Part shown: positions 1 through 64,000 of the stretch, piece after piece | Layout of the letters: every line of letters begins with the position of its first letter | How positions within the stretch are numbered: the stretch's first letter is position 1 | NCBI RefSeq assembly: GCF_016623585.1 | Contig: NZ_JAEHFY010000002.1 | Span: 124,001-188,000 of the forward strand | Direction: 5' to 3' | Source of the DNA: Pedobacter segetis | GTDB taxonomy: Bacteria > Bacteroidota > Bacteroidia > Sphingobacteriales > Sphingobacteriaceae | DNA: 64,000 bases | The notes under the pieces: generated by a model | Database searches by the model: none | Seen by the model: the letters and a program-made list of their open reading frames with translations, nothing else | Told to the model about the DNA's origin: nothing | Program-made: the position numbers and the translations under genes

Positions 1-581
1 TCGCCAAAAACAGGTTTCCCCTTATCAAACGATAAAGTCTCTATTATTTTTGAATTAGACCTTAGATCCTTGCCCTTCCATCCAAACAGGATATAATAAG
101 GGTTTTTAATGCCCAAAACAGGTAAAATATTGTAATATATTGCCCCATACCACTGGTTGGTTTGCAAGGTAGTATCGGCGAGATTATCGCTTATCTTTAG
201 GTTTTGGGTATTATCAACTAATGGATAAAGCTCTAATTTATTGGGGTTATTTATCTGTATTGCCCCATAATAACGATAAGAACCATCATCTAATTGGGTA
301 AACCATGTAAAAGTCCTAAACTTATCATCATCTGATTTTTTTATTGAGATAAAATTTGTGAGTTGAGAATAGGGGTAAGCAAAGGAGTTCTTTTCTTTTA
401 AAGAAGAAACAAAAAGCCTGATAAAATCATAATTGGCCTTAATTCTATTAGATTCTAAAGAATCGCTGGTAAACTGCGTACCCAAAACCTTTAAAGAATC
501 TTCTTGCAAAGAGATTTTACTTTGTGAATATCCACAAAGTGTTTCGGCCAATAAAATACAGGCTACTAAAAATTGCTTCAT
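1..581 (-). CDS. Conserved hypothetical secreted protein, C-terminus cut by window edge
   Basis: The frame opens at ATG 579-581 and is still open at base 1, so about 193 residues are visible. The N-terminus (MKQFLVACILLAETLCGYSQ) looks like a signal peptide ending in the A/S-Q cleavage style of this phylum, so the product is probably periplasmic or surface exposed. The rest is rich in Tyr, Trp and Asn, with no motif I can name. It starts 8 bp after the thiolase stop on the same strand, so the two are probably co-transcribed. I do not recognise a function. Confidence is high that it is a gene and low on its role. Confidence 0.7.
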   Translation of the reverse strand, partial: MKQFLVACILLAETLCGYSQSKISLQEDSLKVLGTQFTSDSLESNRIKANYDFIRLFVSSLKEKNSFAYPYSQLTNFISIKKSDDDKFRTFTWFTQLDDGSYRYYGAIQINNPNKLELYPLVDNTQNLKISDNLADTTLQTNQWYGAIYYNILPVLGIKNPYYILFGWKGKDLRSNSKIIETLSFDKGKPVFG

Positions 582-589
582 AAATTACA

Positions 590-1768
590 TTAACGCATAT
601 TTTCTATTACAATTGCACTTGCTCCGCCGCCGCCGTTACAAATACCGGCAACACCTAATTTAGCATTATTTTGGGCTAAAACATTTATCAAAGTTACCAT
701 AATTCTTGCACCAGAAGCCCCTAGTGGATGCCCTAAAGAAACCGCTCCGCCATGTACGTTTACCTTATCGGCACTCAAATTTAAAGCTTTATTATTAGCT
801 AAAGAAACTACCGAAAATGCTTCGTTTATCTCGTAAAAATCAATTTGCTTAGGTTTTAAACCGGCTTTGTTCAAAGCTAAAGGAATGGCTTTGGATGGCG
901 CCGTAGTAAACCATTCTGGCGCTTGTTGGGCATCGGCGAAAGCCAAAATCTTGGCCAATGGTTTAATGCCTAATTCGTTTGCTTTTTCTTTGCTCATTAA
1001 AACCAAAGCTGCGGCACCATCGTTCAAACTAGATGCGTTTGCGGCAGTAACGGTTCCGTCTTTTTTAAATACTGGTCGCAAAGCGGCGATCTTATCAAAT
1101 TTTACGTTTGCGGGCTCTTCATCTTGATCGATCATTGTTACGTTTCCTTTACGGTCTTTTAACTCTAATGGAATTATTTCTGTTTTAAATTTACCATCTG
1201 TAATCGCTTTTTGTGCCCGTTTATAAGAATCTATTGCATAGGCATCTTGTTCTTCCCTTGTTATGCGGCAATCTAAGGCGCAAAGTTCTGCCGCAGAACC
1301 CATGTGGTAATCATTGTAAACGTCCCAAAGGCCATCTTTGATTAAACCATCTGTCAATTGGCCATGGCCTAATTTATAACCCGTTCTAGCTTTATCCAAA
1401 TAATATGGCACATTGCTCATGCTTTCCATACCGCCTGCAACGATAATATCCTTATCGCCCAAGGCAATACTTTGGGCAGCCAACATTACGGCTTTCATCC
1501 CGCTTGCGCAAACTTTGTTTATAGTGGTGCTTGGTACATCTGGCAAGCCTGCAAATTTTGCGGCTTGTGTTGCCGGTGCCTGCCCTAAATTGGCCGAGAG
1601 TACGTTCCCCATTAAAACTTCTTGTACAACTCCTGGTTTTATACCCGCTTTTTCTACGGCTGCTTTTATGGCAAAACCTCCTAATTGGGTTGCTGTAAAT
1701 GACGATAAAATCCCTCCGAAACTACCGATGGGTGTTCTTAGGGCTGCAACAATATATACTTCTTTCAT
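590..1768 (-). CDS. Acetyl-CoA C-acetyltransferase (thiolase)
   Basis: A cytosolic thiolase of normal length (392 aa) for the degradative/biosynthetic thiolase superfamily. These enzymes condense two acetyl-CoA molecules or cleave 3-ketoacyl-CoA. The nucleophilic cysteine lies in NKVCASGMKA (C87). The active-site NEAF motif is near residue 315, the histidine motif GGAVSLGHPLGASGARI near 340-356, and the second cysteine is in GICNGGGGA near 378. All four catalytic landmarks are intact. Start is ATG at 1766-1768. The gene lies immediately upstream (8 bp) of the partial hypothetical gene at the left edge. No other beta-oxidation gene is visible, so whether it serves fatty acid breakdown or acetoacetyl-CoA synthesis cannot be decided here. 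Confidence 0.93.
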   Translation of the reverse strand: MKEVYIVAALRTPIGSFGGILSSFTATQLGGFAIKAAVEKAGIKPGVVQEVLMGNVLSANLGQAPATQAAKFAGLPDVPSTTINKVCASGMKAVMLAAQSIALGDKDIIVAGGMESMSNVPYYLDKARTGYKLGHGQLTDGLIKDGLWDVYNDYHMGSAAELCALDCRITREEQDAYAIDSYKRAQKAITDGKFKTEIIPLELKDRKGNVTMIDQDEEPANVKFDKIAALRPVFKKDGTVTAANASSLNDGAAALVLMSKEKANELGIKPLAKILAFADAQQAPEWFTTAPSKAIPLALNKAGLKPKQIDFYEINEAFSVVSLANNKALNLSADKVNVHGGAVSLGHPLGASGARIMVTLINVLAQNNAKLGVAGICNGGGGASAIVIENMR

Positions 1769-2034
1769 GAAATTATTTTTTAAAATGTTTACATCACTGG
1801 ATTTGCAAAATAACCATTTTTGATAAACGATTGGTCAATGGAATGTTTTATAGTTTGGAAAAGATGAAAATAATTTGGGCAATAGCCGGGCTATCCGCTC
1901 ATACGCCACAGGCATTAAGCACAGGCCGGTATCCGCTACTATCCCTATTGCTTAGTGCTAGTTCAAATATTGTACAAATAAACAAACCGATTACGTCCAA
2001 AGAACCTTGCTAAAAATCATTAAATAAATTGTTT

Positions 2035-2042
2035 TAAATTTG
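2035..2042 (+). promoter_or_regulatory. Bacteroidota -7 box (TAnnTTTG) of the HD phosphohydrolase gene
   Basis: TAAATTTG matches the primary sigma -7 consensus TAnnTTTG of Bacteroidota exactly. It ends 16 bp before the TTG at 2059, leaving a short leader and supporting that non-ATG start. No clean TTTG -33 element sits at the expected distance, so this is a sequence match only. Confidence 0.45.
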
Positions 2043-2058
2043 AGCAAAATATAACAGC

Positions 2059-4137
2059 TTGGCCAATATCAATAAAAACTCCCACAAAATTATTTACAGA
2101 AAATATACTTCTATCGTAAAGTATGTTTTGATGGCTTTAAGCATCATCATCATCACGGCAGTTTTGCCAAAGCAAGCAAAGTTTAAGTTTGAATTTGAAA
2201 AGGGAAACGTTTGGCTACACGATGACCTGGTTTCTCCGTACAATTTCCCCATTAGAAAAACTCCTGAAGAAATAAAAAACGATAAAGAAAGTATCATAAA
2301 ATCTATTTTACCGGTTTATGAGTTAGATGAACAAGTTTTTCAAGATCAATCTGATCAATACCGATCAGATTTTGAAGCTAAATGGAAAAACGCCGGCTTA
2401 AAAGATGATAATAAGGAAATTAACTTTGATACAGGCTTTAAGATTTTACAAAACATTTATCAAAAGGGGGTAATAGGCCTCAATAAAAAATACCAAAGAG
2501 ATGGGGACCAATACGTGATTTCCCTTTTAAAAAACAATATAGAAACGCAGGTAAGTACGGCAAGTTTATACACCCAAGCTTCGGCGGCTTTAGAGGCGGG
2601 TAAAGAACTTGTTGATCAAAAAAATATAGAGGCAGACATTATTTCTGGGATTATTAGGGATAGGATTTCACCAAATGTAATCTATAATGAGCGCTTGACC
2701 GATAAAATCGAAAAGCAGGCGATAGAAAACCTTTCTTCTACCAGAGGCATGGTGCAAAAGGGAGAATTGATCGTTGCCAAAAATAGCCGGATAGACGAAG
2801 ATATTTATCAAAAATTAGAATCGTTAAGGCAATCTTATGAAGATTCTGTAACTTCTCCCAACGATCGGAAACTAACCTTGGTTGGGCAGTTTTTGTTGGT
2901 TTCTACCGTTGTTACCATGTTGATGTTTTTCTTGTTTTTGTTTAGGAAAGATATTTTTGCCGATAACCGCCAGATCTCTTTGATATTGATCGTATTTACC
3001 GGTATGTTGGTATTTTTGTCCCTATCTATAAAATTTAAACTTCCAAGCCTTTATTATATCCCTTACTGTATCGTTCCGATAATTATTAGGATACTATTTG
3101 ATACCCGATTGGCCATGAACATCCATTTGTTGGTTGTGTTAATTGCCAGTTTCTTTTTACCAAACAGTTTTGAATTTGCTTTTTTACAGATCACCGCTGG
3201 TATGGTAGCTATTTATAGCATCAAAAATTTAGTGAGGAGAGAGCAGTTTTTGCTTTCGGCACTGTTGATCTTGTTAAACTATTTTATTGCCTACCTGGGT
3301 ATTTCGTTAATTAGGGAAGGTACCCTAGATGCCATAGAATGGATGAAATTTTTACCGTTTGTGTTTAGCGTTTTGCTATCGCTTTTGGCATATCCTCTTA
3401 TCTATCTGTTCGAGAAACTTTTTGGCATTACCTCTGATATCACCTTAATAGAACTAACAAATACCAATTCGCATTTACTTAGAGAATTGGCGTTTAAAGC
3501 ACCGGGGACTTTCCAGCATTCTTTGCAGGTGGCCAACTTGGCAGAATCTGCGATTTTTAAGATCGGCGGCAACGGGCTATTGGTTAGGGCAGGGGCTTTG
3601 TACCATGATATTGGCAAAATGGATAACCCGCAGTTTTTTATCGAGAACCAGAATAAGGGCTTAAACCCACATGATAAGCTGCCGTATGAAGAAAGTGCGC
3701 AAATTATTATCAAGCATGTTTTAAACGGGATAGAAATGGCAAGGAGAAACAATTTGCCAGAGGTTATCATAGATTTTATCAGAACCCACCACGGAAACAC
3801 GAGGGTTGATTATTTTTATCAATCTTTTTTAAAGAATTTTCCAGAAAAAATTGTTGATGAAAATACTTTTCGCTATCCCGGGCCAATCCCTTTTACCAAG
3901 GAAACCGCAGTATTAATGCTTGCAGATTCTGTGGAGGCGGCATCAAGAAGTTTAAAGGAACCCGATGCAGAAAGCATAAACACCTTGGTAGAGCGTATCA
4001 TAACCTATAAATTAGAACAGCATCAGTTAAATGATAGCAATATTACACTTAAAGAAATTGAGACTATTAAGCTGATATTTAAGACAATGCTGATGGGTAT
4101 TTACCACGTAAGGATAGATTACCTTAAACAGAATTGA
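2059..4137 (+). CDS. 7TM-HD family phosphohydrolase (PgpH-like c-di-AMP phosphodiesterase)
   Basis: A 692-residue membrane protein with the PgpH order. A short cytoplasmic tail and one membrane helix (about 25-42) precede an extracytoplasmic 7TMR-HDED-like domain (about 45-280). A block of about seven helices follows (about 275-465), then a cytoplasmic HD domain (about 480-680). The HD metal site is visible as HSLQVANLAE, LYHDIGKMDNP, RTHHGNTRVDY and LADSVEAASR. Characterised PgpH proteins hydrolyse cyclic di-AMP; that substrate is inferred here from the family. I use the TTG at 2059 because it provides the usual N-terminal tail before the first helix and follows a -7 box. The first in-frame ATG (2131) falls inside that helix. 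The gene stands alone between the thiolase and tRNA-Ser. Confidence 0.9.
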   Translation: MANINKNSHKIIYRKYTSIVKYVLMALSIIIITAVLPKQAKFKFEFEKGNVWLHDDLVSPYNFPIRKTPEEIKNDKESIIKSILPVYELDEQVFQDQSDQYRSDFEAKWKNAGLKDDNKEINFDTGFKILQNIYQKGVIGLNKKYQRDGDQYVISLLKNNIETQVSTASLYTQASAALEAGKELVDQKNIEADIISGIIRDRISPNVIYNERLTDKIEKQAIENLSSTRGMVQKGELIVAKNSRIDEDIYQKLESLRQSYEDSVTSPNDRKLTLVGQFLLVSTVVTMLMFFLFLFRKDIFADNRQISLILIVFTGMLVFLSLSIKFKLPSLYYIPYCIVPIIIRILFDTRLAMNIHLLVVLIASFFLPNSFEFAFLQITAGMVAIYSIKNLVRREQFLLSALLILLNYFIAYLGISLIREGTLDAIEWMKFLPFVFSVLLSLLAYPLIYLFEKLFGITSDITLIELTNTNSHLLRELAFKAPGTFQHSLQVANLAESAIFKIGGNGLLVRAGALYHDIGKMDNPQFFIENQNKGLNPHDKLPYEESAQIIIKHVLNGIEMARRNNLPEVIIDFIRTHHGNTRVDYFYQSFLKNFPEKIVDENTFRYPGPIPFTKETAVLMLADSVEAASRSLKEPDAESINTLVERIITYKLEQHQLNDSNITLKEIETIKLIFKTMLMGIYHVRIDYLKQN

Positions 4138-4145
4138 AATTTCTT

Positions 4146-4175
4146 TTTGTAGATATAAGCGGATTGCTATATTTG
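4146..4175 (+). promoter_or_regulatory. Promoter of tRNA-Ser (-33 TTTG, -7 TATATTTG)
   Basis: TTTG at 4146-4149 and TATATTTG at 4168-4175 are separated by 18 bp, an excellent match to the Bacteroidota primary promoter (TTTG / TAnnTTTG). The predicted start lies a few bases after 4175, about 40 bp ahead of the tRNA. Confidence 0.65.
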
Positions 4176-4221
4176 CAACCTCTAAAAGACACGGACATTT
4201 AAAAAGCTGTTTTTAGAAATT

Positions 4222-4309
<88 letters not shown>

Positions 4310-4584
4310 ATTAATTTCTTGAAAAAAATTGTTCTAGATTATCAACCTCACATCCCAAACAAGGTTGAGGTAATTTTTCAAAAGCTTTTTAACAGATTTA
4401 TATTTTGCCAAAAACGAGAATGCCACGTTTGGCATATTTAACAAAATTTTATCAAAACCATTTTTTTAGATCATACCCACGGATTTTTAAAGTTCTGATA
4501 AACAAGTTCAGCCTGGTTTAAAAAGTTTTTCAGTAATAAAATTAAATGTTTATTTAAAGATCTTTTTACTCCTAATTTTAGTGT

Positions 4585-5565
4585 TTAAGCCACAATGGCG
4601 CTCGGCCTAATATCAAACTCTTTATAAAATGCTTTCGAAAACGATTGAGGTGTATTATAACCGTATTTTAATGCGGCCTCTGTAACTCCTAATTTATTTT
4701 CTTTAATATCTAAAAAGGCTCTTTGCAACACCTTTTTCCTGTAGAATTTTACCACTGATATATTGAACAAACTTTGGAAACCTGAGGTAAGTTTAAACCT
4801 ATTTAAGCCATATTTTTTGCATAGATGGTCAATTGAAACATCTGTTACTTCCATAGAGCCGAGGTCTGTTTTTATTTGTTGTAATTTTTTAACGTCTTCG
4901 CTAGAAAAATGTATCTCATATTGGTTTGTACAAGAAATGGATTGGAAATAATGGGCAAGCAATTCATATACTTTACACTCTAGATAAACCCTTCTGAAGT
5001 TTTTTTTCAAACGGCACTTTAAGATCTGTTTGATGATGAGGTTCACATCGTTAGAGATATCAAATAATTTACCGGGCTTTTTACCAGAATAAATTGCTTT
5101 TAAACACGCGGCCTTTTCTTTTTTTTGGTCTTTATCAAAGAATTTATCCAAACAAGCCAGAAAAACCTCCTCATCAAAAATCAGAGATGCCATTTCAAAA
5201 CGTTTTGCTTTTTGATACTCAACTAAAGACAATTTCCCATCTTCTTTAACAGCATACATAAACGATTGATTCTTATGGATATCCGCATCAATACTCTCTT
5301 GTAATTTATGCGTGGCGTTACCAGAAAGCATTAAACTGATCAGCACCTTGTTTTGGTAGTACTGGCTGTAGCGTAGCTGATAGGTTTTTTCTGGTTTACC
5401 CGCATAGTATGCTAATAATATCCCGGTTGTCATAGGGATTAAGGCTGTACTGCTTTCCCCCAAAACCGTTGCCTTAAACTTAAGCATATCATCTTCGCAA
5501 TTCAATCTAGTTATATGATCAAAAGGATAATCTTTTAATTCTTCAATTAGTATCGGTGTTTCCAT
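4585..5565 (-). CDS. AraC family transcriptional regulator
   Basis: A 326-residue DNA-binding regulator. The C-terminal ~100 residues form the two helix-turn-helix units of the AraC/XylS family: the first around VSIDHLCKKYGLNRFKLTSG, the second around GVTEAALKYGYNTPQSFSKA, ending in the usual FDIRPSAI. The N-terminal two thirds show no cupin or other ligand domain that I recognise. Divergent transcription from the secreted beta-helix gene, with only 138 bp between starts, makes that gene a plausible target. This is inferred from position only. Confidence 0.9.
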   Translation of the reverse strand: METPILIEELKDYPFDHITRLNCEDDMLKFKATVLGESSTALIPMTTGILLAYYAGKPEKTYQLRYSQYYQNKVLISLMLSGNATHKLQESIDADIHKNQSFMYAVKEDGKLSLVEYQKAKRFEMASLIFDEEVFLACLDKFFDKDQKKEKAACLKAIYSGKKPGKLFDISNDVNLIIKQILKCRLKKNFRRVYLECKVYELLAHYFQSISCTNQYEIHFSSEDVKKLQQIKTDLGSMEVTDVSIDHLCKKYGLNRFKLTSGFQSLFNISVVKFYRKKVLQRAFLDIKENKLGVTEAALKYGYNTPQSFSKAFYKEFDIRPSAIVA

Positions 5566-5703
5566 AAACTGGTTTCTTGTAGAGATTGTATCTGTAAATA
5601 TAACCCTAAAAATTAAAAAATGCTTTTTGGATAAATAAAAATGCGTATTGGTTAAACAAGGATGGCAATTCTAACCCTATTTTTGATAAAAAACAGCCCG
5701 GAT

Positions 5704-8700
5704 ATGAAAAAAACTTTTACACTTTTATTTTTTTGTGCTTTATGTTACTTGGCCAACGGCCAAACCATAAGATACGTAAAACCAACCGCAGCAGGCTTGG
5801 CCGATGGGAGTAGTTGGGGAAACGCTTCTGCAGATCTGCAAGCCATCATTAACCTATCTAGCCAAAACGACGAAATATGGATAGCCGCTGGGACGTATAA
5901 ACCAGCAACGCTTATTGCCCCACGAGACCCAAGTTATACAGGAAACCCTGCATCTACAAACCAGGACAAAACATTTTTAATTACCAAGAATATAAAGCTT
6001 TTTGGAGGTTTTTCAGGTACCGAGACCAGCATATCCCAAAGAAATTGGCTTACCAATGAAACTATTTTAAGTGGGAACATTGGAGATGTTAATAGTGATT
6101 ATGACAACTGCTACCATGTTTTATCCATCGTTGTGCCAGTTGGGCAAACCCTTGATAATTCTTTGAGCGTTGATGGGCTTACGATAGCCGATGGGAATTC
6201 TAATTCTGGAAATGTTTATAACAGCCTTTACCCTCAATATTTTGGTGGTGGGATATTTATCGGTGCAGATGACATTAACCTTAACAACACGCCCAGTATT
6301 AAAAATTGTACTTTTAAGAATAATCTTTCTTTAGCGGGCGGTGGTGCAGTGGCATGGCTTGCGTTTAGATTGGGAGCTGATGCGCTAGAGATGCAGAATT
6401 GTAATTTCACAAGCAATGGTTGCAAATATCAGGGTGGTGCTATTTATCTTTTTGACGATGGTGTAAATACCGGACCATATAAAGCAAATATCAATGATTG
6501 CACATTTGATGCAAACTATGTGAACGATTCATTTCAGGGAGGTACAAACGGAGCATCTGGCGGTGCGATTTGTGCTTATAAATCAGGGGAGTTATCCATT
6601 AACCGCTGTGTTTTTAAAAATAATAAAACTTCTGTTGGGTTTGGCGCAACGGGTAACGGCAGTGCTGTGGCCTTACTTTTAGGCGCTTCTTCTGATATAG
6701 TGAACTCGGTTTTTTATGATAATGAAAAAGCTTCGGTTTATAACAAAGGATCGGACCTGAACCTTTTGAATACCACTTTGTATCATCCTAACAATGAACT
6801 TATAAGTCTTAATGCGGCAAAAAGCATTTATATTAATAATAGCATAATATGGACAGATAATGCCCTTCAGAATGCAGTAACCAGTACTGGTAGCCCCAGT
6901 ATCATAGCGGTTTTAAATAATAGCGACTTAAATAGCATGAATCAGCTAACTTTTACAACACCGCCTGTTAATCTGATTACCACAAACCCTTATTTTTATG
7001 ATGTAGCAACTAAAGATTTTACCCTAAAACCATTTAGCCTAGCCATAGATGCTGGTAACGATAATTTATATAGTGCCGCTTTATATGGTTCTAGCAACTT
7101 GGCCGGAACAATGCGTTTTTCGGGAAAAATTGATATGGGTGCATATGAGTACATACACAAAAAGACTTTTGTAAGCTTAGATGCTGCGGGCAATAACGAT
7201 GGTACTTCTTGGGTAAACGGCTATAATGATCTGCAAATTGCTATCAATGCAGCTAGTTATGGCGATAGTATATTTGTTAAAAAGGGCGTTTACCAACCCG
7301 CTGTTAATACTAGTTTTCAAATGAAAGAGGGCGTTAAGATTTATGGGAGTTTCCAGGGAACAGAAAATTATCTAACACAAAGATTAATTGCATTACCTGC
7401 AGATAGCAGCATTTTAAAAGGAAATGGCGAAAATGTATTTGATAATGAGTTTTCTCAGCTTTTACCATTAACGGAGGCCTCTGTTTTAGATGGCTTTACA
7501 CTAACAGGGGGTGCCGGAGTATCTAAAGACGGAGGCGCAATGAACAATCATTATGCTTCGCCAACCTTAAACAGGATCTGTTTTGTGGCCAATTATGCCG
7601 TCCATGCCGGTGCGATCCAAAACATTAATTCATCACCAATTATCACTAATTCTATTATTTCTGGTAACGATGGCGGTTTAGACGGCGGTGCAATGGTAAA
7701 TGCGAACTCATCAGCCATATTAACCAATGTTCTCATTTCTGGTAATATTGCAGATCAAGGGGGCATAATGTATAATTCTCTTTCTAACCTCACTTTAACA
7801 AATGTTACCTTTGCTGGCAACGCAACCGGTGGAGACCTCATTATCAATTCAAATTCTAATTTTAAAATAAGAAACAGTATCATTTTGGGAAACACCGGAA
7901 ACATGCCTAGCCTTGGGGTGGTGGCTTCCAATTCTTTGATCCAAGATTTTACGAACACAAGCGACGGTAACATCAATTCAACAAACATCGATGCTAACGA
8001 TATTTTTGTATCGCCGGTGCTATCAACTAATTATACACCGGTTTTAGGCGGTAATTTTTCTCTGCTAAACAATGCAAACGTTATTGATAAGGGCAGCAAC
8101 GTTTTTTATAATACTGGGCAAGTGCCAGATTTGAGTTTGGTAACAACCGATATTGTAGGGAACAACAGGTTTGAGAACATGAATGTAGATTTGGGTGCCT
8201 ATGAATACCAAGGAACCTTGCCCATAACTTTATTGAGTTACGCTATCCATAAAAGATTGAACGATGCTTTGCTAAAATGGAAAACCTCTGATGAGAAAAA
8301 CGCAAAGTATTATATTATTTATAGGTCTGCGGATGGTAAAACATTTACAGAGCTGGGTAAGCTTAACACTAAGAATGGTATTGAGAACACTTATAGTTAT
8401 ATAGACAACCTACCTTTTAAAGGTTTAAACTATTATAAACTTGAACAACAGGATTTGGATGGTACCTTAAATTTGCTGGGCATCAAATCTTTAAATTTCA
8501 ATTTTTCTAATGATGGTTTACGGGTTTACCCCAACCCTACGTTAAACTATGTTAATTTGGGTTTTGAAAAAGGTAAATACCATAAATTAACTTTGTTAAA
8601 CCAAAGCGGGCAAATCTTAAAAAGTGTTATTATAAGCCCCCTTCAAACCGAAATCCAACTTTCGTTGCTGGCCTATACCCCGGGTTTGTATTATTTAAAT

Positions 8701-8748
8701 TTGGAAGGCACAGGCATTAATCTGCTTAATAAGGTAATTAAACGATGA
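5704..8748 (+). CDS. Secreted right-handed beta-helix protein with T9SS sorting domain
   Basis: A 1014-residue secreted protein. I start at ATG 5704 because MKKTFTLLFFCALCYLANGQ is a compact signal peptide; an upstream in-frame ATG at 5662 would add 14 residues in front of it. Residues about 25-850 contain two similar halves, each opening with a polymorphic-outer-membrane/pectate-lyase-like beta-helix start (DGSSWGNASADLQAI and DGTSWVNGYNDLQIAI). Many Asn-rich turns follow. Each half ends with a (V/M)DLGAYEY or IDMGAYEY motif. The C-terminus (VYPNPTLNYVNLGF to the terminal KVIKR) is a type A sorting domain for the type IX secretion system. Likely roles are adhesion or glycan binding/cleavage at the surface; no catalytic site is evident. 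A perfect terminator follows. Confidence 0.85.
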   Translation: MKKTFTLLFFCALCYLANGQTIRYVKPTAAGLADGSSWGNASADLQAIINLSSQNDEIWIAAGTYKPATLIAPRDPSYTGNPASTNQDKTFLITKNIKLFGGFSGTETSISQRNWLTNETILSGNIGDVNSDYDNCYHVLSIVVPVGQTLDNSLSVDGLTIADGNSNSGNVYNSLYPQYFGGGIFIGADDINLNNTPSIKNCTFKNNLSLAGGGAVAWLAFRLGADALEMQNCNFTSNGCKYQGGAIYLFDDGVNTGPYKANINDCTFDANYVNDSFQGGTNGASGGAICAYKSGELSINRCVFKNNKTSVGFGATGNGSAVALLLGASSDIVNSVFYDNEKASVYNKGSDLNLLNTTLYHPNNELISLNAAKSIYINNSIIWTDNALQNAVTSTGSPSIIAVLNNSDLNSMNQLTFTTPPVNLITTNPYFYDVATKDFTLKPFSLAIDAGNDNLYSAALYGSSNLAGTMRFSGKIDMGAYEYIHKKTFVSLDAAGNNDGTSWVNGYNDLQIAINAASYGDSIFVKKGVYQPAVNTSFQMKEGVKIYGSFQGTENYLTQRLIALPADSSILKGNGENVFDNEFSQLLPLTEASVLDGFTLTGGAGVSKDGGAMNNHYASPTLNRICFVANYAVHAGAIQNINSSPIITNSIISGNDGGLDGGAMVNANSSAILTNVLISGNIADQGGIMYNSLSNLTLTNVTFAGNATGGDLIINSNSNFKIRNSIILGNTGNMPSLGVVASNSLIQDFTNTSDGNINSTNIDANDIFVSPVLSTNYTPVLGGNFSLLNNANVIDKGSNVFYNTGQVPDLSLVTTDIVGNNRFENMNVDLGAYEYQGTLPITLLSYAIHKRLNDALLKWKTSDEKNAKYYIIYRSADGKTFTELGKLNTKNGIENTYSYIDNLPFKGLNYYKLEQQDLDGTLNLLGIKSLNFNFSNDGLRVYPNPTLNYVNLGFEKGKYHKLTLLNQSGQILKSVIISPLQTEIQLSLLAYTPGLYYLNLEGTGINLLNKVIKR

Positions 8749-8800
8749 TCAATTAGATCTTTTTAAGCAAAACAGCCTTTATTTAATTCATAACAAAGGT

Positions 8801-8836
8801 CGGTATCCTGCTAAATTAGCAGGATACCGTTGTTTT
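8801..8836. terminator. Bidirectional rho-independent terminator
   Basis: A perfect 12-bp inverted repeat (8801-8812 with 8818-8829) around a 5-nt loop is followed by TTGTTTT. On the other strand it lies just past the end of the convergent methyltransferase gene, so it can serve both transcripts. Confidence 0.85.
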
Positions 8837-8853
8837 AAGAAAGATCGTTTTGC

Positions 8854-10017
8854 TCATTTCTTGATCAGCCTTGCCAAAAAAAGCGTGTCTGCTTTGGCTT
8901 GATAACCTTTTATCAACAGCTGATATTCGATTTCTAAATTCAGTTTTTCACAAAGATTGGCAACTTGTTCTTCGTTTTCTTCTTTAAAAACCGAACAGGT
9001 AATGTAAATCAATGGTTTGCCAACTTTTAGATATTTGACCACATTGCTGGCAATTTTAAACTGCAATTCGCTATAAGATTTGATTTTATGTGGCGTAAAA
9101 TGGGTAATCATTTCTGGTGTGCGCCCCCAAGTGCCAGAGCCAGTGCAAGGAGCGTCTAATATAATCCCATCAAACTCATAATGGTGCAGGGTTTGATCTT
9201 GGTTCTGGAGCAAATCCAAAACTTTCAATTGATAATTTGACACTCCTGCCAAGGCAAAACGATGTTTCAAATTCTCTAGAATAGATTCCCTGTTATCGCT
9301 CACCAATAATTTAATATCGGGTTGCTGATCTAGTAACATCAAGGCTTTACCTCCAGAGGCCGCACAGCAATCCCACCATTTGTCCCATTTATCGGGTTTA
9401 AAAGCTTCGCCAGTTTTCTGTGAAGAAATATCTTGGATCTCGTAATTTCCCTTATCGGGGATGATTTGCGCTAACTTTGTACCATTTGGGAAAGCGATCG
9501 CCTGTTCATCAATTACTTGATATTTTATATCGGCGGAAGCCAAACACTGCATGATATTTTTTTGTTTCCCCTTTTTTATCCTGATGTATAAATCGGGTTG
9601 GATAAAATGGGAAAGATAAAATTCTTCTGCATCAATTTCATTTGATAAATGATCTTGGAAAGGAAAAACATCGGTTAAATTAAAATTGGGATATTCTTCT
9701 TTAACGATTTCGATTTTATTTTTTAAAGTTAACTCTATTTTATTGTTCCATTGTGGTTTAAAATGTTCTAAAAAAGAATTGGCTTGTTGGTTGGCAAAAA
9801 ACTCTGCGATGATCAATCTCTCTTCTAGTGTTAAATTAGAGAGTATGTTTCCCAATCTGTAAAAATTATAAACCAAGCGACTGGCAATTTTACGGTCGCG
9901 AGAGCCCATTTGCTTATTTTGCCTGTAATAAGTGGCTAAAAAGCGGTGCAAAGGTTCTTCTTTGTTATAGTTTAAAAGAATATTTTGAAAAGTATTTAAC
10001 TGATGGATTGCTTTCAT
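8854..10017 (-). CDS. RsmB/NOP-family RNA (cytosine-5) methyltransferase
   Basis: A 387-residue SAM-dependent RNA m5C methyltransferase. The SAM-binding loop is around WDCCAASGGKALMLLD (near 215-230). Motif IV is DAPCTGSGTWGR with catalytic-release Cys291, and motif VI is YITCSVFKEENEEQV with nucleophile Cys341. The N-terminal part (1-140) is helical, as in RsmB, where it resembles NusB. The likely substrate is 16S rRNA C967 or a similar rRNA position, but the exact site cannot be read from sequence. The start lies 2 bp after the stop of the lipoprotein gene at 10020, so the two are translated from one transcript. Confidence 0.88.
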   Translation of the reverse strand: MKAIHQLNTFQNILLNYNKEEPLHRFLATYYRQNKQMGSRDRKIASRLVYNFYRLGNILSNLTLEERLIIAEFFANQQANSFLEHFKPQWNNKIELTLKNKIEIVKEEYPNFNLTDVFPFQDHLSNEIDAEEFYLSHFIQPDLYIRIKKGKQKNIMQCLASADIKYQVIDEQAIAFPNGTKLAQIIPDKGNYEIQDISSQKTGEAFKPDKWDKWWDCCAASGGKALMLLDQQPDIKLLVSDNRESILENLKHRFALAGVSNYQLKVLDLLQNQDQTLHHYEFDGIILDAPCTGSGTWGRTPEMITHFTPHKIKSYSELQFKIASNVVKYLKVGKPLIYITCSVFKEENEEQVANLCEKLNLEIEYQLLIKGYQAKADTLFLARLIKK

Positions 10018-10019
10018 GT

Positions 10020-11267
10020 TTAATACACTTTTTGCAATTTCCCCGATTGATATTTCATAACCATTAAGCTGGTGTTGTAATAACCTGATTTTGGATTTCT
10101 TAAGAAATGGAAATCGTTATGGATGCCATCGAAAGTGTTTTTGGTAAGATGTTCCAAAAATTCTTTTCCTTTTTTATCCATTAGGCTCCCAAAATAATAG
10201 CCTACATCAAAACCCTTAAAAGCGTATTCGCTAGGCGATAAAGAAAATTTAGAACGATAGTATTTGATGAAATTTTCGCTCCTTAAAGAAGCCCTGTCTA
10301 TTTGGTAAGAAGAAGTAATATAGGTGTTTAAGCGTTCTAGCAAGCCATTATCCAAGAAACTTGCTTTTTCCCAACTGGGGTGCCCAACAATGGCAATTTG
10401 GAAATTGCCAGTTAGTTTATCTAATTCGTTTAATAAAGTAATGAGAAAAACCCGATCGGTAGAAGGCAAAACTATTACGTTTAAACCAACGGGGCTTAAA
10501 GATTTGTACACATTTGCGTAGCCCACGGCTTTGATCCCAATTTCTGATACCTGTATTCCTTTAGCCAAACTATCCATCCTTTTTTTAAACGGGACCACAT
10601 ATTTATATTCATCGGCCTGGCCACTTCTGATGATCAATACCTTTTTTGGGTTCAGGCTTTTTTTTATAAAAGCGGCGGCGGTATATGCGTGTTGGTCTAA
10701 AGAATTGTTTACAGAGATTAAATATGGATTATTGAAAATTGCAGGGTCGCTTGCCGCTAAAGGTGAAACCATAGGTTTTTTCATGCTTTTGCTGTAAACA
10801 GAAAAGGCCTTGATGCCATTTGGGAAAACAGGGCCGATGATTAAATCAGAGTTTTTTATGGTGGTATTTGCTGCCAATGCACCTAATTCGGCAGGATTGT
10901 CTTTAGAATCGAACACTTGGATTTTGAAATCCATATTTCCATGGTTATTTGCCACAGAGTCTATCCCCATCTTAAAACCTTGGTAAAAATCAATAGCTAT
11001 TTCTGCTTTTTTTAAATCGTTTAAATTGGCCGTTTTGTAATTGATACCGTATAGATCAAATGGTAAAATCATAGAGATAACCATTTCTGCTTTCTCTTTT
11101 ACGCTAGACTTTGGGTTTTCTGCGTTTTTATTGGCCGTGGTTTTTTCTTCTTTTGGATTTTTTGCAGCGTTAGGCTCGGTAGGTTTTTTTTGGACAGGTG
11201 TTGTTTTTGGAGAACAAGCCCCTAAAAACAGCGCAACGCATACTATCGCAGTTATTTTAAATTTCAT
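10020..11267 (-). CDS. Lipoprotein with periplasmic-binding-protein (type 1) domain
   Basis: A 415-residue predicted lipoprotein. The signal peptide ends in LFLGAC, with the cysteine at residue 18 as lipid anchor. A Lys/Pro/Asn-rich linker (about 20-60) leads into a domain resembling the amino-acid ABC-transporter/receptor-ligand periplasmic binding fold. Fold landmarks are ISMILPFDLYG, YQGFKMGIDS, LIIGPVFPNGIKAFSVYS and GFDVGYYFG. No permease or ATPase gene is nearby, so it is probably not an import component. LppC/LpoA-like envelope proteins share this fold, and related Bacteroidota proteins often carry LysM domains; none is visible here. Downstream of guaA and coupled to the methyltransferase gene. 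Confidence 0.75.
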   Translation of the reverse strand: MKFKITAIVCVALFLGACSPKTTPVQKKPTEPNAAKNPKEEKTTANKNAENPKSSVKEKAEMVISMILPFDLYGINYKTANLNDLKKAEIAIDFYQGFKMGIDSVANNHGNMDFKIQVFDSKDNPAELGALAANTTIKNSDLIIGPVFPNGIKAFSVYSKSMKKPMVSPLAASDPAIFNNPYLISVNNSLDQHAYTAAAFIKKSLNPKKVLIIRSGQADEYKYVVPFKKRMDSLAKGIQVSEIGIKAVGYANVYKSLSPVGLNVIVLPSTDRVFLITLLNELDKLTGNFQIAIVGHPSWEKASFLDNGLLERLNTYITSSYQIDRASLRSENFIKYYRSKFSLSPSEYAFKGFDVGYYFGSLMDKKGKEFLEHLTKNTFDGIHNDFHFLRNPKSGYYNTSLMVMKYQSGKLQKVY

Positions 11268-11457
11268 TTTTTAATCATTCTATTCTTACAAAATCTCATT
11301 AAATAGTTGTAAGTCTCAATTGCAACAATATTACCAAAGAATTAATTACAAATGTTTTTTTGCGTTAACGATTGAAGCGGCATCCTTTTTTTCTTTTTCA
11401 GAAAAAAAGATATAGCGCAAAGCGTGTTAAAACGCCCAAATTATCCAACACAAAAAA

Positions 11458-12990
11458 CTATTCCCATTCTATGGTTGCTGGTGGTTTAGAACTAATATCA
11501 TAAACAACTCTGTTAATTCCCTTTACATTATTGATGATCTCGTTAGATATTTTGGCCAATAGCTCATAGGGTAAATGACTCCAATCGGCCGTCATGCCAT
11601 CTACAGAGCTTACCGCTCTTAGTGCCACCACGTTTTCATAGGTGCGTTCATCGCCCATTACGCCAACAGACTGTATGGGCAAATAAATGGTGCCTGCCTG
11701 CCAAACTTTATCGTACCAACCAGATTCTTTAAGATTTTTTACGTAGATGAAATCTGCATCTTGCAAAATCTGTACCTTTTCTTTGGTTACTTCACCTAAA
11801 ATACGGATCCCCAAACCTGGGCCCGGGAAAGGGTGCCGACCTAAAATATCATCGGGTAAACCCAAAGCCTTGCCAACCCTGCGCACCTCGTCTTTAAACA
11901 GAGCTTTTAGCGGTTCCACAATTTTCAGCTTCATATAATCGGGCAAACCACCTACATTATGGTGCGATTTTATAGTTGCCGATGGGCCGCCATTTACCGA
12001 GACAGATTCTATCACATCAGGATAGATGGTGCCTTGCGCCAGCCATTTCACATCAGAAATCTGATGCGCTTCATCATCAAATACTTCTATAAAAACCCTT
12101 CCGATCGCTTTCCTTTTTTGTTCTGGATCGGTTAAACCCGCCAAAGCATCATAAAACCTTTGCTTGGCATCTACACCTTTAACGTTTAAGCCTAGATCTT
12201 TATAAGAACTTAAAACAGATGAAAACTCTTCTTTACGCAGCAGGCCATTATCCACAAAGATACAGTGCAGATTTTTGCCTATGGCTTGGTGCAAAAGTAA
12301 AGCTGCAACAGAAGAATCTACGCCCCCAGATAATCCTAAAACCACTTTATCATCTTTCAACTGCTCTTTTAAAGCATCAATAGATTCCTCGGCAAAAGCA
12401 AAGGGTGTCCAATCTTGGGAGCAACCGCAAATATCTATGAGGAAATTTTGCAGCAATTGCTTGCCATCTGTAGAATGGGTAACCTCTGGGTGAAATTGGA
12501 TGCCAAAAGTTTGGGTATCTTTAATCTGATATGCGGCAACTTTAACGCTATCCGTACTGGCAATGATCTCGAAATTTTCTGGAATATCCTTAATGGTATC
12601 TCCATGAGACATCCAAACCTGCGAACGATTTGGCAAATCTTTCATCAGTGGGTTATTGGCATGGATATACTCTAGGTTTGCCCTGCCATATTCCCTAATT
12701 TCTGACGGTGCTACGTGGCCGCCAGAATGTTGTGCCATGTATTGCGCCCCGTAGCAAACGCCCAAAAGCGGCAATTTGCCATGGAATTGTTTAAAATCTA
12801 TCTGTGGTGCGCCATCCATGCGTACAGAAGAAGGGCTGCCAGATAAAATTACGCCCTTGGTAAATTGATCTGTTTCTGGGACTTTGTTATAGGGGTGTAT
12901 TTCACAATAAACATTTAGTTCGCGTACCCTTCTTGCAATCAATTGGGTATATTGCGAACCAAAATCGAGGATGAGGATTTTCTCTTGCAT
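11458..12990 (-). CDS. guaA: GMP synthase (glutamine-hydrolysing)
   Basis: Catalyses XMP + ATP + glutamine to GMP, the last step of guanine nucleotide synthesis in the cytosol. The N-terminal class I glutamine amidotransferase domain has the nucleophile in [10 protein letters not shown] (C79) and the His/Glu pair in [10 protein letters not shown]. The ATP-pyrophosphatase domain carries the P-loop [12 protein letters not shown]. The C-terminal dimerisation domain ends in KPPATIEWE, as is standard. I chose ATG 12988-12990 (510 aa): an in-frame TTG at 12994-12996 lies two codons earlier but overlaps a perfect -7 promoter box. Length is normal for GuaA. Confidence 0.97.
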
Positions 12991-12993
12991 TTG

Positions 12994-13001
12994 CAAAGAT
13001 A
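12994..13001 (-). promoter_or_regulatory. -7 box (TATCTTTG) directly upstream of guaA ATG
   Basis: On the minus strand TATCTTTG matches TAnnTTTG exactly and ends only 3 bases before the guaA ATG. If used, transcription would begin at or almost at the start codon. No TTTG sits at the standard -33 spacing; a CAAA at 13011 is too close. Confidence 0.45.
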
Positions 13002-13538
13002 AAAATTAAACAAAGGGCGTGGGATAAATTTATAAATAGATTAAGGGGGGTGGTTTAATAGTTATTTTTACCATGAATGGATTAAGGGGAGCATGAAGTT
13101 TCTTGAGCCAAAATTAAAGTCTGCGTAAATCAGCGAAATCTGCGGGAGCTATTTTTTTAGGGTTATGATTTTAGAAGGTTATTAATCGATTTAAAAACAT
13201 TATTTTTGGCGTTTTATCCGCCAGCTGGCGGATATATTTTTTGTTTTATTCTTCGACTCCCTCTTCGACTCCGCTCAGAATGACAATGCTCAGAATGACA
13301 AAAAAAGCTTGCCCGAATTACAGGCGGGGATGGTTCTGCTAATAAGATTCCGAAATAAATTCGGAATGACCGCAAAAGAAAAACTTTGTCATGCAGTCCG
13401 ACAGCTGACGGATCAGCATCTTAGCAAAACGGGAGCTCAAGCAGGTTAAATAGCAGAAGGCTCTACTAATAAGAGTTTGATTAGCCAACTGGCCAACGGA
13501 ATGACCTTAACAAATAAAAAATAGATATATTTATTTTG
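12997..13538. repeat. Gene-free region with REP-like palindromes and short repeats
   Basis: About 540 bp between divergent guaA and the NlpC/P60 gene, with no credible ORF. It contains a perfect 20-bp palindrome (13215-13234, core CCGCCAGCTGGCGG) and a repeated CTTCGACTCC (13251-13260 and 13263-13272). A tandem GCTCAGAATGACA follows (13273-13285 and 13288-13300). There is also a TTCCGAA/TTCGGAA hairpin (13348-13366) and an imperfect palindrome at 13388-13419 built on the same TCCG-CAGCT-CGGA core. The patchwork looks like degenerate REP/MITE-type intergenic elements. A related hairpin occurs at 60496-60529. Confidence 0.6.
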
Positions 13539-14210
13539 ATGAAATTTTTTAAAATAAAACAACACATAACATTTACGCTGATCATCAGCGTTTTTATCTT
13601 TTTAGGCTGCAACCCAGCAGCTAATAGAAAGAATAAAATTGCGGCAAGCCAAAGCATCTTAGATACCGGGAGGCGATTTATCATCATCAAAAAAGATACT
13701 GCGGCCAAAATTAATTTAGATAGCGTAAAACTAGATTCTAGCAAAAGCATCCTCCAAAAAGATACTATCATAAAAAAAGATAGCATGGTACAAAAACCGG
13801 TAATTAAACCAAATGTTAACCAACAACAACTGGTAGATTTTGCCAAAACATTGTTTGGTAAGCCTTACTTTTATGGTGCTAAAGACCCCGAAAAGGGTTT
13901 TGATAATTCTGGTTTTGTAAACTATGTGTTCGGTAATTTTAATATTGAAGTGCCAAGATATACGGCTGGCTTTATGAATGTAGGTAAGCCTTTAGGTTTG
14001 CCCGATGCTGCCGAGGGCGATATCATACTTTTTTCTAAAACAGACAGCATAAAAACCCTTGTTAATTCTATCGGTATCGTTATTTCTAAAAAAGGGCAAC
14101 CTATTGAGTTTATCCATGCGGCCTCTGGTAAAACAAATAGTGTTACCATTACCAAAATGAATGACTATTATCAAAAAAGATTGATCGGCTTAAGGCGAGT
14201 AATGAATTGA
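13539..14210 (+). CDS. NlpC/P60-like lipoprotein lacking the catalytic cysteine
   Basis: A 223-residue envelope protein with a hydrophobic N-terminus ending in FLGC (probable lipobox, slightly atypical). A Lys/Asp/Ser-rich linker (about 30-90) precedes a C-terminal NlpC/P60 fold (about 93-223). The fold is recognisable from FAKTLFGKPYFYGAKDPEKG, the segment FDNSGFVNYVF and EFIHAASGK with the catalytic-type His193. Active family members cut peptidoglycan stem peptides using a Cys in FDCSGFV; here that position is Asn123 (codon AAT, 13905-13907). It is therefore probably non-catalytic, acting as a wall-binding or regulatory protein. Start is ATG 13539 rather than the preceding in-frame TTG. Confidence 0.8.
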   Translation: MKFFKIKQHITFTLIISVFIFLGCNPAANRKNKIAASQSILDTGRRFIIIKKDTAAKINLDSVKLDSSKSILQKDTIIKKDSMVQKPVIKPNVNQQQLVDFAKTLFGKPYFYGAKDPEKGFDNSGFVNYVFGNFNIEVPRYTAGFMNVGKPLGLPDAAEGDIILFSKTDSIKTLVNSIGIVISKKGQPIEFIHAASGKTNSVTITKMNDYYQKRLIGLRRVMN

Positions 14211-14272
14211 TTTATTATTTCTATCTTTAAAAATTAGCATCAACTCAATTAATCCTGATTTTATATTTTAAT

Positions 14273-16306
14273 ATGAAAAAACTCATTTTATTAGGTCTCG
14301 TTATTTTATCTGCCCATACATTTGCCCAAAAAAGCTTAACGCCAGAAATGCTTTGGAAATTGGGCAGGGTAAGTGGAGAAAGCTTATCTGGAGATGAAAA
14401 ATCTGTTATTTATGGCGTTTCCAATTATGATCTAGCTAGCAATACATCAGAAAGGAACCTTTATAGCATACCCTTAACAGGCGGAGCTGCAAAACAGATG
14501 ACCACTTCTTTAGGGGGCGAATCTGTGGTAAAAGTAAATGCCCAAACAGGGAAGGTGATTTATACCTATAAAGGGCAACTTTGGCAAATGAATGCCGATG
14601 GAACCGCTACAAAACAAGTTACCAATTATGACGGGGGCTTAGAAAACATAAGAATATCGCCCAATGGCAAATATATTTTGTTTACCAAAGAGGTTTCCAT
14701 CGTGAAGAATATAGCCAATGAAAAATATAAAGATTTGCCTAAAAGCGATGCTTACATCTATCAAGATTTAAGTTACAGGCACTGGGACACTTGGGAAGAT
14801 GGTAAGTTTTCCCATGTATTTTTTGCCAGTTATGACGATGGAAAAATTGGCCCTGAGACGGATATTATGAAAGACGAACCTTATGATTGTCCGCAAAAAC
14901 CTTTTGGTGGTTTAGAGGATGTGATTTGGTCGCCGGATAGTAAATCTATTTTATACGTTACCAAGAAAAAATATGGAAAAGATTATGCCCAAAGCACCAA
15001 TACAGATATTTATAAATATGAAATAGGGCATAACCTAACCTTTAATTTAACCAGCGGAATGTTAGGTTATGATACGCAACCGGCGTATAATAAAGATGGT
15101 TCTCGTTTAGCCTGGGCCAGCATGAAAGAGGATGGGTATGAGACGGATAAGAACGACATTATGGTTTACGATTATAAGCTTAACCAATGTTATAACCTTA
15201 CCGCAGATTGGGACGAGACCGTAAACAGTTTTGTTTGGAGCGAGGATAATTCCAAGATTTATTTTTTGGCTGTTAAAGATGGTACAGAGCAAATTTTCGT
15301 TATCGATCTAGGAAAGGATTTAGCTAAAGTAACGGGTAAAAATATCCAAATGTTAACCAAAGGGAGATGGGACATCAATGCAATTATTGGGCAAACAGGC
15401 AATACCATGGTGGTTTCAAGAACAGATATGAACCACTCGGCAGAACTTTTTAAAGTGGATTTAAAAACTGGCAATTTATCTGAATTAACCACCGTAAATA
15501 AAGCTGCTTACGCCGATATTGCCATGAGCGAAATTGAAGCAAAAACCATCAAAACCACAGATGGAAAAGATATGCTGACTTGGGTTATCTATCCTCCGGG
15601 ATTTGACCCTGCAAAAAAATATCCAACGCTTTTATATTGCCAAGGCGGGCCGCAATCTGCGCTATCGCAATTTTATTCGGTAAGGTGGAATTTCCAATTG
15701 ATGGCTGCAAACGGTTATATTGTGGTAGCGCCAAATAGGAGGGGAATGCCTGGGCATGGCGTAGAATGGAATAAAGAAATTAGTGGCGATTGGGGCGGCC
15801 AGGCCATGAAAGATTATCTTTCTGCCATAGATGCTATGGCAAAAGAACCTTATGTGGATAAAGACAGATTGGGTTGTGTTGGTGCAAGTTATGGAGGTTA
15901 CTCTGTTTATATGCTGGCGGGAATACATCAAAACAGGTTTAAGACATTTATTGCCCATGATGGCTTGTTTGATTTAAGAAGTTGGTACGGCACTACCGAA
16001 GAATTGTTTTTTGCCAACCATGATATCGGCGGCAATTTCTGGCAAAAAAATCCACCAAAATCTTATCAAGAATTTAACCCCGTTAATTTTATCGATAGAT
16101 GGAACACGCCAATCATGATCGTACAAGGTGGTAGGGATTATAGAGTACCCGTAGAGCAAGGTTTGGAAGCTTTCCAAGCTGCACAACTCAAAGGCATCAA
16201 GAGTAAATTGCTTTATCTGCCAGAAGAAAACCATTGGGTTTTATCGGGGCAAAACGGTATTGTTTGGCAAAGGGAATTTTTTAGCTGGCTGAAGGAGACT
16301 TTATAG
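14273..16306 (+). CDS. S9 family prolyl oligopeptidase (secreted)
   Basis: A 677-residue serine peptidase with signal peptide MKKLILLGLVILSAHTFAQ, so periplasmic or exported. Residues about 35-400 form a WD/TolB-like beta-propeller. Residues about 420-677 are the alpha/beta-hydrolase domain. The catalytic triad is complete: Ser539 in GASYGGYS, Asp622 in GGRDYRVP and His654 in EENHWV. The family (acylaminoacyl-peptidase / DPP4-like) removes dipeptides or blocked residues from small peptides. It follows the NlpC/P60 gene by 62 bp. A long AT-rich inverted repeat (16321-16330 with 16352-16361) lies after the stop but has no T-tract. Confidence 0.93.
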   Translation: MKKLILLGLVILSAHTFAQKSLTPEMLWKLGRVSGESLSGDEKSVIYGVSNYDLASNTSERNLYSIPLTGGAAKQMTTSLGGESVVKVNAQTGKVIYTYKGQLWQMNADGTATKQVTNYDGGLENIRISPNGKYILFTKEVSIVKNIANEKYKDLPKSDAYIYQDLSYRHWDTWEDGKFSHVFFASYDDGKIGPETDIMKDEPYDCPQKPFGGLEDVIWSPDSKSILYVTKKKYGKDYAQSTNTDIYKYEIGHNLTFNLTSGMLGYDTQPAYNKDGSRLAWASMKEDGYETDKNDIMVYDYKLNQCYNLTADWDETVNSFVWSEDNSKIYFLAVKDGTEQIFVIDLGKDLAKVTGKNIQMLTKGRWDINAIIGQTGNTMVVSRTDMNHSAELFKVDLKTGNLSELTTVNKAAYADIAMSEIEAKTIKTTDGKDMLTWVIYPPGFDPAKKYPTLLYCQGGPQSALSQFYSVRWNFQLMAANGYIVVAPNRRGMPGHGVEWNKEISGDWGGQAMKDYLSAIDAMAKEPYVDKDRLGCVGASYGGYSVYMLAGIHQNRFKTFIAHDGLFDLRSWYGTTEELFFANHDIGGNFWQKNPPKSYQEFNPVNFIDRWNTPIMIVQGGRDYRVPVEQGLEAFQAAQLKGIKSKLLYLPEENHWVLSGQNGIVWQREFFSWLKETL

Positions 16307-16417
16307 TAATCACTTAAGAAGTATTTATTTTGGATGTTGTTAAATCGTTTTAAATAAATACCTTATTGAAGGCTATATAAAACCTAAGTTTTTCTCAAAA
16401 CTTTAATTCCAAATCCG

Positions 16418-16425
16418 TAATTTTG
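16418..16425 (+). promoter_or_regulatory. -7 box (TAATTTTG) upstream of ileS
   Basis: An exact TAnnTTTG match ends 29 bp before the ileS ATG. It is followed by CAACC, the same context as the tRNA-Ser promoter box. The -33 region is not well conserved. Confidence 0.5.
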
Positions 16426-16454
16426 CAACCTTAATTTTTGAGAGAGCAAAGCTG

Positions 16455-19400
16455 ATGTACAAAGAATATAAGCAATTAAATTTATCGCAAATAGGTAAGG
16501 ACGTTTTATCGGGATGGAAAAAAAAGCAGATTTTTGAAAAAAGCATCCAAAACCGTCCGTCTTCTAAGCCATATACATTTTTTGAAGGCCCTCCGTCTGC
16601 AAACGGGATGCCCGGGATACATCATGTGATGGCTAGGGCTATTAAAGATATTTTTTGTAGGTACAAAACCTTAAAAGGCTTTCAGGTTAAGCGTAAAGGC
16701 GGTTGGGATACCCATGGTTTGCCAATAGAATTGGCGGTAGAAAAATCTTTGGGCATCACAAAAGAAGACATTGGCAAAAAAATATCCGTTAAAGATTATA
16801 ATGACGCTTGCCGAAAAGAGGTAATGCGTTATACCGATGTTTGGAACGATCTAACCGAAAAAATGGGTTATTGGGTTGATTTGGAAGACCCTTACATCAC
16901 CTATAAAAACGAATACATCGAATCTCTTTGGTGGATTTTAAAGCAACTTTACGAAAAAGGATTTTTATACAAAGGCTATACCGTTCAACCTTATTCCCCT
17001 GCTGCGGGCACAGGATTAAGTTCTCACGAACTAAATCAGCCGGGTACTTATCGCGATGTGAAGGATACCTCTATAGTAGCGCAATTTAAGGTTGATCCTG
17101 CCCAATTGCACCCTATTATGCCTTTGCTTTTTGATACACCAGAAGAAAATACCAGTATCATCGCATGGACAACTACACCATGGACATTGCCTTCTAACTG
17201 TGCTTTGGCCGTTGGCGAAAATATCGACTATGTAAAAATAAAAACCTTTAACCAATACACTTATTTGCCTATTTCTGTGGTGCTGGCCAAAGTTCTGGTA
17301 GGCAAATATTTTAAAAAGGAAGCTCAAGACGCTTCTTTTCAAGATTATGTGGGTGGCGATAAATTAATCCCTTGGGAGATAACCGCAGAATTTAAAGGGA
17401 CCGATCTGTTGGGCATACGTTACCAACAATTGATGCCTTACGTTACCAATGAAAACCTGCAAAAAAATGCTTTTAGGGTAATTGCTGGTGATTTTGTTAC
17501 CACAGAAGACGGCACCGGTATTGTACATACGGCCTCAATTTTTGGTGCGGATGACTTTAGGGTTGCCCGTGAAGCAGGTGTGCCATCTGTGATGGTGCGA
17601 GATGAGAACGGGAACGAGCACCCTTTGGTAAATAAGCAGGGGAAATTTGTAGATGAGGTAACAGATTTTGCGGGTAAGTATGTAAAAGAAGAATATTATA
17701 GTGATGAAATAAGGGCCGATAAGGATTTTAAAGCCACCGATGTTTTGATCGCGATAAAATTGAAGGAAGATAATAAAGCCTTTGACGTTAAAAAATACGA
17801 ACACAGCTATCCGCATTGTTGGCGTACTGATAAACCTATTTTATATTATCCTTTGGATAGTTGGTTTATCAAAACCACGGCCGTAAAAGAGAAACTAGTC
17901 GAGCTAAATAAATCTATTAATTGGAAGCCAGAAAGTACCGGAACTGGGCGTTTTGGCAACTGGTTAGAGAATTTGATAGATTGGAATCTATCCCGCTCAC
18001 GCTATTGGGGCACTCCTTTGCCAATATGGAGAACAGAAGATGGGGCAGAAGAACAGTGTATTGGATCTATTGAAGAGCTGAACGAAAAAATGATAGAAAG
18101 CGTGGACAGCGGTAAATTGTCTGGAGATGAGCTTGCCAAGATGAATTTAATCATGCAATCCTTCGGCACTTCAGAATTGGATTTGCACCGTCCTTATGTG
18201 GATGATATTGTATTGATATCGCCGAAAGGCAAAAAGATGTATCGCGAGCAAGACCTGATCGATGTTTGGTTTGATAGCGGTGCCATGCCTTATGCACAAT
18301 GGCATTATCCGTTTGAAAACAAAGAAGAATTTGAAAATGCCTATCCGGCAGATTTTATTGCAGAAGGTGTGGATCAAACCCGAGGTTGGTTTTTTACTTT
18401 ACATGCCATTGCAACCATGTTGAGCCAAACTAGCGATGAGATCAAGGCAGTTAACGAGAAAAATCATAATAAAGGCGTTGCTTTTAAAAACGTGATCTCT
18501 AACGGTTTGGTGCTGGATAAAAACGGCAATAAAATGTCTAAACGCTTGGGCAATGCCGTAGATCCTTTTGCTACCATAGAGCAATACGGGGCAGATGCCA
18601 CACGTTGGTATATGATCAGTAACGCTTCGCCTTGGGATAATCTAAAGTTTAATACCGATGGTTTAGATGAGGTACGTAGGAAGTTTTTCGGTACGCTTTA
18701 TAACACTTATGCCTTTTTCACGCTTTATGCCAATATCGATAAGTTTAATTATCAAGAAGAAGATATTGATTTAGCCAAAAGGCCAGAAATTGATCAGTGG
18801 ATCATTTCTCTGTTAAACACATTATCAAAAGAAGTTGATGGTTTTTATAATGATTTTGAGCCAACAAAAGCGGCAAGGGCCATCCAAAATTTTGTTGATG
18901 AGCATTTGAGCAACTGGTACGTGAGGTTATGCCGCCGTCGTTTTTGGAAAGGCGATTATACCGAAGATAAGATATCGGCCTACCAAACTCTATATACCTG
19001 TTTGGTTACCATCAGTAAATTGATGTCGCCAATTGCACCTTTCTTTTCTGATCGGTTGTTTACCGATTTAAACTCGGCAACAAAAAAAGAAGATTTTGAA
19101 TCGGTTCACCTGTCAGATTTCCCAGAATACCACGCTAATTTGGTAAACCAAGGTTTAGAAGAGAGAATGGCCCTGGCACAAGATATTTCATCTATGGTAC
19201 TTTCGTTGAGGAAAAAAGTGGGCATCAACGTTCGCCAGCCTTTGGCAAAAATATTATTGCCCGTTTTGGATAACTATTTTGAGGAGAAGATAGAGAAGGT
19301 AAAAGAATTGATCCTATCAGAGACCAATATAAAGGAGATAGAATACATAAAAGATACGGCAGGTATCATCAAAAAGAAAATAAAGCCCAACTTTAAATCA

Positions 19401-19892
19401 TTAGGTAAAAAGCTGGGTAAAGACATGAAGGCCGTAGCCGATGTGATCAACGCTTTTAACGATAATGAGATTGCCGAGTTAGAACAAAATGGCAGTTATG
19501 CTATCCAAACAGACTATGCAACCTACGATATTGTTTTAGAAGATGTTGAGATTACCGCAGAAGATGTGGAAGGGTGGCAAGTAACCAACGTAGGTAAGCT
19601 TACCGTAGCGCTAGATGTAAATGTTTCTGAAGCATTAAGGGAAGAAGGGTTGGCCAGGGAGGTGGTTAACCGTATCCAAAACTTAAGAAAGGAATTAGGT
19701 TTTGAAGTAACCGATAAGATCAAGGTAAACTTAGAATATAACGATCTAATAGCAAAAGCGGTGGAAAATAATTTATCTTATATTTGCGCCGAAATATTGG
19801 CCAACTCTTTACAACAAGTAGAAATTGGCAATGCCGATAACGAAATCGAAATAGAAGGAACAAGATTAAAAATAACAATTATAAAAGATTAG
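16455..19892 (+). CDS. ileS: Isoleucyl-tRNA synthetase, large type with GIHH signature
   Basis: Charges tRNA-Ile with isoleucine. At 1145 residues it is about 200 longer than the E. coli type and belongs to the larger, eukaryote-like type 2 group. Class I signature 1 should read HxGH but reads NGMPGIHHVMA (residues 50-60), i.e. G54-I55-H56-H57, with first and third positions exchanged. Signature 2 is intact (NKMSKRLGN, near 695). The CP1 editing domain is present (TTTPWTLPSNCA, about 235-246). An anticodon-binding domain and long C-terminal extension follow, with no zinc-finger cysteines at the very end. First gene of a compact operon: dksA-like starts 2 bp and lspA 389 bp after its stop. Confidence 0.97.
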   Translation: MYKEYKQLNLSQIGKDVLSGWKKKQIFEKSIQNRPSSKPYTFFEGPPSANGMPGIHHVMARAIKDIFCRYKTLKGFQVKRKGGWDTHGLPIELAVEKSLGITKEDIGKKISVKDYNDACRKEVMRYTDVWNDLTEKMGYWVDLEDPYITYKNEYIESLWWILKQLYEKGFLYKGYTVQPYSPAAGTGLSSHELNQPGTYRDVKDTSIVAQFKVDPAQLHPIMPLLFDTPEENTSIIAWTTTPWTLPSNCALAVGENIDYVKIKTFNQYTYLPISVVLAKVLVGKYFKKEAQDASFQDYVGGDKLIPWEITAEFKGTDLLGIRYQQLMPYVTNENLQKNAFRVIAGDFVTTEDGTGIVHTASIFGADDFRVAREAGVPSVMVRDENGNEHPLVNKQGKFVDEVTDFAGKYVKEEYYSDEIRADKDFKATDVLIAIKLKEDNKAFDVKKYEHSYPHCWRTDKPILYYPLDSWFIKTTAVKEKLVELNKSINWKPESTGTGRFGNWLENLIDWNLSRSRYWGTPLPIWRTEDGAEEQCIGSIEELNEKMIESVDSGKLSGDELAKMNLIMQSFGTSELDLHRPYVDDIVLISPKGKKMYREQDLIDVWFDSGAMPYAQWHYPFENKEEFENAYPADFIAEGVDQTRGWFFTLHAIATMLSQTSDEIKAVNEKNHNKGVAFKNVISNGLVLDKNGNKMSKRLGNAVDPFATIEQYGADATRWYMISNASPWDNLKFNTDGLDEVRRKFFGTLYNTYAFFTLYANIDKFNYQEEDIDLAKRPEIDQWIISLLNTLSKEVDGFYNDFEPTKAARAIQNFVDEHLSNWYVRLCRRRFWKGDYTEDKISAYQTLYTCLVTISKLMSPIAPFFSDRLFTDLNSATKKEDFESVHLSDFPEYHANLVNQGLEERMALAQDISSMVLSLRKKVGINVRQPLAKILLPVLDNYFEEKIEKVKELILSETNIKEIEYIKDTAGIIKKKIKPNFKSLGKKLGKDMKAVADVINAFNDNEIAELEQNGSYAIQTDYATYDIVLEDVEITAEDVEGWQVTNVGKLTVALDVNVSEALREEGLAREVVNRIQNLRKELGFEVTDKIKVNLEYNDLIAKAVENNLSYICAEILANSLQQVEIGNADNEIEIEGTRLKITIIKD

Positions 19893-19894
19893 AA

Positions 19895-20281
19895 ATGGAA
19901 AGCACACCTACTAAAACCCGTTACTCTGATGTAGAACTTCAAGAGTTTAAAGAATTGATTACCGATAAACTAAATAGCGCCAAAGAAGAGCTGCAAGATT
20001 TAACAAGCTCTTTGAGCAACCCAAATAAAAACGGGACAGATGATACCGCAGGAACTTACAAAACCTTAGAGGATGGTTCTGCAACGTTAGAAAAAGAGCA
20101 AATCAACCAATTAGCGGCAAGGCAAAAGAAATTTATAGAAAACCTTGAGGCTGCCTTGGTGCGTATAGAAAATAAAACCTACGGTATTTGCAGGGAAACC
20201 GGTAAATTGATTCAAAAAGAGCGTTTAAAGGCAGTTCCTCATGCAACTTTAAGCATGGAAGCTAAGTTAAAGCAAAATTAA
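19895..20281 (+). CDS. TraR/DksA-family protein without zinc cysteines
   Basis: A 128-residue cytosolic protein with a long N-terminal coiled-coil hairpin (about 10-90) and a small C-terminal globule. In DksA the globule holds a four-Cys zinc finger; here YGICRETGKLIQKERLKAVP keeps a single Cys. DksA-family proteins enter the RNA polymerase secondary channel and adjust initiation. The hairpin has acidic residues in its middle (NPNKNGTDDTAG), consistent with the DksA tip, but function is inferred from family. Placed between ileS (2-bp gap) and lspA (directly adjacent), a conserved arrangement in this phylum as far as I recall. Confidence 0.88.
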   Translation: MESTPTKTRYSDVELQEFKELITDKLNSAKEELQDLTSSLSNPNKNGTDDTAGTYKTLEDGSATLEKEQINQLAARQKKFIENLEAALVRIENKTYGICRETGKLIQKERLKAVPHATLSMEAKLKQN

Positions 20282-20884
20282 ATGAAGGGTTACAATAAAC
20301 CAATAATTGCTATTCTTGTTATTTTATTGTTAGATCAAGCCGTAAAAACTTGGGTAAAAACCAATATGTTTATAGGCCAAGAATTTCACTTATTAAAAGA
20401 TATTGCTATCATTCATTTTACCGAAAACAACGGGATGGCCTTTGGGATGGAGTTTGGTGGAGAATTGGGGAAGCTGGCCTTGTCTCTTTTTAGGATTTTG
20501 GCGGTTGCGGGTATAGGTTATGGGTTAAATTACCTCATTAAGCATAAGTATCACAGAGGCTTGATCATGAATGTGGCCTTTATTTTTGCAGGTGCTTTGG
20601 GCAATATCATAGACTCTGTTTTTTACGGTAAAATTTATGATTATGCCGGTTATTTTCATGGCAGGGTAGTGGATATGTTCTATTTTCCGTTATTGCAGGG
20701 TCATTTTCCAACTTGGTTGCCTATTTGGGGCGGCGAGGAATACATATTTTTCAGGCCGGTTTTCAACGTAGCAGATTCTGCCATATCCATCGGTGTGATA
20801 TGTATCTTGATTTATCAAAAACGATATTTTAAAGAAGAAATTAAAGAAAAACCCTCTATAAATAGCGAAGTGGTAGAAGAGTAA
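20282..20884 (+). CDS. lspA: Lipoprotein signal peptidase (signal peptidase II)
   Basis: A 200-residue inner-membrane aspartyl protease that removes signal peptides from diacylglyceryl-modified prolipoproteins. Four membrane helices are visible. The conserved boxes are NNGMAFGM, GALGNIIDS, GRVVDMFYF and FNVADSAISIG; the last two hold the catalytic Asp pair. An insertion between the last two boxes (HFPTWLPIWGGEEY) makes it slightly longer than the E. coli enzyme, which is common in Bacteroidota. The ATG overlaps the dksA-like stop by no more than a base. A strong terminator follows. The abundant lipoproteins in this window are its expected substrates. Confidence 0.96.
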   Translation: MKGYNKPIIAILVILLLDQAVKTWVKTNMFIGQEFHLLKDIAIIHFTENNGMAFGMEFGGELGKLALSLFRILAVAGIGYGLNYLIKHKYHRGLIMNVAFIFAGALGNIIDSVFYGKIYDYAGYFHGRVVDMFYFPLLQGHFPTWLPIWGGEEYIFFRPVFNVADSAISIGVICILIYQKRYFKEEIKEKPSINSEVVEE

Positions 20885-20902
20885 ATCTTTTTAAACTATT
20901 TT

Positions 20903-20939
20903 AAAGGCGTTACGATTTTATTGCGTAACGCCTTTTTTA
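20903..20939 (+). terminator. Rho-independent terminator of ileS-dksA-lspA
   Basis: A perfect 12-bp stem (20903-20914 with 20924-20935) with a 9-nt loop runs into a T-rich tail. Confidence 0.9.
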
Positions 20940-21087
20940 TTACCAGAAATCTCCAAAAGATGGCCCTGAAACTTTTGTTCTTAAAGTTTTTTGTAATTCC
21001 CTTGATCGAAATTAAAAATTAAAACTTTCGTTATTACAGAATTAAGTTTTACTTTAGGATACCGATTATTTACACAAACAAAAAGAT

Positions 21088-21519
21088 ATGAAAAAGACAT
21101 TTTTAATTATGGCGATGGTATTTGCCTCATCGGCAATTTTTGCACAATCTGCAGATGCAATTGTAGGTAAATGGCTAAATAAGGATGGCGATGCGCATAT
21201 CCAGATCTACAAAAGCGGTAACACTTATGATGGTAAACTGGTTTGGTTAAAAAACCCAAAAGACGAGAGCGGAAAAGCAAAGCTTGATAGCAAAAACCCC
21301 GATGCCAACCTTAAAACCCGCCCAATTTTAGGCCTACAACTATTAAATAACTTTACCTATGATGATGGTACATGGGAAGACGGTACTATTTACGATCCAA
21401 AATCTGGGAAAACATATAGCTGTAAGATGACTTTGAACGGTAACGATAAACTGAATGTTAGAGGCTATATAGGTATTTCATTAATTGGAAGAACCGATGT
21501 TTGGACAAGGGTAAAGTAA
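21088..21519 (+). CDS. DUF2147-family exported protein
   Basis: A 143-residue protein with signal peptide MKKTFLIMAMVFASSAIFAQ. The mature part shows the DUF2147 pattern: GKWLNKDGDAHIQIYKSGN near the start, GKLVWLKNP, the central LGLQLLNNFTYDDGTWEDG, and a closing GYIGISLIGRTDVWTRVK. The family is predicted to be a small beta-barrel/lipocalin-like periplasmic protein of unknown function. Standing alone between two terminators, it is probably monocistronic. Confidence 0.9.
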   Translation: MKKTFLIMAMVFASSAIFAQSADAIVGKWLNKDGDAHIQIYKSGNTYDGKLVWLKNPKDESGKAKLDSKNPDANLKTRPILGLQLLNNFTYDDGTWEDGTIYDPKSGKTYSCKMTLNGNDKLNVRGYIGISLIGRTDVWTRVK

Positions 21520-21550
21520 GCATCCTAAAACCATTTAAAATTTTATTGCC

Positions 21551-21580
21551 AGCCCGGGTTTTGAAAACCTGGGCTTTTTA
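21551..21580. terminator. Bidirectional terminator between DUF2147 gene and M20 peptidase
   Basis: A nine-base-pair stem AGCCCGGGT / ACCTGGGCT (one G-T pair), with a TTTGAAA loop and a TTTTTA tail, lies between convergent genes. Confidence 0.8.
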
Positions 21581-21588
21581 TTGGGCAG

Positions 21589-23031
21589 TTATTTATAATC
21601 TTTAATTAACCTGTAATAAAAACCAATACCGTTCTTAAACTCAGAAATCTTGATCCTTTCGTTTACCCCATGAAAACCTTCGGGATCTGTAAAGGGCGTA
21701 AACCTAAAAATTTGGGGGGTGATCGAAGAAAAATAATGGCTATCGGTTGCTCCCAAAACCAGATATGGCGCAACAATGATCCCTTTCTTCATCTCACTAA
21801 TTTTTTCTTGGATATATTTAAAACTTGGATCTTTCACATCAGCAACCTGTTTTGGAGAGTTTCCTTCCCCAGCGGGGGTTATCTTAATGTTCTCGTTATC
21901 AATAACCTGCCTTACATGATCAATAACATCTTGTTGGCTAACACCTGGCTGTGTCCTAAAATTAACGGTAGCTTCCGCCTCTCCGGGGATGATGTTTTCT
22001 TTAACCCCAGAATTAAAAATAGTGGTTGCGGTGGTTGTTCTAATAGTTGCGCTGCCAGCGGCAGATTTAGCATAAGAACTTTCTATTACGGGTGCAAATA
22101 ACCATTGGTTTGCCATGGCCATTTTACTGATAAAGGGCATTTCTGGCCCTACATAAGACAAGAAATCTTGAACTATCGGTGTTAATTCTGCAGGGAATGG
22201 ATTATCCTTTAACTTAACAACCGCCTTTGCCATTTCATCAATAGCGGTTTTTTCTTCGGGCATAGAAGAATGCCCGCCGGGGATATTGATCTTAAGTTTT
22301 AAAGTTTGATAGCCTTTTTCTGCAATGCCAACAACGGCGGCTGTTTTATTTAAGCCGGGAACTTTATATTCTGTAATAATTCCGCCTTCATCTAGGATAA
22401 AGGCAAGTTTGATTTTTCTGTCTGCAAATATTCTTGCGATGGTTTTGGCCCCTTTTAAACCGCTGATCTCTTCATCATGCCCAAAAACAAAATAAATATC
22501 AGATTGAGGAACAAATCCTTTTTTCAGTAATAATTCGGCACTTTCTAAAATGGCAATTAAGCTCCCTTTATCGTCAATTGCGCCCCTGCCGTAAATGAAA
22601 CCGTTTTTGATCATTCCAGAAAATGGAGCAGCATCCCAGTTTTTTTCTGTTGCCTTTTCTATTGGTACAACATCTTGGTGTGCCATTAAAATAATAGGTT
22701 TGGCTTCCGCCGATTTTCCTTTCCAGTATAAAATCAGACTGAAATCATTTATTTTTTCTAAACTCAATTTAGAGAAAACCAAAGGATAAGTTGCTATCAA
22801 AAAGTTTTGAAACCCTCTAAACTGGCTGCTATCCATTTGATTGGCTGCGTCATAAGAAACGGTTTTAAATTGGATAGCTTTTTGAAGATGGATAGCGCAA
22901 GAATCGTTCGAGCTAAGTTTTGCAGCCAACGGAACTACCAACTGTTTACTCTTAAAAGTGAGTGTTCTAAAAAGAACAACCGCAATTAACAGCAATAATG
23001 CGATACCTATAGCTTTTAAAAAATTTTTCAT
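21589..23031 (-). CDS. M20 family metallopeptidase, membrane anchored
   Basis: A 480-residue di-zinc peptidase of the M20 (carboxypeptidase/PM20D1-like) group. One N-terminal membrane helix (about 8-25, followed by RTLTFKSK) anchors it, with the catalytic part outside. Zinc and catalytic sites: AHQDVVP (His/Asp), YGRGAIDDKG (bridging Asp), GHDEEISG (catalytic Glu and ligand Glu) and GATDSHYF (last His). The dimerisation domain sits at about 230-350. Likely role is hydrolysis of small peptides or N-acyl amino acids. It is the last gene of a leftward run with the two GT2 genes (35-bp gap), although its function does not obviously fit glycan synthesis. Confidence 0.92.
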   Translation of the reverse strand: MKNFLKAIGIALLLLIAVVLFRTLTFKSKQLVVPLAAKLSSNDSCAIHLQKAIQFKTVSYDAANQMDSSQFRGFQNFLIATYPLVFSKLSLEKINDFSLILYWKGKSAEAKPIILMAHQDVVPIEKATEKNWDAAPFSGMIKNGFIYGRGAIDDKGSLIAILESAELLLKKGFVPQSDIYFVFGHDEEISGLKGAKTIARIFADRKIKLAFILDEGGIITEYKVPGLNKTAAVVGIAEKGYQTLKLKINIPGGHSSMPEEKTAIDEMAKAVVKLKDNPFPAELTPIVQDFLSYVGPEMPFISKMAMANQWLFAPVIESSYAKSAAGSATIRTTTATTIFNSGVKENIIPGEAEATVNFRTQPGVSQQDVIDHVRQVIDNENIKITPAGEGNSPKQVADVKDPSFKYIQEKISEMKKGIIVAPYLVLGATDSHYFSSITPQIFRFTPFTDPEGFHGVNERIKISEFKNGIGFYYRLIKDYK

Positions 23032-23066
23032 GTTACCAACCAGTTTTAATAAAATAAACAGATAAT

Positions 23067-24236
23067 CTACCTCCTCTTAGATTTTTCCCAAGCAGCAGAT
23101 TGTTTTCCCCTAAAATAACGTATTGCGCCAGCCATGGCTGCATAATTCATCATGCTAAAATAAAACGGTACAAATAAAACCTTGATCTTTATTTTTTTGC
23201 CCTCTAAAATATAACCTAAAAAAGAAGCGATATAAAACAAAATTTGCCCTAGTAAAACCAACTGATAAACCAATAATGTTGGGTTCTGATAACAAATGAT
23301 CACGTTTAAAACAAAAACCAAAAGCATTAGCCAAGGTGTAACTGCCCAACGTAAAACCCTATGGCTGATATATTGAAACGTTAAGACCGGAAAATGGAAT
23401 GGGTTTGCAGATTTCTTCAATCTTAAAATAGACTGTATGCCGCCAGCAGCAATCCTTATTTTTCTTTTCAGTTCTTCTTTGCTATCTGCGGAAGCGGTTT
23501 CTAAAGCATAAGCATTTGGTTCGTAAGCAATTAAATAGCCTTTTTCTGCAATCCGCATGGCGATCATGTGATCATCGATAATGGTATCACTTTCTATGGG
23601 CTGGTAAAGGTTGGTACGGATACTAAAAAGTTCGCCCGCAGCACCCACGTTAGAATAAAGTTCATAGTCCCATTTTTTTAATGCCGATTCGTATTTCCAA
23701 TAAAAACCTTCTCCAGAAGCGCTCGCATCTGCTGAAACATCAACCAAAATGCGTTTTTCGCCCGCAACAGCACCCACTTTTGTATTTTGGTAATGCTTTA
23801 CCAATTCTATTATGGCTTGCGGATTTAAGAAGGTATTGGCATCCGTAAAAACGATGATATCTTCTTTAACCAATGGAATAACCCTTTTAATAGCCGCCAT
23901 TTTTCCGTTTCTGGCATCATTATGCAGTAATTCTACCTCTTTATTTTCTGAGATAACTTTTGGTGTTTTATCTGATGAGCCATCGGTAACAAAAATGATC
24001 CTCAATTTTTCATTAGGGTAGTCTAAAGCTAAACAATCGTTAATTTTTTCTTGGATGATATTTTCTTCGTTATAAGCGGCAATGATCAAAGCTACAGAAG
24101 GGAGGGGGGGGTGATCATTAAACCGAAAAGGTTTTACAAAAACCCGCTTGATGCGGATAATGATGTACAGTAAAATCCCATAACCCAAAAAAGTGTAGAA
24201 GATGATAAACAGACAAATCCAAAAAATAATAATCAT
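23067..24236 (-). CDS. Membrane-bound family 2 glycosyltransferase
   Basis: A 389-residue GT2 enzyme: an N-terminal membrane helix (about 3-24), a cytoplasmic GT-A domain, and three C-terminal helices (about 285-375). The domain contains ALIIAAYNEENII, the DxD-like VFTDANTF and a catalytic DDHMIAMRIAEKG. The layout resembles polysaccharide-extending synthases, where a transmembrane channel is coupled to the GT domain. The hyaluronan/cellulose-synthase QxxRW box is not clear: the aligned region reads KIRIAAGGIQS. Substrate unknown. The start lies 1 bp after the stop of the second GT2 gene. Confidence 0.9.
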   Translation of the reverse strand: MIIIFWICLFIIFYTFLGYGILLYIIIRIKRVFVKPFRFNDHPPLPSVALIIAAYNEENIIQEKINDCLALDYPNEKLRIIFVTDGSSDKTPKVISENKEVELLHNDARNGKMAAIKRVIPLVKEDIIVFTDANTFLNPQAIIELVKHYQNTKVGAVAGEKRILVDVSADASASGEGFYWKYESALKKWDYELYSNVGAAGELFSIRTNLYQPIESDTIIDDHMIAMRIAEKGYLIAYEPNAYALETASADSKEELKRKIRIAAGGIQSILRLKKSANPFHFPVLTFQYISHRVLRWAVTPWLMLLVFVLNVIICYQNPTLLVYQLVLLGQILFYIASFLGYILEGKKIKIKVLFVPFYFSMMNYAAMAGAIRYFRGKQSAAWEKSKRR

Positions 24237-24237
24237 A

Positions 24238-25149
24238 TCAATTTATCTTAAAGCCTAAAGATTTACTTTCTTTTTGGTGCGTAAAGTTCCAAACTAAACC
24301 TTTTAACACCCATTTTATTAAATCTTTGCGGCCTTTGTTCCTTAAACCCAAGATCATTTTAGGGCAAGCTATTAAAAGGTAGTAAATAGTAAAAAAAACA
24401 GTGTTTAAAACGGATGTGTTTTTGCGGATAAACAGCATCCTGTTGCGGGCCATAAAATAAATTTTTATGGCACTATCTTTCCCAACGGTAATAGATTCTT
24501 TATGGTAAATCTCTGTTTTGCCCGTAAAGTTGATGGTTTTTCCTATTCTTTTAAATTTTTCGCACCAATCTAATTCCTCATAATAAAGAAAATAATTCTC
24601 ATCCATTAAACCCGCCCTATCTAAAAATTCTCTTCTGCATATCACGGCAGCCCCGTGGCAAAAAGCTGTTTTACCTGTAACCCCATCAAATTGGCCAAGG
24701 TTTTTTTGGTATTGCCCAATCTGCTTATTTCTTGCCGTAAGATAGTTTAAAGGCGTATAACCGGCATACTGAATTATGGTTCTATCATCATCATAAAGGA
24801 TCAATGGCGATAACAACCCAATTTGAGCGTCTTCTATTAACTCGGCAACTAAGGTTTCTATACAGCCTTTTGGTATTTCGGTATCGTTATTCAAAAGAAA
24901 TATAAAATCGCCCTTGGCAAAAGAAATACCTAAATTATTACCTCCAGCGAAACCTAAATTAACTTTTGAACGAATAAAGGTTAAATCAGGAATTATTTTT
25001 TTGAATTCGCTCTCATAATTTTCATCGCTTGCGTTATCCACAACAATAATTTCTACAGACTGATCATAATGTTTCTTTATGGATAAAAGCAGTTGGCAAG
25101 TTGCTTCTGGCTGATTAAAGTTGACCGTAATGATTGAGACCAAATCCAT
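24238..25149 (-). CDS. Family 2 glycosyltransferase (rhamnosyltransferase-like)
   Basis: A 303-residue GT2 of the WbbL/rhamnosyltransferase type. It has SIITVNFNQPEATCQL at the N-terminus, the nucleotide-binding VNLGFAGGNNLG (near 64-75), the metal-binding LLNNDTE (near 85-91), and an acceptor region with YYEELDWCEKFKRIGK. It is a peripheral inner-membrane enzyme that would transfer a sugar from a nucleotide donor onto a lipid-linked glycan. First gene of a leftward pair with the membrane GT2; it is divergent from the partner-switching module, with 60 bp between starts. Confidence 0.92.
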   Translation of the reverse strand: MDLVSIITVNFNQPEATCQLLLSIKKHYDQSVEIIVVDNASDENYESEFKKIIPDLTFIRSKVNLGFAGGNNLGISFAKGDFIFLLNNDTEIPKGCIETLVAELIEDAQIGLLSPLILYDDDRTIIQYAGYTPLNYLTARNKQIGQYQKNLGQFDGVTGKTAFCHGAAVICRREFLDRAGLMDENYFLYYEELDWCEKFKRIGKTINFTGKTEIYHKESITVGKDSAIKIYFMARNRMLFIRKNTSVLNTVFFTIYYLLIACPKMILGLRNKGRKDLIKWVLKGLVWNFTHQKESKSLGFKIN

Positions 25150-25209
25150 TTAATATTATTAAGTGGTAAAATAAAGTAAATAGTTTATATAATAAAAATA
25201 GCTAAGATC

Positions 25210-25719
25210 ATGGAAAATAGTGCCGCCTTAAAAAAAGAAGAAAAATCTGTTGAAAGCAAACTGAACGAACTTATTTTTTTGCTGAATAACGGCGACCTAG
25301 GGAAGGAGATCAACACCATTCCGCATAAAATTCAGGAGGTGGTAGAGGCTAAACTTAGCGAACCAGAATTAATTGCCGAATTTAAAAAGGTTGACGATGA
25401 TCATTTGAGCAGATTAGAGAAATTGGATAAAATCGATATGATCTTGCAAACAAACTATATAGATACCAAAATTGCCAAATCTATAGTGGTTAAAAGATAT
25501 GCCGAATTCATTATTCAGGCTGTAATAGGTTTGGTGATGCTTACTTTGGGTTTCGCCATGATCATTTTACCCGCACCCGCTTATTTTGAGATGTTTACTA
25601 TTTTCCACTTCACAACCAATGATGGCTTTACCTTAATGGATTTGATCTCTTTAATTGTGATATTGACAGGGGTTTTTCTTATTATTAAGGCATATTTTAA
25701 ATTTGCTGAACAATCTTAA
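25210..25719 (+). CDS. Two-helix membrane protein of the partner-switching module
   Basis: A 169-residue protein I cannot assign to a named family. The first ~95 residues are charged and predicted helical/coiled coil (many Lys/Glu, KKEEKSVESKLNELIFLL). Two membrane helices follow, at about 98-118 (VIGLVMLTLGFAMIILPAPA) and 136-160 (LISLIVILTGVFLIIKAYF). The stop is 3 bp before the GTG of the REC-PP2C gene, so the four genes probably form one transcript. A role as membrane anchor or sensor for the phosphatase is an inference from this arrangement. Confidence 0.8.
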   Translation: MENSAALKKEEKSVESKLNELIFLLNNGDLGKEINTIPHKIQEVVEAKLSEPELIAEFKKVDDDHLSRLEKLDKIDMILQTNYIDTKIAKSIVVKRYAEFIIQAVIGLVMLTLGFAMIILPAPAYFEMFTIFHFTTNDGFTLMDLISLIVILTGVFLIIKAYFKFAEQS

Positions 25720-25722
25720 ATT

Positions 25723-26847
25723 GTGAAAAAGAAAATACTGGTAGTTGATGATGAACTGATCCAGCTGGTACTGTTGCAAAAAGTATTGGAGAATGCTGGT
25801 TTTATGGTAAACAAGGCGCAATCTGTACTAGATGCCATGGATATTTTGAAAGATGATCTGCCAGATTTGATCATCTCTGATTTAGAGATGGATCAATTAG
25901 ATGGTTTCGAGTTTAAAGAGATCCTTCTCAATAGCGATAAATACCATAACATCCCTTTTTTATTTTTAACCGCCCACAACAAAGAGGTTTTTATAGAAAA
26001 AGGCCTCTCTTTAAAGGCCATAGATTACATCCCGAAGGGGATCCCTAAAGAACAGCTGATCGCCAAAATCAATAATATTTTAGAGACCGTAAAGGATCAA
26101 AAAGAGCAATCGGTTAATGAGTTGAAAATGGTTGCAGATAGGCTTAATTTAAAGAATGTCCCTTCAAAAAACCTAAAATTCAAGAATTTTCAAATTGATA
26201 TTTTCCATCAAACTTACCAAAACCACCCCGGCGGCGATTTTATAGATTTGATAAAAATAGACGAGCGTTATACTTTTTTGGTTTTGGGCGATGTAATGGG
26301 CAAAAAATGGGGAGCCTGGTTTTTCTCGTTCACATTTTTATCTTACATAAGATCCGCAATAAGGCTTTGTGTTTTTGATGGGAACCTTTCTGTTGCCAAA
26401 ATTATGCAAAGGATCAACCAAGTTATCCATGCAGATGATTTTTTGGATGATATTTACTCTACCTTAAGTTTGGTTTTGATAGATGATGAAAAAGGAGAGT
26501 TAACCTATTCTGGCGCAAGTGATTTGCCATTGTTAAAATATAAAAATGAAGATAAAAAGATAAACCAATATAAATCTAAAGGGCTTTTATTGGGTTTTTT
26601 TGAAGTAGGCAACTTTAATGAACAAGTGATACAGTGCATACCTAAGGACCAGCTTTTTTTACTCTCTGATGGGGTAATTGATTATGAAGCCAACGGGGTA
26701 AAAAAGACAGATATTAACCTATTTATTTCTCAATTAGAGAATTTATTATCAGAAGAAAAAACATTTGATGAAATTACTTCCAACATATTTAACAAAGAAA
26801 AATATCAGGTAGATGATTGCAGTTTAATACAAATAAAAAGAATATAG
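25723..26847 (+). CDS. Response regulator fused to PP2C (SpoIIE/RsbU-like) phosphatase
   Basis: A 374-residue soluble protein beginning with GTG at 25723. Residues 1-120 are a receiver domain with acidic pocket VDDE, phospho-acceptor Asp in LIISDLEMDQLDG, Thr in FLTAHNK and Lys in YIPKG. Residues about 165-374 are a PPM/PP2C phosphatase with metal ligands in GGDFIDLI, VLGDVMGK, LLSDGVIDYE and VDDCSLI. In known partner switches such phosphatases dephosphorylate a STAS anti-anti-sigma protein; the next gene encodes one (ATG 2 bp after this stop). No partner kinase for the receiver domain is adjacent. Confidence 0.93.
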   Translation: MKKKILVVDDELIQLVLLQKVLENAGFMVNKAQSVLDAMDILKDDLPDLIISDLEMDQLDGFEFKEILLNSDKYHNIPFLFLTAHNKEVFIEKGLSLKAIDYIPKGIPKEQLIAKINNILETVKDQKEQSVNELKMVADRLNLKNVPSKNLKFKNFQIDIFHQTYQNHPGGDFIDLIKIDERYTFLVLGDVMGKKWGAWFFSFTFLSYIRSAIRLCVFDGNLSVAKIMQRINQVIHADDFLDDIYSTLSLVLIDDEKGELTYSGASDLPLLKYKNEDKKINQYKSKGLLLGFFEVGNFNEQVIQCIPKDQLFLLSDGVIDYEANGVKKTDINLFISQLENLLSEEKTFDEITSNIFNKEKYQVDDCSLIQIKRI

Positions 26848-26849
26848 AA

Positions 26850-27188
26850 ATGAATTTTACAAAAGAAATTTCTGGTGATATTACCATCATAACCTTAGCC
26901 CTGGTTGAGGCAAGTTTAAACGAGTCTGAAGAGTTTAAGAATTTCATTTACGATAATTGTGGTAATGAAGCTCCAAAAATGGTTATAGACATGAGCAATG
27001 TGCTATATATGGATAGTTCTTTTATTGGGGCATTGGTTGCGGGCCTTAAAAAGGTGCTTTCTAAAAACGGAGAGATTGTTTTGGCAAACATCAGTAATGA
27101 TGTAATGGCCCTTTTTGAACTTACCCGTTTGGATAAAGTTTTTAAAATTTACCACAATACAGACGAAGCCATTAACAGCCTAAAATAA
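26850..27188 (+). CDS. STAS-domain anti-anti-sigma factor-like protein
   Basis: A 112-residue single STAS domain. The phosphorylatable serine motif appears as LYMDSSFIGALVAGLKKV (about 49-66), matching the D-S-S/T-F-I-G pattern of SpoIIAA/RsbV. The start is ATG 26850, directly after the phosphatase stop; an earlier in-frame start would lie inside the phosphatase gene and add only junk residues. The stop overlaps the ATG of the kinase gene (TAATG). Expected cycle, from the family: the HATPase phosphorylates it and the PP2C protein dephosphorylates it, which frees or sequesters a third partner. Confidence 0.92.
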   Translation: MNFTKEISGDITIITLALVEASLNESEEFKNFIYDNCGNEAPKMVIDMSNVLYMDSSFIGALVAGLKKVLSKNGEIVLANISNDVMALFELTRLDKVFKIYHNTDEAINSLK

Positions 27189-27736
27189 TGGTAGTCAAAA
27201 CAGGCAATCTAACGTTAGAAATTCCCTTACAAATTACAAGCTATCGTTTTTTTATTGATCAATGCTTAGATTTTGCAAACAAAAATTCTGGCCTCGGGAA
27301 AGATTTCAAAAGAACCGCAAAATTTAAACTCGCTATTATGGAGCTGCTTACAAACGCCATGAAACATGGTAAAGTGGTATCATATCTCGATATTCAATGT
27401 TATCAAAACGAAGTAGTGATCAAAAAAATAGATAACGGCGAACGGTTTACGTTTAAAGATGTTGATACGGATAAGCACTATGATTTCCCTATTGATCCCT
27501 TTACCGGTCCTTCAAAAATAAATGCGATACTAGGTAACAACTACACCCTTCTGATCAACATAAAAGGAGAAAACGAAATAGAGTTTTTAGAACCTCCGGC
27601 ATTAGATTACCTTTCTTTAGATCATGTGCCAGAAAATTTTGGTTTAATGATCATTAAACAATGTTGCGATACCTTTCATTATAGATACAATGAAGTTTTG
27701 GCCCAAAATATTTTTGAAGTTATCTTTAGGTTTTGA
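27188..27736 (+). CDS. HATPase-domain (RsbW/SpoIIAB-like) anti-sigma kinase
   Basis: A 182-residue GHKL ATPase. The N box is AIMELLTNAMKHGKV (about 53-67), an Asp-containing box KKIDNGERFTF follows (about 82-92), and the late G box resembles ENFGLMIIKQCC. It is somewhat longer than typical RsbW (about 150), with an insertion between the boxes. RsbW-like kinases bind either a sigma factor or the STAS protein. No sigma factor gene occurs in this window, so the output is unknown. The gene overlaps the STAS gene by one base. Confidence 0.88.
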   Translation: MVVKTGNLTLEIPLQITSYRFFIDQCLDFANKNSGLGKDFKRTAKFKLAIMELLTNAMKHGKVVSYLDIQCYQNEVVIKKIDNGERFTFKDVDTDKHYDFPIDPFTGPSKINAILGNNYTLLINIKGENEIEFLEPPALDYLSLDHVPENFGLMIIKQCCDTFHYRYNEVLAQNIFEVIFRF

Positions 27737-27790
27737 GGTAGATCGACAAATCAATTCTCATATTTATTCTTCGTTTCATAAACTGAAATT

Positions 27791-27798
27791 TATATTTG
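27791..27798 (+). promoter_or_regulatory. -7 box (TATATTTG) just upstream of the GT8 gene
   Basis: An exact TAnnTTTG match ends 6 bp before the GT8 ATG, implying an extremely short leader if used. It would separate the glycosyltransferase transcript from the partner-switching module. The -33 region lacks a clear TTTG. Confidence 0.4.
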
Positions 27799-27804
27799 GT
27801 GTAA

Positions 27805-28701
27805 ATGGCTGTTAAAAACAATAAAATACACATCGCATTAGCAAGTAATAACGGATATGTGGTTTTATTGGCAGCTTTGGTAAAATCCATAGATTGCAAT
27901 CACCTAAGTGATGAAACCATCTTTTTTCATATCTTAAACGATAAGATTTCTTTAAAAAACCAAGAAAAAGTAAACCAGGCCGTAAAGGATTCTGAAAAAA
28001 TACAATTACGTTGGATCGCCGCAGAAAACGTTTTTCCTAAAGATGTAAAGTTCCCGGCAGATAATTCTGCATTTCCTAAAACTGCCTATTTAAGGCTTTT
28101 TGCACCATATATTTTAGATAAGGAGGTTAAAAAACTCCTTTATTTTGATGTAGATATGATCGTGAAAAACGATGTTTCTGAGTTATGGAATATCGATTTG
28201 CAAGGCTATACCATGGCGGCTGTATTGGATGTGGGTAAAACTGTGGGATGCGCTTGGGGAGGCATCCCAAATTATAAAGAACTGGGCTTGCCGGCAGATG
28301 CAAAATACTTTAACTCTGGTTTAATGATCATCGATTGTGAAAAATGGCGGCAAGAAAATATCCCACAAAAGGTATTTAAGGCAATGGATGATTATATTGA
28401 ACATGTAAATTATGCAGATCAATATGGTTTAAATGTGGTATTTGCGCAAAATTGGTTAGAGATATATCCTTTATGGAACTGGTTTGCAAATAATTATCAC
28501 CCAAAACCAAAATGTATCCATTTTTTAGATATTAAACCGTTTTTCAAATCCTACCAGTCTGATCCAGAATTTAGGAAAGAGTTTTTTAAATATTTGGATA
28601 TGACCCCATGGAGAGGGATGCCTTTAAAAAGCGATTTTTACCGATTGGTGCATAAAGCAATGATCAAACTTAAAAAAAGATTGACCAAAATTGGGTCTTA
28701 A
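27805..28701 (+). CDS. Family 8 glycosyltransferase
   Basis: A 298-residue retaining glycosyltransferase of the LgtC/galactosyl-glucosyl type. IHIALASNNGYVVLLAALVK opens the nucleotide-binding fold. The metal-binding DxD appears as LLYFDVDMIV (near 113-122). The later KYFNSGLMIIDCEKWR, DQYGLNVVF and IHFLDIKPF motifs complete the GT8 pattern. The likely donor is a UDP-hexose; the acceptor is unknown. First of six rightward, tightly packed glycan genes. Confidence 0.92.
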   Translation: MAVKNNKIHIALASNNGYVVLLAALVKSIDCNHLSDETIFFHILNDKISLKNQEKVNQAVKDSEKIQLRWIAAENVFPKDVKFPADNSAFPKTAYLRLFAPYILDKEVKKLLYFDVDMIVKNDVSELWNIDLQGYTMAAVLDVGKTVGCAWGGIPNYKELGLPADAKYFNSGLMIIDCEKWRQENIPQKVFKAMDDYIEHVNYADQYGLNVVFAQNWLEIYPLWNWFANNYHPKPKCIHFLDIKPFFKSYQSDPEFRKEFFKYLDMTPWRGMPLKSDFYRLVHKAMIKLKKRLTKIGS

Positions 28702-28742
28702 GGATTATATTTAATTTGAAATAAATTTAGCTAGCTTCATTA

Positions 28743-29522
28743 ATGTATAAATTTGATGATATTACTTTATTGGTTACCCATTATAACAGAAGTAAATCGT
28801 TAAGAAATTTATTGGAAACATTTTCTAAACTGAAGATAAGCTTTGGCAATATCATCGTTTCTGATGATGCCAGTAACCAAGTCCATCTTAAAAGCCTGAA
28901 GAAATTAAAAGAAGAATTTAATTTTGATTTACTTAACACCCCAACAAATAAAGGTTTGGGCAACAATATCAATAAAGGGCAAGATGCGGTTAAAACACCT
29001 TATACCTTATACATACAAGAAGATTTTATCCCAAAAGAAAAGTTTGGCGAAAAGCTTAATTTGGCATTTCAATTTATGCAAAAAAATGCCGATTTGGATC
29101 TTGTGAGGTTTTACGCCTATTTTAAATATCCCCATTTAAGAGATATTAAAGAAGGTTTTGGCGAGGTTATTTTTAAATTTTATAAAATTTGGCAGGGCTA
29201 TCGTAAATTTTATGTTTACAGCGATCATCCACATTTAAGGAGGAGCAATTTTTTTGAAAGATTTGGAAGGTATGCCGAAGGAATAAAATCTGATCGTACA
29301 GAATATAAAATGATGATGCAGGTTTTGAGTAAAAAACCAAGGGTTTATTTTTATGAGCATATTACAGAATTGATAGACCAAGAAAATACTGTGGAAGAAC
29401 CTAGCACCGTAAAACGTAATTTTTGGAGAAACAACAACAGTTTCCTTATTAATGGCTTAAGGGAAATTTACCGATACTTAAGGTTTAACACCGATTTATT
29501 GATTTATAAACTGAAAGGATAA
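28743..29522 (+). CDS. Family 2 glycosyltransferase
   Basis: A 259-residue GT2-type enzyme. The N-terminus has ITLLVTHYNRSKSL and a DDAS metal/nucleotide motif (IIVSDDASNQ). NKGLGNNINKG follows, then YIQEDF in place of the usual DxD. The C-terminal half is basic and Tyr/Phe rich, with no membrane helix. Donor and acceptor are unknown. It is separated by 41 bp from the GT8 gene and by 4 bp from the next GT2 gene. Confidence 0.88.
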   Translation: MYKFDDITLLVTHYNRSKSLRNLLETFSKLKISFGNIIVSDDASNQVHLKSLKKLKEEFNFDLLNTPTNKGLGNNINKGQDAVKTPYTLYIQEDFIPKEKFGEKLNLAFQFMQKNADLDLVRFYAYFKYPHLRDIKEGFGEVIFKFYKIWQGYRKFYVYSDHPHLRRSNFFERFGRYAEGIKSDRTEYKMMMQVLSKKPRVYFYEHITELIDQENTVEEPSTVKRNFWRNNNSFLINGLREIYRYLRFNTDLLIYKLKG

Positions 29523-29526
29523 AGAT

Positions 29527-30414
29527 ATGTATGTAGCCTTGTTCAGTTTGCCAAAATGGTTAAGAAAACATCAATATAAACAGAAGAAATTTGCAGATTT
29601 AACCTCTGAAGAGCTAAATTTAATCAAAGCAGGATTGGCGAAATTGGCATCCCCTGCCCCAGAAGTTTCTATCATTATCCCCGCTTGGAACGAAGAAGAC
29701 AATATCTTTAGAACGCTTTCTTCTTTGGCCGCTAACCAAACCAAGCGAAAAGTAGAAATAGTGGTTATCAATAACAATTCTACAGATCAAACCCAAACGG
29801 TATTAGAGCAGTTGGGCGTTAAAAACTTTTTTCAGCCTGAGCAAGGGATAACTTTTGCTAGGCAAATGGGTTTAGAAAATGCTAAAGGAAAATATCATCT
29901 GTGTGCAGATTCCGATACCTTTTATCCCCCAAAATGGATTGATACCATGATAAAACCCCTAGAAAATTCTGACAAAATAGTAGGTGTTTACGCCAGGTAC
30001 GCATTTATCCCCGAAAGGGAAGGAGAGCGTTTTTTCTTTTGGCTTTATGAGCGTTTTGCAGGGATTATTATCAGGCTAAGAAAAAAAAATAGAGAGCATA
30101 TCAATTTTTTAGGGTTTAATATGGGTTTTAAAACCGCTGTTGGTTTAGCAAACGGAGGTTTTAAAGTAAAAAATGTACGTAAATTTGATAATGCCTTGGG
30201 TAGCGATGATTATGTAGATGAATCTGAGGATGGCAGAATGGCGGTAAACCTGATGAAATCTGGAAATCTGTTTTTGGTTACACAAAAAAACGCCCGTGTT
30301 TTTACCTCATCAAGAAGATTGATAGCCGAGGGTGGGATTTTAAAGGCTTTTAAACATAGATTTAAGCTGCACACCAAAAGATTATCAGAATATATCAACG
30401 GTAAAAAGATTTGA
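29527..30414 (+). CDS. Family 2 glycosyltransferase
   Basis: A 295-residue GT2 enzyme. The GT-A domain begins near residue 48 with EVSIIIPAWNEEDNIFRTL; VVINNNSTDQT and CADSDTFYPP (DxD, near 137) follow. The region GSDDYVDESEDGRMAVNLMK supplies the probable catalytic acidic residues. An N-terminal basic segment (PKWLRKHQYKQKKF) may hold it at the membrane. The stop codon overlaps the TTG start of the next gene. Confidence 0.9.
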   Translation: MYVALFSLPKWLRKHQYKQKKFADLTSEELNLIKAGLAKLASPAPEVSIIIPAWNEEDNIFRTLSSLAANQTKRKVEIVVINNNSTDQTQTVLEQLGVKNFFQPEQGITFARQMGLENAKGKYHLCADSDTFYPPKWIDTMIKPLENSDKIVGVYARYAFIPEREGERFFFWLYERFAGIIIRLRKKNREHINFLGFNMGFKTAVGLANGGFKVKNVRKFDNALGSDDYVDESEDGRMAVNLMKSGNLFLVTQKNARVFTSSRRLIAEGGILKAFKHRFKLHTKRLSEYINGKKI

Positions 30415-31382
30415 ACCAACAACAACATATCCCAAATAATATAGTTACCAAGCTAATTAGCTTATATGTAAGATTGCGTTTCGGCAAATTACATCATGAT
30501 ATAAGATATTATTATCGAGATACTTACTATTGCCAATTTGTGCAATGGCAATATTTTTTTAAGGATTATATCCTCAAAAAAAAATATAAGACCATTTCTT
30601 TTAATGGCGAGTTTGCCCCCGAATTGGAATTTGTGATCCCATTTGCTTATTGGCACTATAAAAATGGCACTTTGCTTAATACAGAAGGCGCAAAATTCAC
30701 TTCCGAGATGTACTTTTTTTCGCCAAACCACCAAGAAATTTATGAGGTAAGGACAAACGAGGGAAATTACAATTACGAAACACCAAGGATTTTGTACAGT
30801 CAGGATTATGACATGAAGAAATGGGAAATGGTGCCTTATAAAGCACATTTCAAAAACGATATTTATGTTTTTGATAAACCTATCCTAATGGTAGCAAATA
30901 GGTATAATACCGAATGGGATGGGCCACCCATCAGTTTTTTTAGTATTGAAACTTTAAAATATATCTTTGATCTGTTGGGAGACAAATATCAAATAGTTTA
31001 TAATCGCCCAAAGGCAAAAAACATTACCTCTGATACCAGTGAAGTAAGCGATCTAAACGAATATGATTGGATCAAAGAAAATTATCCTTCGGTAGTTTTG
31101 ATGGATGATCTATATACCGAGAATAAAATTAAGGCCCATAATTACAATCATTTCCAAATGTGTGTTTACGCTAATGCGGATAAGTTTATTTCTATACATG
31201 GCGGTACGGCTGCTTTGGCCAGTTGTTTTGAAGGCTCAAATATCATATTGTCTAAAAAAGGTCCGGAGCATCATTTTGGATGTTTTCAAAAGCTGTTCCC
31301 CAAACTTTCTGGAGCAAAAATATACCATGCAAAAACAGATGAAGAGTTAAGAAATTACGTTCACCAATATTTAAAAAATTAA
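30411..31382 (+). CDS. Probable glycosyltransferase of unassigned family
   Basis: A 323-residue protein I do not recognise with certainty. It starts at TTG 30411, overlapping the previous gene by 4 bases; no in-frame ATG occurs in the first ~90 codons. The C-terminal third (FISIHGGTAALASCFEGSNI, then LSKKGPEHHFGC) resembles the donor-binding end of GT61/GT-B-type enzymes, where a GGTA-type loop contacts the sugar nucleotide. The N-terminal half is rich in Tyr, Trp and Phe. Position between glycosyltransferase and flippase genes, with overlapping starts and stops, supports a glycan role. Confidence 0.65.
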   Translation: MNQQQHIPNNIVTKLISLYVRLRFGKLHHDIRYYYRDTYYCQFVQWQYFFKDYILKKKYKTISFNGEFAPELEFVIPFAYWHYKNGTLLNTEGAKFTSEMYFFSPNHQEIYEVRTNEGNYNYETPRILYSQDYDMKKWEMVPYKAHFKNDIYVFDKPILMVANRYNTEWDGPPISFFSIETLKYIFDLLGDKYQIVYNRPKAKNITSDTSEVSDLNEYDWIKENYPSVVLMDDLYTENKIKAHNYNHFQMCVYANADKFISIHGGTAALASCFEGSNIILSKKGPEHHFGCFQKLFPKLSGAKIYHAKTDEELRNYVHQYLKN

Positions 31383-32737
31383 TGAGGGGCGAAGGTAATT
31401 ATTGGATCAGATCTGGCTTTATCAATGTACTGCAAAATTTTGCAAGCGTTATTTTTGGTTTCGGTAGTTTTTTCTTTTTGGTAAGAGTTTTAAGCAAACA
31501 TGATTTTGGCGAATGGACAGTTTACATGACCACCATTACCATTTTAAATATTTTTAGGGATGGGCTGATCAAAAATGCTTTGATCAAATTTCTTTCAGGA
31601 GCCAGCGAAGAAGACAAGCCAAAAATAATGACGGCCGCTTTTACCATCAATATGATCATTACAGTGGTTATTGTGGTTTTAAATCTGGCTTTGGGAAGTT
31701 TGTTGGCCAGGTTATTAAAATCACCTGATTTGGTAAACCTGTTTTACTTGTTCAATATAATTTATGTTTTAAATGGAGTTTTAACGCAATTCAATTGTAT
31801 TGAGCAGGCAAATCTTAAATTTAAAGGCGTTTTTGTTTCCAATACGGTTTTTCAAGCCATTTACTTTTTTTATGTGTTGTATTGCTTTGTGTTTAACGTA
31901 GATATTCCGCTTTATCATTTAGTGGTGGTGCAAATTTTCGGCTCACTGGTAGCCATGGTCATTGCATATTTTTACACCAGATCTTATCTAAATTTCGCTT
32001 TTGGTTTTTTTAAAACTTGGATGATCAAACTTTTCAATTACGGAAAATATGCCTTTGGTACTTCTATGAGTTCTATTTTATCGGGGAGTGTAGATCAAAT
32101 GATGCTTTCGGGGATTATTTCGCCAATAGCATCAGGAGTGTTTAATGTGGCGGTAAAAATCGTGAATTTGATTGATATACCAACTACGGCCGTGGCAAAT
32201 ATCGTTTTCCCGCAAAGTGCCAAAAGAATGGAAACAGAGGGGAAAGAATCTATCAAATATCTATATGAAAAATCTGTGGGGACCATTTTGGCAATCCTGA
32301 TCCCGGGTTTGATCTTCATCTATATTTTCCCAGATTTTATTTTATACCTATTGGCCGGTAATAAATACACAAATGCGGGTTCTATTTTGCGGGTTACGTT
32401 ACTTTATACTTTACTGATCCCCTTCGGGCGGCAATTTGGGACTATCCTAGATTCTATCGGCAAAACAAAAACCACTTTTTATATCGTGGTAGTAACTGCG
32501 GCAACTAACCTTATTTTAAATTATTTCTTCATTTTAAACATGGGGATAATAGGCGCAGCTTATGCCACATTAATTTCTAATATACTGGGTTTTACTATTG
32601 CCCAAATTATTTTGAGAAAAGAATTGGGCGTAAAATTTTACCATGCTTTTGTTTATGCGTATCGTTTTTATCCAGAATTTTATCAAAATTTTGTTAAACC
32701 ACAGGTTATAAGATTTAAAAATAAGGGCAAATTATGA
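31382..32737 (+). CDS. Wzx-type oligosaccharide flippase
   Basis: A 451-residue polytopic membrane protein of the polysaccharide biosynthesis/MATE-like superfamily, with about 12 predicted helices. Typical features are the N-terminal GFGSFFFLVRVLSKHDFG, the middle AFGTSMSSILSGSVDQMMLS and VKIVNLIDIPTTAVANIVFP. Such proteins move undecaprenyl-linked oligosaccharides across the inner membrane. Its ATG overlaps the preceding stop, and its own stop overlaps the fucosyltransferase ATG (ATGA). No Wzy polymerase or Wza/Wzc export gene is seen nearby. Confidence 0.93.
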   Translation: MRGEGNYWIRSGFINVLQNFASVIFGFGSFFFLVRVLSKHDFGEWTVYMTTITILNIFRDGLIKNALIKFLSGASEEDKPKIMTAAFTINMIITVVIVVLNLALGSLLARLLKSPDLVNLFYLFNIIYVLNGVLTQFNCIEQANLKFKGVFVSNTVFQAIYFFYVLYCFVFNVDIPLYHLVVVQIFGSLVAMVIAYFYTRSYLNFAFGFFKTWMIKLFNYGKYAFGTSMSSILSGSVDQMMLSGIISPIASGVFNVAVKIVNLIDIPTTAVANIVFPQSAKRMETEGKESIKYLYEKSVGTILAILIPGLIFIYIFPDFILYLLAGNKYTNAGSILRVTLLYTLLIPFGRQFGTILDSIGKTKTTFYIVVVTAATNLILNYFFILNMGIIGAAYATLISNILGFTIAQIILRKELGVKFYHAFVYAYRFYPEFYQNFVKPQVIRFKNKGKL

Positions 32738-33555
32738 TAGGCGTTAGGTTTGATGGCAGATTAGGAAACCAGCTTTTTCAGTATGTATTTTTAAAATACA
32801 TGAAAGAAAAGGAAACAAAAAGAATGGTCTTTTTCTCCAATCCTCATCATGCTTATATCGAAAAATATTTTGATTTAGAAGGGAACGATAATTTCTTGCT
32901 CGGCTCTAAAGGCTATTCTGCCATTACCCGTGTTTTGCCAACATTGTTTAGCTTAAAAAATATTTTTATCCATAATTGGGTTATCCCCAAACCTTTTAAA
33001 ATCAAGAATAATTCCCTTTACAGGGGATATTTTCAATCGGCCTACTATTATGAGCAATTAAAAAAGAAACCTCAATTTAAAATTAAGAAAGCTTTTGTAG
33101 ATGATTTTCAAAATCAATATGGAGAATTGTTCGCAAACCATAAAATAGTGGTTGTGCATATAAGGAGAACAGATTATATGAGTTATGGCGAGCGCAGAAA
33201 GCGGGATATTTCTTTGCCGATGCCGTATTTTAAAGAACGTTTAAACGCAATTGAAAATTCGGAAAACTATAAAGTCATATTTGTAAGTGATGATATGGAG
33301 CATGTTAAAAAGGTTTTTCCCCCGCAACACAATTTTATTTTTTCCTCCAATAATGAAATTATAGATTTTCAGATTATCCAAAATGCAGATATTGCCATTA
33401 TATCCAACAGTACATTTGCTTGGTGGGCTTGTTATTTAAGCCCTAAAAAGAATAAAGTTTATGCACCAAAGAATTGGTTTGGTTTTAAAATAGGCAGGGA
33501 ACACCCCAGGGGCATCATGACGGATAGGTTTGAGTGGTGCGATGTTAATCCCTAA
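32734..33555 (+). CDS. Alpha-1,2-fucosyltransferase-like protein (GT11)
   Basis: A 273-residue GT11 enzyme that would transfer fucose from GDP-fucose to a galactose-type acceptor. GT11 landmarks: MIGVRFDGRLGNQLFQYVF at the N-terminus, the GDP-fucose binding VVVHIRRTDYMSYG (near 133-146), and SNSTFAWWACYLS near 227-239. Last gene of the rightward glycan run. Its 3' end overlaps by 11 bp the end of the opposite-strand dehydrogenase fragment. No GDP-fucose synthesis gene (gmd, fcl) is in this window, so the donor must be made elsewhere. Confidence 0.94.
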   Translation: MIGVRFDGRLGNQLFQYVFLKYMKEKETKRMVFFSNPHHAYIEKYFDLEGNDNFLLGSKGYSAITRVLPTLFSLKNIFIHNWVIPKPFKIKNNSLYRGYFQSAYYYEQLKKKPQFKIKKAFVDDFQNQYGELFANHKIVVVHIRRTDYMSYGERRKRDISLPMPYFKERLNAIENSENYKVIFVSDDMEHVKKVFPPQHNFIFSSNNEIIDFQIIQNADIAIISNSTFAWWACYLSPKKNKVYAPKNWFGFKIGREHPRGIMTDRFEWCDVNP

Positions 33556-34069
33556 CATAATCAAGATCTAAAAAAGAAACCTTTGGTATAAGGTACTTAG
33601 AAAATAATTTGTTTTCGTTTTTATCTTTAAAAAGAGAAATATGCTGGTTATCTATTTCTAATTCTCTTTCTGTAAGAATATTGTATATCGGGAGGGCATT
33701 GCTGGGAGAAACGGTATCATCCTTATAAAAATCACTTATTGGGCAGTTAGCGTAAAATCCGATAGCGGTAGCTTTAGCAACCTCTATGATGGCTTTACAA
33801 CCAATGGCTATCACAAAATTTACTTCTTTGTTCTTGGCAATTTTTATGGCTTGTTCTGCATCAGAAAAGGCAGGCTTTTGTTGATCGCATTGAAAGGTAA
33901 CATGCTCTAAACCGCAGATGTTTAACAATGATAAAACCCTTGCATACAAACCAATGTAAGGGTTCAAGTTTTTTTTGGTAACGATAATTGCTTTTTTGCC
34001 CACCCCTCCGCATTCTGCACAAAGCTGATCAAGCACATTTTTACCAATCAAAAATTTATTGTCGTCCAT
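33545..34069 (-). pseudogene. N-terminal half of an iron-containing alcohol dehydrogenase
   Basis: An intact 174-codon frame (ATG 34067-34069) that aligns with only the NAD-binding half of butanol/alcohol dehydrogenases of the Fe-ADH family (about 380 aa). Corresponding parts are GKKAIIVTKKN, VNFVIAIGCKAIIEVAKATA (usual GGGSVID motif degraded to GCKA), NALPIYNILT, and YLIPKVSFLDLDYVRD where relatives read a PKF-S-ILDPE segment. It stops where the metal-binding helical domain should begin, so the iron ligands are absent. Either a decayed gene truncated next to the glycan locus, or a small stand-alone nucleotide-binding protein. The ordered frame leaves the second possibility open. Confidence 0.6.
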
Positions 34070-34395
34070 ATTATTTCTAAAGTACGCTTATCTGTAAACC
34101 ATAGTTTTTAGAAAATGTTTACCCCAGAAAATAAAATCTATGTAAGTGTAAGTTTAAATTTATGTTATTAAATCGTCTATCATTTGTTTTTTGGCTAAAC
34201 AAGGCAAATTTTGTAGAAATGCCCGGTCTATCTTTAAAAATTTCCAAAAATGCCATCCAAACTTAGGCTATAAGCATAAAAAGCGTATTGGATAAATTTT
34301 AACCATACCCTAAAACTAAAATGATAAAAAACTGTTATCCTGTTTATAACGTACTTTAAATAATAAAACAAAAATTAAAAACTAAAAATTTAAAA
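34070..34395. other. Intergenic region between divergent genes, no feature identified
   Basis: About 326 bp, very AT-rich. It separates the dehydrogenase fragment from the fasciclin lipoprotein gene. I see no exact TAnnTTTG box, strong hairpin or ORF. It must carry the promoter of the fasciclin gene. Confidence 0.5.
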
Positions 34396-35001
34396 ATGAA
34401 AAAGTCAATCTTAAACTTTGTGATGGCAGCTGCTGTTGTTGCAACTTCTATTACAGCTTGTAATAGCAACAAAACAGCCGATTCTAATACAGATTCTATG
34501 GCTACCGATAGTTCTTCTATGGCAATGGATACCACAATGGCTAGTGAAGGTGTAATGGTTGGTGGTGCCATGATGGTTCCATCTAAAAATATTGTAGAAA
34601 ACGCGGTAATGTCTAGCGATCATACAACTTTGGTTGCCGCCGTTAAAGCTGCAGGTTTAGTAGAAACTTTAAGCGGAACTGGCCCATTTACTGTTTTTGC
34701 CCCAACAAATGAAGCTTTTGCTGCCTTACCAGCAGGAACCGTTGATAACCTTTTAAAACCATCAATGAAAAGTGATCTGACAAAAGTTTTAACTTACCAT
34801 GTTGTTGCGGGTGCTTACAAAGCCGCCGATTTGAAAGACGGAATGGAATTAACAACTGTTGAGGGAGAAAAATTAAAGGTTTCTGTTAAAGACGGAGTTG
34901 TTATGGTTGGAGATGCAAAGGTTACCATCCCTGATGTAATTTCAAGTAATGGGGTAACACACGTAATTGATGCGGTTCTGTTACCACCACCAACAAAATA
35001 A
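34396..35001 (+). CDS. Fasciclin-domain lipoprotein
   Basis: A 201-residue protein with a lipoprotein signal (SITAC, Cys22). A short Ser/Thr/Met/Asp-rich linker (about 25-65) leads into one complete FAS1 domain (about 70-200). FAS1 landmarks: [20 protein letters not shown] (H1-type start), [28 protein letters not shown] and the closing [18 protein letters not shown]1 proteins mediate adhesion or cell-surface interactions; the anchored single-domain form is common in Bacteroidota. Monocistronic, with its own terminator. Confidence 0.94.
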
Positions 35002-35020
35002 TTCTTTTTGATTAATTTTG

Positions 35021-35055
35021 AAAGGCGTTCCGAATTTTCTCGGAACGCTTTTTTT
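35021..35055 (+). terminator. Rho-independent terminator of the fasciclin gene
   Basis: The stem GCGTTCCGA / TCGGAACGC (35025-35033 with 35040-35048), extended by A/T pairs, is followed by a run of T. Confidence 0.88.
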
Positions 35056-35099
35056 GTTTAGAAGAAATCGTAATTTCATCCCACCTAAACAAACCTTTT

Positions 35100-36323
35100 A
35101 TGAGCATTCAAAATACAAATAGAAACATAGTCTTACTTATTATCGTAGCCTCTTTGGGCTATTTTGTAGATATCTATGATCTTGTTTTATTCTCCGTTAT
35201 CCGTGTACAAAGTTTAAAAGGCATAGGCGTTGCAGATACCGATTTACTTTCGGTAGGTGTTAAGCTCATCAATTCTCAAATGATAGGGATGTTGATAGGA
35301 GGGATAATATGGGGTGTTTTGGGTGATAAAATGGGAAGACTAAAAGTACTCTTCGGTTCTATCTTAATGTACTCTGTTGCCAATATTGCCAATGGTTTTG
35401 TAACAGATGTGAACACCTATGCCATTATAAGGTTTATTGCAGGCGTAGGATTGGCCGGCGAGCTGGGGGCGGGCATTACTTTGGTTGCAGAAACCATGAG
35501 TAAAGAAAAGCGTGGTTATGGAACCATGATAGTTGCCGCCGTAGGTTTAATGGGAGCAGTGGTAGCCGGTTTAGTGGGAGGGGAGTTTCAATGGCAAACC
35601 GCTTATTTTGTTGGAGGAGGAATGGGATTGGTGCTTTTGGTTTTGCGTTTAGGCGTAATGGAATCTTCACTTTATAAAAACATAGAAAACAATGCAGTGA
35701 GTAAAGGAAACTTTATGATGCTTTTTAACAATTGGGGCCGATTTAAAAAATACATCAATTGTACTTTGATTGCCCTGCCAACGTGGTTTGTAGTTGGGAT
35801 ATTGATCACCTTTGCACCAGAATTTGGAAAAGCGATGGGCGCAACAGAACCGTTAAGTGCCGGGAAAGGAATTTTATATACTTACATTGGCATTTCCTTA
35901 GGCGATCTATTAACAGGCTTTTTAAGTCAGGTTTTTAAAACTAGAAAGAAAATTGTAGTGATCTTTTTATTTGCCACACTTTTTAGTGTGTTAATATTTC
36001 TGTTCTCTAAAAGAATATCGGCCACAACTTACCATTGGATATGCGTTCTTTTAGGTATTTCTACTGGATTTTGGGTAATTTTTGTTACTATTGCAGCCGA
36101 GCAATTCGGAACAAATTTAAGATCTACTGTTACCACCACAGTACCAAACTTTATTAGGGGTTCGGTTGTTTTGGTAACATTAAGTTTTGAGTGGTTAAAA
36201 TCTCCCTTCGGGATCATACACGCCGCGTTAATTGTTGGTATCTCTACTTTGGCAATAGCGTTTTTGGCAGTTTATAACCTCGAAGAAACCTATGGTAAAG
36301 ATTTGAATTACATTGAAGAATAA
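35100..36323 (+). CDS. MFS transporter (metabolite:H+ symporter-like)
   Basis: A 407-residue major facilitator with about 12 helices. The loop 2-3 signature reads GVLGDKMGRLKVLFG, close to the canonical G-x-x-x-D-R/K-x-G-R-R/K. Helix 1 (SLGYFVDIYDLVLFSVI) has the D-x-Y-D pattern typical of the sugar/metabolite:H+ symporter subgroup. Substrate unknown. First of a rightward run in which the ClC gene begins inside its last codons, so expression is likely coupled. Confidence 0.88.
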   Translation: MSIQNTNRNIVLLIIVASLGYFVDIYDLVLFSVIRVQSLKGIGVADTDLLSVGVKLINSQMIGMLIGGIIWGVLGDKMGRLKVLFGSILMYSVANIANGFVTDVNTYAIIRFIAGVGLAGELGAGITLVAETMSKEKRGYGTMIVAAVGLMGAVVAGLVGGEFQWQTAYFVGGGMGLVLLVLRLGVMESSLYKNIENNAVSKGNFMMLFNNWGRFKKYINCTLIALPTWFVVGILITFAPEFGKAMGATEPLSAGKGILYTYIGISLGDLLTGFLSQVFKTRKKIVVIFLFATLFSVLIFLFSKRISATTYHWICVLLGISTGFWVIFVTIAAEQFGTNLRSTVTTTVPNFIRGSVVLVTLSFEWLKSPFGIIHAALIVGISTLAIAFLAVYNLEETYGKDLNYIEE

Positions 36324-38109
36324 CAGATACATCCAAATTTTAAAGCAGCATACGCTGGTGCTTAAATATCTTCACGATCATTTAAACAGAAATCAATTTT
36401 TAATTCTAGCTGGTATTTTAGTTGGGCTAACAACAGGTATAGTTGCCGTTTTTCTAAAATCGGTTGTCCATAACCTACACGTGGCTATTGACGCACAATT
36501 AGAAGTTTTCAATTATCCTTACCTTAACCTATTTCTACCTTTAATGGGTATTTTACTTACGGTTTGGGTGGTTAAGGTATTTTTAAAAGGAAAAGACGGG
36601 AAAGGCATCTCTAACCTTTTGATAGATATTGCCCAACGCTCTGGCATTATGGCGCAATACAAAATGTATTCGCAAGTTGTGGCCAGTGCATTAACAGTAG
36701 GTTTTGGTGGTTCTGCAGGTTTAGAAGGGCCAATAGCGGTAACGGGCGGGGCAATAGGTTCTAATTTTGCCAGAATTTATAAGCTAAGTTACAGAGAGAG
36801 AATTTTATTGATCGGTTGTGGCGCAGCATCTGGTATAGCCGCGGCATTTAATGCACCCATTACCGGGATGATGTTTGCCATTGAAGTTATTTTAGTGGGC
36901 GCCGTTTTTTCTGATTTCATACCATTGATCATCTCTGCTGTTTGTGGTGCCCTAATTTCTAAAGTTATCCTTGATGATAGCATTTTACTAGAGTTTAAAA
37001 GCCTTAAAGAATTTGATTATCAAAATATTTTCTATTATATCCTACTGGGTATCTTTAGTGGTTTAGTATCTGTATATTACTCTAGATCAACCATGAAAAT
37101 AGAACATTTTTTTAAGCACCAGTTCAAGTGGAGCGATTATTCAAAAGCTATTTTTGGCGGGTTGATCCTTGCCCTGCTATGCTTTCTTTTCCCACCTCTG
37201 TTTGGCGAGGGCTACTCTAGCGTAAAAATATTGGCCTCTGGTTCCGCAAATAGCTTATTAAACAAAAGCTTTTTCGATATCCCACAATTAGGCGATTGGG
37301 CATTGATCATTTTTGTTGGTTTCATCTTCATCTTTAAAAGCTTTGCCTATTCTTTTACGGTTTCTAGTGGCGGTAGCGGTGGTAACTTTGCCCCATCTTT
37401 GTTTGCCGGGGCATTTAGCGGTTACTTTTTTGCCGCCGTGAACAACAAATTAAATTACCATTCTTTACCGGTTGGCAATTTTACATTGGTAGGGATGTGC
37501 GGTGTAATAAGCGGGGTAATGTACGCCCCTTTAACAGGTATATTCTTAATTGCCGAAGTTACCGGTGGTTATGATCTAATTTTGCCTTTAATGCTGGTTT
37601 CTACCTCTGCCTATGCCATTGCCAGGATGTTTGAACCTTATTCTATGGAAAAGAAACACCTGATCGCAAAGAAGCAAATATTTACAGAAGATTACGACCA
37701 AAATTTACTAGGGCTTATCAGCCCAGAAGAGATTATAGATAATGAGTACGAAGTAATTTATGCCGATAGTTCTTTGATAGATTTATTAAAATTGATAAGG
37801 CAATCAACCCGTAATATCATAGTTTGTAAAAACCATAACGAGAAATTTGTGGGCTTTATATTGTTTGATAAGGTAAGGAAGTTTTTAATGGATCCCGAGC
37901 TACAAGAGAAGCTTACGGTAAAAGAACTGATTTCTAAAACAAAGTTTGAAGTAGATACTTCAGATTCTATCGTAGATATCATCAACAAATTTGAAGAAGC
38001 CGATCTATGGTACCTGCCCGCTTTTGAAAACGGAGAATTTAAGGGTTTTATCTCAAAAACCAGATTTTTATCGGCCTATAGAAATAAACTAAGGTTAACA
38101 TTAAGCTGA
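36313..38109 (+). CDS. ClC-family chloride channel/transporter with CBS domains
   Basis: A 598-residue protein: ClC membrane domain (about 25-440) plus a C-terminal CBS pair (about 470-590). The start is TTG 36313, overlapping the MFS stop by 11 bases; no in-frame ATG precedes the first helix. The gating glutamate is kept (E138 in GSAGLEGPIA), and the GSGGNFAPSLF filter segment is present. The internal proton-pathway glutamate equivalent to E. coli E203 is Val192 (FAIEVIL). The filter serine of GSGIP is Lys97 (GKGIS). These changes favour channel-like or altered anion behaviour. The stop overlaps the hemF ATG (TGATG). Confidence 0.92.
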   Translation: MKNNRYIQILKQHTLVLKYLHDHLNRNQFLILAGILVGLTTGIVAVFLKSVVHNLHVAIDAQLEVFNYPYLNLFLPLMGILLTVWVVKVFLKGKDGKGISNLLIDIAQRSGIMAQYKMYSQVVASALTVGFGGSAGLEGPIAVTGGAIGSNFARIYKLSYRERILLIGCGAASGIAAAFNAPITGMMFAIEVILVGAVFSDFIPLIISAVCGALISKVILDDSILLEFKSLKEFDYQNIFYYILLGIFSGLVSVYYSRSTMKIEHFFKHQFKWSDYSKAIFGGLILALLCFLFPPLFGEGYSSVKILASGSANSLLNKSFFDIPQLGDWALIIFVGFIFIFKSFAYSFTVSSGGSGGNFAPSLFAGAFSGYFFAAVNNKLNYHSLPVGNFTLVGMCGVISGVMYAPLTGIFLIAEVTGGYDLILPLMLVSTSAYAIARMFEPYSMEKKHLIAKKQIFTEDYDQNLLGLISPEEIIDNEYEVIYADSSLIDLLKLIRQSTRNIIVCKNHNEKFVGFILFDKVRKFLMDPELQEKLTVKELISKTKFEVDTSDSIVDIINKFEEADLWYLPAFENGEFKGFISKTRFLSAYRNKLRLTLS

Positions 38110-39014
38110 TGCTAATTAAAGAAAACATTTCTTCTGCCTACCAAGAAATACAATCAAACATTATCAAAGGTTTAACAATTTTAGATGGTGGTGCTTTATT
38201 TGAGGAAGAAAACTGGGAACGCCCTGGCGGCGGCGGCGGTAAAAGTAAAGTTATCCAAAACGGAGCCTTGATAGAAAAAGGGGGCGTTAATTTTTCTGCC
38301 GTTTATGGCAAGCTCCCAAATGCCATTAAAAAAGCATTTGATACCGATAAGGAGGATTTTTTTGCAACAGGCGTATCTATTGTTCTGCATCCCCATAATC
38401 CTTGGGTGCCCATTATACACATGAATATCCGTTACTTTGAGATGCAAACTAATGATGATACCATGCAATGGTTTGGTGGGGGGATAGATGTTACGCCCCA
38501 TTACATAATAGAGAAAGACGCAAAGTTTTTTCATGAGTATCTAAAAAACACTTGCGATAAGTATTCGCCAAGCTTTTATCCAAAATTTAAAAAATGGGCC
38601 GATGATTATTTCTTTATCAAACATAGAAACGAAACACGTGGCATTGGCGGTATTTTTTATGATAGGCTTACGCCGATGAGCACCCAACTCTCTTGGGAGC
38701 AACTATTTGATTTTTCTGAGGCAATTGGCAACTCTTTTATCCCCATCTATAACCAATTGGTAAAGGAGAATAGGGAAAAGCATTTCACTCTTGAAGAAAA
38801 ACAATGGCAATACCAACGCCGCAGCCGCTATGCAGAGTTTAATCTGGTGTATGATTCTGGTACTAAATTCGGTTTAGAAACCGATGGCAGGATAGAATCT
38901 ATTTTGATGAGCATGCCACCAATGGCTTCTTGGGTTTATGATTATAAAGCACAGCCCGGTAGTTTAGAAGCCCATACGCTATCCCTACTAAAGAAAGATA
39001 TTGATTGGTTATAA
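38109..39014 (+). CDS. hemF: Oxygen-dependent coproporphyrinogen III oxidase
   Basis: Converts coproporphyrinogen III to protoporphyrinogen IX with O2 in heme synthesis; cytosolic. The 301 residues span the whole family: ENWERPGGGGGKSKVIQNG near 35-53, VLHPHNPWVPIIHMNIRYFE near 96-115, WFGGGIDVTPHYI near 121-133, KHRNETRGIGGIFYDRL near 176-192, and YAEFNLVYDSGTKFGL near 237-252. The catalytic His and Asp/Arg positions appear present. The ATG overlaps the ClC stop by one base, an unusual operon partnership for a heme gene. Confidence 0.97.
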   Translation: MLIKENISSAYQEIQSNIIKGLTILDGGALFEEENWERPGGGGGKSKVIQNGALIEKGGVNFSAVYGKLPNAIKKAFDTDKEDFFATGVSIVLHPHNPWVPIIHMNIRYFEMQTNDDTMQWFGGGIDVTPHYIIEKDAKFFHEYLKNTCDKYSPSFYPKFKKWADDYFFIKHRNETRGIGGIFYDRLTPMSTQLSWEQLFDFSEAIGNSFIPIYNQLVKENREKHFTLEEKQWQYQRRSRYAEFNLVYDSGTKFGLETDGRIESILMSMPPMASWVYDYKAQPGSLEAHTLSLLKKDIDWL

Positions 39015-39018
39015 ATTC

Positions 39019-39026
39019 TATTTTTG
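39019..39026 (+). promoter_or_regulatory. -7 box (TATTTTTG) upstream of the MmcQ/YjbR gene
   Basis: An exact TAnnTTTG match lies 41 bp ahead of the ATG at 39068 and just after hemF. It could give the small gene its own promoter. Confidence 0.35.
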
Positions 39027-39067
39027 TAATAGCAATTATGGTTAAGGCATAAAACGATGATTATTGG

Positions 39068-39403
39068 ATGGTTACATTTGATGAATTAAGGGAAATAGCC
39101 CTTTCGTTTCCAGAAACAACGGAAGAACCTCACTTTGATAAAATATCTTTCAGGGTAAAAAATAAGATCTTCGTAACCTATAACCCACCTAAAGAACAAG
39201 CTAACATCAAGCTATCATTAATAGATCAAGATGTTTTTGCGGCTGCCGATAAGAAAATCATTTATCCGGTAAATAATAAATGGGGTAAGCAAGGTTGGAC
39301 AATTGTTGAACTTAACATGGTTAACCCAAATTTATTCTTTGATGCCTTAAAAACTGCTTATTGCGAGGTAGCACCCAAAAAACTGATAGATCTATTTGGT
39401 TAA
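39068..39403 (+). CDS. MmcQ/YjbR family protein
   Basis: A 111-residue protein of the MmcQ/YjbR family (CyaY-like fold). Typical pieces are FDELREIALSFPETTEEPHF, the strand pair ISFRVKNKIFVTYNPP, and the late GWTIVELNMVNPNLFFDALK. Members were named DNA-binding on structural grounds, but the cellular role is unclear. It ends 34 bp from the convergent AI-2E permease gene, with no obvious terminator between. Confidence 0.9.
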   Translation: MVTFDELREIALSFPETTEEPHFDKISFRVKNKIFVTYNPPKEQANIKLSLIDQDVFAAADKKIIYPVNNKWGKQGWTIVELNMVNPNLFFDALKTAYCEVAPKKLIDLFG

Positions 39404-39437
39404 ACCGATTGTGAAACAACGAACATCTAATTTAATT

Positions 39438-40553
39438 TTAACCGCTTTTCCCTTTCTCGGTTTTTTTTGCCACGCTTTTGATCAAAATAGGATTTTTATC
39501 GGGTCTTTCATCCCCTAACAATACGCCCCATTTTTCAAAACCTTCTGCCCGATCAAATATGATTTTCAAAACAGCAATTATCGGCAAAGCCAAAAACATC
39601 CCAGAAACACCTGCCAGCGTACCCCCAATCAAAATGCCCACAATGGCGCTCATGCTGTTTATCTTTACTTTAGAGCCTACAATGCGGGGCATCAGTATGT
39701 TGTTATCTAAAAACTGAACTACTGCAATTACTATTAAAACGGTAAAAATTGGCCAAGTTTCTTGGGTAGAACTAATGGTTAATAAAACGCCCATAATGTT
39801 TCCGATCAATGCGCCTACATAGGGTATCAGGTTTAAGAGCGCAAACAAAACGCCAATTAGTAAAGCGTGTTTTATGCCAATGATCCAAAGTGTACCACCT
39901 AATAAAACGGTTATATAGGTTATCTGTATCAACAAACCCAAAAGATAGCTTTTGATAATATCTTCCATATCATTTAAACCGTCTTCAACTTTGGGGATCT
40001 GTGCTTTATCAAACCACATGATCACAAATTTTAATAACAAGTTTTTATAAAACAAAAGGAGATAAATATAGATGGGCAATAATCCAAAAAATATTAAAAC
40101 ACCAGAAACAGATCCGGCTATGCCAGATAATATACTTCCTGTATTGTTTAATAATTTATTGCTCTGGTCTTTTATAAGTTCTATTTGTTCTTTGGTAGAG
40201 TAATCTGTAAAGCCATTTATCCATTTGCTTAAAGAATTCAAATGCACATTAAGGTTCTGCTTTATTTGAGGGAAATCATCAATCAAAATTTGGATCTGTG
40301 CGGTAAAAAACCATAGCAGAAGTGCTATAAAAACCAAGAAGATAAGAATAGGTATAATGATTGCTAAAGGTTCTGGGAACTTCTTTTTTCGCAAAAACCT
40401 AAAAATGGGCAAAAGCATTATGCTTAAAAAAAATGCCATTAAAATTGGCATAATGATGCTGTTGCCTACATAAAATATATAGCCTATAAAAAATAACCCA
40501 ATTAGTTCTATGGCTCTTTTTACGGTTGGTGGAAAATAGGTGGCTTGTTCCAT
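39438..40553 (-). CDS. AI-2E family transporter
   Basis: A 371-residue inner-membrane protein of the AI-2E (YdgG/TqsA/PerM) family with about eight helices: two hairpins near the N-terminus, a soluble middle section (about 90-150), then four to five helices. The family signature appears as LLNLIPYVGALIGNIMGVLL (near 237-256) and DNNILMPRIVGSKVKINSM. Members export autoinducers, Na+ or other substrates; the name does not prove AI-2 transport. It lies downstream of csaA on the same strand with a 75-bp gap. Confidence 0.92.
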   Translation of the reverse strand: MEQATYFPPTVKRAIELIGLFFIGYIFYVGNSIIMPILMAFFLSIMLLPIFRFLRKKKFPEPLAIIIPILIFLVFIALLLWFFTAQIQILIDDFPQIKQNLNVHLNSLSKWINGFTDYSTKEQIELIKDQSNKLLNNTGSILSGIAGSVSGVLIFFGLLPIYIYLLLFYKNLLLKFVIMWFDKAQIPKVEDGLNDMEDIIKSYLLGLLIQITYITVLLGGTLWIIGIKHALLIGVLFALLNLIPYVGALIGNIMGVLLTISSTQETWPIFTVLIVIAVVQFLDNNILMPRIVGSKVKINSMSAIVGILIGGTLAGVSGMFLALPIIAVLKIIFDRAEGFEKWGVLLGDERPDKNPILIKSVAKKTEKGKSG

Positions 40554-40628
40554 ACATTAGGTTTGTTGATTTTTAATCTTCAAATACCAATCTCATGCCA
40601 ATAAAAAATAAAAGAAGAACAATCTTTA

Positions 40629-40982
40629 TTACCCAATTTTTAATCCGTTTTTAACTGGTTTATCTGTACTTAATAGTGTGATGCAATTTTGCTCGCCAAT
40701 ACTTCCTAAGACTAAGCACTCGCTAATAAAGTTTGCAATTTGTTTTGGAGGGAAATTGACAACGGCGATCACTTGCTTGCCAATTAAATCTTTAGGTTTG
40801 TACAACTGCGTGATTTGTGCCGATGTTTTTTTTATTCCTATTTCATCAAAATCTACCCATAGTTTATAAGCTGGTTTAATTGCTTCTTTAAACATTTCTG
40901 CTTTAATGATGGTGCCAACCCTCATTTCTATCCTTAAAAAATCTTCAAAACTGATCGTGGCAGGGGCTTGGTTATTTTCCAT
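40629..40982 (-). CDS. csaA: CsaA-type tRNA-binding protein
   Basis: A 117-residue single tRNA-binding (OB-fold) domain, like the C-terminal domain of MetRS. Core motifs: FLRIEMRVGTIIKAEMFKEA, AYKLWVDFDEIGIKKTSAQI, and VIAVVNFPPKQIANFISECL. CsaA of Bacillus was described as an export-related chaperone but binds tRNA structurally; the in vivo role remains uncertain. Length is typical. Confidence 0.93.
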   Translation of the reverse strand: MENNQAPATISFEDFLRIEMRVGTIIKAEMFKEAIKPAYKLWVDFDEIGIKKTSAQITQLYKPKDLIGKQVIAVVNFPPKQIANFISECLVLGSIGEQNCITLLSTDKPVKNGLKIG

Positions 40983-41145
40983 TTTTAGCTGATAGATTGA
41001 GATTTACTAAAAAATTAAATAATTATAAAATGTTTTATTCGATTTCTATTGCAAATGATTTTTTAAACAATAAAAGCTCCGGCCTATTTTAAGAATTTCT
41101 TCTTTGATAAAAACCGAAGCTTTAAACCTATTAAGTTTTTGTCTA

Positions 41146-42537
41146 TTAATCGTTTCGTTTTAACCCAAATTTTTCGATTTTACTATAAAGATGGCTGCGT
41201 TGTATATCTATATCCTCCGCTGTTTTAGAAACGTTCCAATTATTTTTCTCTAATTTATATTTTATAAATTCCATTTCGGCATTGTCTTTAAAATCTTGGA
41301 ACTTAGAAAAATTATCAAAATCAAAACCTTTATTGGTGGTTTCTAAATGATTTGTTGGGTTGTAAATACTTCCGCTAGGGTTAGAGAATGCCCTTACATC
41401 GTCTTCGGTAATGGTTTTCTCGCTCAAGATGATCAAGCGCTCTATTACATTTCTCAATTCGCGGATATTACCCGTCCAAGGGAGTGTTTTTAAAGCTTCA
41501 TGTGCACCAGGGGTTATTTTCTTTACTGGCATACCATAATCTGTGCAGATCTCGTCGCAAAAAGTTTCAGAAAGCATGGTAATGTCTTCTTTTCTTTCTA
41601 TAAGTGGTGCTACGTGAATATGTATAACGTTTAGCCTGTGGTATAAATCCATCCTAAAATTACCTGCATCTATCTCTTTTAACAAATCTTTATTGGTAGC
41701 TGCAATTACCCTAACGTTCACTTCAATTTCTTTTTCGCCACCAACCCTGGTAATTTTGTTTTCTTGTAAGGCCCTTAATACTTTAGCTTGCGCCGATAAG
41801 CTCATATCGCCAATCTCATCTAAAAATATAGTACCACCGTTAGCTTGTTCAAATTTACCGATCCTTTGTTTTATGGCAGATGTAAATGATCCTTTTTCGT
41901 GTCCAAAAAGTTCCGATTCTATCAATTCTGATGGTATGGCGGCACAATTTACTTCTATTAGAGTTCCTTTTGCCCTGTTAGATTTTTCATGTAACCATCT
42001 GGCAACCAATTCTTTTCCGCTTCCGTTTGCGCCAGTGATCAAAACTCTGGCATCTGTTGGTGCAACCCTTTCTATGGTTTCTTTTACTTTAGAAATTGCA
42101 GGCGAATCTCCCAAGATCTCTCTGGTTTTAGATTTGCTTACTTTTTGCTTTAACTCTTTGGTTTCTGTGACCAAAGTTTTTCTTTCTAAAGCATTGCGTA
42201 CCGTAATTAATAGTTTGTTAAGATCGGGTGGTTTAGAAATAAAATCAAAAGCCCCTTTTTTAGATGCTTCTACCGCCGTTTCTACCGTACCATGACCAGA
42301 TATCATGATGAAAGGGACATCAGGATGGCTTTTTTGTGCCGAAGTTAATACTTCCATCCCATCCATCCTGTTCATTTTAATATCACACAGCACCAGATCG
42401 TACCCGATGTTTTTAATCATTTCTAAGCCATCAGTCCCATTATCAATATCGTCAACCTTATAATCTTCATATTCTAATATTTCACGTAAAGTATTTCTGA
42501 TTGCTCGTTCGTCATCAATGATTAAAATTTTAGCCAT
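41146..42537 (-). CDS. Sigma-54-dependent response regulator (NtrC type)
   Basis: A 463-residue regulator. The receiver domain (1-120) has phospho-Asp in DLVLCDIKMNRMDG and Lys in DFISKPPD. The AAA+ domain (about 140-370) has Walker A GANGSGKELVARW and Walker B GGTIFLDEIGDM. A Fis-type helix-turn-helix lies at the end (NNWNVSKTAEDIDIQRSHLY). The sigma-54-contacting loop, GAFTGA in most family members, reads GSFTSA. No histidine kinase is adjacent, so the partner is encoded elsewhere or is an orphan link. A promoter box and a terminator from the upstream RNase P gene separate it from its neighbour. Confidence 0.95.
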   Translation of the reverse strand: MAKILIIDDERAIRNTLREILEYEDYKVDDIDNGTDGLEMIKNIGYDLVLCDIKMNRMDGMEVLTSAQKSHPDVPFIMISGHGTVETAVEASKKGAFDFISKPPDLNKLLITVRNALERKTLVTETKELKQKVSKSKTREILGDSPAISKVKETIERVAPTDARVLITGANGSGKELVARWLHEKSNRAKGTLIEVNCAAIPSELIESELFGHEKGSFTSAIKQRIGKFEQANGGTIFLDEIGDMSLSAQAKVLRALQENKITRVGGEKEIEVNVRVIAATNKDLLKEIDAGNFRMDLYHRLNVIHIHVAPLIERKEDITMLSETFCDEICTDYGMPVKKITPGAHEALKTLPWTGNIRELRNVIERLIILSEKTITEDDVRAFSNPSGSIYNPTNHLETTNKGFDFDNFSKFQDFKDNAEMEFIKYKLEKNNWNVSKTAEDIDIQRSHLYSKIEKFGLKRND

Positions 42538-42565
42538 AATTTAGTTTATCTTTTAAATGTGTATG

Positions 42566-42573
42566 CAAATATA
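42566..42573 (-). promoter_or_regulatory. -7 box (TATATTTG) of the NtrC-type regulator gene
   Basis: On the minus strand an exact TAnnTTTG match ends 28 bp before the ATG and lies beyond the RNase P terminator. No clear -33 TTTG. Confidence 0.5.
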
Positions 42574-42582
42574 GACAGTTTT

Positions 42583-42622
42583 GAAATAAAAAAGTCCTGC
42601 GATTAATCGCAGGACTTTTAAA
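42583..42622 (-). terminator. Rho-independent terminator of RNase P RNA
   Basis: A perfect 30-bp palindrome (42590-42619, AAAAGTCCTGCGATT and its complement) lies just past the RNase P 3' end. On the minus strand it is followed by a T-rich stretch. Confidence 0.9.
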
Positions 42623-42632
42623 TGCTTTAAAA

Positions 42633-43023
42633 ATGCAAATTTGTAAGCCGGGTTCTGTCATCCTGAATTAACCAGTATGTCTCTATCATTTATCTTGCCA
42701 TAACATTGCTGTTATGATCTATCGGCCTACCCATCTCGATATTGAATGAACAATTGGAACGGGTAACTCCAAAATCGAGACTTATTTGGCCTTTCAACCC
42801 CTGAGGTTTACCACGATGTATGTCGCCATACAAAGTTGTGAGCTCTTACCTCACATTTTCACCTTTTCCGCCAATTCCTTGGAGGTAGTTTGTTTTCTGT
42901 AGCACTTTCTGTTCCCGATAGCAAATCGGGACCTTCCCGTTAGGAAGCAAGGTACCCTGTGTTGCCCGGACTTTCCTCTCCGCATCAAATTTATTTGATG
43001 CGCAGCGATAGAGCAATTTGCGC
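42633..43023 (-). ncRNA. rnpB: RNase P RNA (bacterial class A)
   Basis: The catalytic RNA of ribonuclease P, which matures tRNA 5' ends. Two nearly universal segments are present on the minus strand: GAGAGGAAAGTCCGGGC (42964-42980) near the 5' end, and GACAGAACCCGGCTTA (42644-42659) near the 3' end. Predicted P1 pairs GCAAATT at the 5' end with AATTTGC at the 3' end, which places the ends near 43023 and 42633 (about 390 nt). A -7 box lies directly upstream and a perfect terminator downstream. End points are good to a few bases. Confidence 0.95.
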
Positions 43024-43025
43024 TA

Positions 43026-43033
43026 CAAATGTA
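43026..43033 (-). promoter_or_regulatory. -7 box (TACATTTG) of RNase P RNA
   Basis: On the minus strand TACATTTG matches TAnnTTTG and ends about 3 bases before the predicted RNase P 5' end, exactly where a -7 element should be. Confidence 0.6.
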
Positions 43034-43277
43034 TAGATAAATTTATTGTTTGTTGTAAATAATGTATTTAGAAGACCGGTTATAATCTAGCTTAGACCTT
43101 GCCCAAAGTTATTAAATTCTTGATCATTGAAACAATACCTTTCTTGTAGAGAATAAAACTTTGGTACCAAAAAAAGAACTTTTTACATCTAATGTCAATA
43201 CGGACGAGTTATAGTTTTTAAAAATTTAATCATGTTTAAGGTTGATACAACAATTTGATTAGAATCACTAAGATTTT

Positions 43278-44003
43278 TTAAAACAGTTTAGCCAACAACT
43301 CTTCTTTTTTTTGAGCTGATACTTCAATTTCTTTTCCGTCAATCAACTCAAGAGTCCCACCGTCTCCTCTTTTATATTTTATAACATAATCTAGGTTAAC
43401 GATGTTTGATCTATTGATCCTAATGAAAAAACTATCACTCAGTTTTTGCTCAAATTCTTTGAGGGTTTTAGAAATCACTATTTTTCTTCCACCAGAAAGA
43501 TGGAAAATGCTATAATTGTTCATTGCCTCAACTAATACTATTTCTGCTTTCTTAACTAAATGTACACCTTCGGCGGTAGGCAGGGCAACCCTGATAAGTT
43601 TGTTTGCAGGCTCTGGGCTATCTTTTTTATTCGCCTCTCTTTCATTTGTTTTTTTTATAAGCCTAGATATGGCCAGTTCAAGCTCATCTTCATCTATGGG
43701 TTTCATCAGGTAATCCAATGCGTTTACCCGTAAGGCTTCTAAGGTATAAGAATGATAGGCGGTAACAAAAATTACCTCAAAATTAAATGCGCCCAAATGC
43801 TCCAAAAACTGAAAACCATTAAGGTTGGGCATCTCCACATCCAAAAAAAGGACATCTGGTTTCAATTCTTTGATTGCATCTAAAGCAACAATGGGGTCGT
43901 TAAAATTAGCAATAACCCTTATTGCGGAGCTAAATCTGCCCAGTTTATGTGCCAAAAGATTGCTGCCACGCAACTCATCATCTAAGATTATTGCTTTTAT
44001 CAT
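43278..44003 (-). CDS. LytTR response regulator of the envelope cluster
   Basis: A 241-residue regulator: receiver domain (1-120) with DDE near the start, phospho-Asp in VLFLDVEMPNLNG, and Lys in DYLMKPIDED; then a LytTR DNA-binding domain (about 140-241) with VEAMNNYSIFHLSGGR and FIRINRSNIVNLDYV. Such regulators pair with LytS-type kinases. It lies 45 bp downstream of the fibronectin gene on the same strand and is probably the last gene of that operon. The matching kinase type sits at the far end (54749-56773). Confidence 0.95.
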   Translation of the reverse strand: MIKAIILDDELRGSNLLAHKLGRFSSAIRVIANFNDPIVALDAIKELKPDVLFLDVEMPNLNGFQFLEHLGAFNFEVIFVTAYHSYTLEALRVNALDYLMKPIDEDELELAISRLIKKTNEREANKKDSPEPANKLIRVALPTAEGVHLVKKAEIVLVEAMNNYSIFHLSGGRKIVISKTLKEFEQKLSDSFFIRINRSNIVNLDYVIKYKRGDGGTLELIDGKEIEVSAQKKEELLAKLF

Positions 44004-44048
44004 CGTTAAAAATAAATAATAAATTTTTAAAGAGCCAGTTTAAAAACC

Positions 44049-46100
44049 TTATTGCCCCAGAATTACTTCAGACTCTGTTTTATCTTTATAAACCACTTTT
44101 ATACCAAAAGCTTTGGCCTGTTTTTTCACATTGGCTTCTACCATGGCGTTCTGATTGCCCGATATAGATTTATACATGCTTAAACCATCCCCATCATCTT
44201 TGTAAACGATAAAAAAATCAACTTCCTGATGTGGTTTTTCCCAAGTTAAAGACTCTTCTTTTTTAGCTTCATCATAATTTGATCTTAAATTTGGTTTGTA
44301 AGCTGTTTCTTTATATTGGGTTTTAAGGTACAGTGGAAAAGATAATGCGGATGCAAGATGGGAAGAGTCCACAGCGGTAATGGTATATAGATAAGCCAAT
44401 CCGCCCAAGGCAGTTGTATCTTCAAATGAAGTGTCTTTGGTAGTGCCAATTATCTGGTACAGGCTATCAGTAGAGGCTTTTCTGTATAAATTAAAATGGG
44501 AGAAATCTTCTTCAATACCCCCAGTCCAGTATATTTTTACGCCATTGGCATTATTGGAATATTTTTGGATAACAGGTACGGATGGTGGCAGAATATCTGG
44601 CCTTTCAAGGATTAATGCCTGGCTCATTTTACTGCCATTGAAATTACCATCTATAGCAGTTATTTTAATAAATAGTTTTTTAGTTAACGTATTTAAAGTT
44701 GTTTTGAAAGAATATGTGGTATCTCCCATCATATCAGAAATCGGGATAAATTCATGATTTTCCTGATTGGCGGCATAGACTTTATATCCACGTAAGGCTT
44801 TACCACTTATATCTGGCTTCCATTTCAAAACCACCAATCCAGTTGTGTCTATCAATCCCTTTAAACCAGATGGGGGAAGGGGAGGTATGGTATCTGGAAT
44901 GAAAACATATGCTGGGCTGCTGAAGCTTGCATTCCCTGCGGTATCAACAGCCATCAAACGGTAATAAGCAGATTTAAAGTCTTTGCTTAAAACAACTTTT
45001 TGAGAGATTTGAGAGGGTGGCATTATGGTTTTATTTATTATACTATCTTCCTGATTTAGGCCGCTGCCCCCCAAAAGATAATAACCTTTTAAATCTTTGT
45101 CCAAACTCTTGTTCCATGTAAATACAACCTCATTCCCTTTTTTGTCGAATTTCAAATCAGAAACCGATGGAGGTGTACGGTCAACCGCCATTCCTTGTGC
45201 AGTTTCTTCAAATTTTTGATGCTCGCCAAAGGCATTTACCCCTATCAAACGGTAATAATAAGGCTTATAGTTGGCTACAGAATCTACATAGTAATAAGAT
45301 ACATTTTTATCAGTGGTATCTGTAGCCGGTAAATAAATTTGTGTGTTCAAATTCTTAAAATTAATTTTATCTATAGACCGCTGGATATAATAACCCGTGA
45401 ATGGGCTGTTTTCTTTTAGCCATTTCAGGGTTATGGTTTGCTCTCCATTTTTTGTTTGTAAACCAAAAAATTTTTCTTTCACGCCAGCATCATGCCCAAT
45501 AACGTACACAAAACCAGTATCGATACTGTTGGCATAATGATAAGGCTTAGCTGCAGAAATGCGATATACATACTTCTTATTAAAATCTACCTTTAAGGTG
45601 TCATCAAAAGCCAAACCTGCATACTTGGCAGCAGAAGGACTTATTGCTGAATAAAGCGATGCGATAAGGTGCCTGTTTTGCCTTTCTTCATCCTGCATTT
45701 TCACCTGCGCTATCAGGCTCAAACCTTTAGGGTATTCACTTTTTCCATAAAGGGTCTGTGCCATGATAATCAAAGCTGTATCCTTTTCAAAGCCGGGATG
45801 CGTCATTTCCTGCAATGTGGCAGCTTTGATGGTATCCTTGCTGATGCGCACCCAGTCTTTAGATTCCGCTTTGTTATCTTTGCCTAAGATCAGCCGATCT
45901 ATAAAAACCCCGTCCTTAACCATCTGATCAAATAACTGGTAATTACTAATATTCCATCTCAGGGATATTTTATCCGGATATGCCTTACCTTTTCCAACAA
46001 TTTTGCCTCCGATGGTATAGGGCAGCTGTACGCTTTTTTTCTGTGCAAAAGTTTGTATGAAGCTTAGGCAAACGAATAAGGAGATACAAGTGATTTTCAT
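44049..46100 (-). CDS. Secreted fibronectin type III repeat protein
   Basis: A 683-residue exported protein (signal peptide MKITCISLFVCLSFIQTFAQ). After a unique N-terminal part (about 25-220) come four to five FN3-like repeats (about 225-590), with recurring YYIQRS, YYRLIGV, YYRLMAVDTAGN, GYKVYAAN and YLYTITAVDSS strands separated by TPP or IPPLPP linkers. A final short domain closes the protein (YNEAKKEES-like start to SEVILGQ). No enzyme motif or sorting domain is seen. Its start is 4 bp after the stop of the 2052-residue protein, so the two are probably made together and may interact at the surface. Confidence 0.85.
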   Translation of the reverse strand: MKITCISLFVCLSFIQTFAQKKSVQLPYTIGGKIVGKGKAYPDKISLRWNISNYQLFDQMVKDGVFIDRLILGKDNKAESKDWVRISKDTIKAATLQEMTHPGFEKDTALIIMAQTLYGKSEYPKGLSLIAQVKMQDEERQNRHLIASLYSAISPSAAKYAGLAFDDTLKVDFNKKYVYRISAAKPYHYANSIDTGFVYVIGHDAGVKEKFFGLQTKNGEQTITLKWLKENSPFTGYYIQRSIDKINFKNLNTQIYLPATDTTDKNVSYYYVDSVANYKPYYYRLIGVNAFGEHQKFEETAQGMAVDRTPPSVSDLKFDKKGNEVVFTWNKSLDKDLKGYYLLGGSGLNQEDSIINKTIMPPSQISQKVVLSKDFKSAYYRLMAVDTAGNASFSSPAYVFIPDTIPPLPPSGLKGLIDTTGLVVLKWKPDISGKALRGYKVYAANQENHEFIPISDMMGDTTYSFKTTLNTLTKKLFIKITAIDGNFNGSKMSQALILERPDILPPSVPVIQKYSNNANGVKIYWTGGIEEDFSHFNLYRKASTDSLYQIIGTTKDTSFEDTTALGGLAYLYTITAVDSSHLASALSFPLYLKTQYKETAYKPNLRSNYDEAKKEESLTWEKPHQEVDFFIVYKDDGDGLSMYKSISGNQNAMVEANVKKQAKAFGIKVVYKDKTESEVILGQ

Positions 46101-46104
46101 GATT

Positions 46105-49100
46105 TCAATATTTTGATGATCCGAATATACCGGCTACAGTGCCAGGAAGTTGAGGTTTTGTTAAATTCCCATTGATGGCATTGGTGGTCATTTGCCCAAT
46201 CGCTTCCCATGTAGCTACCTGATTAGCATTGCTAACAGGTGAACTTGCTTGGTTGGTTTGCGAATTGAAGCCCCAGTTTACCGCATAGTTTACCACCTTA
46301 TCAATTTGCTTTTGTATGGGATTGGTAAATGTTACCGAACCCTGGTCTCCGCAAACCAAATTTTCAGCTTCCATTTTTGAAACCAAAATTGTTGATGATG
46401 AGGGTGATAAAGTGTTGATAGAATTTCCTGCATAATTTCCAAAGTTTATTGCAAAACCATTGGCAGTTTGTTGGGGAAGTTCAGTGGGAATAGCCTCTCC
46501 TATGGCACTAAAATTATCTAAAAGGTCATCAGATTGGCCTCCCGTTTTACTGCAATGAAACCAACCGTCTGTTTCCTTTCCGGCAGAAACATAGTCTATT
46601 TGAAAGTTGGTTGTGGATAGCCCGGTTCTGTTGGCTAAGAACTCCTTCAGTTTTTGATATTTATTTTGCTCTAAATTTGCAATAACCGGTGGAGGATTTT
46701 GTAAAGGAGCTTGCACATTCACATACTGATGCTGGATGATGATGTTATTTGTGGCCCCCCCTTTGCTGTAATCAGGTTGGAAAACATCATTTGAACGGAC
46801 ATCATCAATATCAGCTTTGCTGAAACGCTCTCCGCAGAGGTTCAACTCTATCCCTAAATTGCTGCCACGCCCAAAATGGATGTTATAAATCCCGTTAACG
46901 GGTTTTATCCAAGTTTGAAGGGTGTTTTTATTTTGGATATGGCTTTTTAAACTACTGATGTTTTGTTCCGGATGATCCAAATTGCTGATCTTTGAGATGG
47001 CTAAGGCATCAATCTTATTTTGATAAGTATCATAGGCACTGGTTTTAAAATTGAAACCTCCAATAATATGCTCATTGCCAGATAGTTTGTTGATAAGACC
47101 TATATTGGTAGTTCTTTGAAGATACGTTTGTGACACAAGCTCTCCGGCAACCATACCAGTTGTTGTTTTCTCTGTTGTGCTGAAAGTGCTTTGGTTTCCA
47201 TTGCTATTAACCGGGGTTTTAGCAACAAAAACAATGGAATAGCTTGCATTTTTTTCTAATCCGGGATTGGCAATACTCCATTTAGAATGGCTATTGTTAT
47301 AGCTGATACTCTGGCCGCTAGAATTGGTAGAAGGCCTGTAAATACCGTCGTTGAGGTAATTGTTAACCACCTCCATGGTCACCGGCATATCTGCCCCTTG
47401 TTTAACCCCGTTTTTATAAATCCTTCCTACATATTGCGTACCTTCCGGGTATGCAAAGTCTCTGCTCAAATCCAATATCTTTTTAGTTTCTAAATAAATA
47501 GATCCGGTATTTTTTGACTCCTTCACAGGTACATCTTTTTGGCTGTGCAAAGGAGAGGTAATTGCATATTCTGATGAGGGAATAGCTTCAAAACCATTAT
47601 TGGTGGTAAAACTGATTTCTTTGGTTTCTTCTACCACTTTGCCATTTTCTTTTACAAACGTATAGTTGGCAGGCAGGCCGGCAAAACTATCGTCTTCTTT
47701 CATATGGGCAATTACCTTAAAAGTGTATTTGGTATTTTTTTCTAAATGGTTTTGGCTATCGTATGCCAAAGAATACTCATCTAATCTTTTTAGGCTATTG
47801 GTAACATCTGTTCCGTTTAACATTATTTTTAAGCAGGATCGATCAAAAAGGAATTTCCGCTTTGTGGGGCTTCCATCTTTATTAGGATGCTCATAATCCT
47901 CCCATTCCAGATAACCTCCTGTATAGCCTCCCGGTCCATAATCTCCGCCAGCTTTAATATTGAAAGCTGCAGCCGGCACTGCGGTTATATCCAGCTTATC
48001 ATCAGATTGCACCGTAGGGCTCAACTCAGAGATAATAGTTAACCCACCTAAGGCATCTGTACCGGATACACATTTTTCGCCCACGCTAAACCTAAAATTA
48101 AAATTTCCTCCAATTGCGCCATCCAATATAGAGAAGTATCCGCCTACGTTTCCTTCTGCCCAACTAGGGTTAGGCAAACCAGCCCTCACAATGGCGGCCG
48201 CACCGGCATCGAATATATTGAAAGTGCCCTTTATCAATAAAAGGTTTACTTTGATCCCTATTTTGGCCTGAGCACCCATGTAGGCCTGTCCTTTGGCATA
48301 CCAACCGCCCGGCCCGCCAGCGCCCAATACATTGTTGCAAGTTGTCTCAGGGTTGATGGAAAGATCAAAACCCATCAGGGCTTTTAGGGTGCCCACAAAC
48401 ATGAGGAATTGTTTATCATCAAAACCAAATTTGGTATAAGAACCTATGATCAGCCCTTTGTTGCTTCCCTCTGCATGGTAAGTTCTTGGAGCAGCAGGTT
48501 GCCTGTTGTTGAGGATGTCTTTTTGCATACCTGCCAGTTGCAACACTTCATCCGGGATGGCGGGCATGGGGTCAATCTGCATGGTGCCAACTTCCAAATA
48601 GGATGTACCCACAAACAGGCCGTTAAAAACATCTACCTTAGTTGGCCCTGGTGTGTTACCCAAAGGTCGCCCAATATGGATGAACCAACCTTCTGGCGAG
48701 GAATAAAATTCCGTACTTCCTGTTACATGCAACAGCCCATGGCTGTCAACATTGGGTACGCCTAACTCTGCGCCAATTTTTGCATCAAACACCTTATTTC
48801 CGAAATCGTATTCCACATTCAAATCGCCCGCACCTGTAGAAACGCCCCTTCTTTGATTTAAAGGTTTGCTCACATCGGTAAGAATCCTAGCGTTACCATT
48901 GATTTTTACAAAATCTACTCCTCCACCAGGTTTAAATCCCATAGAAAAGGTGGCATCTGCATCTAAAGTATTTCTGCTGGTCAGTCCAAATAAAATGGTG
49001 GCCTGTAAACCAAAACCTCCGCGTTGTGGGCTTAAGCTTAAACCCGCGGGGTTAAAATTCAACAAATCTTCAGGACTAGAATCGGGGTTTGGGTCCTTGT

Positions 49101-52100
49101 CGCTTTTATAGGATGCAGGAATCACATCAACATCCTGAGTTTTTGCTTGGGTAGGTATTGCTGCTGCATGCGGTACAGAAGAAGGGTCCAATGCCATATT
49201 ATAATAAAAACCACCGCCAAAGCCATACAATGCTACTGGAATGGGAGGTGCAAAAGTGATCCCGGTTTGTCCAAAATCTGCCAAGGCGTTAAAATCAAAA
49301 TAATTAAATGCGCCTTGGTTATCAGATTTTGAACCAAACCTTGCCCTCATGTTAACGGTAAGCATAGAGGCAATGTCTGTTTCTAAAGCTCCCACAAAAC
49401 CTTCATCTATTTGGTTTCCGGCATTTTTATTAAAATATTTTATCGCACCTTTTAATTTAAAAGGGCCCAAATCAGTACCGCCGGCAAAAGTAATGTCCTC
49501 AATTTTTCCACCTATGCCTGTCCATACTATTCTGTTGTTTTCTTTTTTGATACCCGATGAAATAGAGAAGGTGGCATCTGCTTTGCAACTGATGGCAGAG
49601 CCCGCAAGGCTCAAATTTCCTTTAAATTGTAACGATGCTTTGGCTCCTAATCCATCAGGACTGGTACTCAATGCGGCAGTTTCTAAATTATAATCAAATC
49701 CTGCTAGGCTATGTTGAGGCGATGCCAAAGCAATCTTTAAATTGCCGGCTTCAATAAAATTACCGTAAGTCATCAATTTTAAACCTTCAAAATGGATTCC
49801 AGGCAAGCCTACTTTTCCTACTCCCGGGATTTTCATATTTGAAGTGTTAGCAATGCTCAAAACGCCGTTGAGGTTTGCGGTGGCCTTAATTTCCTGATTG
49901 CTTGTTCCTTCTACCACAATACTGCAGTTAGTCAAATCTACATTCATGAACAAGGCATTAAAATCAATATTTTTTTTGTTGCTTATCGCAAATTGATAGG
50001 CCAGATCATCACCATTGGATGCAGAACTTAGCGTTGCCGAATAATCTAACTGGTTTTTGGCATCGTTAAAATTGCCGCTTGCCGGCAAAACCAACTTGCC
50101 CCCCATACTGCTTGTTTTGAATGCCGATTTAAAAAAATCAATCTTAAATTGATTGATGGAAGCGTACCAACCTCCCATCGATCCATTGGCAAGAGACAGT
50201 AGGTTGCCAGCTTTTTGTACCGTACCTGTAAATCCGTTATCATCATAAATAAGATTAGATCCCTCAATGGAAACATCATCATTACTGGCCAAATTCTTAA
50301 TGATCTCTGGAAGTTTCACATTAATTTTAGGGATAAATATACCTCGCCAAGTTTTTGCGCTGGTATTTATGGGCGAGCTGCCTTCTGAAACATATTGTAC
50401 CGGTAAACCTGTTGGGTTCTCAAAATCTGAATGATCGTAATAGATTTTATTGGTATCCGCCTCAAATTTAATGCTGCGCATCCCATCCACATAAAATGTT
50501 GGCAGTGTCAATTCAGCAATCCAGTTTTGCCAACCTTTTTTGGTAATAGCTTTAATGCCTGCTACCAAAGGGGCGTTGGTTTGGGCATTTCTTAATGAGT
50601 TTGACGGGAAATCATATGCTGCATCGATAGCCAAAGATTGGAAACCATTTTTATCGAACGCAACAAAGGTGCCGCTTGGGTTATTACCGATGCTGCTTGT
50701 TTTATTTAATTTGATGTTGATGCGGGAAAGTTGTACATCATTGGACAAATAGAGCTTTCCGCTTTCGCACAGCTTATCTTGCGTTAGGCACATCCCCCTG
50801 CTGCTGAAAGCTATTGTTTTATTGGCTTCCGGAGCATCCATTGCGCTAGCGGCATCAAACCAGGCTTGCGTGGCGGTAAAATACATACGCCCTATACCAA
50901 TTTTCATAACCCCTGCATCTAAGATCAAGGGCAATTCAAAACCTTGGCTATTGCCGCTGTTTTTAAGGTAAGAGAGCGAATTTTCTGTATGGTTAGACAG
51001 GAAGGCCTCCCAATTTTTGATGCCTTCATCATCAAAACGGATCACTTTGTCATCGGGGCTGCTGGCTTCGGGCACCAAATCGGCTATTTGAGGATTTACC
51101 AATCCTTTTACCATCCCGCTTTTCATTCTTAGTTCGGGGTTAACCGTTAAATTAAAGAAAGCAACATTTAATTTTGCGCCAGACAGGCCAGAATCTATAA
51201 AAGGTAGAATGATTTTACCTTTACCGTTTAAATACGATGAAGAGCGCTGTAAACCTGTAACCTCCATTTTAAACTCGCCAACACTAATTATGCTACCAAT
51301 TTTCACTAAGTCGTTTTTAGTGTTCCCTTCGGCCAAAACTTGCTTGCAATTACAGCTTGGTGCAAAGCTTGGTTCGGTTGTATTAGGGCTTTTTTCTGTT
51401 GCGATAATTTCTGCGGGCTGGGAATAGGTAAACGAAATTACCTCACTTTGCCCATTATTTCTAAACGGGGTGTTGTTAAAAGGATCAAAAGCTTGTATAG
51501 ATAATGCGTATTTTCTGCCGGCGGTCAGTTGTGGATCGGAAGGATTATAAATATAAGAGTTCCCTATAACCTCTTTCTCAAAAAAATAAGGCTGTGTTGC
51601 GCTCATCAAGGCATCATTTGGGTTTTTATCCCCAAACAGCTCTACCATACGGATCTTGTACCTTACCTGTGGTGCTGTACCTGGGGGCGTGTTCCAAATG
51701 ATCGGGAAATTTTGCCCCGCAGAGGAATTGATTTCTTCATCTGCCAAGGGGCGGATAATCAATGGTGGCTCTAAACTGCTGATGCTAAATGTATTGCTGC
51801 ACCCCAAGGGATTATCGGGGCTGATGGGTTGGTTATCATCATAATTAAAAGCCCTGATACAAAAACGGTAAGCGCCTTCTGGCAAACCATTTTTAGAAAT
51901 GAACTCACTTTGTGTAATACCCGTATAGTTGATCTTGGTATAGTCAAAAAAGTAACTCAGGTCGTTTCCATTTAAGCTTATACTGCCTCCGGGGTTCAGT
52001 ACAATGGGTTGTGGACTTTTATAGCTGTCGCTCACTTGTAAAATGATACCATTATCCCCATAAACAGTTCCTCTTAGCTGTATCCTTTGCACCTGAGTAG

Positions 52101-52263
52101 AAGTATTCAAAACATTTACCACCATCAATTGAGGGTTGGATGAATAATCTGTGATCTTAGTTGGATATGGGGGTAAAATCTGAACAGAAACATTCACTTG
52201 TGCAAATGCGTTTAATTGATATGCACCAATCAATAGCAGTAAAAAAATCCATTTTGTTTTCAT
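46105..52263 (-). CDS. Giant secreted TANFOR-like protein (2052 aa)
   Basis: Signal peptide MKTKWIFLLLLIGAYQLNAFA, then an N-terminal region (about 25-290) resembling the TANFOR domain of Bacteroidota: VSVQILPPYPTKITDYSSNP, GLPEGAYRFCIRAFNYDDNQ, LGCSNTFSI, and a following FN3-like segment. A linker with CNCK (near 305) leads to a very long middle part (about 310-1450). This consists almost entirely of predicted beta strands with small hydrophobic and polar residues alternating (for example KADATFSISSGI, LDADATFSMGF). Two Ig-like regions follow (about 1470-1750) and a mixed C-terminal region closes it. No enzymatic motif or T9SS sorting domain is visible. The ATG is 2 bp after the barrel gene's stop. 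Function unknown. Confidence 0.8.
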   Translation of the reverse strand: MKTKWIFLLLLIGAYQLNAFAQVNVSVQILPPYPTKITDYSSNPQLMVVNVLNTSTQVQRIQLRGTVYGDNGIILQVSDSYKSPQPIVLNPGGSISLNGNDLSYFFDYTKINYTGITQSEFISKNGLPEGAYRFCIRAFNYDDNQPISPDNPLGCSNTFSISSLEPPLIIRPLADEEINSSAGQNFPIIWNTPPGTAPQVRYKIRMVELFGDKNPNDALMSATQPYFFEKEVIGNSYIYNPSDPQLTAGRKYALSIQAFDPFNNTPFRNNGQSEVISFTYSQPAEIIATEKSPNTTEPSFAPSCNCKQVLAEGNTKNDLVKIGSIISVGEFKMEVTGLQRSSSYLNGKGKIILPFIDSGLSGAKLNVAFFNLTVNPELRMKSGMVKGLVNPQIADLVPEASSPDDKVIRFDDEGIKNWEAFLSNHTENSLSYLKNSGNSQGFELPLILDAGVMKIGIGRMYFTATQAWFDAASAMDAPEANKTIAFSSRGMCLTQDKLCESGKLYLSNDVQLSRINIKLNKTSSIGNNPSGTFVAFDKNGFQSLAIDAAYDFPSNSLRNAQTNAPLVAGIKAITKKGWQNWIAELTLPTFYVDGMRSIKFEADTNKIYYDHSDFENPTGLPVQYVSEGSSPINTSAKTWRGIFIPKINVKLPEIIKNLASNDDVSIEGSNLIYDDNGFTGTVQKAGNLLSLANGSMGGWYASINQFKIDFFKSAFKTSSMGGKLVLPASGNFNDAKNQLDYSATLSSASNGDDLAYQFAISNKKNIDFNALFMNVDLTNCSIVVEGTSNQEIKATANLNGVLSIANTSNMKIPGVGKVGLPGIHFEGLKLMTYGNFIEAGNLKIALASPQHSLAGFDYNLETAALSTSPDGLGAKASLQFKGNLSLAGSAISCKADATFSISSGIKKENNRIVWTGIGGKIEDITFAGGTDLGPFKLKGAIKYFNKNAGNQIDEGFVGALETDIASMLTVNMRARFGSKSDNQGAFNYFDFNALADFGQTGITFAPPIPVALYGFGGGFYYNMALDPSSVPHAAAIPTQAKTQDVDVIPASYKSDKDPNPDSSPEDLLNFNPAGLSLSPQRGGFGLQATILFGLTSRNTLDADATFSMGFKPGGGVDFVKINGNARILTDVSKPLNQRRGVSTGAGDLNVEYDFGNKVFDAKIGAELGVPNVDSHGLLHVTGSTEFYSSPEGWFIHIGRPLGNTPGPTKVDVFNGLFVGTSYLEVGTMQIDPMPAIPDEVLQLAGMQKDILNNRQPAAPRTYHAEGSNKGLIIGSYTKFGFDDKQFLMFVGTLKALMGFDLSINPETTCNNVLGAGGPGGWYAKGQAYMGAQAKIGIKVNLLLIKGTFNIFDAGAAAIVRAGLPNPSWAEGNVGGYFSILDGAIGGNFNFRFSVGEKCVSGTDALGGLTIISELSPTVQSDDKLDITAVPAAAFNIKAGGDYGPGGYTGGYLEWEDYEHPNKDGSPTKRKFLFDRSCLKIMLNGTDVTNSLKRLDEYSLAYDSQNHLEKNTKYTFKVIAHMKEDDSFAGLPANYTFVKENGKVVEETKEISFTTNNGFEAIPSSEYAITSPLHSQKDVPVKESKNTGSIYLETKKILDLSRDFAYPEGTQYVGRIYKNGVKQGADMPVTMEVVNNYLNDGIYRPSTNSSGQSISYNNSHSKWSIANPGLEKNASYSIVFVAKTPVNSNGNQSTFSTTEKTTTGMVAGELVSQTYLQRTTNIGLINKLSGNEHIIGGFNFKTSAYDTYQNKIDALAISKISNLDHPEQNISSLKSHIQNKNTLQTWIKPVNGIYNIHFGRGSNLGIELNLCGERFSKADIDDVRSNDVFQPDYSKGGATNNIIIQHQYVNVQAPLQNPPPVIANLEQNKYQKLKEFLANRTGLSTTNFQIDYVSAGKETDGWFHCSKTGGQSDDLLDNFSAIGEAIPTELPQQTANGFAINFGNYAGNSINTLSPSSSTILVSKMEAENLVCGDQGSVTFTNPIQKQIDKVVNYAVNWGFNSQTNQASSPVSNANQVATWEAIGQMTTNAINGNLTKPQLPGTVAGIFGSSKY

Positions 52264-52265
52264 GC

Positions 52266-53960
52266 TTAAAAGTTTAAGGAGTAACTCAATTCGCTTCTGG
52301 TCTCAGAAAAATTGGGGGTAATGGCGTTCAGGCTTTTCGCTTTATTATTGGTAAAATAAAAATTGAAACCTAAATTTTGACGCTTATCCACCTTATAGTT
52401 TAAATTGCCAGAGGCATTGATGATGAAAGACTTATTTTGGTTGGCATCGCTTTGCGTTAAGGTGTTGGTGATGCCGGCCTGTAATTTGTTTTTTATCAAA
52501 AAGGTGTTACCGCCCAATGTTGCCCCTAAAAATTTACTGTTTAGCCCCGCACCTTTAAGGTTTGTGTTGTTAAGGTTGATGAAAACACTCCAATTTTTTT
52601 GGGGGAAACCGAGGTTGTAGTTGATGAAAAACTGGGTGGTATTGATGTTTCTTGATGCGGCATCGTTACCAAAAAAATTATTGAAATCTCGCAGGGTATT
52701 GATGCTAGCAGATGCTGAAATGGCATGCGTGGCATTGGTAGATGTGATAAAATACCTCGGCATTAGGCCTATGGTTTGGGTGGTCTGCACAATTTTGATA
52801 GAGTCGGCATAAAGTACAGTCTTTGCCCTTTGGTTGTCAGAAAAATTACTGTAAACCACATCAAAGCCTAAACTTTTGTTGACCTCATAGCTCAGATTTG
52901 CCGACCCGATCACTCTGTTGTTTTGGGCCCTTTTTTGGTTCTTTAAATTATCATGCTGCAAACCCAAACTTCCAGATAACCTGGCTTTTCCTTTGAATAA
53001 GGTAGCCGATGGGCTGAGGATGTAATTCTCCAAATCGGAATTAAAATAATAAGCACCCATGGTCTTAAAATCTGGGTCTATGCGCTTATAGCCTAACTTT
53101 ATCTGATAATTTTTGCCCTTATAAACTAATGCTGCTGATATTGCCGTATAAAACTCTGTGGTGGCATTTATAGAGAAGTATTTCTTTGCTTGATTTAGTA
53201 CGGGGTTATCAAAAGAATCTAAAGAAAGCGAAGAGTTGTAATCTTTAGTGTATAAACTTGCTGCACCATCGCTCTCAAACAAAATATTTTTAAAAAGGGT
53301 AAACTTATAAGAATAGCCCAATACATTATTAGATGCAGGGTTCACTATATTTAATTGATTGGGCAAGTTATCGGGTATTTTATCATCATCTTTTGCGCTT
53401 AGGTAACTAAACTCAAAAAAGTTTTTATCGGATCCATAGCCCAACTTTGCAGCGTAAGCCTTCCTGCTAAAAGAAAAAGGCACTAAAGCCTGTGTAGTGG
53501 TGTCTATGGTGGTGGCCCTGTTTAACCGGCCATACATAAAACCCAGCCTCAATTTCCCGGGCTTCATCTCAAAACCAGCACCTAAAATGGTATGGCCGCC
53601 TAATGTATAAGGCGAGAAGTTGAGGTTACGGTAACCGCCATGAAGGGTAAGCCATTTATAGGTAGGGCTTATGCCAAACTGGTTAAAGGGCTGCCTAAAA
53701 GAACGATCGACCTCACTAAAGGTAAAAGATACCGGTATAGTGAAACCATAGAAGCTAAAAGTTGGGCTACCTACCAGATAATAACTCAAAGGTTTGCGCC
53801 GATCCGGGATCCCATTGGCATTATAGGAAATACCCCTAGCTTGTATGTTACCGCTAAAGTTAAACGGTTTTTCGTTTTTTAGGTTTGTAAAATCTTGTGC
53901 CTGCACAGGATTTATCATGAAGGCTAACCCAAAAGCACCTAATAAAATGCACTTTTTCAT
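52266..53960 (-). CDS. Predicted outer-membrane beta-barrel protein
   Basis: A 564-residue protein. ATG 53958-53960 is chosen because MKKCILLGAFGLAFMINPVQAQ is a proper signal peptide; an upstream start at 54050 would add 30 odd residues. The mature protein is a succession of amphipathic strands with frequent aromatic ends (GYRNLNFSPYTLGGHTILGA, KLRLGFMYGRLNR, FFEFSYLS, YQIKLGYKRI). It ends in ELSYSLNF, the terminal phenylalanine expected for an outer-membrane barrel. No named family is recognised. Position 2 bp upstream of the giant protein suggests it anchors or exports that protein; this is inference. Confidence 0.75.
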   Translation of the reverse strand: MKKCILLGAFGLAFMINPVQAQDFTNLKNEKPFNFSGNIQARGISYNANGIPDRRKPLSYYLVGSPTFSFYGFTIPVSFTFSEVDRSFRQPFNQFGISPTYKWLTLHGGYRNLNFSPYTLGGHTILGAGFEMKPGKLRLGFMYGRLNRATTIDTTTQALVPFSFSRKAYAAKLGYGSDKNFFEFSYLSAKDDDKIPDNLPNQLNIVNPASNNVLGYSYKFTLFKNILFESDGAASLYTKDYNSSLSLDSFDNPVLNQAKKYFSINATTEFYTAISAALVYKGKNYQIKLGYKRIDPDFKTMGAYYFNSDLENYILSPSATLFKGKARLSGSLGLQHDNLKNQKRAQNNRVIGSANLSYEVNKSLGFDVVYSNFSDNQRAKTVLYADSIKIVQTTQTIGLMPRYFITSTNATHAISASASINTLRDFNNFFGNDAASRNINTTQFFINYNLGFPQKNWSVFINLNNTNLKGAGLNSKFLGATLGGNTFLIKNKLQAGITNTLTQSDANQNKSFIINASGNLNYKVDKRQNLGFNFYFTNNKAKSLNAITPNFSETRSELSYSLNF

Positions 53961-54050
53961 GTTTGTTTTTAACAGAGATGAAACGATCATGATGTAATGA
54001 ACAAGCCCCAAGGGTTTTGGTAAAATCATGGTGGTTCCATGAGATGACAT

Positions 54051-54407
54051 TTAGAAATCTGTTGAGATAACCTGTTCACTACATGAAGTAATATTTACCG
54101 TTTGGCTGATATGCTTATTTTGAATGGGAATTCCTGCATTATCAAATGCGAAAACATCTAATTTATAAGTTCCTGGGCTAAAATGTAGTGTGTCTTGGAA
54201 TAATCCCTTATTTAAAGTTTTTCTCTTGTATTTTGGCACATAGGTATCTACCCCATGGGCGTTTGGAGAGTTAGAGGCGTATTTTAATGTGATGATTCCA
54301 TAATTGTAGCGTTCACAATCTTTAATTTTGTTACCATCATTTTTGCTGCATCCCACAATGAAAACCGGGATGATTACAAGCAATAAGATTTGTGTTGATA
54401 TTTTCAT
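54051..54407 (-). CDS. Small lipoprotein of the envelope cluster
   Basis: A 118-residue protein with lipoprotein signal peptide ending VFIVGC (Cys20), followed by SKNDGNK, then a compact beta-rich domain of about 90 residues with two cysteines (DCERYNY, ITSCSEQ) that could form a disulfide. No known family. First gene of the leftward envelope operon and divergent from the histidine kinase, with about 290-340 bp between starts. Confidence 0.72.
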   Translation of the reverse strand: MKISTQILLLVIIPVFIVGCSKNDGNKIKDCERYNYGIITLKYASNSPNAHGVDTYVPKYKRKTLNKGLFQDTLHFSPGTYKLDVFAFDNAGIPIQNKHISQTVNITSCSEQVISTDF

Positions 54408-54748
54408 TTTTTTAGCGTATTAATTAAATATTTATAGATCAATTTTTGATTTTAAAACCTAAATCATAATTAAAATTAGCCTACTTTATAAAATAAAAAT
54501 CGCTGATTGAGCAGAATACCAGTTTTAATGATCTAAAGCAGAAAAGCAATTAGGGAAACACCAAAGGTTTGAGGAAAAAAATCTGCAATTTGCTGGCTTA
54601 TAATCCTTTTGAACATTTTATGGATTTTTATTTAGATTTATTGGATGATGAAATTGCTTAATTTCTTTAACCCTCTTAAGAATGATTTAACCAAATGGAT
54701 AAGACAATTATAAAACAGCCCCAATCTATTATTACGTTTTCATTGATT

Positions 54749-56773
54749 ATGAGAACGACGTTGGTTGTGATTTTGATCGGTAAAATAATGTTTGGGTTTG
54801 CACAAGAAAGCCAAAAAACAATTGATTCCCTAAAATATGCCATTGCCCATGCTAAACCTGATACCACTAAGGCAAAGGCTCTATATCGCTTAGCCGAATT
54901 TTATATCAATAGCCAACCCGATTCCTCCTATTATTATTCAAGTAAATGTTTAAAACTGGTAAAGGAAATTAATTGGGACAAAGGGATTGGTGCTGTTGAG
55001 AGTTGTTTTGGGAGGATTTACAGTAATAAGGGTGATAATAAGGAAGCGCTTAAACATTATGAGATCAGCCTTCAAAAAGCCATAAAAATAGATTTTAAAC
55101 CGAATATCATTTCCTCTCTGATCAATATCGGATCTGCCTACCAGATGATGTCGGACTTGGTAAAAGCTACTGAATATATTGAAAAAGCACTTAAAATTGC
55201 TAAAGAAACCAACAATGCCAGATTAACAGCATTCTGTTACAGTAATCTATCAGATATTTTTTTTGCCCATCAGGATATAGAAAAATCTCTCAGTTACAAT
55301 CAAATTGCCTTAGGATATGCTTTACAAAGTGATGACCTTAACGAAGTTGGATCTATTTACATGAAAATAGCCGGCGTATATTTATCTCAGAATAAATTAC
55401 CTTTAGCAGAAAAGAATTATAAAAACGCACTTCGAATGTATCGAAAAACCAACAATAGGTTTGGTGAAGCGCAAGTGTTGTCTAATTATGCTTTAATATT
55501 TGAAAATGAAATAGGTAAACAAAAAAAACTCTATTACCTACTAAAGGCTAATGAGATTTATAATCAAGTCAATCCAAAATCCATAAATTCAATTACAAAT
55601 ATGGGCAATATTGGAGGTACTTACGCTGGTATCGCCATAATAGATCAGTCATTAAGTAAAACGAAAACGCTAATTACCGCAAATCAGAAAGATTCATTAT
55701 TGAAAAAAGCGGTATCCTACTTAAATAAAGCAATTCTTTATAGCAAAGAGGTCAATGATATGGACGATTTAAGCTATTTCTCAGATAATTTGGCGCAGGT
55801 TCAAGAATATCAAGGAGATTATAAGAACGCATTAAAAAACTTCAAAATTTCTAAGAATATAGATGATTCTTTATACTCACAAAAAGCTAAAAATAAGATT
55901 GCCAAATTAGAGAGCCAAAAAGATCTAGATAAGAAAGATCTAGAGATTGCCGATAATAGATCCAAAATGAAACAGCTCTGGATATACGGATTGATAGCCA
56001 TCATCATCATCGTTTTGATTGCCGGCCTTGTTGTTTTTAAATACCGGCTAAAACAGTTACGATTAAAAAATGAACTGGAAAAAAATGCGGCAGAAAACAG
56101 GGCAAAAGAACTGACACACAAAAACAAGCTGACAGAGATTGAACTTAAGGCCATCAGATCACAAATGAACCCACATTTTATATTCAATGTGCTCAATTCC
56201 ATAGAATCTTACGTGATAGAAAATGATAGCAAAACAGCGAGCAGGCTTATTCAAAAATTTGCCTCATTAAGTAGGTTGATTTTAGAAAACTCTACCCAAA
56301 GCTTGGTATCGGCAGAAAAGGAATTTAAGGCTTTACAGCTTTATACAGAACTGGAGGCTATCAGATTTAATCATCATTTCAGTTATAATTTCGAGCTCAA
56401 AAATAGATCACCTCTAAAAGAAATCATGATGCCCCCAATGCTGATACAACCTTTGATTGAAAATTCCATCCATCACGGACTAAAAAACCAAAAAGATAAA
56501 AAAAACCATATTTTGATCAAAATAGAAGAAATAGATAAAGAATTGACATTTACCGTTAAAGATAACGGGATAGGCTTAAAGGAAGCAGCCAAATTAAAAA
56601 GCAACCACTTGTTTAAAGAACAATCATTTGGTTTAAAGGGAATTAAAGAAAGGCTGAAAATTATGGAGCATTTCAATAGATCGGGAAATATAGATATTTA
56701 TGAAGAAGAAAATCTGCAAGGCACCATAGCAGTTTTAACACTGCCTTTGATATTAAAAAAAATCAATTTTTAA
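54749..56773 (+). CDS. TPR-containing LytS-type sensor histidine kinase
   Basis: A 674-residue kinase. ATG 54749 gives the compact signal peptide MRTTLVVILIGKIMFGFAQ; an in-frame ATG at 54695 would add 18 residues. Residues about 20-390 are TPR repeats in the periplasm (for example KALKHYEISLQKA, AEKNYKNALRMYRK). One membrane helix is near 415-435 (IYGLIAIIIIVLIAGLVVFK), followed by a short coiled coil. The His_kinase domain has the phospho-His box QMNPHFIFNVLNSIESY, and the HATPase has LIQPLIENSIHHGL and DNGIGL. It is the LytTR-partner type. Divergent from the envelope operon, it probably senses a surface or periplasmic protein of that system. Confidence 0.93.
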   Translation: MRTTLVVILIGKIMFGFAQESQKTIDSLKYAIAHAKPDTTKAKALYRLAEFYINSQPDSSYYYSSKCLKLVKEINWDKGIGAVESCFGRIYSNKGDNKEALKHYEISLQKAIKIDFKPNIISSLINIGSAYQMMSDLVKATEYIEKALKIAKETNNARLTAFCYSNLSDIFFAHQDIEKSLSYNQIALGYALQSDDLNEVGSIYMKIAGVYLSQNKLPLAEKNYKNALRMYRKTNNRFGEAQVLSNYALIFENEIGKQKKLYYLLKANEIYNQVNPKSINSITNMGNIGGTYAGIAIIDQSLSKTKTLITANQKDSLLKKAVSYLNKAILYSKEVNDMDDLSYFSDNLAQVQEYQGDYKNALKNFKISKNIDDSLYSQKAKNKIAKLESQKDLDKKDLEIADNRSKMKQLWIYGLIAIIIIVLIAGLVVFKYRLKQLRLKNELEKNAAENRAKELTHKNKLTEIELKAIRSQMNPHFIFNVLNSIESYVIENDSKTASRLIQKFASLSRLILENSTQSLVSAEKEFKALQLYTELEAIRFNHHFSYNFELKNRSPLKEIMMPPMLIQPLIENSIHHGLKNQKDKKNHILIKIEEIDKELTFTVKDNGIGLKEAAKLKSNHLFKEQSFGLKGIKERLKIMEHFNRSGNIDIYEEENLQGTIAVLTLPLILKKINF

Positions 56774-56867
56774 TATCGGCTTTTTAGTAGATTAAGGTTT
56801 ATAGTCAGGTAAGATTTGATTTTTTTACTTTCCGATTTAGTTTTTAGAAGCTAATTGGCATTTATTA

Positions 56868-59303
56868 TCAATCATCATCATCTTTCTTTTTCTTTTCTAA
56901 TATTACAAAAGCACTTCTTTTTGGGGCGGGCATTACAGAATCTTCTCCTTTAATATATTTCCAGATGGTTTCATTCAATTCTAGGTCTGGTACCGCATCT
57001 TCTTTAGCGAAGTTAAATGATGCTGATTTTTTTGAACTTTCATTTATAGCGTAATTTCTATCGTCTAGATTTACGTTCGCCTTTAAATGGGTAAATGGTT
57101 TTAGGTTGATCTTGGGGGTAAAACAATCATATAAAGGTAAGGCAGCGGCATCATACTGGCTCATAGCGGGTAAATTTAAAATTAATTCCATAGTGCGCAA
57201 GAAACCACTGGTAGAGTACATGGTAGAAATTACCTCGTTTCTTTTAGTGTAAGGGCTAATTACCAAGGCTGGCGAGCGGTGGGCATCCACATGGTCAGAA
57301 CCGTTTTGGGCATCGTCTTCTAAAATAAAAATTACCGATTCTTTCCAGATAGGGCTATGTGATAGATAATCTACAAATAGCCCAACTGCTAAATCATTAT
57401 CCGCTACGGCTGCAATTGGTGTGTATTTTCCTGTTCTTTGCCCGCTGGTATGATCGTTTGGAAATCTAATGGTATTAAATTGGGGTACTTCTCCTTTTGC
57501 TAATAATAGGTCAAAATCTTTTTTCCAAATGCTAAAACGGGTGGTGTCTTTTATGCTTAGATCAAACGATGGGTAACCAACACAAAAATGATTTTCCAAT
57601 GCCGGTATATTAGCCATTTTCTGGTCGGCAAATTCTCCATAAGTTCTATAGCTTAAACCCGCTCTTTTACAATAGTCCCAAATAAAACCATCTCTAGGAT
57701 AAGCAATTTTTCTCGATCCTTCATAATCATAAGTGCCGCCCCTATCGCCATAACTTATAGGCCAAGTTTTCTCTACATAATCAGTTCCGTAGGCTGCCAT
57801 GCTCCAGTTATGCCCATCGGCACTTACTTCCGCATCTGTATAAAAATTATCTAGCAAAACATACTCATTTACCAATTTGTGGATATTGGGGGTTATTTTT
57901 TCGCCAAATAAACAAAGGGAACTATCACCGTTTCCTTTTTTAATATCGCCCAAAACTTGGTCGTAAGTTCGGTTCTCTTTGATGATATAAAACACATGTT
58001 TTATCGGGCTTTTTTCTCCTGCCTTTATGGGGATAGGATTATCCTTTATGGACCGAATATTAGATGAAACTTTTCTGGAAGGCACATTGGCATAAACTTG
58101 TGTGCTATATTTTTTTAATTGCTCTTTGCTTGGTATATCTATGATAGATAGCGTCCCTTTAAACAGGCCTCCGATATATTGTTCTTCGTTTTTTACAGTG
58201 GGGCTTTTTTGGTAACCGCTATCATCTGCTTTGCTAATTGGCTTTGGGCCATCAGGATTTGGTAAACTTGTAAAACCTTTACCGTTTGCTACAAAGATCT
58301 TATCATTAAAACTTTTTATGCTGGTGGGGTACCAGCCAGTTGGGATAAAACCCTCGCTTTTGCTTTTTCCGGGTTCAGAAACATCAAAAACCGCCAAACA
58401 ATTGTTGTCTGCGTTGGCAACATATAAAGTTTTTTGATCGGTAGATAATGCTAATCCGTTGGTTGTAGAACCGGTTAGTTTGGTTGGCGTTAGCGTGGCA
58501 GAAATGGTTTCAATTACTTTATTTGTTGAGGTATTGATCACAGAAACAGAATTATCGTTGGCATTTGCAACATAAAGAATGGTTCCTTTTTTATTGAGCA
58601 ATAGCTCATTTGGATGGTTTTCTGTGTTTATTTGATCAACTATTTTTTTGGTACTGGTATTAAACACCGTTACTTTATCTCCTCCCCATAAAGAAATATA
58701 AAGCAATTTTTTATTTGGCGATAATATGCAGGCATAAGCCTCTGCGCCCAAAGTAACTGTTTTTAAGATTTTTTTTGTTTTTAGATCAACAATATATAAA
58801 CTATTGTTTTCTTTGGTAACGGTATATAATAACTGGGCTTTATCATCAATAGCGATCCCGGTTGGGCTAATTTTATTGGGCCATTTTTTACCAATTTTAA
58901 TGGTATCGGCATCGGCTAGTTTTTTATTGATGATGGGGTAAACCAAAATGATGTTATCATTACCACCAGATACATATAACTTTTTTCCATCTGCGCTAAA
59001 AGTAAGGCCATACCAAGAAGCACCTATCGGTTTTTCATCTAAAATCACTTCAGACTTGGTATCGATCAGTTGGATGCTTTGCGTACTTTGCCCGTTATTG
59101 GTAACCGCTAATAATTTGTTTGAGGATGAAAGTTGGATGTTTAGCGGCAAATCTCCCAATTGTAGGGATCTACCGGCCGGTGTTAGGTACCACCCATTAG
59201 AAAGCAATATTTTATCTGCTTTGGCATTATTTGTAGGTGTTTGTGCGGTACCAACAAATGTGATCGCCATTAATATTATACTTAAAAATATATTAGATTT
59301 CAT
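56868..59303 (-). CDS. YncE-like beta-propeller fused to phosphoesterase domain
   Basis: An 811-residue exported protein (signal peptide ending FVGTAQ). Residues about 40-370 are a YVTN/YncE-type propeller with repeated LYVANANDNSVSVINTS-like blades. Residues about 420-790 are a phosphoesterase/alkaline-phosphatase superfamily domain with HVFYIIKENRTYDQVLGD, TPNIHKLVNEYVLLDNFYTD, FILEDDAQNGSDHVDAHRSP and VISPYTKR. Phosphoesterases of this type include phospholipase C and acid phosphatase relatives; substrate unknown. The C-terminus is highly acidic/basic (KKKKDDDD). A -7 box lies upstream. Ends 94 bp from the convergent kinase gene. Confidence 0.92.
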   Translation of the reverse strand: MKSNIFLSIILMAITFVGTAQTPTNNAKADKILLSNGWYLTPAGRSLQLGDLPLNIQLSSSNKLLAVTNNGQSTQSIQLIDTKSEVILDEKPIGASWYGLTFSADGKKLYVSGGNDNIILVYPIINKKLADADTIKIGKKWPNKISPTGIAIDDKAQLLYTVTKENNSLYIVDLKTKKILKTVTLGAEAYACILSPNKKLLYISLWGGDKVTVFNTSTKKIVDQINTENHPNELLLNKKGTILYVANANDNSVSVINTSTNKVIETISATLTPTKLTGSTTNGLALSTDQKTLYVANADNNCLAVFDVSEPGKSKSEGFIPTGWYPTSIKSFNDKIFVANGKGFTSLPNPDGPKPISKADDSGYQKSPTVKNEEQYIGGLFKGTLSIIDIPSKEQLKKYSTQVYANVPSRKVSSNIRSIKDNPIPIKAGEKSPIKHVFYIIKENRTYDQVLGDIKKGNGDSSLCLFGEKITPNIHKLVNEYVLLDNFYTDAEVSADGHNWSMAAYGTDYVEKTWPISYGDRGGTYDYEGSRKIAYPRDGFIWDYCKRAGLSYRTYGEFADQKMANIPALENHFCVGYPSFDLSIKDTTRFSIWKKDFDLLLAKGEVPQFNTIRFPNDHTSGQRTGKYTPIAAVADNDLAVGLFVDYLSHSPIWKESVIFILEDDAQNGSDHVDAHRSPALVISPYTKRNEVISTMYSTSGFLRTMELILNLPAMSQYDAAALPLYDCFTPKINLKPFTHLKANVNLDDRNYAINESSKKSASFNFAKEDAVPDLELNETIWKYIKGEDSVMPAPKRSAFVILEKKKKDDDD

Positions 59304-59322
59304 GTTAGAAGGTGTTTATTAA

Positions 59323-59330
59323 CAAAACTA
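59323..59330 (-). promoter_or_regulatory. -7 box (TAGTTTTG) of the propeller-phosphoesterase gene
   Basis: On the minus strand an exact TAnnTTTG match ends 19 bp before the ATG at 59301-59303. No clear -33 TTTG. Confidence 0.45.
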
Positions 59331-59392
59331 AGGAAATCTATTTATGTAAGCGTTTTATTGAAGAGAATTAACAATTTCTTTATAATAGGCTT

Positions 59393-60376
59393 CTATTTTT
59401 CTGTAACCTGTAAAGTACTCATCCATGCTTCTTGTTTTTCTTTGGTTTGAAAAGTCCATGCTAAAACCCTGCTTACTTTACTGCCTTGACCCATTGGTAA
59501 AATTTTAATGTCGAAAGCTCCCGCATAATCCAGTTGTTTGTAAGCGGCATCTAAATGCGCAATATTTGAAATCAAAGTTGTAAACCATAGGCATGAATTT
59601 GCATAAGTTTTGCTCTGCTCAATCATGGTGTTTACAAACTTCCCCTCACCACCGTAACACCAAACCTCTTTACTTTTTCCACCAAAATTAGCCACAACTT
59701 CTTCTGCTTTTTCTTTTCCCAAATTGCTCAATTTTTTAGCGGCTTTGGCCTGGGCTTCTGCCATTGATGCGTAAAACGGGGGATTACATATCGTTACATG
59801 AAAACGCTCTGTTAGTTCTAAAACACCAACAAAAACATTTTTATTATTGGGTTGATGCCTAAATTTTATTTTGCCATCTAATTGTGGGTTTGCGACAACA
59901 ATTTTCTGTGAAGAAGCTATGGCGGTTTCATCAATATCGGCACCTACAAAACTCCATCCGTACTCGCTATTGCCTATCAAAGGGTAAACGCAATTTGCGC
60001 CAATACCAATATCCAAACATTTTACCTGTTTCCCTTTCGGGATGATGCCTTTATTACTTGTGGCCAGTAAATCGGCAATGTTATGGATGTAATCTGCTCT
60101 CCCTGGTATGGGCGGGCAAAGATAACCTTGAGGGATTTCCCAATTTTTAATGCCGTAATAATGGAGCAATAATGCTTTATTTAATGCCTTAACAGCTTCT
60201 GGATCTGCAAAATCTAATGTTTCTATTTCATGATCATTAACAAAAATAAACGACTTTAAATCTGGGTTTTTTATAGAAAGTTCTTGTAAATTATATCTTC
60301 CTTGGTGCTTGTTACGAGGGTGTAATTTTGCCTTGGTTTTTTTTTTAGCGTTTCTTTTTATACTTTTTGTTGGCAT
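59393..60376 (-). CDS. rlmF: 23S rRNA (adenine1618-N6)-methyltransferase
   Basis: A 327-residue SAM-dependent methyltransferase of the RlmF (YbiN) family, which methylates A1618 of 23S rRNA. A lysine-rich N-terminus (KSIKRNAKKKTKAK) leads to the family opening LHPRNKHQGRYN, then GYLCPPIPGRADYIHNIADL, the SAM-binding CLDIGIGANCVYPLIG, and the N6-adenine motif CNPPFYAS. It stands alone on the minus strand between the phosphoesterase and MCE genes. Length matches the family. Confidence 0.96.
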   Translation of the reverse strand: MPTKSIKRNAKKKTKAKLHPRNKHQGRYNLQELSIKNPDLKSFIFVNDHEIETLDFADPEAVKALNKALLLHYYGIKNWEIPQGYLCPPIPGRADYIHNIADLLATSNKGIIPKGKQVKCLDIGIGANCVYPLIGNSEYGWSFVGADIDETAIASSQKIVVANPQLDGKIKFRHQPNNKNVFVGVLELTERFHVTICNPPFYASMAEAQAKAAKKLSNLGKEKAEEVVANFGGKSKEVWCYGGEGKFVNTMIEQSKTYANSCLWFTTLISNIAHLDAAYKQLDYAGAFDIKILPMGQGSKVSRVLAWTFQTKEKQEAWMSTLQVTEK

Positions 60377-60495
60377 GAAAATGATTTTAAAAGCCGCAAT
60401 TTATAGATTTTAATTTAGATATAAGATGTGAGACGCAAGGGTAAAGAAACAGGACTTTTAGTTTATACAATAATGAAGATGTCTCAAAATTTTTT

Positions 60496-60529
60496 GTCAT
60501 GCTGTCCGCCAACTAGCGGACAGCATGAC
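60496..60529. repeat. REP-like hairpin with 14-bp perfect arms
   Basis: Arms GTCATGCTGTCCGC (60496-60509) and GCGGACAGCATGAC (60516-60529) surround a 6-nt loop. There is no T-tract directly after it on the minus strand, where it follows the MCE gene; on the plus strand GGATTTTTT follows. The TGTCCGC-CAACT-GCGGACA core resembles the palindromes at 13215 and 13388, so it may be a REP-type element that also ends transcription. Confidence 0.65.
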
Positions 60530-60571
60530 GGATTTTTTCTTATAAACTTTTTAATTTTTTGTTAAATCCAA

Positions 60572-61516
60572 TTAATCTCTTTTTCCGCCAAATACAGAGA
60601 AGCTTACGTATCTTTTTGGGTTTGCTTTTACATCTACCATTAATTTATCCAAATCTGAGGCAGACTTATTAAGATTGTTATAAAGTTTATCGTCGTTTAA
60701 TAATAACGCTATTGAACCGGTTCCGCTGTTCACTTTGCTTATTGCCAATTGCAACTCAGAAACCGCTTTATTTGCATTATCAATAGTTTGCTTAATATTT
60801 GTAGCAGCTAATTGGTTAGAAAACGAGTCGAAATTACTTACCATGGCATTAATCTTATCGTTGTTGTTTTTAAGGTTGTTAGAGATAGACTCGGCGTTGG
60901 CCAAAATAACATCTATTCTTTTTGCTTGTATGCCTACCGCACCATCAACGGTTTTAGAAGTTGATTCTAAGGTTTGTAAAGTATTGGCGATGCTAGCAAA
61001 ACTTCTGTTTACATTTCTTTGAAAATCTGGATTTAAGATCATGTTTACGGATGTTAAAACAGAATCCATTTTAGAAACAATTTGCTGCGCCTTTTTTTGT
61101 ACGGGTTCTACTTGCTCTAAAAGATTGGCCTGTACGTTTGCATTTAGGGTATCGCCATCAGAAGCATATTGTAAACTATTCCCCAGATCAAAAACCACGG
61201 CTTTGCTCCCCAATAAATCTGTGCTTTCTAATCTTGCTATGGTATTTTTAGGGATTTCATATTGTGGTTTTATCTTAAATTGAGCTAAAATTTGTCCGTT
61301 TTCTAATAAAGTTAACGCAGAAACCCGCCCAACTTGATAGCCATTTACCAAAACTGGTTTAGAAACCGCTAGTCCGTCAACCTTGTCATATTTTGCATAA
61401 AATTCGTTTTCGCTTACAAAAACATCATTTCCCTTTAAAAAGTTATAGCCAATAATTAATATAGCTATGGTAATTGCCGCTAAAATGCCGACTTTGGTTT
61501 CGTTAGAGATTTTCAC
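60572..61516 (-). CDS. MCE-domain (MlaD-like) protein
   Basis: A 314-residue protein with one N-terminal membrane helix (GILAAITIAILIIGYNFLKG), a single MCE domain (about 35-115) with YDKVDGLAVSKPVLVNGYQV, GRVSALTLLENGQ and IARLESTDLLGSKAV, then a long helical/coiled-coil tail. MlaD-type proteins bind lipids in the periplasm for transport between membranes, usually with an MlaE permease and MlaF ATPase. Neither is in this window. It follows the amidase gene by 31 bp on the same strand. Confidence 0.93.
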   Translation of the reverse strand: MKISNETKVGILAAITIAILIIGYNFLKGNDVFVSENEFYAKYDKVDGLAVSKPVLVNGYQVGRVSALTLLENGQILAQFKIKPQYEIPKNTIARLESTDLLGSKAVVFDLGNSLQYASDGDTLNANVQANLLEQVEPVQKKAQQIVSKMDSVLTSVNMILNPDFQRNVNRSFASIANTLQTLESTSKTVDGAVGIQAKRIDVILANAESISNNLKNNNDKINAMVSNFDSFSNQLAATNIKQTIDNANKAVSELQLAISKVNSGTGSIALLLNDDKLYNNLNKSASDLDKLMVDVKANPKRYVSFSVFGGKRD

Positions 61517-61547
61517 AAATTCTTGGGTTTAGTTTTTAATGGTCTAT

Positions 61548-62408
61548 TTAAGATTCTACTTGTTTTTTATAATTTACGATAGCGTTGACAATATTAGTTA
61601 CAATTTCGGCTTGTCCATCATCAGAATTGATAAATTTTTCTTCTTCTGGGTTACTTATAAAACCAATTTCGGTTAATATTGCGGGCATCCCCGCTCTTGC
61701 CAAAACCGCTAAACTTTTTTCTTGAACGCCTCTATTTACCCTACCGCTTTTAACATATTCGTCTTGCACTAATGATGCCAATTTTATGCTTTGGTCCCTA
61801 AAGGCATTTTTCATCAAAGAAAAAATTATGTAGCTCTCTGGGTCATTAGGGTCAAAACCTTGGTAATTATCCTTATAATCTTTTTCTAAAAGGATAGAGG
61901 CATTTTCCCTTACTGCCGCATCTTGTTCATCTAACCGGCCAAAACCAGAAACAAAGGTTTCTGTACCTTTTGGCCTAGGATCTGGGATGCTTCTGTAATG
62001 TGCTTTACCTTTTACCACGTACCGTTGCCTTATATTGGGCATAGAGTTGCAATGGATAGATATGAAAAGATCTGCCTTTTCTTTATTGGCGATATTGATG
62101 CGCTCGTACAATTTCACAAATACATCGGTTTTTCGGGTATAGATTACCTTAACGTCGGGCAATCTATCTTCAATTGCTTTACCTAATTTTAAGGCAACCT
62201 CTAAAGCAACGTCTTTCTCTTTAGAGAATGCACCGTGGGTTGCACCATCCTCGCCACCATGGCCAGCATCAATTACGATCACTTTTATTTTATTCCCTGT
62301 GGATAAATAATTATTCCCATCTGTTATTTTTAAGGAACTAAAAAGAACAAAACTAAAACTTGTTAGTATTAAACAGTTAATAAACCTTTTGGATGTTGTA
62401 ATTTTCAT
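61548..62408 (-). CDS. N-acetylmuramoyl-L-alanine amidase (AmiC type)
   Basis: A 286-residue zinc amidase that cuts the lactyl-amide bond between MurNAc and the stem peptide. ATG 62406-62408 gives signal peptide KRFINCLILTSFSFVLFSSL; a longer frame would begin at a TTG lying inside the promoter box. The Amidase_3 ligands are visible: His in VIDAGHGGEDGA, Glu in FSKEKDVALEVALKLG, His in LFISIHCNSMP, and catalytic Glu in LTEIGFISNPEEE. An insertion around residues 125-160 (KGAHYRSIPDP region) is common in Bacteroidota. Followed by the MCE gene. Confidence 0.95.
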   Translation of the reverse strand: MKITTSKRFINCLILTSFSFVLFSSLKITDGNNYLSTGNKIKVIVIDAGHGGEDGATHGAFSKEKDVALEVALKLGKAIEDRLPDVKVIYTRKTDVFVKLYERINIANKEKADLFISIHCNSMPNIRQRYVVKGKAHYRSIPDPRPKGTETFVSGFGRLDEQDAAVRENASILLEKDYKDNYQGFDPNDPESYIIFSLMKNAFRDQSIKLASLVQDEYVKSGRVNRGVQEKSLAVLARAGMPAILTEIGFISNPEEEKFINSDDGQAEIVTNIVNAIVNYKKQVES

Positions 62409-62441
62409 TAATTTTGGGCGTTTTTTGATAACCTTTGCGTA

Positions 62442-62449
62442 CAAAAATA
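62442..62449 (-). promoter_or_regulatory. -7 box (TATTTTTG) of the amidase-MCE transcript
   Basis: On the minus strand an exact TAnnTTTG match lies 33 bp before the chosen amidase ATG. It overlaps the alternative upstream TTG start, which argues against that start. Confidence 0.5.
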
Positions 62450-62465
62450 TTATTCTTTATTAATT

Positions 62466-64000
62466 TTGAAATTTACCTATATATTTTTTACCTGCATCTT
62501 ACTATTTCTGCACATTGGCGCTAAGGCCAATGGCTTTTATCAGTCTGATACTTTAAAAAACAAAGTAGGTATTGATACCATTAAGTCTCCTAAAATAGAT
62601 TCTTTAAAAACGGATACTTTAAAGAAAAATTCTAAAAAGGGTGAAATAACAGATGTGATAAAAGCCGTAGCCTCAGATTCTTCTTTTTACGATACCAAAA
62701 ATAATGTGATGTACCTGTATGGGAACGCCAGGATCACTTATGGGGAAAAGCAGGTTGATGCCGGTTTCATCAAAGTTGATTATAAAACCAATACCATTTT
62801 TGCAAAAGGTAAAACAGATACTTTGGGGAGGTTTTCTGGCTTGCCTATTTTTAAAGATCCACAGCAGGGAACCCTAACGGCAGATTCTGTTTATTATAAC
62901 TTTAAAACTTCTAAAGGAAGGATCTATCAGGTTTATACCGAACAAGATGGCGGCTATATTACGGGCGGTAAAATTAAAAAGCAGGCAAATGATGAGGTGC
63001 ATTTAAAAAACGTTGTCTATTCTACTTGTGATCTACCTTCGCCGCACCAACATTTTGGTATCGTAATTACAAAAGGTATTGCCACTAAAAACCAAATAGT
63101 TACCGGGCCGGCTTATATGGTTATAGAAGATGTTCCTATACCCTTGATCATACCTTTCGGGTTTTTTCCTAAACCCAATAAAAGGGCTTCTGGCATTATT
63201 TTACCACAGGTTGGCGAAGATGCCACGCTTGGTTTTTTTCTTAGGGATTTTGGCTACTATATTGGATTGAACGACTATTGGGACATGACCTTGAAGGGAG
63301 GTGTTTATTCTAAAGGTTCTTACGAGACCAACGTTGCCAGTAGATATACCAAACGTTATAAATATAGCGGCAACGTTTTTTTATCTTATTCTTCTCGTAA
63401 ATTTGGGGTAGAGGGTACACCAGAGTATGAACACCCCACAAAAGATTTTAGGATACAATGGTCTCATTCGCAAAATGCAAACGCACACCCTGGATCCAAT
63501 TTTAGTGCTTCTGTAAATGCCAGTACAAGCGGTGCTTTTAGAAACGTTCCGGGCAGTAGTTACCAACAAATAGTCCAAAACCAAATTGGATCAAGTATTT
63601 CTTACAGTAAAACATTTGCAAACACACCTTTTAGTTTAAGCACTGCTTTAAACCATAGTCAAGATTTATCATCGGGCAGGGTAAGTTTAGGTTTGCCGGC
63701 GCTTAATTTCAGCATGACAACCATCAACCCTTTTGATAGCAAGGATAGAATTGGCGAGCAAAAATGGTATCAGAGGATAGCTATTGGCTACAGTTTACAA
63801 GCTAACAACCAAATAAATACCGTAGATTCTTTACTTTTTAGGAAAAAAACGCTAAGTCAGGTTCAATCTGGTATCCAACATAATATCCCAATATCTTTAT
63901 CGTCACAGATCTTAAAATATTTTCAATTTAGCCAAAGTTTAAATTATACCGAGCGTTGGTATTTTCAAACCATACGCAAAAATTATATTGCTAGGCCTAC
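62466..64000 (+). CDS. Putative LPS-assembly protein LptD/OstA-like, C-terminus beyond window
   Basis: The open frame continues past the window end, so 511 residues are visible. It begins at TTG 62466 with a signal-peptide-like KFTYIFFTCILLFLHIGAKA; no ATG occurs before the folded region. A Lys/Asp/Thr-rich linker is followed by an OstA/LptA-like beta-jellyroll (about 75-215, with FYDTKNNVMYLYGNARITYG and YYNFKTSKGRIYQVYTEQDG). Then comes a barrel portion with alternating strands (GGVYSKGSYETNVASRY, YSGNVFLSYSSRKFG). LptD inserts lipopolysaccharide into the outer membrane. Divergent from the amidase, with 57 bp between starts. Confidence 0.82.
   Translation, partial: MKFTYIFFTCILLFLHIGAKANGFYQSDTLKNKVGIDTIKSPKIDSLKTDTLKKNSKKGEITDVIKAVASDSSFYDTKNNVMYLYGNARITYGEKQVDAGFIKVDYKTNTIFAKGKTDTLGRFSGLPIFKDPQQGTLTADSVYYNFKTSKGRIYQVYTEQDGGYITGGKIKKQANDEVHLKNVVYSTCDLPSPHQHFGIVITKGIATKNQIVTGPAYMVIEDVPIPLIIPFGFFPKPNKRASGIILPQVGEDATLGFFLRDFGYYIGLNDYWDMTLKGGVYSKGSYETNVASRYTKRYKYSGNVFLSYSSRKFGVEGTPEYEHPTKDFRIQWSHSQNANAHPGSNFSASVNASTSGAFRNVPGSSYQQIVQNQIGSSISYSKTFANTPFSLSTALNHSQDLSSGRVSLGLPALNFSMTTINPFDSKDRIGEQKWYQRIAIGYSLQANNQINTVDSLLFRKKTLSQVQSGIQHNIPISLSSQILKYFQFSQSLNYTERWYFQTIRKNYIARP

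What the first reader, a model, noticed from the sequence alone, without database searches (positions are those of the whole stretch)
43278..56773. Envelope operon bracketed by its own two-component system
Seen: a leftward run of five genes (small lipoprotein, predicted outer-membrane barrel, 2052-aa secreted protein, FN3 protein, LytTR regulator). Gaps are 2-4 bp between barrel, giant and FN3 genes, and 45 and 90 bp at the ends. A TPR-LytS kinase is divergent at the opposite end. LytS-type kinases normally pair with LytTR regulators encoded next to them; here an 11-kb structural cluster lies between them. Inference: the kinase's periplasmic TPR region senses the state of this surface apparatus and the regulator controls its divergent promoter. 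The barrel could anchor or translocate the giant protein, with the lipoprotein as a plug or chaperone. I know of no described system with this composition.
Basis: partly seen in the sequence, partly recalled or inferred. Interest (0 to 1): 0.78.

Follow-up and report, generated by a model that had tools for sequence, protein, structure and literature searches.

The report
Self-regulated outer-membrane docking cassette, swappable cargo
A recurring set of genes in Bacteroidota bacteria encodes a large outer-membrane barrel together with a giant protein whose front part stays matched to the barrel while its back part, with a partner protein, has been swapped many times, and in this genome the set appears to be switched by its own sensor and regulator through a predicted DNA switch in front of it.

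Summary
Barrel, giant and FN3 genes form a conserved cassette: in 121 of 138 testable non-redundant loci the barrel is followed by the giant's N-terminal TANFOR-type module (115) or its core alone (6), median gap 3 bp; FN3 follows in 95 of 105. The barrel model is a confident large beta-barrel without a Pfam match. Two new things emerged. (1) Giants share residues ~1-290, which co-vary with the barrel, but carry one of two unalignable bodies; body and FN3 protein swap together: 13 changes on the barrel tree, one on the FN3 tree. (2) The kinase is the genome's only LytS kinase without a LytTR gene beside it. A 21-bp-spaced operator learned from five other loci scores highest of 127,936 window positions exactly in the kinase-lipoprotein gap and tends to accompany the regulator across genomes. 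TANFOR proteins were proposed in 2020 as polymorphic toxins, perhaps T9SS-exported (PMC7073777); its main text never says 'barrel'. Best reading: the barrel is the outer-membrane docking or exit partner of TANFOR-type proteins. Dedicated regulation is strongly supported; export or anchoring is inferred.

The parts
54506..54559 (-). predicted LytTR-type operator: three direct half-sites 54548-54559, 54527-54538, 54506-54517, exact 21-bp period, reading towards the lipoprotein gene
   Evidence: matrix from five other loci; the two best double sites of 127,936 window positions are these two overlapping ones, 16.6 and 14.2 against 12.8 for the next; half-sites
54695..56773 (+). LytS-type sensor kinase, 692 aa: signal-like N-terminus and one hydrophobic helix near 427-450 (both by eye), TPR region, His_kinase + HATPase_c
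   Evidence: only LytS kinase of the genome without a LytTR gene within about 1 kb
54051..54407 (-). small lipoprotein, 118 aa (lipobox IVGC by eye), first gene after the operator; in the slot that collagen-like lipoproteins hold in other loci
   Evidence: sub-threshold DUF4399 match; apart from itself only one insignificant hit (E 0.30) among the loci
52266..53960 (-). outer-membrane beta-barrel, about 25 strands, ends in Phe (longest ORF reaches 54050)
   Evidence: no Pfam match, three of 59 relatives with weak Pfam matches; C-terminal Phe in 102 of 140 barrels
46105..52263 (-). giant protein, 2052 aa, body type M
51394..52263 (-). giant residues 1-290: signal-like start plus TANFOR-type module; co-varies with the barrel
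48064..49716 (-). giant residues 850-1400: long amphipathic strands, predicted membrane-barrel-like or lipid-facing beta domain
   Evidence: z 5.4 and 4.5 against shuffles; other parts of the giant -0.8 to 0.1
44049..46100 (-). secreted FN3 protein, 683 aa, body-matched partner
43278..44003 (-). LytTR response regulator, 241 aa, last gene of the predicted operon
   Evidence: best NCBIfam resemblance BtsR, 119.6 bits, under its cut-off of 246

Best explanation
An autoregulated outer-membrane cassette. The kinase's TPR region, probably periplasmic, senses the state of the apparatus or a ligand (inferred); the kinase phosphorylates the LytTR regulator (inferred from the families); the regulator binds three 21-bp-phased direct repeats (predicted site) and turns on lipoprotein-barrel-giant-FN3-regulator, its own gene being last, which would give feedback. 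Barrel and the giant's N-terminal TANFOR-type module are the constant docking unit (adjacency and co-variation shown; binding inferred). The giant's body and the FN3 protein are the exchangeable payload unit (shown as an evolutionary unit; complex inferred). The barrel serves as outer-membrane anchor or exit port for these proteins (inferred). In the window the body probably has a membrane-type beta domain of its own, so the product is more likely an outer-membrane-embedded, surface-exposed assembly than a released toxin (inferred).
For: Barrel followed by module 115 (+6 core only) of 138, gap median 3 bp, 113 of 121 within 30 bp, FN3 next in 95 of 105. Barrel/N-module distances rho 0.78, barrel/FN3 0.15, 91 cassettes. 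Body type changes 13 times on the barrel tree (100 shuffles: mean 26.2, min 20), 14 on the N-module tree, once on the FN3 tree, 88 cassettes. Giant similarity stops at about residue 280-400 in the 13 different-body pairs examined, even with barrels 89% identical. Operator: best of 127,936 positions; rank 1-2 within its locus in 9 of 11 non-training loci with a window-type regulator (the window among them) against 12 of 89 others; of 16 chosen genomes, 6 of 6 with an operator but no regulator in the fetched stretch encode a relative outside it, against 2 of 10 without operator. Kinase: only LytS kinase of six lacking a near LytTR gene.
Against: No test of binding, export or surface location. 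17 of 138 barrels lack a module or core gene right behind them; six have the core without the N-module, so the module is not the only way to pair. 41 of 105 cassettes show no kinase or regulator in the zones searched, and the kind of regulator changes 33 times on the barrel tree, within the shuffled range (mean 38.1, min 31). Two of ten operator-less genomes have the regulator; L156 has an operator-like site (15.2, rank 1) but no regulator relative above 38%; a kinase-regulator pair with operator lies in 20 kb without a cassette (L253). The giant-core model is weak (pLDDT 73, pTM 0.44), its best fold matches have rmsd near 15, and the amphipathicity test gives true barrels only a median z of 1.8.
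Confidence: 0.62

Rival explanations
1. TANFOR-type giants are T9SS substrates; the barrel is a surface shuttle or anchor in the manner of SprF for SprB (recalled), not a pore.
For: SprA is in 57 of 60 genomes searched, own included; Jana et al. 2020 hypothesise T9SS export and find SprB repeats and T9SS tails enriched near TANFOR genes; several barrels of this family directly follow large proteins with T9SS tails over cut-off (L108; L112, L131) or just under it (L117, L126); in L134 such a protein lies one gene further up.
Against: No T9SS sorting domain in the window giant or in 11 giants scanned at E<=0.01; no PorP_SprF match of the window barrel. SprA is so common that co-occurrence says little.
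Confidence: 0.3
2. An import or lipid-handling apparatus: a large pore plus a giant periplasmic protein with a lipid-facing beta groove and a lipoprotein, working inward or within the envelope.
For: Long amphipathic strands in giant 850-1400; weak fold resemblance to LptD and ApoB100 as well as to barrels.
Against: FN3 and Ig-like parts suggest a surface role; published TANFOR proteins carry toxins (PMC7073777); the Foldseek matches have TM-scores of about 0.1-0.2.
Confidence: 0.12
3. A polymorphic toxin locus in which the window giant's C-terminus (about 1400-2052) is an undescribed toxin.
For: TANFOR proteins with C-terminal toxins are published; phmmer found the window's last 612 residues in only one other protein of the first locus set, weakly (L023, E 7e-4).
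Against: No toxin domain found; the next gene, 4 bp on, is FN3, then the regulator.
Confidence: 0.1
4. The gene order is mere lineage inheritance without functional coupling.
For: Related genomes share gene order, and body labels on the barrel tree are more clustered than shuffled ones (13 against 26.2).
Against: Patchy presence (barrel in 14 of 60 genomes, own included), coupled swapping of body and FN3, operator-regulator co-occurrence.
Confidence: 0.04

Closest known systems
TANFOR-domain polymorphic toxins of Bacteroidetes (Jana, Salomon, Bosis 2020, PMC7073777; seen: abstract, passages, first sixth of the text, section 9; no supplements)
   Same: N-terminal TANFOR-type module, signal-like start, variable downstream part, FN3 domains enriched among neighbours, host phylum
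   Different: No toxin domain or immunity gene found here; the paper's main text does not contain the word barrel; body-FN3 coupling and regulation were not in the parts I saw
SprB/SprF and PorP/SprF partner barrels (recalled; PF11751 in the library)
   Same: Large surface protein encoded with an outer-membrane partner barrel
   Different: Window barrel has no PF11751 match and is about twice the length of that 273-position model; no T9SS tail found on the giant
MtrB and pilus usher barrels
   Same: Size class: MtrB Z 17.8, rmsd 6.1, 436 aligned; PapC Z 15.3, rmsd 4.2, 387 aligned
   Different: 11-12% identity; smaller porins reach Z 16.9 over about 270 residues, so Z hardly separates them; no sequence match in the PDB at E<=1
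BtsS/BtsR (YehU/YehT) LytS/LytTR systems
   Same: Regulator's best NCBIfam resemblance is BtsR; the operator core CRCTYA with 21-bp period resembles, by my reading, the YehT site in the yjiY oligonucleotide of Table 1 in PMC4847170 (passages)
   Different: TPR sensor instead of the seven-helix pyruvate receptor (title and passages of PMC10653868); envelope cassette as target; score under the BtsR cut-off

Membership tests
TANFOR-domain proteins (TIGR02542) | match over the curated cut-off | tested here: not met
   51 bits against 67, hence called TANFOR-type; the model reached its cut-off in none of 395 genomes of the phylum
TANFOR-domain proteins (TIGR02542) | module at the N-terminus of a large exported protein | tested here: met
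   residues 21-161 of 2052; signal-like N-terminus by eye
TANFOR polymorphic toxins | recognisable C-terminal toxin domain and/or immunity gene | tested here: not met
   none found by Pfam or NCBIfam at E<=1; next gene is FN3; an undescribed toxin is not excluded
T9SS substrates | C-terminal sorting domain | tested here: not met
   none in the window giant nor in 11 giants scanned
PorP/SprF barrels (PF11751) | Pfam match | tested here: not met
   no match of the window barrel nor of 59 relatives at E<=0.01
LytS/LytTR two-component systems | His_kinase (LytS type) and LytTR domains over cut-off | tested here: met
   73 bits (cut-off 25.2) and 63.9 bits (cut-off 22.6)
LytS/LytTR two-component systems | direct repeats of 9-11 nt with 11-13 nt spacers at the target promoter (PMC4847170, passages) | tested here: met
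   three half-sites with 21-bp period at 54506-54559; binding itself not testable here
Two-partner secretion (TpsB) / Omp85 | POTRA domains before a 16-strand barrel (recalled) | tested here: inconclusive
   model has about 25 strands and before residue 61 only a low-confidence helix; no Pfam match; judged from a predicted model only

The most novel reading that the evidence does not exclude
An undescribed outer-membrane export or display system of Bacteroidota: a roughly 25-strand barrel that recognises the TANFOR-type N-module and carries exchangeable payloads (giants with their own membrane beta domain here, toxins in other lineages), with a body-matched FN3 co-factor and a dedicated kinase that monitors the apparatus and switches it through a BtsR-like operator.
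Probability: 0.35. Interest if true: 0.9.

Novelty: new variant of a known kind. Interest (0 to 1): 0.77.

Why it matters
How TANFOR proteins leave the cell was left open in the 2020 paper, with T9SS as its hypothesis. A barrel family without a Pfam match that co-varies with exactly the shared N-terminal module gives a concrete alternative that one deletion can test. The coupled swapping of giant body and FN3 protein suggests which part binds which without any solved structure. The predicted operator supplies a ready reporter for finding the inducing signal.

Tried and rejected
A single-protein scan of genome contigs with the giant found nothing; alignment A4 was too diverse for patterns, the closer set A6 worked (best 80 of 145 kept). 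The AgrA-type LytTR consensus (recalled) found no site in the window gap, and plain direct-repeat counting there was no better than shuffles; the 21-bp repeat search did reveal the motif in relatives. Strict bracketing as the rule: rejected, 2 of 105. The window lipoprotein as a conserved family: not supported, though 35 of 103 same-strand genes just upstream of barrels (near-identical loci not removed) form one BLAST-linked group, most with collagen-like GPxG repeats. The N-module as sole basis of pairing: weakened by core-only loci. Sequence search of solved structures with barrel and core profiles: nothing at E<=1. Families absent from the fold lists are not excluded by them.

Rows dropped and limits: one search started from 156 barrel loci with E<1e-55, dropped 16 as 90% or more identical, and set 2 aside at contig ends. 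Trees used 88 of 96 cassettes (types M or N with FN3): barrel tree by quick IQ-TREE without mixture, FN3 and N-module trees by FastTree. Kinases and receivers were found with home-made HMMs, checked by Pfam on part of them only. Which loci hold a 'window-type' regulator I set by hand and from the genomes. One search scored at most three candidates a genome and its list was cut, so barrels may be missed. The 16 genomes were chosen by me (6 operator-positive, 10 operator-negative); L137, L179 and L024, with weaker operator scores, were not tested. M and N bodies were separated by BLAST, so remote kinship is possible.

Full report
What is there. One search confirms all six genes and their spacing. 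Pfam confirms LytTR regulator, FN3 protein and TPR-LytS kinase; giant and barrel have no Pfam match at E<=1. The giant has a TANFOR match (51 bits, cut-off 67) at residues 21-161.

The cassette is real. Barrel homologues were found in 14 of 60 genomes (own included), 89 of 395 of the class and, with distant ones, 177 of 395 of the phylum; a further scan kept the best 80 of 145 named loci, mainly Pedobacter, Mucilaginibacter, Sphingobacterium, Spirosoma and kin. After removing near-identical loci 140 remained. Of 138 with a testable next gene, 115 are followed by a gene with the giant's N-module and 6 by its core alone; median gap 3 bp. FN3 follows in 95 of 105. Of the 17 exceptions, eight show a core, N-module or FN3 gene elsewhere in the few genes printed (L023, L105, L112, L126, L129, L132, L134, L141). 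From the other side, the weak TANFOR model matched 17 places in 13 of 395 genomes; comparing coordinates by hand, 6 lie directly behind a barrel, 6 more lie within about 11 kb of one on the same strand (there the TANFOR gene comes first), and 5 have no listed barrel near. The own genome holds a second cassette (L018) with another LytTR regulator.

Two units. The giants share about residues 1-290 and then carry one of two bodies that do not align: type M (33, with the window) or type N (58); five are neither. In 91 cassettes barrel and N-module distances correlate at 0.78, barrel and FN3 at 0.15. Body type changes at least 13 times on the barrel tree (shuffled labels: mean 26.2, minimum 20), 14 times on the N-module tree, once on the FN3 tree. 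FN3 proteins of same-body pairs have a median best BLAST score of 116 bits, of different-body pairs 42.6. In L084 and L220 the barrels are 89% identical, the giants 72% over 385 residues and then without a match, and the FN3 proteins 22%. The simplest reading is recombination inside the giant gene that exchanges body plus FN3 against a constant barrel plus N-module.

Structures. The barrel model is good (pLDDT 84, about 25 strands by my count). The closest solved folds are MtrB (Z 17.8, 436 aligned) and, among large barrels, the usher PapC (Z 15.3, 387 aligned); smaller porins reach similar Z over fewer residues. 102 of 140 barrels end in Phe. The giant-core model is weaker (pLDDT 73, pTM 0.44); residues 850-1400 form about 23 long strands, and the best VIA matches are membrane barrels at Z near 11.7 but rmsd near 15. 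A simple strand-alternation test gives z 5.4 and 4.5 for this part, 2.1 for the window barrel, -0.8 to 0.1 for the rest of the giant and -0.7 for FN3; over 60 barrels the median z is only 1.8; type N bodies score high in their last quarter (median z 5.0). A membrane-type beta domain in both bodies is therefore likely, not proven.

Regulation. The genome has seven LytTR domains and six LytS-type kinase domains. Five pairs lie within about 1 kb on one strand; the sixth kinase is the window's, 12.6 kb from the window regulator; the seventh LytTR gene belongs to the second cassette and has a TPR protein with a HisKA match beside it. Relatives of the window regulator (56-66% identity) lie by the cassette in seven of ten tested genomes: upstream in L162 and L170, directly behind FN3 in L154 and L166, and 3.1, 5.2 and 8.4 kb downstream in L155, L153 and L176; the three Mucilaginibacter genomes have none above 39%. 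Across 105 cassettes, 64 have a kinase and/or regulator within 5 kb upstream or 2.5 kb downstream; in 61 loci with 9 kb of upstream sequence, kinases occur in 41 within 0-5 kb against 10 in 5-10 kb, receivers in 32 against 12. Kinase kinds differ (LytS type, HisKA_3, HisKA), and regulator kind changes 33 times on the barrel tree, within the shuffled range: control recurs, but not as one inherited pair.

Operator. Five Pedobacter loci have direct repeats of about TTTCRCTCATT, exactly 21 bp apart, about 90 bp before the barrel start. A matrix from these ten half-sites, without the window, puts the two best of 127,936 window positions in the lipoprotein-kinase gap, as three phased half-sites at 54506-54559; spacings of 15-20 and 22-29 score lower there (next 11.5 at 20). 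In loci with a window-type regulator outside the training set (window included) the site ranks first or second of its locus in 9 of 11; in the others in 12 of 89. Six operator-bearing loci without a regulator in the stretch I held all have a relative beyond it (in L158, if the contig is the same, about 5.5 kb downstream; one, of L171, is broken by a stop); of ten operator-less loci two do (28/8008 by hand for so clean a split of the six). Against this, L156 has an operator-like site without such a regulator. Sites also precede regulator genes (L251, L252, L168, L178), also in L253 where 20 kb show no cassette, which points to autoregulation. LytTR sites are known as direct or inverse repeats of 9-11 nt with 11-13 nt spacers (PMC4847170, passages).

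Literature. 'TANFOR domain' is held by one paper of the library, PMC7073777, which describes the toxins, FN3 and SprB/T9SS enrichment and a T9SS hypothesis, and has no occurrence of 'barrel' in its main text. The 20 titles listed by each named no such cassette; I read none of these beyond the listing, and subscription papers are not covered.

Verdict. Observation confirmed; dedicated regulation strongly supported; a barrel-giant complex likely; the export or anchoring role open.

Noticed in passing
L018 (own genome C19), 4813-18776: Second cassette in the same genome, with collagen-like lipoprotein, TPR/HisKA protein and another LytTR regulator; best operator score only 7.9.
   Followed up: partly
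L126, L129, L132: Barrel behind a large secreted-type protein (T9SS tail just under cut-off in L126), while a core protein of about 950-980 aa lies divergently upstream; the N-module is not fused to it.
   Followed up: partly
L109, L110, L113, L116: Minimal form: barrel followed by a core protein of about 975-978 aa without N-module that ends right after the last core strand; FN3 follows in L109, L110 and L116, L113's stretch ends there.
   Followed up: partly
L145, L147: Distant barrels of 769 and 906 aa followed by a short N-module protein and, two genes on, a giant of 2402 or 2222 aa beginning near GGPSQPEV/SGPSQPEV; no NCBIfam match at E<=0.01.
   Followed up: no
L253 12905-13732: Kinase-regulator pair with a strong operator (score 34.1) but no cassette in the 20 kb fetched.
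   Followed up: partly
genome of L171, G777:C45:9009-9575: Regulator relative with an internal stop, though that cassette keeps a strong operator.
   Followed up: no
L092, L204: Giant gene split into two reading frames, possible pseudogenes or sequence errors.
   Followed up: no
window 56868-59303: Gene for a beta-propeller plus phosphoesterase protein beside the kinase; not part of the cassette.
   Followed up: no
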